Source: a virus. From it: DNA of 29,405 bases. Positions 1 to 29,405 of the stretch are shown one piece after another. Positions within the stretch are counted from its first letter, which is position 1. Each line of letters begins with the position of its first letter. The stretch is taken from the IMG/VR virus record IMGVR_UViG_3300023180_000286, positions 1 to 29,405 of that record; one strand, written 5' to 3'. Under the pieces are notes generated by a model that was not told the origin of the DNA, made no database searches, and saw nothing but the letters and a program-made list of their open reading frames with translations. A program made the position numbers and the translations under genes.

Positions 1-99
1 ATCATCACTGATTACTTCGCAGAGTACGATGTCAACTATGATGGTGAACTTGTGAAGATTTTGTGTGATGCTGTCTGCCGTAATTTCCCTGCTAACTAA
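1..99 (+). CDS. 3' end of a small gene cut by the window edge
   Basis: Frame 1 is open from the first base and ends with TAA at 97-99, giving 32 visible C-terminal residues. The tail is mixed and slightly acidic, ending in CRNFPAN. The next gene starts 5 bases later, the same tight packing as the rest of this cluster, which supports this being a real coding end. The start and most of the protein lie outside the window, so I assign no function. The short length leaves some chance that the open frame is accidental. Confidence 0.5.
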   Translation: MITDYFAEYDVNYDGELVKILCDAVCRNFPAN

Positions 100-104
100 C
101 AACA

Positions 105-326
105 ATGCAATTCCAAATTACCTACATTGAGTTTGATTTTACTGATGATATTGGTGATGGAGATACAATGGATGATTTCCTTACTGATGATTACAAAAAG
201 GAAATAGTTGACGAAACGATGTCAACAATCTGGGAGGCAGATGATGAAGATGATCTAATTGAAGAGATCACATGTGCAACAGGTTGGTGCATCAATTCTA
301 TTGATTACCGTCACATTCTTAACTGA
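105..326 (+). CDS. Small very acidic protein, function unknown
   Basis: A 73-residue protein with 22 Asp/Glu and only three Lys/Arg, clustered in two stretches (DDIGDGDTMDD near residues 14-24 and EADDEDDLIEE near 44-54). It ends in a Cys/Trp-containing segment (CATGWCINSIDY). There is no signal peptide or membrane segment. It sits 5 bases after the previous gene and 7 before the next, so it is probably co-transcribed with both. I do not recognise a family. Strongly acidic small phage proteins can be DNA mimics or host-interacting proteins, but nothing here demonstrates that. No clear Shine-Dalgarno sequence precedes the ATG. Confidence 0.75.
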   Translation: MQFQITYIEFDFTDDIGDGDTMDDFLTDDYKKEIVDETMSTIWEADDEDDLIEEITCATGWCINSIDYRHILN

Positions 327-333
327 AACTATC

Positions 334-507
334 ATGAATCGTTCCGAACTTCAAACTGCACTCATTGAGCAAATCCTGGATGACATGGACATCAAAACTA
401 TGATGGCAATGTTATATGATGTGATGGATGAGAGTTATGATAAGTATTCGGAGAAAGAATTGATCGCAGAGGTAGAAGAATACTATCCTGATTTGTTGGA
501 AGAATGA
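334..507 (+). CDS. Small acidic helical protein, function unknown
   Basis: A 57-residue protein beginning MNRSELQTALIEQIL and ending EEYYPDLLEE. It looks wholly helical and acidic, without membrane segments or Cys. The frame is open further upstream, with an ATG at 259, but that start would overlap the previous gene by 68 bases and add a Val/Leu/Thr-rich stretch that looks like out-of-frame translation. The ATG at 334, 7 bases after the preceding stop, fits the cluster better. The first regulatory cassette begins 5 bases after its stop, so it may end the upstream transcription unit. I recall no functional assignment for this type. Confidence 0.72.
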   Translation: MNRSELQTALIEQILDDMDIKTMMAMLYDVMDESYDKYSEKELIAEVEEYYPDLLEE

Positions 508-511
508 TATA

Positions 512-597
512 AACCGTGTCGATTCTCAAGTATTTTTACTATTGAGAATCGCAGCCGCGGGTGGACGGTTGAGCAACCTACACACGATTTTGGCACG
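512..597 (+). repeat. 86-base regulatory cassette, copy A (PeSL-like)
   Basis: This stretch matches 1341-1426 at 81 of 86 positions with no gap. Identity is complete over the stem-loop and over the last 37 bases (561-597); four of the five differences fall in the 9-base linker 552-560. It contains a 10-bp stem-loop, an inverted repeat GGTTGAGCAACC at 567-578 and the -35 element of a sigma70-type promoter. The arrangement is that of the promoter early stem-loop cassettes described in T4-type phages; calling it one is inference. It fills the gap between a gene end at 507 and a gene start at 643. Confidence 0.9.
520..551 (+). terminator. Stem-loop in cassette A, possible terminator or processing signal
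   Basis: Arms CGATTCTCAA (520-529) and TTGAGAATCG (542-551) pair perfectly over 10 bp around a 12-base T-rich loop. It lies 12 bases after a gene stop, where a terminator would be useful. No T-run follows the right arm, so intrinsic termination is uncertain and an RNA processing or 3'-protecting role is equally possible. Confidence 0.6.
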
Positions 598-618
598 ACC
601 CCCAAAATGCTGTAATGT
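590..618 (+). promoter_or_regulatory. Sigma70-type (early) promoter, cassette A
   Basis: TTGGCA at 590-595 differs from TTGACA at one position. A 17-base spacer leads to TAATGT at 613-618, a weak -10. The second cassette has the same -35 with the same spacing and a better -10 (TATTGT), and this conservation is the main support. Transcription would start near 625 and read into the gene at 643. Confidence 0.6.
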
Positions 619-642
619 AGAAGGGTCAAAGGAACACAAGCA

Positions 643-879
643 ATGGCAACTCCGATCTTTCCACTTTCCCCCGAAATGCAAGCAACTTGGGATGACATTA
701 TGGGTCAGATGAGTGCATTCGTGAATGACACTAATGCCGACATCGATATGGCATACGATTGGGTGTGTGAGATGCTCGACATTCCCTCCTTCGTTTACAA
801 CAATGCCGCATGGGATTCGTTCTACAAAACGTGGGAATCCTGCAACAATCGTAATGACCTCCGATATATCATCGACTGA
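643..879 (+). CDS. Small protein of unknown function
   Basis: A 78-residue protein starting MATPIFPLSPEMQATWDD, first gene after cassette A. AAAGGA at 628-633 is a reasonable ribosome binding site for the ATG at 643. The protein is rich in Asp, Met and aromatic residues (WDDIM, YDWVCEML, WDSFYKTWESC) with two Cys and no membrane segment or signal peptide. Its stop shares one base with the next start (TGATG), so the two are probably translationally coupled. It is presumably expressed early from the cassette promoter. No family recognised. Confidence 0.78.
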   Translation: MATPIFPLSPEMQATWDDIMGQMSAFVNDTNADIDMAYDWVCEMLDIPSFVYNNAAWDSFYKTWESCNNRNDLRYIID

Positions 880-1133
880 TGTACACTGACCCTTGCACAA
901 TCGCACTCCAAACTGACAATCAACTGATGGCAATTCACGAAACCAAGTTCATCATCTCCGGTCGTTTTGAACGTCCTAATGGTCACATTATGCGTGATGA
1001 GTTGGCATACATCAGCGCCACTAAAGAGGAGGCAATTGCTACATGCCAGCGCAACAATCCTAACTTTCACATTCACACTGTGAGAGAGGATCATAGTGTG
1101 CCTGAGGTTGTGAAATTGCAACCCCTTCGTTAA
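879..1133 (+). CDS. Small protein of unknown function, coupled to the previous gene
   Basis: An 84-residue protein whose ATG at 879 overlaps the preceding TGA by one base. The compact part runs from about residue 17 (MAIHETKFIISGRFERPNG) to the end, reading as strand-helix-strand: FIISGRF, then a helix with KEEAIATCQR, then FHIHTVRED. This is a pattern common in small alpha/beta phage proteins. An internal ATG at 927 would give a 68-residue version; I prefer 879 because of the overlap. No catalytic motif is visible and the function is unknown. Confidence 0.7.
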   Translation: MYTDPCTIALQTDNQLMAIHETKFIISGRFERPNGHIMRDELAYISATKEEAIATCQRNNPNFHIHTVREDHSVPEVVKLQPLR

Positions 1134-1166
1134 CACTAACTCTTCCGTTCCTTCATTAACATCATT

Positions 1167-1328
1167 ATGCGCTATTCTGTTCACTGCCCATCTGCACCTT
1201 ACGAAAATTCTTCCTTTGTTGACATCGACGATGCATGGGGTTTGTGTTTAGATCTCTCCGAAGAATTTGGTTATGCCGAAGTTCGTCAGGGTGATCATCT
1301 TCTAGGAAGTTACACAAACGGTCAGTGA
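1167..1328 (+). CDS. 53-residue protein of unknown function
   Basis: An open frame starting MRYSVHCPSAPYENSSFVD at 1167 and ending TGA at 1326-1328. It fills the gap between the 84-residue gene and cassette B. The sequence is plausible for a folded protein (DDAWGLCLDLSEEFGYAEVR, then a short polar tail) and uses the same CGT/CGC arginine codons as its neighbours. No Shine-Dalgarno is obvious. It is the last gene of the segment between the two regulatory cassettes. No family recognised; it is short enough that some doubt remains. Confidence 0.62.
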   Translation: MRYSVHCPSAPYENSSFVDIDDAWGLCLDLSEEFGYAEVRQGDHLLGSYTNGQ

Positions 1329-1340
1329 GTTTCTATCACT

Positions 1341-1426
1341 AACCGTTTCGATTCTCAAGTATTTTTACTATTGAGAATCGGAGCTGCCAGTGGACGGTTG
1401 AGCAACCTACACACGATTTTGGCACG
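1341..1426 (+). repeat. 86-base regulatory cassette, copy B (PeSL-like)
   Basis: Second copy of the element at 512-597, 829 bases downstream, in the same orientation and again in a gap between genes. It keeps the stem-loop, the GGTTGAGCAACC inverted repeat (1396-1407) and the -35 TTGGCA. Sequence past 1426 diverges, apart from the promoter spacing and part of the -10, so the duplicated unit ends just after the -35 element. Confidence 0.9.
1349..1380 (+). terminator. Stem-loop in cassette B, possible terminator or processing signal
   Basis: Identical to the copy A hairpin: arms 1349-1358 and 1371-1380, 10 bp, 12-base loop. It starts 21 bases after a gene stop. As in copy A, no T-run follows, so the terminator reading rests on position and structure only. 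Confidence 0.6.
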
Positions 1427-1447
1427 GTGCCCTAGATCGTGTATTGT
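1419..1447 (+). promoter_or_regulatory. Sigma70-type (early) promoter, cassette B
   Basis: TTGGCA (1419-1424), 17-base spacer, TATTGT (1442-1447, four of six against TATAAT). The hairpin-to--35 distance of 38 bases equals that in copy A. Transcription would start near 1454, leaving a leader of about 43 bases before the gene at 1497. Confidence 0.65.
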
Positions 1448-1455
1448 ATAGGAGT

Positions 1456-1474
1456 GGAGGGGACAGCACCCTCC
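1456..1474 (+). other. GC-rich hairpin in the 5' leader of the next gene
   Basis: GGAGGG (1456-1461) pairs with CCCTCC (1469-1474) over 6 bp around the loop GACAGCA, almost at the predicted transcript 5' end. Cassette A has nothing matching. It could stabilise the transcript or mask a GGAGG-like ribosome binding element, though that element is about 35 bases from the start codon and so is not a normal Shine-Dalgarno. Confidence 0.4.
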
Positions 1475-1496
1475 CAAGTCCCTTCTCTTCTCTCTC

Positions 1497-1859
1497 ATGC
1501 GTAAGATCGAATCTGAAATGATTGCCGCAATCAACAACAATCAGGATTGGAAGTGCGATAACACTGAAGTTATCCACACTTGCGACAATGTGAACCCTCC
1601 CGTGTCCCATGTATATCTGCACGGGAACAAGATTGCTGAGGTTGGTGATGACTTTCTCAAATTGTTTGATGGTGGTTATCAGTCAAAGACTACAAAATCC
1701 CGTCTGAATGCACTTCTTTCTGAGTTTGGTTACACTTGCGGAACCAAGCAAGAGTATATTTTCCAGAAACAATATGAGTGGTTCATTCAAATGTTCGACC
1801 TGACTGAAAAGGCAATGCGGACTATTCCTTTCACCGACGGAATGCGTTTGGCAGGATGA
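1497..1859 (+). CDS. Conserved-type phage protein, function unknown
   Basis: A 120-residue protein beginning MRKIESEMIAAINNNQDW. Visible landmarks are a strand-turn-strand (VSHVYLHGNKIAEVGDD) and a helical part containing TKSRLNALLSEFG near residues 66-78. I recall proteins with this opening and the VYLHGNKIA and TTKSRLNAL segments as recurrent hypothetical proteins of marine phages, none with a function. It stands alone between cassette B and a terminator-like hairpin, so it is probably a one-gene early transcript. There is no Shine-Dalgarno; the leader just before the ATG is pyrimidine-rich. Arginine codons are CGN. Confidence 0.82.
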   Translation: MRKIESEMIAAINNNQDWKCDNTEVIHTCDNVNPPVSHVYLHGNKIAEVGDDFLKLFDGGYQSKTTKSRLNALLSEFGYTCGTKQEYIFQKQYEWFIQMFDLTEKAMRTIPFTDGMRLAG

Positions 1860-1866
1860 CAACTTT

Positions 1867-1883
1867 GGGGGTTAAATTCCCCC
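1867..1883 (+). terminator. Terminator-like hairpin after the 120-residue gene
   Basis: GGGGG (1867-1871), loop TTAAATT, CCCCC (1879-1883), then a T-rich tract up to about 1900. It lies 8 bases after a stop codon. The stem is short but all G-C. Confidence 0.55.
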
Positions 1884-1914
1884 TCAATTGTTTTCACTTT
1901 ACCAACACAACATT

Positions 1915-2826
1915 ATGAAAAACCTTCACATCGAACACCCCGAAGATACCATCCTCACAGGTGATCTTTCTGTCCTAGATTCTTTCCTCTCTGAGTGTTA
2001 TCTTTCCGTCAAAATTGATGGTGCTCCCGCAATCGTATGGGGCACTAATCCTGCGACTGGAAATTTCTTCGTAGGCACCAAAAGTGTCTTCAACAAAGTT
2101 AAAATCAAAATCAACGAATCTCATGAAGAAATTGATGCGAACCACGTCGGTGAAGTTGCAAAAATTCTGCACGATTGTTTTGATTGGTTACCTCGTACAG
2201 ATGGCATTTTCCAAGGGGATTTTATCGGTTTCGGTGGATCTGACGAATATACTCCCAACACAATCACCTATAAGTTTCCAACAGTAATCGATCAAAATAT
2301 CATCGTTGCTCCACATACTTTCTACACTGCAGAGAGTGACTTAAGGGATGCAATCGCACACCCGATGAAGTTTACCATCACCGACACAGTTTACTGTAAG
2401 TTTGTGAAACCCTGTGCCCGTATCTTCTCTGGCAATTATATCACCTGTGCGGGTTCGTTTGATGATCTTTCTGAGGTCATTCAGTTCGCTAAAGTAATGG
2501 CACAGAATGTTCAGTTCGTCGATGATAAGCAAGCAAAGGAAATTAAAAAGCAACTTAACAAGTGCATTCGTGAGAATACACCGATTGATGATAATGCTTT
2601 TGACTGTGATTACACTCTGATTGCATTCTGGAAACTGGTGCAATCTATCAAAGATGATGCACTCTTTCTGTGCCGTAATAATGGTCCCGAAGCATACATC
2701 GGTCAGGATCGAATTGACTCTGAAGGTTATGTAATGCACAATGAGTTCGGTGCATATAAGTTGGTGAATCGTCGTCTCTTCAGTGCTGCTAACTTTAACA
2801 ACAATCGTTTCCAGACTGCATCATGA
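1915..2826 (+). CDS. Predicted RNA/DNA ligase-fold nucleotidyltransferase
   Basis: A 303-residue protein with the covalent nucleotidyltransferase signature in order: motif I KIDGAP with candidate AMP-accepting Lys33, a motif III-like DGIFQGDFIGF (96-106), motif IV EGYVMH (270-275) and motif V YKLVNR (281-286), followed by LFSAANF. This pattern is shared by RNA ligases and ATP-dependent DNA ligases, which adenylate a lysine and seal 5'-phosphate/3'-hydroxyl ends. There is no separate C-terminal domain, so it is a minimal version; RNA repair is likelier than DNA replication, but the substrate is inferred. An in-frame ATG at 1888 would start inside the preceding terminator region; 1915 is preferred. 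Its last bases overlap the next gene (ATGA), suggesting coupled translation. Confidence 0.75.
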   Translation: MKNLHIEHPEDTILTGDLSVLDSFLSECYLSVKIDGAPAIVWGTNPATGNFFVGTKSVFNKVKIKINESHEEIDANHVGEVAKILHDCFDWLPRTDGIFQGDFIGFGGSDEYTPNTITYKFPTVIDQNIIVAPHTFYTAESDLRDAIAHPMKFTITDTVYCKFVKPCARIFSGNYITCAGSFDDLSEVIQFAKVMAQNVQFVDDKQAKEIKKQLNKCIRENTPIDDNAFDCDYTLIAFWKLVQSIKDDALFLCRNNGPEAYIGQDRIDSEGYVMHNEFGAYKLVNRRLFSAANFNNNRFQTAS

Positions 2827-3020
2827 AACATCAAAAAGAACTCACAAAGTACATGGAATCTGAAGGATTTGAGTTGCAACGACAGAAAAATCATTTGGTT
2901 TGGAGGCATCATACAGGGGTGAAGATTCATACGGCATCGACACCCTCCTGCCGTCATTCTTTGAATCAGGTTAAACGTGATGTGCGACGCAAGTTGATAC
3001 AAATAGGCATTCGTTCGTGA
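2823..3020 (+). CDS. HicA-like small basic protein
   Basis: A 65-residue basic protein overlapping the ligase-like gene by 4 bases (ATGA). It reads helix (KELTKYMESEGFEL), strand (RQKNHLVWRHH), strand (VKIHTAST), then helix (HSLNQVKRDVRRKL). This order, with GFE, a His after the first strand turn (His24) and a C-terminal basic helix, is that of HicA/YcfA-type double-stranded-RNA-binding-fold proteins. HicA toxins cleave mRNA using the His; phages and prophages also carry solitary relatives with a similar STPS stretch. No HicB-type antitoxin follows. A terminator-like hairpin lies 10 bases after the stop. Toxin activity is not demonstrated; RNA binding is the safer inference. Confidence 0.65.
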   Translation: MKHQKELTKYMESEGFELQRQKNHLVWRHHTGVKIHTASTPSCRHSLNQVKRDVRRKLIQIGIRS

Positions 3021-3030
3021 ATCACCAGTT

Positions 3031-3049
3031 AGGGGGTATTATGCCCCCT
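3031..3049 (+). terminator. Terminator-like hairpin after the HicA-like gene
   Basis: AGGGGGTA (3031-3038) pairs with TGCCCCCT (3042-3049), 8 bp with one G-T pair and a 3-base loop TTA. The T-tract after it is weak (TATATGTTG). It closes the ligase-like/HicA-like unit. Confidence 0.65.
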
Positions 3050-3100
3050 TATATGTTGCCCGCCGTGTATATAAAACCCATGGGTCCCCCTAATCTATAA

Positions 3101-3111
3101 AGTGTTACACT
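3101..3111. promoter_or_regulatory. Inverted repeat AGTGTTACACT, possible operator
   Basis: AGTGT and ACACT flank a single central T in the 127-base gap between the HicA-like and AbrB-like genes. No convincing -35/-10 pair was found around it. Short repeats like this occur by chance, so this is tentative. Confidence 0.3.
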
Positions 3112-3147
3112 CGACCTTTAAATTATTCACACACATATATAAAATCA

Positions 3148-3342
3148 ATGGTAGATTTCAAAGAAATGCAAAAAAATCCGGAGGAAAATTTTACCACCGT
3201 AGAAGTCGATCCAGTTACTGGAGAGTATTATGTTACGATTCCTGAATGGATTCTGAATGAGTATGGATGGTATGAGGGCACCGAAGTAAACATGGAAGTC
3301 GAAGGAGACTGTATTATAATTACGGATATCAAGAAGGATTGA
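3148..3342 (+). CDS. AbrB/MazE-like (SpoVT-AbrB fold) small protein
   Basis: A 64-residue acidic protein. Residues 17-61 follow the SpoVT-AbrB swapped-hairpin pattern: a first strand (VEVDPVTGEYYVTIP), a short helix (EWILNEYGW), the YEGTEV turn, then two strands (VNMEVEGD, CIIITDIK). Family members such as AbrB and MazE bind DNA as dimers and serve as transition-state regulators or as antitoxins. The usual basic residues near the first strand are missing here, so DNA binding is uncertain. It follows a terminator-like hairpin, and its stop overlaps the -35 of a strong promoter. It may be a local regulator; that is inference. Confidence 0.62.
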   Translation: MVDFKEMQKNPEENFTTVEVDPVTGEYYVTIPEWILNEYGWYEGTEVNMEVEGDCIIITDIKKD

Positions 3343-3367
3343 CACCGTATAGATAATACTGTATGAT
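3339..3367 (+). promoter_or_regulatory. Near-consensus sigma70 promoter for the glycosyltransferase unit
   Basis: A perfect TTGACA at 3339-3344, a 17-base spacer, and TATGAT at 3362-3367 (five of six). This is the best sigma70 match I found by eye in the window. The -35 overlaps the stop codon of the AbrB-like gene. Transcription would start around 3373-3375, giving a leader of about 33 bases. Confidence 0.78.
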
Positions 3368-3372
3368 ATTTG

Positions 3373-3384
3373 TTGTACGTACAA
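3373..3384. promoter_or_regulatory. 12-base palindrome at the predicted transcription start
   Basis: TTGTACGTACAA is a perfect palindrome placed 5 bases after the -10, just where a repressor site would block initiation. The AbrB-like gene immediately upstream is an obvious but unproven candidate for binding here. Confidence 0.45.
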
Positions 3385-3406
3385 ACTGAAGTAATTACTC
3401 TCTATT

Positions 3407-4165
3407 ATGGCTAAAGGATTTACGGTAAAAGCAAAGGCTCCCACACCGTCGCAAAGTGCTCCAGAGTGGGACTATGAGCAAGCAAAAGAGATGATCCGTG
3501 GAAAATCGATTGTCTTTTGTCTTCCTGGAAGAGGCGTCTCGTATACGTATCTGAAAAATTTTGTACAATTGTGTTTTGATATTGTACAAGCAGGAGCATC
3601 TATCCAGATCTCGCAAGATTATTCATCGATGGTAAATTTTGCAAGATGCAAGTGTTTAGGTGCGAATGTTCTGCGTGGACCAGATCAACTTCCTTGGGAT
3701 GGAAAACTGAATTATGATTATCAATTATGGATTGATAGTGATATTGTTTTCAACACTGAAAAGTTTTATCAATTGATTTTGATGGACAAAGACATTGCGG
3801 CAGGTTGGTACATGACCGAAGATGGTCGCACGACTTCTGTTGCACACTGGTTAGAGGAAGATGATTTCCGCAATAATGGTGGTGTCATGAACCATGAAAC
3901 TGGTGAAACAATCACCAAGCGTCGTAAACCATTTACAGTTGATTACACTGGATTTGGTTGGTTACTTATTAAGAATGGTGTATTTGAACATCCTGAAATG
4001 AAGTATCCTTGGTTTGCTCCCAAGATGCAAGTCTTCGAATCTGGACAGGTTCAGGACATGTGTGGAGAAGATGTATCATTCTGTCTGGACGCAAAGGAAG
4101 CAGGATTTGAAATTTGGTGCGATCCTCGCGTTAGAGTCGGTCACGAAAAGTCAAGGGTTATTTGA
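3407..4165 (+). CDS. GT-A fold glycosyltransferase
   Basis: A 252-residue soluble protein with a GT-A layout: a nucleotide-binding beginning (KSIVFCLPGRGVSY, 33-46), an ARCKCLGANVLR helix region (79-90), the DxD motif in LWIDSDIVF (Asp110 and Asp112, metal/sugar-nucleotide binding), VDYTGFGWLLIKNGVF (178-193), the acceptor-side GEDVSFC (220-226) and a late VRVGHEKS with His246, the usual third metal ligand. It should transfer a sugar from a nucleotide-sugar donor; donor and acceptor are unknown. It has no membrane segment. It sits under a strong sigma70 promoter just before the late baseplate genes, so virion glycosylation or host surface/DNA modification are both possible. Arginine codons are mixed CGN and AGA. 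Confidence 0.82.
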   Translation: MAKGFTVKAKAPTPSQSAPEWDYEQAKEMIRGKSIVFCLPGRGVSYTYLKNFVQLCFDIVQAGASIQISQDYSSMVNFARCKCLGANVLRGPDQLPWDGKLNYDYQLWIDSDIVFNTEKFYQLILMDKDIAAGWYMTEDGRTTSVAHWLEEDDFRNNGGVMNHETGETITKRRKPFTVDYTGFGWLLIKNGVFEHPEMKYPWFAPKMQVFESGQVQDMCGEDVSFCLDAKEAGFEIWCDPRVRVGHEKSRVI

Positions 4166-4166
4166 T

Positions 4167-4346
4167 ATGGCTGACGAATCTTACAACATTTATCATAAAG
4201 GTAGTAGGATTTATAGTAACTTGACAGAATTAGAATATTTTGATATTATGGAGGACCTGTCGATAGAGTATTATCAGACGGGTTCTCCAAGACCTGAAGA
4301 TCTTGAAACTGAAATTACTAGGAGATTAAAAAATGGCAATGCGTAA
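4167..4346 (+). CDS. 59-residue acidic protein, function unknown
   Basis: It starts MADESYNIYHKGSRIYSNLT one base after the glycosyltransferase stop. The frame is open further upstream, but that part lies inside the glycosyltransferase gene and is not used here. It is mainly helical (LTELEYFDIMEDLSIEYYQTG) and ends in RRLKNGNA. Proteins with an IYHKG...YFDIMEDL...YQTGSP pattern recur, to my recollection, beside structural genes of cyanomyoviruses, with no function known. Its last 14 bases overlap the next gene in another frame. The GSPRPE segment recalls one in T4 gp53, but the length and the rest do not match. Confidence 0.75.
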   Translation: MADESYNIYHKGSRIYSNLTELEYFDIMEDLSIEYYQTGSPRPEDLETEITRRLKNGNA

Positions 4347-4470
4347 AGGCGGTGGTTATGTTGAAGGCGCACCGAAGAAAACTCGTCAAGGATGTGGTTC
4401 TCATACCAAGTATGCCGCGTCTTCTCGCAATAAAGCTCGTAAGAAGTATCGCGGTCAAGGTAAGGGTTAA
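4333..4470 (+). CDS. Tiny highly basic Gly/Lys/Arg-rich protein
   Basis: A 45-residue protein, MAMRKGGGYVEGAPKKTRQG followed by a basic tail (RNKARKKYRGQGKG). Thirteen of 45 residues are Lys/Arg and only one is acidic. It overlaps the previous gene by 14 bases. The composition suggests nucleic-acid or ribosome binding, or a virion-associated basic peptide, and I recall similar small proteins with GAPKKTRQG and SRNKA segments in cyanomyoviruses. Function unknown. It is followed directly by a hairpin that overlaps the next start codon. Confidence 0.75.
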   Translation: MAMRKGGGYVEGAPKKTRQGCGSHTKYAASSRNKARKKYRGQGKG

Positions 4471-4494
4471 ATAAGACAGTCAATAAAGTCTTAT
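4471..4494 (+). promoter_or_regulatory. Hairpin enclosing the start codon of the next gene
   Basis: ATAAGAC (4471-4477) and GTCTTAT (4488-4494) form a perfect 7-bp inverted repeat with a 10-base loop. The first two bases of the ATG at 4493 are in the right arm. Ribosomes finishing the upstream gene (stop at 4468-4470) would be positioned to open it, so it may couple translation of the two genes. Confidence 0.5.
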
Positions 4495-5158
4495 GAGTTG
4501 TTTAATCACCAACCTTCCATCAGTTGAAGTATGGGTTCGTAAAGAATATCTTACAGATCATCAAAGTGGACACGGTGAATTTGTTAAAGGCGTTTGGGTT
4601 TCGGCAAAGTCGATTCCTGGACGCGCTTTTTATTTTGAAACTTATTTGCCAGAATATGCGGCAATGTATGATAAGTTACCCATAAGCGCGTTTGTCTCGT
4701 CGCCGGAAACACCTAGTCCAGACATGAATCTGCCAAACCTACAATTTTGGAACTGTATGGACTATGGTGTGGTGAGTATTGATAAAAAATTCATCGGTAG
4801 TATGGACTTTGAGTGCTATACACGCGACTTTGGTATTCAAAAAGGCACTTATATATGCACAATTGACAATTATCACCGTGACCCAGACATGGTTGACTGG
4901 GCAACGAGTGAAAATCCTGCCGAACACAAATCTCATAATCTGATTGAACTTGAAAATGGTCAATATGCACTGTACCCGAACAATAGATTACGTATTTTTG
5001 ACAATAGTTTGACACCTGTCGAACCAAAAATACCAGATTTTAAAGTTTCGACTCAATATTATCAAGTTGAGAATGGTTATGATCGTCTTGGAATGGGGCG
5101 CGAGGACGAATATCACTGGAAAACTGCCAAAGAGCGTGAAGAAGAGGAAAATAAATAA
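4493..5158 (+). CDS. 221-residue protein of unknown function
   Basis: It starts MSCLITNLPSVEVWVRKEYL and is beta-rich and aromatic-rich, with segments GVWVSAKSIPGRAFYFETYL (about 36-55) and NLQFWNCMDYGVV, then a Lys/Glu-rich tail (KTAKEREEEENK). There is no signal peptide or membrane helix. It has five Cys, including CYTRDF and YICTI. Between the glycosyltransferase group and the baseplate genes it could be a morphogenesis or minor structural protein, but no motif shows that; I recall similar proteins only as conserved cyanophage hypotheticals. No Shine-Dalgarno is present and the start lies in a hairpin stem. Confidence 0.82.
   Translation: MSCLITNLPSVEVWVRKEYLTDHQSGHGEFVKGVWVSAKSIPGRAFYFETYLPEYAAMYDKLPISAFVSSPETPSPDMNLPNLQFWNCMDYGVVSIDKKFIGSMDFECYTRDFGIQKGTYICTIDNYHRDPDMVDWATSENPAEHKSHNLIELENGQYALYPNNRLRIFDNSLTPVEPKIPDFKVSTQYYQVENGYDRLGMGREDEYHWKTAKEREEEENK
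5150..5157 (+). promoter_or_regulatory. Possible late promoter motif AATAAATA
   Basis: It differs from the TATAAATA late motif only at the first base and lies 57 bases before the ATG at 5215, but it overlaps the Lys/Glu-rich 3' end and stop of the preceding gene, where such A-rich runs arise easily. Weaker than the three intergenic late motifs. Confidence 0.35.
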
Positions 5159-5188
5159 GGATAAGGGATAGCAACCCCTCTAAAAGTT

Positions 5189-5209
5189 CTGTTTTTAACG
5201 AAACAGGAG
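5189..5209 (+). promoter_or_regulatory. Shine-Dalgarno with a hairpin over its edge
   Basis: AGGAG at 5205-5209, 5 bases before the ATG at 5215, is one of the few clear ribosome binding sites in the window. CTGTTT (5189-5194) pairs with AAACAG (5201-5206) over 6 bp and would cover the first two bases of the site, so partial masking is possible. Confidence 0.5.
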
Positions 5210-5214
5210 CTAAA

Positions 5215-5475
5215 ATGGGAAAATCGTCTGTAGATAGGAACAAAGATTATATGAAAGAAATGTGGGGAACTACTCATCTTGCCTCTGATTATGGTTCAAT
5301 GAAGCAAATTGATGTTTATAAGGAAAAACATGAGTTTTTACAGGAAATAATGGATTATGAACAGTCACATGACTTAAAAAAACAAACAAAATTGCATGAA
5401 AAAATTCGCAATGATGAAGATTATGATGATTGGGAGTATGGAACAGAGCCAAGTTATGGAAATCCTTGGAAGTAA
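5215..5475 (+). CDS. 86-residue charged helical protein, function unknown
   Basis: It starts MGKSSVDRNKDYMKEMWGTT and is highly charged, with a long helical middle (VYKEKHEFLQEIMDYEQSHDLKK, about residues 40-62). The acidic aromatic end includes DDWEYGTEPSYGNPWK. There is a good Shine-Dalgarno (AGGAG). It is the last gene before the late promoter of gp25, so it probably belongs to the transcript coming from the glycosyltransferase side. No family recognised. Confidence 0.78.
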   Translation: MGKSSVDRNKDYMKEMWGTTHLASDYGSMKQIDVYKEKHEFLQEIMDYEQSHDLKKQTKLHEKIRNDEDYDDWEYGTEPSYGNPWK

Positions 5476-5476
5476 A

Positions 5477-5484
5477 TATAAATA
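5477..5484 (+). promoter_or_regulatory. T4-type late promoter for gp25
   Basis: TATAAATA immediately after the preceding stop and 22 bases before the gp25 ATG. The exact octamer of T4 late promoters, read by sigma gp55 with gp33 and the sliding clamp in T4, here in a 31-base intergenic gap. The leader would be only about 10-15 bases. Confidence 0.8.
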
Positions 5485-5506
5485 AAATCAAGAAAACTCT
5501 AGTCTA

Positions 5507-5908
5507 ATGGCAGAACAAAGGGTATCGAGATCATTTAAAGACATTAATTTATCCTTTGTTCCTCATCCAGTAACAAAGGATCTACAAATACTGAAAAATG
5601 AGAATGCGATTCGTAGATCTGTAAGAAATATTGTAGAGACTATCCCTACAGAAAGATTCTTTAATTCATTGTTAGGATCTGATGTGCGAGGTAGTCTATT
5701 TGAATTTGTAGATTTTGGTACTGCATCAACAATTCAAGAACAAGTTGTAACTGCTATACAAAATTTTGAACCAAGAGTTGATAATGTTTTTGTTCAGGTT
5801 TATCCAGAACCAGATCAAAATGCTTTTGAAATTGTAGTATTTTTTGACATTATTGGGCAGGAGTTTCCGACACAAGAATATACATTCCTCTTAGAGGCAA
5901 CAAGATAA
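5507..5908 (+). CDS. 25: gp25-like baseplate wedge subunit
   Basis: 133 residues, against 132 for T4 gp25. It shows the gp25/GPW family pattern: a helical N-terminal part (NAIRRSVRNIVETIPTERFF, 33-52), the GSDVRGSLFEFVD segment (58-70) and the hallmark FEPRV at 87-91, followed by beta strands ending LLEATR. gp25 is a core baseplate wedge protein near the inner tube-sheath junction in contractile tails, and its EPR motif is widely conserved. It is the first gene after a late promoter and lies 3 bases before gp6. No Shine-Dalgarno. Arginine codons switch here: six of nine are AGA. Confidence 0.95.
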   Translation: MAEQRVSRSFKDINLSFVPHPVTKDLQILKNENAIRRSVRNIVETIPTERFFNSLLGSDVRGSLFEFVDFGTASTIQEQVVTAIQNFEPRVDNVFVQVYPEPDQNAFEIVVFFDIIGQEFPTQEYTFLLEATR

Positions 5909-5911
5909 AAA

Positions 5912-7807
5912 ATGCCTTTTACTAAATTTACCAATCTAGACTTTGACCAGATAAGAGATTCAATCAAGGACTATCTACGTGCCAATTCTACGTTTACGGA
6001 CTTTGATTTTGAAGGATCGAACTTTTCTGTATTGATTGATACCCTCGCATATAACACTTATATTACTGCATTTAATAGTAATATGATTGTGAACGAATCT
6101 TTCTTGGATTCTGCAACATTGCGCGAGAATGTAGTATCTCTGGCAAGAAATATTGGATATGTTCCTAGATCTAGAACGGCATCAAAGGCATCTATAACCT
6201 TCTCTATTGAGAATATAACAGGAACCCTTACTGCCACTCTTAAAAGAGGATTAGTTTGTGTTGGAGAGGCAAATGACGCCACATATACATTCTGTATTCC
6301 AGAGGATGTAACCGCAAATGTTATTGATGGAACAGCGACATTTGAAAATCTGGAAGTCTATCAGGGAACATATCTAACGAAAAAATTCTTATATGATGGA
6401 TCTTTAGATCAAAGATTTATTCTAAACAATTCTTATATCGATACATCAACTCTTTCTGTTTATGTTTCAGAAACAGAAAGCGAATTGGGATTAGAATATA
6501 AACTTGTAGATAATATACTCAACGTTGACGCAAATACAAGAATATATTTACTTCAAGAAATTCAAGATGAAAAATATGAACTTATTTTTGGTGATGGAAT
6601 AATAGGCAAAAAACTTGGAGAAAATGACGATGGAATCTATGTAACGGCAAATTACATCATAACTGATGGAATACAAGGAAACGGAGCCAGAGTATTTTCT
6701 TTTGCTGGAAGTGTTATAAAATCTGATGGAACTATATTGGAAACTGGTAATGTTTCTATAACCACCAATAATCCTTCTTCAAATGGATCTGACATAGAAT
6801 CTATTAATTCAATTAAATATTATTCTCCAAGGATTTACTCCGCACAGAATAGGGCAGTAACATCAAGAGATTATGAGGCAATAATTAAACAAATTTATCC
6901 AAATGCAGAATCTGTTGCAGTTGTTGGGGGAGAAGAACTTGATCCTCCAGAATATGGAACTGTTGTTCTAAGCGTTAAACCAAAAAATGGTACATATGTT
7001 TCAGATTTTGACAAATCAAGAATTCTTGGTGATTTAAAACAATACACAATATCTGGTATAAATCAAAAGATTATAGATCTTAAGATATTATATGTGGAAA
7101 TAGATTCTGCTGTGTATTATAATAATTCTCAAGTTTCCAATTCTAATACTCTTAAAACAAGTGTTATTGATTCTTTAACAAAATATTCTGAATCTGTAGA
7201 TCTCAATAAGTTTGGTGGGAGATTCAAGTATAGTAAAGTACTTCAAACTATTGATAACACTGATGCTGCGATTACATCAAATATTACAAAAGTTAAAATT
7301 AGAAGAGATTTAAAAGTAGCATTAAATCAATCTGCACAATATGAACTATGTTTTGGAAATAGATTTCATGTAAATCCTAAAGGTTATAATATTAAATCCA
7401 CAGGATTCCGTATTTCTGGAGAAGCAGATACGGTATATCTTACTGATGTACCAAATGAAGATCTCAAAACTGGAAATATAGCAGTTGTAAAAACTTTGAG
7501 TGATGGAACTATACGTGTTATATCAAAATCTTTTGGGACAGTTGATTATATTAAAGGGGAAATTAAATTAGGATCTTCCGTTATAGTATCTACTGTAAAG
7601 GAAAATGGTATTATTGAAATTCAAGCATACCCAGAATCTAATGATGTAATTGGATTAAAAGATTTATATTTGGTGTTTGATATTTCAAAAAGTCAAATAA
7701 ATATGCTGAGAGACGTAATCGCTTCTGGCGATGAAATAACTGGAAATCTCTTTACAAGAGAATACTATACATCAAGTTACTCAAACGGGAATCTAACAAG
7801 AAACTAA
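5912..7807 (+). CDS. 6: gp6-like baseplate wedge protein (J-like)
   Basis: 631 residues, close to T4 gp6 (660). The N-terminus (MPFTKFTNLDFDQIRDSIKD) and the segment DTLAYNTYITAFNSNMIVNE (about 48-67) are typical of gp6/baseplate J-like wedge proteins. The hallmark YSAQNRAVTSRDYEAII followed by PNAESVAVVGGEELDPPEYG lies around residues 308-350. gp6 dimers form the ring that joins the wedges around the hub. It starts 3 bases after gp25 and ends 1 base before the giant gp7-type gene, so all three are surely one transcript. Length and domain order look normal, unlike the downstream neighbours. Confidence 0.95.
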   Translation: MPFTKFTNLDFDQIRDSIKDYLRANSTFTDFDFEGSNFSVLIDTLAYNTYITAFNSNMIVNESFLDSATLRENVVSLARNIGYVPRSRTASKASITFSIENITGTLTATLKRGLVCVGEANDATYTFCIPEDVTANVIDGTATFENLEVYQGTYLTKKFLYDGSLDQRFILNNSYIDTSTLSVYVSETESELGLEYKLVDNILNVDANTRIYLLQEIQDEKYELIFGDGIIGKKLGENDDGIYVTANYIITDGIQGNGARVFSFAGSVIKSDGTILETGNVSITTNNPSSNGSDIESINSIKYYSPRIYSAQNRAVTSRDYEAIIKQIYPNAESVAVVGGEELDPPEYGTVVLSVKPKNGTYVSDFDKSRILGDLKQYTISGINQKIIDLKILYVEIDSAVYYNNSQVSNSNTLKTSVIDSLTKYSESVDLNKFGGRFKYSKVLQTIDNTDAAITSNITKVKIRRDLKVALNQSAQYELCFGNRFHVNPKGYNIKSTGFRISGEADTVYLTDVPNEDLKTGNIAVVKTLSDGTIRVISKSFGTVDYIKGEIKLGSSVIVSTVKENGIIEIQAYPESNDVIGLKDLYLVFDISKSQINMLRDVIASGDEITGNLFTREYYTSSYSNGNLTRN

Positions 7808-7808
7808 T

Positions 7809-10800
7809 ATGATACAGACTGGATTTGAATCTAGAGTTAAGGTTCAGCAAATTATTGAGAGCCAACTTCCAAGTTTTATTTTGGATGAAAGTCCAAATGC
7901 GTCAGAGTTTTTAAAGCAATATTACATATCACAAGAATATCAAGGTGGTCCAATTGATATTGCAGAAAATTTAGATCAATATTTGAAATTAGATAATTTA
8001 ACGCCTGAAGTAATTGTTGGGTCAACATCTTTATCTGCAAATATAACAGATTCTGATACTGATATTACGGTAGATAGTACAAAAGGATTTCCAGATCAAT
8101 ATGGTCTATTTAAAATAGACAATGAAATTATTACGTATACTGGAAAAACAGCAACTACATTTACCGGATGTATTCGTGGATTTAGTGGAATTACTGCATA
8201 TCATCAAAATCTAGATCAAGAAGAATTAGTATTTACGAAAAGCAATAAATTAAACCACACTTCTGGTTCAAAAGTAGAAAACTTAAGTTCTTTATTTTTA
8301 AAAGAATTCTATGAAAAAATAAAGTATACTATTGTAAATCAGTTACAAAAAACAGATTTTACTTCTGGATTGAATGTGGGAACATTTCTAAAAGAAGCAA
8401 AATCTTTTTACACAGCAAAAGGAACGGATGAATCATTTAGAATTTTATTTAAAGTTCTGTACAATGAAGATCCAAAAGTTATAAATTTAGAAAAATATTT
8501 AATTAAACCTTCTTATGCAGATTATGTAAGGAGAGAAATTGCAATAACGGAAGTTATTACAGAAAATGCCGATATTGGGCGATTGGTAGGACAAACTATC
8601 AGAAAAACTACAGATGATCAAACCAGTGCATCAGTTTCTTCTGTAGAACCTTTTACTAGAAATAATGATTCTTACTATAAAATTTCGTTGTTTGTTGGAT
8701 ATGACGAACCAAGAGCAGTAGAAGGAAATTTTGTAATTACACCGAATACAAAAACAACTTTATCAGCACCTGCAGGTTCAAATGTAATAACTGTAGATTC
8801 TACAATAGGATTTGCAGAATCTGGCACTATAATATCCGAAGGAAATATAATTACCTATACTGAAAAAAGTATAAATCAATTTTTTGGATGTTCTGGTGTA
8901 GTTAGTGATATTCAAAAAAATGTATTAGTTAGATCTGACGAAACTTATTATGGATATGAAAATGGCGACTTAACAAAAAAAGTAGAATTTAGGATTCTTG
9001 GAGTCTTATCGGATTTTGTTGATGAGACCGTAAAAGTGGCGGAAGGGGATGAAATAGGAATTGCATATCTTGGTGATAACGTTGGCAACCCACAAGAAAA
9101 TAAAACTTATAAGCAAATATTTGCTAATTCTTGGATCTATAATACAGCAGCAAAATATAGTGTAAATTCTTTAGAATCAAATTATCAACTTGCTAGTAAT
9201 GTAGACAAATCAAGTCTTAAAGTTGGTGACAGAGTAGAATTGATAGAAAGAGACACTGAAACCATCACAGAATCTTTCAATAGTCCTTATGTTGATGAAA
9301 TATTAGATGTTGATGTTGTTGGAGTTGCAGGATCTTTTGCAACAAATTCTTCAAAAAAATATGACCTTAGAAGAATTATCAACACTGCTCAAAGCACTGG
9401 AGTGTCATTAGAATATAATTCTAATATAACTTCAGATATCTTAAATTTATATACAGATAAGAATGATTATGCTTATGTGGCATCCAATTCTTTACCATCT
9501 TCGGAGATATTTGGAGGAGTTAATAATTACAGATATAATATAACAAAACAAACAAACGGATTTACAATTAACTCCGAAGATAATCTTTTTGATTTTGATA
9601 CAGATTCTCTTTATGCAACTATTGGTAATAGTATAAATGTTCCTTTCATAACAGGCGATGCTGTTTATTATAGTCCTTCAGATGCACCATTAGTTGGTTT
9701 AGAAACAGGACTATATTATGTTCAGGTTTTAAATGATCCTAAAAAAATAAGATTATATTTAACTAATGAAATAATAGGTGGTCCAGATTATTTAAAATTT
9801 AGTGCTCCTGAACCAGATTTTGGTTCACATTTATTTGTATTATATTCACAAAAATCAAATGAGATTGGTGTTCAAAAAATATTCAAAAAGTTTCCATTAA
9901 ATACGCAAATAAAGGGTTCTGGAGAATCAACAATTCCAGGAACAACAAGTGGAATGTTAATTAATGGTGTAGAAATTTCCAATTATAAGTCTTTGGATAA
10001 AATTTATTATGGTCCTCTAGAATCTATTGATGTATTGAATGGTGGTTCAAATTATGACGTAATTAATCCACCATTTGTCAGTATTTCTACAAGTTTAACA
10101 AATGCGCTTGCTCAACCAGTTCTGAGTGGAAAAATTGATTCTGTTTTTGTAGATGCACAGGAATATAATATTGATAAGATACTTTCTGTGGATATTTCTG
10201 GTGGAAATGGTAGTGGTGCAGTTTTAGAACCGGTTTTAGTTAAGAGATATAGGGACGTTTCTTTTGATGGACGTTTGAACACAAATTCAGGAGGAATAGG
10301 AACTGCAACTGGAACTATTACATTTTTATCAGATCATAATTTCCAAAATGGTCAAGAAGTGATATACAATTCGAATGGAAATTCGAGTTTGGTAATTGGT
10401 TCTGGGACAACAACACTTTTAGATAGGACTTCATATTTTGTTAGAGTTGAAAATAATACTACAATTTCATTATTTGAATCTCTTTCAGATTATAACTCTG
10501 GATCCAATAAAATAGGATTTTCTACAGGAACTGAAGGAACTCATAAGTTCCAGACAATTACTTTTGAAAATACAATTTCTGATATAAAAGTTATAGATGG
10601 TGGATCTGGATATACTAATAGAAAATTAATTGTTTCTCAATCCGGAATTTCTACTGTAAATGATAGTATCAATTTTGTTAATCACGGATTCAAAACTGGA
10701 GAATTAATTACTTATAATTTTGAAACCGCAGGATTATCCGGACTTTCAACAAGTAATCAATACTTTGTGATTAAAGTTAATGACGATTCATTTAGAATTT

Positions 10801-13800
10801 GTGATGCGGGAATTGGTGGGACAATAACAACCAATTTTGATCGAGAGAAGTATATCAAACTCTCTAACACTGGTTCTGGATATCAGTATTTTAGTTATCC
10901 AGATATTGTAGTTTCCATTAAATATAATCCTGTAGGTTTTTCAACAACTACACAAGTATATCAAAACATTTTAGCAACACCAAAAGTAAAAGGTAGCATT
11001 ACAGATTTATATCTGTATGAGAAAGGAACTGGTTATGGATCTTCAATTATCAATTTTGAAAAGAATCCAACGATAGAACTGAAAATTGGTAAAAATGCCT
11101 CATTAACTCCACAAATATTAAATGGTATGATTGATTCTGTCGTTGTGCAGAGTGGAGGTGTTGAATATTATTCGATACCAGATTTAATTGTAACTGATCC
11201 TTCTGGTGCAGGATCTGGTGCTAATTTAAGAGCTGTAGTAACCAATGGTAGTATTACAGATGTTAAAGTTGTAAACACTGGAATTGGATATTCTACTTCA
11301 TCTTATATTACCGTAAAACCATCAGGATCTGGAGCATTTTTTAGACCTAAAATTAGATCTTTGACAATAAACAATACAAGTAGATTTGGAAGTGAATTAT
11401 TAATAGAATCAACCAATAAGTTAAAATATACTGTTTCTGGTTACTTTGAATCATTGAGAAATTCTCTTGGTGAAAGTGATGCAAATTCTATAGAACCAAA
11501 ACTTTCTGGAATTATTGGATGGGCATATGATGGAAATCCAATATATGGACCATTTGGTTATTCTGATCCAGACGATGAAAATTCTATAATATCTTTGATG
11601 TCTTCTGGATATACTTCAAATGTTTCAAATATTGAAGATAGACCAAGTGTATTTGCTGAAGGATTTTTTGTAGAAGACTATAAGTTTACAAATAGCGGCA
11701 CTCTTGACGATAAAAATGGTAGATTTGCAAAGACAAGAGAGTTTCCAAATGGAATATATGCCTATGTAGCGACTGTAAATTCTGCAGGAGTTCCAGTATT
11801 CCCATATTTTATAGGAAATGATTATCAATCAAAAATTTTAGATGAAAATATCGATTTAAATCAATCATTTGATTTCCAATCTTCTAATCTTTTAAGAAAT
11901 ACTTTCCCATATAAAGTTTCTGATGTAGGTGCTGGTTATGATTACTTTACTGAAATTGATGATATATCAAAACAGAGAATTGTCGTAGAGTCTGTATATG
12001 CTGGATCAGTAGATGGTTTTGAAATAATAAGTGCTGGATCTGGATATTCTGTAGGAGATAAATTAAACTATTCAGACACTAATACTGGTGGTGGAGGATT
12101 AGATGTACAAGTTTCTTCCATCAAAGGAAAACAAATTTTTGATATAAAAACAGATACGGTTTCATATAATGATTCCATATTAGTTTGGAATTATAATCAA
12201 GGTGTTGACATATTTACATCTTCAGATCATATATTGGATACTAATAATTATGTCACTATTTCTGGTCTGTCCACAAATTTATCCGAACTGAATGGTATTC
12301 ATAAGATCACTGTATCAAAAAATACTACAAAAATAATATCTGATATAGAAAGTGCTACTTCTATTGGTGGAACAGAAATTTACGTTTCGACCATTCCAGA
12401 GAAATTATATTCTGGAGATAATATTGGCATCGGAACAGAAACATTAAAAGTATTGAACATTTTTAGAAATAAAAATGTATTGAGAGTAGAAAGAGGTGTA
12501 ACAGGAACATCTCATGCTGTTGGAACTGCGGTTACATACAAATCAAATAGATTTACAATACCACAAAATGTTAATTACTTTGAATCAGAACGGAATCACA
12601 AAATCTATTTCAATCCATATGAATCTGTAGGATTTGGCACTATTGCTGGAATATCAACCAGTTCTACTTTCTCATTTGGTCCATCTTTAGAAACTAGAAG
12701 TATTCCATCAAAATCAATTTATATTGAAAACCATCCATTTAAGACAAATCAACAAATTGTTTACACTCTTACAGGAAACAATGTTGCAGTATCTACGGAT
12801 GGTATTAATCTAATACCTGGAGGTTTACCATCAAGTCTTTTTGTTATAAACAAAGGAAGAGACTTAATTGGATTAAAAACTACCATAGACTCTTCAGAAC
12901 TATTCTTTCATGAAAATTTAAATGTTGATGATGATCGGTACTTGTTTGAAACTTCCGTCAATCAAATAACTGCTAATGTTTCTAGAATAAAATCAACAGT
13001 ATCTGTTTCCACCTTCCACAATCTTTCTGTTGGAGATTCTGTATCTATTACTGCTATTCCAAATCTTACTATAGGAATTGGAACAACAACATTTATTAAA
13101 GTTTCTAGAGATACTCTAACTGAAAAAATTCTTATTGATCCTATTGGTTTTAGTTCCGCTGGAGTAAGCACATCAAATAATTCTATAACCATATTAAATC
13201 ATGGATTAGTAACTGGCGATAAGATTAACTATTCTGCCGAAGTTATTCCTGAAGGTCTTTATAATGGAGAGTTTTATGTTTATAAGTTGAACGAGGATAC
13301 CATCAAACTCTGTGAGACTTACATTGATTCTGTAAATAATCCTCCAACGGTAATAGGTATTGGAAGTACTGGTGGAGTAGATCAAACACTATCTAAAATA
13401 AATCCTCAACTTAAAATTACAAAAAATAATAATGTAGTATTCAATTTGACAGATTCTTCTGTTTCTGGATATAACTTAAAAATTTATTATGATAGTGAAT
13501 TTAAAAATGAGTTTGTATCCAGTGGATCCACGGATGTTTTTACTGTTGAGACAGTTGGAACCGCATTAACATTTACATATCTTCCTAATCAAAATATCCC
13601 CGATAAATTATATTACTCTTTAGAAAAATCTGGAAGTATATCTACGTCGGATAAAGAAGTAAAAAATTATTCTGAAATATCTTTCAGTGACAGTGACTAT
13701 AATGGATCTTATAATATTATATCAGTTGGTAATACAACATTCGATTTTGTCTTGAAAGAGAATCCAGAAAGACTTTCATATAGTCTTGACGAATGTGATA

Positions 13801-16800
13801 CTCTGGAGTATACGACCAATTCGAAAACTGCTAATGGACCTATACACAAGCTTAAAGTTCTTTCTGGTGGAGTTGGATATAAAAAATTACCAGCACTTTT
13901 GAGCGTTGATTCCGTTAACGGACAAAATGCTGTTGTTATACCGAAATCAAGTGTTATTGGTTCTTTGAAAGATATAAAAATTATAAATGATCAATTTGAA
14001 TATCCATCAGATCCAACATTAAAACCAGTCCCAAGAATTTCACCATCTATAATTGTTAAAGATGCCAATACAATATCTTCTGTTGATGTTACCTACGGTG
14101 GAAACGGTTATTTCTCTTCTCCAGACGTAATTGTCGTAAATGAAAGTACTGGAAAAATAATAGACGCTGGACTTTTGACAGCAGAATTGTCTGGCAGTTC
14201 AATTCAATTCATAAATGTAGAATCTGAACCAAAAGGAATACCAGATGAATCTGTAAAAATAGTTACTATCAATAATAGTAATGGAATTACTGTTCAAACT
14301 GTTCAATCATCTTCTAGTGGAATATTTACTTGTTCTATAACAAAACCATCAACAGAATATCAATTTAATGCTGGCGATAAGGTTTTTGTTGAAGGAATAC
14401 AAAGATTTGATCAAATTGGATCTGGATTTAACTCCGAAGATTATGGATATAAACTTTTTGACGTACAAGATTACACCACATCTTCTCCATATGATTTAGT
14501 AACAATTAATGTAAGTGGACTGACTACAAATACTGGAATTGCAAAAACTGTTCAAGAAGGATCTGGAACTTTAATTAATGGTGCAGATTATCCAATTTTC
14601 AATGTCAATGCAAAAAAATCATCTTTCCTCCAAGACGAAAGACTGTTAAGTTTTACAGGAAATGATCTTGATTTATTGCTCAAAGATTTTGATGGTTTCT
14701 ATTTGAAAGTGGAGGGTAATTATGATTTACAAGTTGGAGAAATTGTTAAAGGTGGAGATAGTGGATCTTTAGCGACAATAGATTCTATCCAAAGATCTGA
14801 AACCGTATGTGACGTTAGTTATTCCACTTTGAGAAACGTTGGTTGGAATGATAATGTAGGAGAATTGAATTTAGATTCTCAAGTAACTCCAGATAATGAT
14901 TATTACCAAACTTTATCTTATACTATAAAGAGTAGTAAAGAGTATGCCGAATTAGAATCACCAGTTTTTAGTATTCTTCATACTGCCGGACTTAAAAATT
15001 TCGCTGATACTGTAGTTCAAAAAACTGCTCCAAAAATTGGAATAGGGTCTGATGACAATACAATTTATTTGTACGATTTGATTGATGAAAAGAGAGTAGA
15101 TACTATTTACAATTTTGATTTTGCTAGAGATTACAATGTACTGGATGGATCTTCAAAACTTATTCAACTTCAGAATAAGAGACTTGTAGATTATTTCTTC
15201 TTTGATTCAACTGCAACAAGAGTATTGACAGTAGATGATTTCACTGACCAATTCTCTTATTTTGAAGACGAACCAAATCCGTTTGTCAATATTCAAAAAT
15301 TAAATGATGAAACTGATTATTATAATTATTTGATTAGAGTTACTGATAGAAACAATACAGAAATTCAATTTACGGAAATTGTAATATTGAATGATGGTAC
15401 AAATGATTTCTTTATGCAAAAGGGTGAAGTATTCAATTCCGAATCGTCATATGGAACATATGACATTTATACAGATGATTTTGAAGATTCTTACTTCAGA
15501 TTTATCCCAAATGATCCTTTTGATACTGATTATGAACTTAAGATTATTACAAATACATTTACATCTTCTTCTGCAGGTGTTGGAACAACTTCTTTAGGAT
15601 TTATTGATTTAATATCTTCTATTGGAATTGCAACTCCAGGAATTACAACGTCACTATCCAATTTGGACGCTAATAGTATTGGATCTCTATATGCTAATGT
15701 TCAAGTTATAGATGATACAAGTGGTGATATGAATTTTGTTGAATTGTATGTTACTCACGATGGAACAAATACTTTCATGTCAGAATACTATGGAGATTCC
15801 GAGTTTGAAACTTCTAGTTATTCTGGAAACTTTATCGGAACATTTAATTCCGATATTTCTGGAGGTATTTTATCCTTAAGTTTTACAAATACTGGTTTAA
15901 GTAAGAATACTGTAAAAGCAAAATTAGTTGGATTTGGTTCAACAACTATAGTTGGTGTTGGGCAAACTTATAGATTTAAGAGTGGGGATCAGTTTGATGG
16001 TTCTGAAAGAAGTGTAATTTACCAATCAAATTATGCTGAAGGAGTAGGAAGTGCAACTTTAGTATCAGTTGATAAGTTAAAGTTTAATGCAATAAAATCT
16101 TTAGTTGAAGTTAGTATCGGATCTACTAAAGCTGTTCATAACGTTATGATGATTCAGGATACTAATGATGCATATGTCCAACAAGCTGCATTATTATCTG
16201 TCAATGGAACTTCTGTATTCGATGATGCTATTGGTATAGGAACTTTTGGGGTAGATAATTCTGGATCCACTTTTGATCTTACATTTACTTCGGATCCAGA
16301 ATATGCAGCATATAATTTAGAGATAACATCTTTCAGTCAATGTTTCTACGAAGAAATAGACATAATCAATGATCCACTCCCCTTGGAATATGGTGATGTT
16401 AGTGAAGCATCTGTAGATTTGGAATTCTATAATTCCATCAATGGCGATAGGATCAATAGAACTAATTTTGAACTTTTGTCAAATAAAGTTAGAATCTTTA
16501 AGAAAGTGTTTAATCCACAAAATTCCAGTATTTTGAATCCTGGCACTGGAACATTCAATATAAAAAACCACTTCTTTAGAAATAACGAAGAATTAGTATA
16601 TACACCAAAATCATCTGTTGTTGGTCTAGCAACAACTGCAATGACATATGATGATGGATCTATAACCAATCTTCTACCTTCAAAAGTCTTTGCAATTGTC
16701 ACAAATGAAGATTCTTTCCAAATTTCTACATCTAAAGGTGGATCTGCAATAACATTTACAGATCTTGGTGGAGGAAATATTCACCAGTTTGAAATGCTTA

Positions 16801-19346
16801 ATAAAAACAACAAAACAATTGTTGTTTTGGATGATCTGATTCAACATCCATTAAGTTTTTCTGGATTTAGTCATCAGTTATCTGATACTCTTGGTGCTGG
16901 GACATCAATATTTGCATTAAGTGGAATTGCTTCAATTGGACCTGCAGATATTTTAAATATAAATGGCGAATATATGAATGTTGTCAATGTTGGATTGGGA
17001 ACTTCTTCTATTGGACCTATAACAAATGATGGATCTTTCAGTCTTGTTCAAACAGAAAGAGGATTTGTAGGAACTTCCGCATCATCACATCCAGCATCTT
17101 CAAAAGTTGATATCTATCGTGGTGCTTTCAATATAGTAGATAATCAGATTCACTTCACTTTCCCACCAAGAGGAAACCCTCAAATCGATAAAACACCAGC
17201 AAATTTAGATTATGAAACTTCCACATTCAATGCAAGAGTGTTCTTAAGATCTGATTATACCAACAATAAAATATATGATGATATATCTAACGATTTTAAT
17301 GGTATTGGAAGAACTTTCACAATGAAGGTTGGTGGTGGAAATACCTCCGGAATAGGAACAGAAGGATCAAGTGGAATAGTTCTGATTAATGGTATTTTCC
17401 AGCAACCATCAACTATTAACAATCCTTTTGGAAACTTTGATGTTATAGAAACTACATCTCCATATCCAGGAATAACTACCTTTGTATTTTCTGGAATAAC
17501 TAAACCAAATGAAGATCCAATTGTTTACTATTCTTCAGAACAAGACATCAATATAAATGAGACTCCAAGAGGTGGAATAATAATTTCTTATGGATCAACT
17601 ACTGGTCTTGGATTTGCACCTCTTGTAGGCGCTTCTGTGACCGCAATAGTGGGTGGTGGAGTCATTACTGGAATTACAACAAGTGGTGTTGTTAGAGGAT
17701 CATATGGTTCTGGTTATAATGGATTGTCTGGTATTGGAATTTCTGTATATGAAGAGGGTCATTCTGGAACAGCAGCAGAAATAACTGCTTCAATTGGCGT
17801 TGGAGGAACTTTATCATTTAATATTGTCAATGGTGGAACAGGATATACAAGTCCTTCAATATTTGTTTCACCGCCTTCTTACGAAAATCTGTCAGTTGTT
17901 GGTGTTTCTAGATTTGGTATTGGTGCTACAACTACAACTGGAATTGGATTATCAATAAGCCTTAAAGTTGGCCCAATAGTTGGATCTTCCACCACTTATT
18001 TTGGAGTCACTGATTTCGATATCACCAAACTTGGATATAGTTTCGAAAGAGGTGATGTGTTCAAACCTGTTGGACTAGTTACAGATGCTTCACTTTCTTC
18101 GCCATTAGAAGAGTTTGAAATTACAGTATTGGATACTTATTCCGATAAGTTCTGCGCTTGGGATTTTGGAAAGTTAGATTTCATCGATTCTATCGCAGAT
18201 TTACAAGATGGTTCAAGAGTGGCATTCCCATTATTTTACAATGGTGAACTACGTAGTTTTGAGAAAGATCTCAATGGAGATTTAAATCTCGCAAATAATC
18301 TTTTGATATTCATTAATGGAATATTACAACAACCAGGATTATCTTACACATTTGACGGTGGAACTACATTCCAGTTTACAACACCTCCCAAAAAAGACGA
18401 CAACATATCAATCTATTTTTATAAAGGACTTGATAGTGATGTTGCAAGTTTTAATGTTAATACAACAATTGAAAAAGGTGATATTGTACAAAAAGATGGT
18501 CAAGATCAAAGGACTGTTTCGGATCTCTCCTTCTCTGATAGATTTGAAACAGAAATCTATTCTGGATCTTCTGTAGATGATTCATCTTGGAAAACTTTAG
18601 ATTGGACCAAGCAAAAAGTAGATAAAAAAGTTAATGGTGAAGTTGTATCTAAATCAAGAGATTCCTTAAAGGCACTGATTTTCCCAACATCTAAACTTAT
18701 AGGCGATCTTTCAGTTAGCGATACTGAATTGTTTGTAGATAATATTGAGATGTTCCAATATGAAAATCCAGATGAAGACCCATTTGATTTGTTAGTTGTT
18801 AGTGGTGTTTCTACAGATCCTTCAGGGAATGTTGAATATATTTCCAACTTGAGATTTATTAATGGATTAACTGGAAATATTATTGGCATTGCATCTACAT
18901 CTATACCATCACTCGCAATAGAATTTACACTTGAAGATATTTTAACCTCTCCTTTACAGATTGGATATCCAATTTATATTACAGATACTAGAGTTGGAAA
19001 TGGTGTAAGATCAACCATTTCTACAGATTCTGAAGTAGTGGGAATTGGTACAATATATTTGGACAATATTTACTATATTAGTGATTTGTCGGTTGTAACT
19101 GGTAATGTTGGTATTATCACATGTCGTGTCGATACAAATTCCAATTTAGTGGGAATAGATACTACTGGAATTGTTGGAAAGTACTCTTGGGGTAGATTGT
19201 CAAATGCTGCTAACATTTCAAGAACAAACCCCATTTCTATTGGAGTTACTGGAAGAGTTGTATCAGGATTATCTACATATCCAACAGTAATGAGAAGACT
19301 TGGAGATACTACATTGAGAGCAACTGGTGCAATTTATGAAATTTAA
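7809..19346 (+). CDS. 7: Giant gp7-type baseplate wedge protein with repeat expansions
   Basis: 3845 residues in the place of T4 gene 7 (1032 residues), between gp6 and gp8. The gp7 relationship rests on the N-terminal part: FYTAKGTDESFRILFKVLYN (200-219) then LVGQTI (259-264), matching from memory T4 gp7's FYSTKG...FKVLYNEE...LVGQTI. In cyanophages this position is sometimes annotated VrlC or virion structural protein. The rest is beta-rich repeats: four T-Y-T-G/RGxxGTxxxH units, at least six HGFxTG-type units (about 600-3000), nine GGxGY-type motifs, a YHYH-like DGNPIYGPFGY (1241-1251) and two INGIxQQP motifs (about 3194 and 3501). No signal peptide or coiled coil is visible. It probably builds the wedge periphery and perhaps reaches the host surface; the latter is inference. 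The frame is unbroken. Confidence 0.85.
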   Translation: MIQTGFESRVKVQQIIESQLPSFILDESPNASEFLKQYYISQEYQGGPIDIAENLDQYLKLDNLTPEVIVGSTSLSANITDSDTDITVDSTKGFPDQYGLFKIDNEIITYTGKTATTFTGCIRGFSGITAYHQNLDQEELVFTKSNKLNHTSGSKVENLSSLFLKEFYEKIKYTIVNQLQKTDFTSGLNVGTFLKEAKSFYTAKGTDESFRILFKVLYNEDPKVINLEKYLIKPSYADYVRREIAITEVITENADIGRLVGQTIRKTTDDQTSASVSSVEPFTRNNDSYYKISLFVGYDEPRAVEGNFVITPNTKTTLSAPAGSNVITVDSTIGFAESGTIISEGNIITYTEKSINQFFGCSGVVSDIQKNVLVRSDETYYGYENGDLTKKVEFRILGVLSDFVDETVKVAEGDEIGIAYLGDNVGNPQENKTYKQIFANSWIYNTAAKYSVNSLESNYQLASNVDKSSLKVGDRVELIERDTETITESFNSPYVDEILDVDVVGVAGSFATNSSKKYDLRRIINTAQSTGVSLEYNSNITSDILNLYTDKNDYAYVASNSLPSSEIFGGVNNYRYNITKQTNGFTINSEDNLFDFDTDSLYATIGNSINVPFITGDAVYYSPSDAPLVGLETGLYYVQVLNDPKKIRLYLTNEIIGGPDYLKFSAPEPDFGSHLFVLYSQKSNEIGVQKIFKKFPLNTQIKGSGESTIPGTTSGMLINGVEISNYKSLDKIYYGPLESIDVLNGGSNYDVINPPFVSISTSLTNALAQPVLSGKIDSVFVDAQEYNIDKILSVDISGGNGSGAVLEPVLVKRYRDVSFDGRLNTNSGGIGTATGTITFLSDHNFQNGQEVIYNSNGNSSLVIGSGTTTLLDRTSYFVRVENNTTISLFESLSDYNSGSNKIGFSTGTEGTHKFQTITFENTISDIKVIDGGSGYTNRKLIVSQSGISTVNDSINFVNHGFKTGELITYNFETAGLSGLSTSNQYFVIKVNDDSFRICDAGIGGTITTNFDREKYIKLSNTGSGYQYFSYPDIVVSIKYNPVGFSTTTQVYQNILATPKVKGSITDLYLYEKGTGYGSSIINFEKNPTIELKIGKNASLTPQILNGMIDSVVVQSGGVEYYSIPDLIVTDPSGAGSGANLRAVVTNGSITDVKVVNTGIGYSTSSYITVKPSGSGAFFRPKIRSLTINNTSRFGSELLIESTNKLKYTVSGYFESLRNSLGESDANSIEPKLSGIIGWAYDGNPIYGPFGYSDPDDENSIISLMSSGYTSNVSNIEDRPSVFAEGFFVEDYKFTNSGTLDDKNGRFAKTREFPNGIYAYVATVNSAGVPVFPYFIGNDYQSKILDENIDLNQSFDFQSSNLLRNTFPYKVSDVGAGYDYFTEIDDISKQRIVVESVYAGSVDGFEIISAGSGYSVGDKLNYSDTNTGGGGLDVQVSSIKGKQIFDIKTDTVSYNDSILVWNYNQGVDIFTSSDHILDTNNYVTISGLSTNLSELNGIHKITVSKNTTKIISDIESATSIGGTEIYVSTIPEKLYSGDNIGIGTETLKVLNIFRNKNVLRVERGVTGTSHAVGTAVTYKSNRFTIPQNVNYFESERNHKIYFNPYESVGFGTIAGISTSSTFSFGPSLETRSIPSKSIYIENHPFKTNQQIVYTLTGNNVAVSTDGINLIPGGLPSSLFVINKGRDLIGLKTTIDSSELFFHENLNVDDDRYLFETSVNQITANVSRIKSTVSVSTFHNLSVGDSVSITAIPNLTIGIGTTTFIKVSRDTLTEKILIDPIGFSSAGVSTSNNSITILNHGLVTGDKINYSAEVIPEGLYNGEFYVYKLNEDTIKLCETYIDSVNNPPTVIGIGSTGGVDQTLSKINPQLKITKNNNVVFNLTDSSVSGYNLKIYYDSEFKNEFVSSGSTDVFTVETVGTALTFTYLPNQNIPDKLYYSLEKSGSISTSDKEVKNYSEISFSDSDYNGSYNIISVGNTTFDFVLKENPERLSYSLDECDTLEYTTNSKTANGPIHKLKVLSGGVGYKKLPALLSVDSVNGQNAVVIPKSSVIGSLKDIKIINDQFEYPSDPTLKPVPRISPSIIVKDANTISSVDVTYGGNGYFSSPDVIVVNESTGKIIDAGLLTAELSGSSIQFINVESEPKGIPDESVKIVTINNSNGITVQTVQSSSSGIFTCSITKPSTEYQFNAGDKVFVEGIQRFDQIGSGFNSEDYGYKLFDVQDYTTSSPYDLVTINVSGLTTNTGIAKTVQEGSGTLINGADYPIFNVNAKKSSFLQDERLLSFTGNDLDLLLKDFDGFYLKVEGNYDLQVGEIVKGGDSGSLATIDSIQRSETVCDVSYSTLRNVGWNDNVGELNLDSQVTPDNDYYQTLSYTIKSSKEYAELESPVFSILHTAGLKNFADTVVQKTAPKIGIGSDDNTIYLYDLIDEKRVDTIYNFDFARDYNVLDGSSKLIQLQNKRLVDYFFFDSTATRVLTVDDFTDQFSYFEDEPNPFVNIQKLNDETDYYNYLIRVTDRNNTEIQFTEIVILNDGTNDFFMQKGEVFNSESSYGTYDIYTDDFEDSYFRFIPNDPFDTDYELKIITNTFTSSSAGVGTTSLGFIDLISSIGIATPGITTSLSNLDANSIGSLYANVQVIDDTSGDMNFVELYVTHDGTNTFMSEYYGDSEFETSSYSGNFIGTFNSDISGGILSLSFTNTGLSKNTVKAKLVGFGSTTIVGVGQTYRFKSGDQFDGSERSVIYQSNYAEGVGSATLVSVDKLKFNAIKSLVEVSIGSTKAVHNVMMIQDTNDAYVQQAALLSVNGTSVFDDAIGIGTFGVDNSGSTFDLTFTSDPEYAAYNLEITSFSQCFYEEIDIINDPLPLEYGDVSEASVDLEFYNSINGDRINRTNFELLSNKVRIFKKVFNPQNSSILNPGTGTFNIKNHFFRNNEELVYTPKSSVVGLATTAMTYDDGSITNLLPSKVFAIVTNEDSFQISTSKGGSAITFTDLGGGNIHQFEMLNKNNKTIVVLDDLIQHPLSFSGFSHQLSDTLGAGTSIFALSGIASIGPADILNINGEYMNVVNVGLGTSSIGPITNDGSFSLVQTERGFVGTSASSHPASSKVDIYRGAFNIVDNQIHFTFPPRGNPQIDKTPANLDYETSTFNARVFLRSDYTNNKIYDDISNDFNGIGRTFTMKVGGGNTSGIGTEGSSGIVLINGIFQQPSTINNPFGNFDVIETTSPYPGITTFVFSGITKPNEDPIVYYSSEQDININETPRGGIIISYGSTTGLGFAPLVGASVTAIVGGGVITGITTSGVVRGSYGSGYNGLSGIGISVYEEGHSGTAAEITASIGVGGTLSFNIVNGGTGYTSPSIFVSPPSYENLSVVGVSRFGIGATTTTGIGLSISLKVGPIVGSSTTYFGVTDFDITKLGYSFERGDVFKPVGLVTDASLSSPLEEFEITVLDTYSDKFCAWDFGKLDFIDSIADLQDGSRVAFPLFYNGELRSFEKDLNGDLNLANNLLIFINGILQQPGLSYTFDGGTTFQFTTPPKKDDNISIYFYKGLDSDVASFNVNTTIEKGDIVQKDGQDQRTVSDLSFSDRFETEIYSGSSVDDSSWKTLDWTKQKVDKKVNGEVVSKSRDSLKALIFPTSKLIGDLSVSDTELFVDNIEMFQYENPDEDPFDLLVVSGVSTDPSGNVEYISNLRFINGLTGNIIGIASTSIPSLAIEFTLEDILTSPLQIGYPIYITDTRVGNGVRSTISTDSEVVGIGTIYLDNIYYISDLSVVTGNVGIITCRVDTNSNLVGIDTTGIVGKYSWGRLSNAANISRTNPISIGVTGRVVSGLSTYPTVMRRLGDTTLRATGAIYEI
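10021..11330 (+). repeat. Cluster of GGxGY-type coding repeats in the gp7-type gene
   Basis: Five degenerate units occur within about 440 residues: NGGSNYD (near 10038), DGGSGYT (10597), KGTGYG (11023), SGGVEYYSIP (11148) and NTGIGYST (11275). Each is preceded by a short strand of the type IxDVxVV and usually followed by PxxxV. Further copies lie near 12030, 13862, 14094 and 17828. At the DNA level they have diverged, so they are old protein repeats rather than recent tandem duplications. Confidence 0.7.
11508..11561 (+). other. YHYH-domain-like motif inside the gp7-type protein
   Basis: Residues 1234-1251 read GIIGWAYDGNPIYGPFGY. This resembles the core of the YHYH domain (an alDGfPIYGP-type stretch) found in secreted and surface proteins. 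The name-giving YHYH tetrapeptide is not seen nearby, so it is at best a partial or variant member. Confidence 0.55.
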
Positions 19347-19360
19347 AATTAATAATCTAA

Positions 19361-19368
19361 TATAAATA
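19361..19368 (+). promoter_or_regulatory. T4-type late promoter for gp8
   Basis: TATAAATA in the 39-base gap between the giant gene and gp8, 17 bases before the gp8 ATG, preceded by TAA as at the 28340 motif. It would restart late transcription after the 11.5-kb gene. Confidence 0.8.
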
Positions 19369-19385
19369 TCTAAAAAACTATCAAT

Positions 19386-20915
19386 ATGTCTGCCCTAGTA
19401 ACGGATCAATTTAGAATATTTAATGCAGGTAATTTTGTAGATTCTGTTTCTAACGAAAGTAACTCATACTACGTATTTCTTGGACTCTCAAATCCAACAG
19501 CGGTTGGATTTGGTAGAACCTCTACGTGGAATAATACTAATGGTTCTCCTGATCCTAAAGATAATTTGCAATATCTTTCCCATTATAGAGACACTGGATT
19601 ATTTGGTAGAAGAATTACTGCTGATAATGTTAGAAGGGTCGTTAGAAAGGTAGAGTGGAAAACTAATACGACATATGAGATGTACAGGCATGACTATAGT
19701 GCCGATAATACAGCACCTATTACAAAATCATTGAGGTTATATGAATCAAATTATTATGTAATTAACTCTGATTTTAGAGTCTATGTTTGCATTGATAATG
19801 GATCTACTGGAACAAATCCAAATGGAAACAAATCAACAGCTCAACCAAGTTCTATAGATTCTGCACCATTTGCACCAGGATCTGATGGATATGTCTGGAA
19901 ATATCTATTTACTGTTGCTCCTACAGATATAATCAAATTTGATTCGACAGAATATATTGTTTTACCAAATAATTGGTCAACTTCAACAGATCCAGAAATT
20001 TCTAGGATTAGAGATGATGCTGATTCTGAAGTAAACGAAAATCAAATTAAGAAAGTTTATATTCAATCTGGAGGGACTAGTGGTTACTCCGACGGTGTTT
20101 ATGATATTTTAGGGGATGGTAGTGGAGCAACTGTTCAGATAACTACAGTTAACGGTGTTATTACGGATGTTGATGTAGTAAACGGTGGTAAAGGATATAC
20201 CTGGGGTGTTGTAGACTTAAGAAGAACTGGAAGTATAGCACAACCAGGAGCAAAACTTATACCAATAATTCCACCATCTCGTGGTCATGGATATGACATT
20301 TATAAAGAGTTGGGTGCAGATAGAGTTTTAATTTATGCCAGATTTGATGATTCTACAAGAGATTTTCCAACAGATACAAAATTTTCTCAAGTAGGATTAC
20401 TACGAAATCCAACGGAATATTCTGGAAACGCAAACTACACAGGTTCAAACTATTCTTCTTTATATTCAATTAAATTGGAAGATAGTTATGCAGATTTTCC
20501 TAATGTTGGTGATGAGATCACACAAGATATATCAGCAACTGAAATCGCAAGAGGTTGGGTTGCATCTTATGATTCTACTACAAAAGTTCTAAAATATTAT
20601 AGAGACAGATCTTTATATTTTAGCAATGGGTATGATCAAAATGATGCTAATAATGTTAGCGTAAAGTCTAAAATTGTTGATTTTAACAATACAGCATCTA
20701 TAGAATTCTCTGGTGGTGCTACAAGTGCTCAAGTTGCTGCAGGATTTAGTGGAAGTAGTTCAAATGGTGTAAATTTAGGAGTTAGTTTTTCTGGAGGACT
20801 TGCAAATCCAGAGATAAATAAAAAGACGGGTGATGTTATTTACATTGACAATAGACCTACTGTAGAAAGAAACATCAGGCAAAAAGAAGACATTAAAATC
20901 ATTCTGGAATTCTAA
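19386..20915 (+). CDS. 8: gp8-like baseplate wedge protein
   Basis: 509 residues against 334 in T4 gp8. The N-terminus (LVTDQFRIFNAGNFVDSV) and a YYVFLGLSNP-type strand correspond to the T4 start. GYVWKYLF (about 163-170) with EYIVLPNNW downstream and the C-terminal end YIDNRP...QKEDIKIILEF match the T4 features GYVWEYLF, EYIVVPW and YMENRPP...EINILFTF, from memory. The extra length includes a GGxGY-type insert at about 223-273 (SGGTSGYSDG, then VVNGGKGYTWG), the repeat type also in the gp7-type neighbour. gp8 dimers sit in the outer part of each wedge and contact gp7 and gp10 in T4. It has its own late promoter and lies 5 bases before the next gene. Confidence 0.93.
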   Translation: MSALVTDQFRIFNAGNFVDSVSNESNSYYVFLGLSNPTAVGFGRTSTWNNTNGSPDPKDNLQYLSHYRDTGLFGRRITADNVRRVVRKVEWKTNTTYEMYRHDYSADNTAPITKSLRLYESNYYVINSDFRVYVCIDNGSTGTNPNGNKSTAQPSSIDSAPFAPGSDGYVWKYLFTVAPTDIIKFDSTEYIVLPNNWSTSTDPEISRIRDDADSEVNENQIKKVYIQSGGTSGYSDGVYDILGDGSGATVQITTVNGVITDVDVVNGGKGYTWGVVDLRRTGSIAQPGAKLIPIIPPSRGHGYDIYKELGADRVLIYARFDDSTRDFPTDTKFSQVGLLRNPTEYSGNANYTGSNYSSLYSIKLEDSYADFPNVGDEITQDISATEIARGWVASYDSTTKVLKYYRDRSLYFSNGYDQNDANNVSVKSKIVDFNNTASIEFSGGATSAQVAAGFSGSSSNGVNLGVSFSGGLANPEINKKTGDVIYIDNRPTVERNIRQKEDIKIILEF

Positions 20916-20920
20916 AAAAG

Positions 20921-23900
20921 ATGGCACAAAAAACAGATTTAAACGTTAATCCATATTTTGACGACTTTGATCGCGCAAAAAATTTCTACAAGGTCTTATT
21001 TAAACCGGGATATCCAGTTCAAGCAAGAGAACTGACCACTCTACAGTCAACATTACAAAATCAAATCCAATCTTTCGGAAGTTATATTTTTAAAGATGGG
21101 ACAGTAGTAAGTCCAGGTAATATAACTTATGATAATCAATTTTATTCGGTGAAGTTAAATTCATCTCTTTTTGGAATTGATATTTCTACATATATTGATA
21201 ATTTTGTTGGGAAGAAAATAACTGGACAAACTTCTGGAAGTACAGCAAAACTTCAATATGTTGCATATCCAGATGGTGGTGAAGTAGAAGATATAACGAT
21301 ATATGTAAAATATGTAGATTCCAACGATAATTTTGTCTTCGATCCATTTGAGGATGGAGAATCTTTAATTGCTGATGAAAATATTGTTTATGGAAATACT
21401 ACAATAACTGCAGGAACTCCATTTGCATCTTTAATTGCATCTGAAGCAACTTCTACAGGTTCTTCTGCATCTATTGGGGCAGGAACATACTTTATTAGAG
21501 GATTTTTTGCTGAAGTTTCTCAGCAAACTATAATATTAGATAATTATACAAATACACCATCATATAGAGTTGGTTTAAAAATTGAAGAACTTTTGGTTAA
21601 TGCAAAAGATGATAATTCTCTTTATGATAATGCTAAAGGATTTTCAAATTACGCTGCTCCAGGAGCAGATAGACTTAAGATAAATTTAACTCTGACCAAG
21701 AAAGATATTTCTGATAAAAATGATACTGATTTTGTAGAATTACTTAGAGTAAAAGATGGTAGAATTAATAAAATTGAAGCTAAAACACAATTAAGTAGAC
21801 TTGGTGATTATATTGCAGAACGAACCTATGAAGAGTCTGGACACTATGCTCTAGAAAATTTTGGCATTACTCTCCACAATTCTTTAAATAATAAACTTGG
21901 AAATGATGGATTATTTTTTGATACTCAATTTACCGATGAGCAGAATAGTCCTTCAGACGATTTGATGTGTGTGAAAGTTTCTCCAGGAGAAGCTTATGTT
22001 GGTGGTGTAAATATTGAAAAACCAGTAGGAACTATTTTAGATATAGAAAAACCAAGAGATGTTGAGTCTTCAACCTCAAATGTTCCTTTTGAAATGGGAA
22101 ATCTTTTAAGAGTTAATAATGTATATGGAACAGCACGCCAAAGGGGAGAAATAGAACTTTATGACAAACCATTTGGTTTGGGTGGATCAAAAATTGGAGA
22201 CGCTAGAGTATATACTTTCAGTTTATCTGGAGATTCTTATCAGGATGCATCTACAAATTGGGATTTATATTTGTATGATGTTCAAACATATACTACTTTA
22301 ACTTTGAATACTCCAGTTTCTGGTTTAGGTCTAGTTACGTCAACATTTATCAAAGGTAAGAGTAGTGGTGCTAGCGGTTATGCTATAGATTCTGGTACAG
22401 GAAATACTGTTTCTATCAGGCAGACATCAGGAACTTTTTCTGCTGGAGAGCAGTTGATAATCTCTGGTATTGATGCTTCTGCTACTGCAGAATCAGTAAC
22501 GATATATGCAACAAAAGATATTAAATCAGTATTTCAAGCCGCTAGTGGTGATTTTACAGAATTTAGAGCAAATACTGTTTTAGATTCTTTCAATCTTCCA
22601 AATGGAATTGTTGGTGGAACTATCAGTGGCGGAAATACACTAGAAAGTCCAGGAAAGATATTTACCGGAGTTAAAGTAGGAGATATTATTAGATATCAAA
22701 CTACATCTGGAGATGAAACTTTTAATGAAGTGACAGCAGTATCAAATAGTTCACTTACAATTGGGATAGGTACAACTGTTCCTGGTGTTTCTGATGGATC
22801 AGTTACCAATGGAACATATGCATCCATTAAATTGGGATATCCTGTTTTAAGAAATCGAGAACAAGCATATCTTTACGTACAACTTCCAGAACAAAATATA
22901 CAATCTGTAGATCTTTCTGGATCCACTTTAGAAATTTCTGATCAAATAGTACAACAAACTACTAATGCATCTGGGCAATTAACATTCGATTTATCAGCAT
23001 TGTCTGGAATAACAAGTGCTTTCTACAAATCTTTTGATGAAGAGCGTTATTCTGTTCATTATAGTAATGGTGGAATAGGAACAATAACTTCAGATTCATT
23101 TAGTCTTACAAATAATGAAGTAACCATTGAAGGTTTATTGGCAAACCAAACTGGAGACGTTACCGTAAATGTTACACTTATAAAAAATTCTATTCAGAGT
23201 AAAATTAAAGAGTATACCAGAAGTACAGTTATTGATGTAATATATTCCAGAAACTCTAATTCTGGATCCGATCCAAATAACTCCATCAATGATGGATTAA
23301 CATATAACTCTGATGCTTATGGATTGAGAGTTCAAGATGAAGAAATTTCATTAAATTATCCAGACGTTGTAAAAGTTCTTGCTATTTATGAATCACTTGG
23401 AACTTCAGAACCAGTATTAGATAGTATACAATTTGCAGATTCTTCTATTGTATCTAATGCTATTATTGGAGAAAATATTATTAGTTCAGCCAATAATGTA
23501 GTTGCTAGAGTAGTAACCAAAGGTATCAATACAGTTCAAGTTGTATATTTAAATCAAGATAGATTTATTGCTGGTCAGAATGTAGTATTTGAGGAAAGTA
23601 ATTCTTCAGCATCTATCTTATCAATAACTCTTGGTTCATATAGAGATATAACCCAAACGTATGTATTAGACAAAGGTCAAAAAGAACAATACTATGATTA
23701 TTCGAAAATAGTTAGAGGTTTAAATACACCTACACCTTCAAGAAGACTAAAAATTATTTTTGACCATTATGTAGTCCCATCTTCAGATAATGGGGATGTA
23801 TTTACCATTCTTAGTTATGATGATGATAGATTTTTGGAGGATATTCCAGAAATAGGTTCAATTCAAGTAAGAGCATCCGATACTTTAGATTTTAGACCAA

Positions 23901-26900
23901 GAGTACCACAGTTTACAGATACTAACAGATCTCCATTCGATTTTGGATCAAGAGTATTTGGAAGCGTACCGAAGTTTATTTTAAAACCTAAAGAAGAATC
24001 CATTTTAGGATACACATACTATCTTCCAAGAACTGATAAGATATTTTTAGATCTTTATGGAAACTTTGTAATTGAAAAAGGAATATCTTCGAGAAGGCCA
24101 GTAGCACCTGTAAATACAAATCCCGATCAATTGATGGAATTGGGAACTATAGATTTACCACCATATCTTTACGATCCCTCCGAAGCAATTGTTAATACGG
24201 TTGATAATAGAAGATATACGATGAGAGATATTGGAAAACTTGAAGATAGAATAGAAACTCTTGAGAATATTACCTCATTATCACTTTTAGAGTTAAATAC
24301 ACAAACTCTTCAAGTTCAAGATGCTCAAGGGAATAATAGATTTAAGACTGGATTTTTTGTAGATGATTTTAAAGATAATTCATTTGTAAATCAAGATTTT
24401 TCATCTGTTCAAGTGGATACAGAAAATCAAGAATTGCAAACTATTTCTAGTATTAATACTCTAGAAGCTCAAATTGCTCCCGCACAAAATATTAGTGATG
24501 AAGAATTAGATTTAACCACAAACTTTGATCTTTTAGATTCTAATGTACAAAAAAGTGGTAGTGCAGTTACATTAAAATATGACAGTGTTCCGTGGATTGA
24601 ACAACCATTAGCAACTAGAGTTGAAAATGTTAATCCTTTCAATGTTGTTGTATATAATGGAACTGTAAAACTATCGCCAAAACGTGATACATGGGTTAGA
24701 ATAATTAGACTTGCTGATCGCACTGTTAGAAGAAACATAGTAAGAACTGTGCAGAGAAGGGTTCAGTTCAGGATCGTTACTCAAACTTTTCAGCGTCCTG
24801 GACGATTTGGTGGGGGAACTTGGCAACAAAGAAGACGTGTGCCAGTACCACCTCCAGGTCCGGTTTCAAGTGTAAGTGTATCATCAAGAGATGTCCTTGT
24901 TTCTTCTGGAATAGACCGTTTTATGCGTTCCAGAAATACGACTTTCAATGCAAAGAATTTAAAACCATTAACAAGATTCTATCAATTCTTCGATGGTAAT
25001 GGAAATGTTGATTTTATACCAAAACTCATTGAAATTTCGCCAAATGCATCTCTGACATCTTATGGTGCTTTGGGCACTTTCCGAGTTGGAGAAACAGTAA
25101 TTGGTTATAAAGGTGGTAGAAAAATTAGTTTTAGGGTTGCACGCGCAAACCATAAAGAAGGTCCATATAATGCACCAGAAAAAGTCTTTAATATAAATCC
25201 ATATGTTAAAACTGAAAATTTGAGTTCTGCATATAGCCAATCCACAAAAGCTCTCAATGTGGATATATATGCATTATCTGCACAAGCACAAGGAAAATAT
25301 TCTGGATACCTTGAAAAAGGTATGAAACTTGTTGGTCAAACCAGCGGAGCAGTTGCATATGTTAAAGATCTTAGACTTATTAGTGATAATTATGGAGATC
25401 TGATCGGATCATTCTTTTTGAGAAATCCCTTCGTATCACCACCACCTGCTGTAAGAATTGGTACAGGTACAAAAACATTCAAGTTGACAAATAGTCCTAC
25501 AAATGCCGAACCTTTACCTGGAAGTAAATTACAATCTACTGCAGAAAGAACTTATAGTTCTTTAGGTAGATATGAAGTAAGACAAAGAGTGAGAACTATT
25601 ACAACTACAACTACTATTACTCGTGTTCGCAGAGGAGACCCTCTTGCACAATCATTCTCCGTTGGCGATGGATCTCTCCCAGATTCAAATGGTCAACCAG
25701 AAGATGCAAATGGTGCATTTTTAACAGCAGTAGATTTGTTCTTTGCAAATAAACCAGCTACAAATGATCCTGTAAGAATTGAGGTTAGAACTGTAGAATT
25801 GGGAACTCCAACTCTGAATGTTCTTGGAGAACCAGTAATATTAACTCCAGATCAGGTAAATGTTTCCAGAAATGGTGAAGTTGCAACAAAAGTTACTTTT
25901 GAGTATCCAATTTATTTGGCACCTGGAGAAGAGTATGCTATTGTTGCGCTTGCAGAAACATCGGATGATTATGAATTATGGATTGCTGAAATGGGAGAAA
26001 AAACCATCAATACGCAATCTTTACCAAACGCTGAAGCAGTAATTTATTCTAAACAGTTCTCTCTTGGAAGTTTATTTAAATCTCAAAATGGATCTATATG
26101 GACTGCAAACCAATATCAAGATTTGAAATTTAAACTTTACAAGGCAAATTTCACATCTGATACAGGAACTGCATTCTTCTACAATCCAACTCTTGATGAA
26201 AGTAACGGATATGTTGAAAATTTAGAACCTAATCCATTAGTAACATTATCAAGAAACATTGCTCTTGGAATAACTACAGATACTGATTATAGTGCAGTTT
26301 TATCTGCAGGAAGACAAATTTCAGGATCTAATGGATATGGTTATGGTTTTATTGATGCAGTTGGTGGTGAGGTTTCAAATTGCAATATTACAAATAGTGG
26401 AACAAATTATCCAACAGGTACATTCAATAATTTAGAAACAACAACTATTGTAGGAGATGGATCTGGTCTTAGATTGAGTGTAACAGCTTCTGGTGGTTCT
26501 ATTACTGCAATTGCTGCAACAACAGCAAATGGTAATGGATATGTTGTTGGTGATGTTGTTGGTATAGTAACATCTCTCGGAGCAGGTGCAAGATTTACTA
26601 TTGGATCTATTAATGGAACTGATACTTTGTACTTAACGAATGTTCAAGGTGAAAGAGGTGCAGGTAAAGCATTCCAAGTAGGTGCTGCTTTAAGTTACTA
26701 TAATGATTCTGGAGATATTGTTTCTTTGGGTTCTACTACTATTACAGATAGAACTAGTGGCGGAGATAATTTATTCTCTGGAAATTATATTTCCGTCAGT
26801 CAATTTGATCATGGAATGTACTCTGGAACTGATAGAGTTGTACTTTCAGATATTGAACCAAATTCTGCAACATCTGCATTAAATTCTCCTTTAACAATAG

Positions 26901-28126
26901 ATGAAGTTTCAACAATAAGCATTGCTAATACCTCCGGTTTTGATATTTTTGAAGGACAGAATGTAAGTGCTAGCTATCCTGGATATGTTTCAGTTGGGGA
27001 TGAAATAATTGAATACAATGGCGTAGGATCTGGCACATTATCAATTTCTGGATCTGGTAGAGCAAAAGATAACACTATATCTCAACCGCATGAAATTGGT
27101 ACACAAGTTTACAAATATGAACTTAGTGGTGTATCAATGAGAAGAATTAATAATGTAGAGAGTGCTGTAAGTCTTTTGGAAAATAGTATTGATGGTTATC
27201 ATGTTGAGATTGATATGTCTACTAATGGAAATGATAGAAGTTCTGATGGAAGTACATCTGGAGCACCAAGACTTGCATTTGAGTCTACCGAATCCGTTGG
27301 TGGAAACTCATGTAAATCTACCAAGAATATTCAATTCAATGAGATAGTTCCATATTATGAGGTTATAACCCCATCTTCTTCCACAAGCGTTAGTGCATCT
27401 GTAAGAACTATTACTGGAAGAAGTGTTGATGGTTCGGAGATACCATTTATTGATAATGGATTTGAAGCAGTCCAATTGAATCAGACAAATAAATTAAATT
27501 CTGTTAGAATGGTTGCATCAAAAGTTAATGAAACTGCTAGATTATCATCTCTCCCAAGAAATAAATCTTTAACAACAGCAATTAGATTAACAACCAAAGA
27601 TAGCAATTTGTCTCCTATCATCTTCACAGAAGAATCTACAACAGAATTCAGATTAGATAGATTAAACAGACCAGTAACAAATTATGTTACTGACAATCGC
27701 TCAAATTCATTCAATTTTGACCCCCATTCGGCGGTTTATGTTTCAAATACTGTCAATCTCACTCAACCAGCAACGTCTCTCAAGGTAATACTTGCAGCAT
27801 ATAGACATGAAAGTGCTGATATTAGAGTTCTTTACAATTTAATCAGAGAGGATTCTAGCGAAGTGGAACAAGAGTTTGAATTATTCCCAGGTTATGATAA
27901 TTTAACTTTAACTGCAGATGGACTCCAAGTTGTCAATCCAGCAAATAATAGTGGAAGACCAGACACATTTATTCCAGCAAGTTTGGATGACCAATATCTA
28001 GAGTATGAATTTACTGCAAATAATTTAGACTTATTTACTGGATATTCAATCAAGATTGTAATGTCTGGAACTAACCAAGCATATGCTCCAAGAATCAAAG
28101 ACCTTAGAACTATTTCACTGATATGA
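20921..28126 (+). CDS. Giant DUF4815-type virion structural protein
   Basis: 2401 residues in the place of T4 gp9/gp10. The N-terminus (NPYFDDFDRAKNFYKVLFKP, then GYPVQARELTTLQSTLQNQI and GSYIFKDGTVVSPG) is the DUF4815 start found in large structural proteins of cyanomyoviruses and other marine phages. Later landmarks: a basic/proline-rich linker around 1285-1310 (QRPGRFGGGTWQQRRRVPVP), then FMRSRNTTFNAKNLKPLTRF YQFFDG near 1332, PLAQSFSV near 1570, a GGxGY-type pair near 1825-1880 and an RGxxGTxxxH-like unit near 1990-2065. It is probably a baseplate-peripheral or fibre-attachment protein; the gp9/gp10 role is inferred from position only. Its stop overlaps the next start (ATGA). Confidence 0.85.
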   Translation: MAQKTDLNVNPYFDDFDRAKNFYKVLFKPGYPVQARELTTLQSTLQNQIQSFGSYIFKDGTVVSPGNITYDNQFYSVKLNSSLFGIDISTYIDNFVGKKITGQTSGSTAKLQYVAYPDGGEVEDITIYVKYVDSNDNFVFDPFEDGESLIADENIVYGNTTITAGTPFASLIASEATSTGSSASIGAGTYFIRGFFAEVSQQTIILDNYTNTPSYRVGLKIEELLVNAKDDNSLYDNAKGFSNYAAPGADRLKINLTLTKKDISDKNDTDFVELLRVKDGRINKIEAKTQLSRLGDYIAERTYEESGHYALENFGITLHNSLNNKLGNDGLFFDTQFTDEQNSPSDDLMCVKVSPGEAYVGGVNIEKPVGTILDIEKPRDVESSTSNVPFEMGNLLRVNNVYGTARQRGEIELYDKPFGLGGSKIGDARVYTFSLSGDSYQDASTNWDLYLYDVQTYTTLTLNTPVSGLGLVTSTFIKGKSSGASGYAIDSGTGNTVSIRQTSGTFSAGEQLIISGIDASATAESVTIYATKDIKSVFQAASGDFTEFRANTVLDSFNLPNGIVGGTISGGNTLESPGKIFTGVKVGDIIRYQTTSGDETFNEVTAVSNSSLTIGIGTTVPGVSDGSVTNGTYASIKLGYPVLRNREQAYLYVQLPEQNIQSVDLSGSTLEISDQIVQQTTNASGQLTFDLSALSGITSAFYKSFDEERYSVHYSNGGIGTITSDSFSLTNNEVTIEGLLANQTGDVTVNVTLIKNSIQSKIKEYTRSTVIDVIYSRNSNSGSDPNNSINDGLTYNSDAYGLRVQDEEISLNYPDVVKVLAIYESLGTSEPVLDSIQFADSSIVSNAIIGENIISSANNVVARVVTKGINTVQVVYLNQDRFIAGQNVVFEESNSSASILSITLGSYRDITQTYVLDKGQKEQYYDYSKIVRGLNTPTPSRRLKIIFDHYVVPSSDNGDVFTILSYDDDRFLEDIPEIGSIQVRASDTLDFRPRVPQFTDTNRSPFDFGSRVFGSVPKFILKPKEESILGYTYYLPRTDKIFLDLYGNFVIEKGISSRRPVAPVNTNPDQLMELGTIDLPPYLYDPSEAIVNTVDNRRYTMRDIGKLEDRIETLENITSLSLLELNTQTLQVQDAQGNNRFKTGFFVDDFKDNSFVNQDFSSVQVDTENQELQTISSINTLEAQIAPAQNISDEELDLTTNFDLLDSNVQKSGSAVTLKYDSVPWIEQPLATRVENVNPFNVVVYNGTVKLSPKRDTWVRIIRLADRTVRRNIVRTVQRRVQFRIVTQTFQRPGRFGGGTWQQRRRVPVPPPGPVSSVSVSSRDVLVSSGIDRFMRSRNTTFNAKNLKPLTRFYQFFDGNGNVDFIPKLIEISPNASLTSYGALGTFRVGETVIGYKGGRKISFRVARANHKEGPYNAPEKVFNINPYVKTENLSSAYSQSTKALNVDIYALSAQAQGKYSGYLEKGMKLVGQTSGAVAYVKDLRLISDNYGDLIGSFFLRNPFVSPPPAVRIGTGTKTFKLTNSPTNAEPLPGSKLQSTAERTYSSLGRYEVRQRVRTITTTTTITRVRRGDPLAQSFSVGDGSLPDSNGQPEDANGAFLTAVDLFFANKPATNDPVRIEVRTVELGTPTLNVLGEPVILTPDQVNVSRNGEVATKVTFEYPIYLAPGEEYAIVALAETSDDYELWIAEMGEKTINTQSLPNAEAVIYSKQFSLGSLFKSQNGSIWTANQYQDLKFKLYKANFTSDTGTAFFYNPTLDESNGYVENLEPNPLVTLSRNIALGITTDTDYSAVLSAGRQISGSNGYGYGFIDAVGGEVSNCNITNSGTNYPTGTFNNLETTTIVGDGSGLRLSVTASGGSITAIAATTANGNGYVVGDVVGIVTSLGAGARFTIGSINGTDTLYLTNVQGERGAGKAFQVGAALSYYNDSGDIVSLGSTTITDRTSGGDNLFSGNYISVSQFDHGMYSGTDRVVLSDIEPNSATSALNSPLTIDEVSTISIANTSGFDIFEGQNVSASYPGYVSVGDEIIEYNGVGSGTLSISGSGRAKDNTISQPHEIGTQVYKYELSGVSMRRINNVESAVSLLENSIDGYHVEIDMSTNGNDRSSDGSTSGAPRLAFESTESVGGNSCKSTKNIQFNEIVPYYEVITPSSSTSVSASVRTITGRSVDGSEIPFIDNGFEAVQLNQTNKLNSVRMVASKVNETARLSSLPRNKSLTTAIRLTTKDSNLSPIIFTEESTTEFRLDRLNRPVTNYVTDNRSNSFNFDPHSAVYVSNTVNLTQPATSLKVILAAYRHESADIRVLYNLIREDSSEVEQEFELFPGYDNLTLTADGLQVVNPANNSGRPDTFIPASLDDQYLEYEFTANNLDLFTGYSIKIVMSGTNQAYAPRIKDLRTISLI

Positions 28127-28326
28127 TTAGAGTAGAAGGGCACAAAAGTCTTTATAGAGATGAAATAAGTGGTGCCATAATAAATTGTGACACCACTGCT
28201 TATAATAACTATGTGAATTCTATCAAACAAAGAGAGATTCAAAAGAGTGAATTGGACCAAATGAAAAGTGATATTGATGAGATTAAATCTTTACTTAAAC
28301 AATTTTTGGAGAAAAATGACGTATAG
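28123..28326 (+). CDS. Small coiled-coil virion-associated-type protein
   Basis: A 67-residue protein whose ATG overlaps the stop of the giant gene (ATGA), so translation is probably coupled. The N-terminal half (MIRVEGHKSLYRDEISGAII, then NCDTTAYNNYV) is a short folded motif. The C-terminal half (KQREIQKSELDQMKSDIDEI, then KSLLKQFLEK) is a regular heptad coiled coil. Proteins of this design (RD..SGAI..D...Y..Y, then a coiled coil) recur, to my recollection, next to structural genes in T4-like cyanophages. It may be a trimerisation or chaperone-like partner of a fibre or baseplate protein; function unproven. Confidence 0.82.
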   Translation: MIRVEGHKSLYRDEISGAIINCDTTAYNNYVNSIKQREIQKSELDQMKSDIDEIKSLLKQFLEKNDV

Positions 28327-28339
28327 GTATTTGTCGTAA

Positions 28340-28347
28340 TATAAATA
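28340..28347 (+). promoter_or_regulatory. T4-type late promoter for the BppU-like gene
   Basis: TATAAATA in a 52-base intergenic gap, 31 bases before the ATG at 28379 and preceded by TAA as at 19361. Drives the tail-fibre end of the block. Confidence 0.8.
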
Positions 28348-28378
28348 CCTTTAGAAAACGCATATGCTCATCTGAATA

Positions 28379-28720
28379 ATGGCTGTATTTGTATCCAATA
28401 TAGTAATCGAGCAAGGTTTTGATTTTGAGACTACTTTTGAGTTGGAAGATACTACTTCTGGTGATTATTTGGATTTGACAGGATATAGTGTTGAAGCACA
28501 ACTTAGAAAAACCTACACAAGTTCCACTTCAGTATCCTTTGGTTCAACCGTTGTATTACCTGCAAATAGCGGGAAAGTTAAAATTTCTTTAGCTTCTACA
28601 GAAACCTCTTCATTGAAACCTGGAAGATATGTTTATGATATAAAATTGACCACCGTTTCTGGGACGTTGACAAAAGCTGTAGAAGGTGCCGCACTTATAA
28701 GAGCGGGAGTAACTAGGTAA
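28379..28720 (+). CDS. BppU-like Ig-fold structural protein
   Basis: 113 residues, beta-rich. It follows the pattern of the N-terminal Ig-like domain of BppU/DUF2479-type baseplate proteins: VIEQGFDFETTFELED, then LDLTGYSVEAQLRKTY (54 region), SGKVKISLASTETSSL (about 71-86), KPGRYVYDIKLTTVSG (88-103) and a final EGAALIRAGVTR. Such domains attach fibres or receptor-binding proteins to the baseplate. It is first behind a late promoter, and its stop overlaps the start of the fibre-like gene by one base (TAATG), consistent with an attachment partner. The family call is from pattern memory; the position supports a structural role. Confidence 0.78.
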   Translation: MAVFVSNIVIEQGFDFETTFELEDTTSGDYLDLTGYSVEAQLRKTYTSSTSVSFGSTVVLPANSGKVKISLASTETSSLKPGRYVYDIKLTTVSGTLTKAVEGAALIRAGVTR

Positions 28721-29405
28721 TGGCAATACGCGCACTTACGGTCAACCAATCTCCTATTAAGGCTAGGGTTGGACCACAAAATGCAACTAGAATATTAACT
28801 AACGCTACATCACCACCAACAAAATTAATCAGTCTAGATGATGTTGATAATACGTTTCAATCTGATGGATTAATACTTGTATGGGATCTGCCATCAAGGC
28901 AGTTTTTAATGACAAGTGTTATTGATTCTGCATCAACAACTATAGAAGGAATTGCATATTTTACAAACACTGAAAATTCTTTCGACTCTACAAGTGGAGC
29001 ATTAATTGTCAGTGGTGGCGTAGGAATTTCTAAAAACCTGAACGTTGGTTTGGGTTTGACAGTAACTGGAGTATCTGTATTCAAATCTAGTGTAGATATT
29101 GAAGGTGCTGTAGAAATATTAAATAATTTATCAGTACTTGGCGTTACCACTTTTACAAATACAGTAAATATTTCTGGTGAAGCCAATATTTCTAATGATA
29201 CCAGTATAACTGGAACTTTATCCGTCGATGGTTTAATTTCTACCACCGATGGTTTGTATTACGAGACTGCAGACGTAAATGATCCAAATGGGATTGCATA
29301 TTTTGATACCACTGGAAAATTAATAACTTCACCAAATACTAGTGCTGCTACTAATACAAGTAACTATATATTAACAACAGATCCATCAGATCTACCAATT
29401 TGGAC
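28720..29405 (+). CDS. N-terminal part of a repetitive tail-fibre-like structural protein
   Basis: Open from ATG at 28720 to the window edge: 228 codons, C-terminus missing. The start MAIRALTVNQSPIKARVGPQ is followed by SLDDVDNTFQSDGLILVWD (38-56) and then repeats typical of cyanophage fibre or structural proteins: GALIVSGGVGISKNLNVG (93-110), LTVTGVSVFKSSVDIEGAVE, LSVLGVTTFTNTVNISGEAN, and two GIAYF segments (77-81, 191-195). These short repeats suggest a beta-helix or beta-prism shaft. It is coupled to the BppU-like gene by a 1-base overlap. Host contact is likely for this class but cannot be shown without the C-terminus. Confidence 0.85.
   Translation, partial: MAIRALTVNQSPIKARVGPQNATRILTNATSPPTKLISLDDVDNTFQSDGLILVWDLPSRQFLMTSVIDSASTTIEGIAYFTNTENSFDSTSGALIVSGGVGISKNLNVGLGLTVTGVSVFKSSVDIEGAVEILNNLSVLGVTTFTNTVNISGEANISNDTSITGTLSVDGLISTTDGLYYETADVNDPNGIAYFDTTGKLITSPNTSAATNTSNYILTTDPSDLPIW

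Follow-up and report, generated by a model that had tools for sequence, protein, structure and literature searches.

The protein encoded at positions 7809..19346 of the window, the 29.4-kb viral fragment (29,405 nucleotides) analysed here, is best explained as a gp7 orthologue belonging to a T4-like cyanophage (Kyanoviridae), in which a split gp7 core bears two blocks of beta modules growing from it, and a probability of roughly 75% is assigned to this explanation as a whole. In such a scheme, a small gp7 core with fixed growth points would have had a beta arm of 1,500–2,700 residues built into its middle in the ancestor of the picocyanobacterial T4-like phages, pieces of the core lying 2,000 residues apart would come together again on folding, and six of these out-and-back arms would replace the outer baseplate of T4. 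The gene is a single open frame from ATG to stop, coding for 3845 aa (computed values of about 419 kDa and pI 4.5), and it lies in the slot between gp6 and gp8, downstream of gp25, within the order gp25-gp6-gp7-gp8-VrlC, so that the unbroken 11.5-kb frame at the gene 7 position noted in a preliminary description of the sequence was confirmed. The neighbourhood is as follows:

4493-5158, phage ferredoxin (phrog_3704), preceding the baseplate genes
5507..5908, plus strand, gp25, sheath initiator
5912..7807, plus strand, gp6, the expected wedge partner of gp7
7809..19346, plus strand, giant gp7, 3845 aa
19386..20915, plus strand, gp8
20921..28126, plus strand, VrlC-type baseplate protein, 2401 aa

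With phages of Synechococcus and Prochlorococcus as its relatives, and with both the ferredoxin and a gene of the Kyanoviridae gp96 family present, the window is assigned to a T4-like cyanophage. A ferredoxin is also found at the equivalent position in S-SKS1. The G+C content is about 39–44% across the first 5 kb and about 29–37% beyond 5 kb. The VrlC-type protein, also large, has an N-terminal part common to Vi01-like phages, a shorter stretch of which occurs in SPO1/Twort-like phages too.

The integrity of the frame was assessed among relatives. In S-SRM01 a collinear, uninterrupted frame of 3895 aa shows no gaps of at least 40 residues with respect to the giant, P-SSM2 has a collinear intact frame at the gp7 slot, and many IMG/VR contigs have the same start and show no stop over more than 3,800 codons, up to the end of the DNA retrieved. 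In addition, phrog_2885 ('baseplate wedge subunit', 4179 positions) covers residues 2-3304 of the giant with 3256 bits. The several ORFs present at the S-SKS1 locus (L002:14001-26387) could suggest that the giant is an artefact, with separate genes fused by an assembly join or by lost stop codons. Nevertheless, the S-SKS1 frame shifts three times at A-rich runs, the resulting pieces are collinear and overlap or adjoin, and the protein alignment runs on without loss across the breaks, which are therefore probably sequencing indels rather than separate genes. Given the intact collinear frames elsewhere, the artefact was rejected as practically impossible, and the separate genes or assembly join in relatives that the preliminary description had named as grounds for refutation were not seen. 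The broken S-SKS1 frame has left unannotated stretches in its RefSeq record. One IMG/VR contig carries a single in-frame stop inside an otherwise continuous gp7 homologue (L008:8497-8499), either an error or a real nonsense codon. A further homologue (L056) stops at 3655 aa and lacks any match to giant residues 2484-2886, and arm and tail therefore vary naturally in length.

Plain sequence searches were almost blank as regards the relationship to T4 gp7: tblastn with the T4 protein gave no cyanophage among the matches listed, BLASTP of the giant against it returned only a 32-residue match (FYTAKG...FKVLYNE), and no gp7 came up when PDB sequences were searched with the giant or with its profile. 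Profile-profile comparison was therefore needed. The cyanophage N-terminal profile, the check proposed in the preliminary description, aligned at 190-294 with T4-family gp7 724-813 (96%, E 4.7e-9) and, once the first inserted module was removed, cyanophage 13-294 aligned with T4-family gp7 646-813 (E 2.1e-9); in the controls for this N-terminal comparison, column shuffles of the T4 profile never exceeded 1.5%, and the reversed profile gave 0.3%. When the core pieces of 17 phages were concatenated, they matched T4-family gp7 640-891 at 98.8% in hhalign (E 1.3e-16), compared with at most 0.6% in 50 shuffles. The partner gp6 is a clear homologue of its T4 counterpart (99.9%, E 8e-34 against the T4 gp6 profile). 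A fold search was run with an AlphaFold2 model spanning residues 1-1200 (pLDDT 75.7 on average, core helices at low confidence), and the sole PDB match below 1e-3 was 9f4a, the gp7 of a T4-type Klebsiella phage (E 4.8e-4), with T4 gp7 ranked 9. TM-scores were low, as the model consists of domains strung into a long chain. Thus, profiles, gene order and fold search support the gp7-type protein previously proposed and, judged from sequence, the identity of the giant as gp7 holds, with homology of the core, resemblance to a solved gp7 fold and the order of the conserved elements all in agreement. The first ~640 residues of T4 gp7 have no counterpart in the giant, but these are not taken as defining, since compact gp7s are also devoid of them; the giant is a differently built gp7 rather than the T4 protein with an extension, as first supposed.

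It has been published that gp7 is absent from cyano- and pelagimyophages, with VrlC in its place (PMC7029224), and the near absence of BLAST similarity to T4 gp7 could be read in the same sense, the giant then having nothing but the position of gene 7. This is very improbable, since the profile match to T4 gp7 spans the whole core, VrlC is a separate, additional gene both in the window (20921-28126, the giant itself giving no match to VrlC families) and in HTVC008M, and the latter also carries the gp7 core. The statement is in fact contradicted by the profiles, because both phage groups possess a gp7 core plus a separate VrlC. Elsewhere, gp7 has been placed among the divergent non-cyanophage core proteins (PMC3037559). 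The HTVC008M protein at the gp7 slot (L364:9536-12586, 1016 aa), which carries the core, is annotated as 'head closure Hc2', a label that may be caused by its GxGY beta modules matching phrog_460.

The giant divides into core elements and added blocks:

7830..8006, plus strand, core element 1, helical, residues 8-66, weak match alone to T4 gp7 ~646-692
8007..8270, plus strand, insertion 1, one A-type beta module, residues 67-154
8271..8693, plus strand, core element 2, FYxxKG, residues 155-295, matching T4 gp7 ~724-813
8694..14840, plus strand, arm inside the core, modular beta structure, residues 296-2344
14841..15029, plus strand, core element 3, HPAG, residues 2345-2407, matching T4 gp7 865-897
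15030..19343, plus strand, C-terminal tail, residues 2408-3845, conserved in S-SRM01 and P-SSM2

Element 1 by itself is not significant against T4 gp7 (E 0.2), nor is its similarity to gp6 helices. When the remaining giant was scanned against the T4 wedge proteins, a single lead appeared (~2371-2429 against T4 gp7 ~864-920), while arm and tail have no counterpart in T4 gp8, gp9, gp10, gp11 or gp7 1-640. In the HPAG motif (YQxxSYxIxS...HPAG), histidine 2391 is invariant in all 161 sequences; the element aligns with T4 gp7 865-903 (probability 43%, E 2.5e-4) and scores 31.8 against the full T4 profile, 40 shuffles reaching at most 23.7. Taken by itself, this match is suggestive, its weight coming from the compact gp7s. 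The gp7-like signature is consequently not confined to the first few hundred residues, as had been thought, and the remainder, mostly beta with recurring modules as described, does have one T4 counterpart in the HPAG element.

The order element 1, FYxxKG, HPAG is constant across the 20 gp7s compared (419 to 6,198 aa). Compact proteins (XG4, 419 aa; pf16, 523; RHph_I1_18, 528; Desulfovibrio 7757, 586; BUCT-ZZ01, 607), a further set (Cr30, 767 aa; Mosig, 874; Melnitz, 896; phiM19, 1007; HTVC008M, 1016) and S-CREM2 (1937) contain all three elements arranged as in the giants, and the gp7s of T4, Aeh1 and F86 contain FYxxKG and HPAG, with a weak element 1 (E 0.01–0.2). The Desulfovibrio 7757 ORF is matched by T4 gp7 648-897 in tblastn (E 7e-3) and also, in two pieces, by Rhizobium gp7. 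FYxxKG and HPAG lie 56 residues apart in Desulfovibrio 7757, 143–181 in XG4, BUCT-ZZ01 and pf16 and 275–750 in the other compact proteins, about 50–100 in T4 gp7, and 1522–2676 in the large cyanophage proteins (2055 in the window giant), while the tail beyond HPAG ranges from 15 to 2670 residues among the gp7s compared (1440 in the giant). Since compact gp7s hold FYxxKG and HPAG close together, the arm is inserted within the core and the tail is appended to it. The interruption of a core common with T4 gp7 by an arm of ~2,050 residues seems new; no description of a split core was found in the PMC literature, a search outside which most subscription papers lie.

With respect to size, the giant is about 3.7 times as long as T4 gp7 (1032 aa), as the preliminary description had calculated. 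However, all the marine T4-like cyanophages examined have a giant in the gp7 slot, of 1,937–6,932 aa (S-CREM2, 1937 aa; S-PM2, 3048; S-SRM01, 3895; P-HM2, 4454; P-SSM2, 5195; S-ShM2, 6198; S-RIM8, 6395; S-SSM6b, 6932), the P-SSM2 protein being already annotated as gp7. The enlargement is therefore real, though neither new nor exceptional, 3845 aa being an ordinary size for this group. A gp6 tree built from 17 phages grouped all seven whose gp7 exceeds 1500 aa into one clade (97/92; 98% of bootstrap trees) adjoining the Pelagibacter and Methylophilales phages, whose gp7 is 874–1016 aa long; the tree is consistent with a single expansion of gp7, which it does not prove given the long branches of T4 and pf16. 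The freshwater cyanophage BUCT-ZZ01 has a compact gp7 of 607 aa, and a cyanobacterial host by itself is thus insufficient to explain gp7 size.

Structure models (1-1200 and 1110-2159) cover the giant up to residue 2159 and are nearly all beta beyond residue 260. Iterated HMMs detected six B modules (HGFxTGDxVxY), two A modules and several C modules (GxGY). The B modules and one recognizable domain are located at:

9618-9818, 10299-10565, 10635-10907, 12696-12893 and 13164-13427, plus strand, B modules in the arm
11505..11783, plus strand, YHYH-type domain (PF14240), residues 1233-1325, represented by its C-terminal half and devoid of the motif
16533-16814, plus strand, sixth B module, in the tail

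The PF14240 match, at 78.9 bits, is well above the Pfam cut-off of 25, and it covers profile positions 94-184 of 193; the YHYH motif is found in 0 of 206 homologues of at least 1450 aa, the histidine columns being lost. YHYH domains have been predicted to be zinc hydrolases (PMC7824862), a prediction that, because of this motif loss, is not applicable to the giant. A hydrolase role is consequently not supported, with half of the domain, motif included, missing and the histidine columns gone; as far as can be judged from sequence, the domain is more likely to serve in structure or in binding. In S-ShM2, a neighbouring protein (SShM2_094, L354:21940-23661) has an intact YHYH domain, followed by a region of alpha/beta-hydrolase appearance by eye that has no Pfam match; it is annotated as gp7 but has no FYxxKG motif, the real gp7 being the preceding 6198-aa gene.

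As for the function of these blocks, arm and tail might be mainly adhesins binding the host surface directly. Modular beta repeats and variable size are common among adhesins, the arm has weak structural matches to S-layer and biofilm proteins, and in Vibrio phage XM1 the spikes sit on loops of the gp7 orthologue, both inside its core domain and downstream of it (PMC10457771). Nevertheless, no carbohydrate-binding or catalytic domain was found in the giant, its YHYH-type domain being without the motif, the arm is conserved along its whole length among relatives rather than hypervariable, and VrlC and the fibre genes are separate candidates for host binding, so that an adhesin function is a minority possibility. 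With the 1110-2159 model, the fold search yielded no more than a weak hit to a baseplate protein of JBD30 (8rk3, E 8e-4, TM 0.09).

In the preferred architecture, the conserved core of ~290 residues (8-66, 155-295 and 2345-2407) would pack with two copies of gp6 to form the wedge core, as happens in T4 and XM1, wedge assembly being presumably conserved in the giant-gp7 phages. Between FYxxKG and HPAG, the ~2,050-residue arm would exit the core and must then come back, whereas the ~1,440-residue C-terminal tail would form a second block of small beta modules leaving the core. Six wedges would therefore place six large arms around the baseplate, a plausible idea already put forward in the preliminary description. 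These would replace the outer wedge of T4, which consists of the ~640 N-terminal residues of gp7 and, probably, of gp9–gp12, so that arm and tail, in six copies, would constitute an outer baseplate of about 2.5 MDa. Most probably the arms support or brace gp8, VrlC and the fibres; they may also be the first part to touch the cell, the host contact initially envisaged being a possibility. The S-CREM2 relative (1937 aa) is a virion protein, detected with 91 unique peptides (PMC10665884). It is improbable that the giant is cleaved post-translationally into a wedge part and detached peripheral parts: S-PM2 does have two adjacent genes (3048 + 175 aa), indicating that continuity is not strictly required, but element 3 lies far downstream and a cut in the arm would part the core pieces.

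Marine T4-like cyanophages are abundant, yet neither the PDB nor the literature searched yielded a structure of their baseplate. The gp7 identity, the core positions and the defined growth points make this baseplate interpretable, since the core map shows which stretches are expected near gp6 and which as outer arms, and the identification corrects the published claim of gp7 absence.

Among known systems, the closest are the phrog_2885 giants of S-SRM01 (QPX48159.1) and P-SSM2 (PSSM2_111), which share with the window gp7 the slot, collinearity and the three elements; the former is 57% identical to it over the first 500 residues, and the latter is about 1,350 residues longer, mostly in the tail. 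The compact proteins that occupy the gp7 slot in pelagi-, Methylophilales and alphaproteobacterial phages have the same elements in the same order, but are 419–1016 aa long with a short FYxxKG-HPAG spacing. This compact family is partly known as PF23786 (Baseplate_wedge), which is found in HTVC008M and RHph_I1_18 and did not reach E 1 against the window giant. T4 gp7 has the core at residues ~640-897 and the same gp6 and gp8 neighbours, whereas its ~640 pre-core residues are missing in the giant and it has neither the 2,050-residue arm nor the 1,440-residue tail. Finally, XM1 gp17 and TssG of the T6SS, of similar build (PMC6300606), would have the same role as a wedge scaffold with two gp6-type copies (PMC10457771, PMC6300606), a likeness drawn from published descriptions; they differ in their minimal size, XM1 gp17 bearing separate spikes on its loops.
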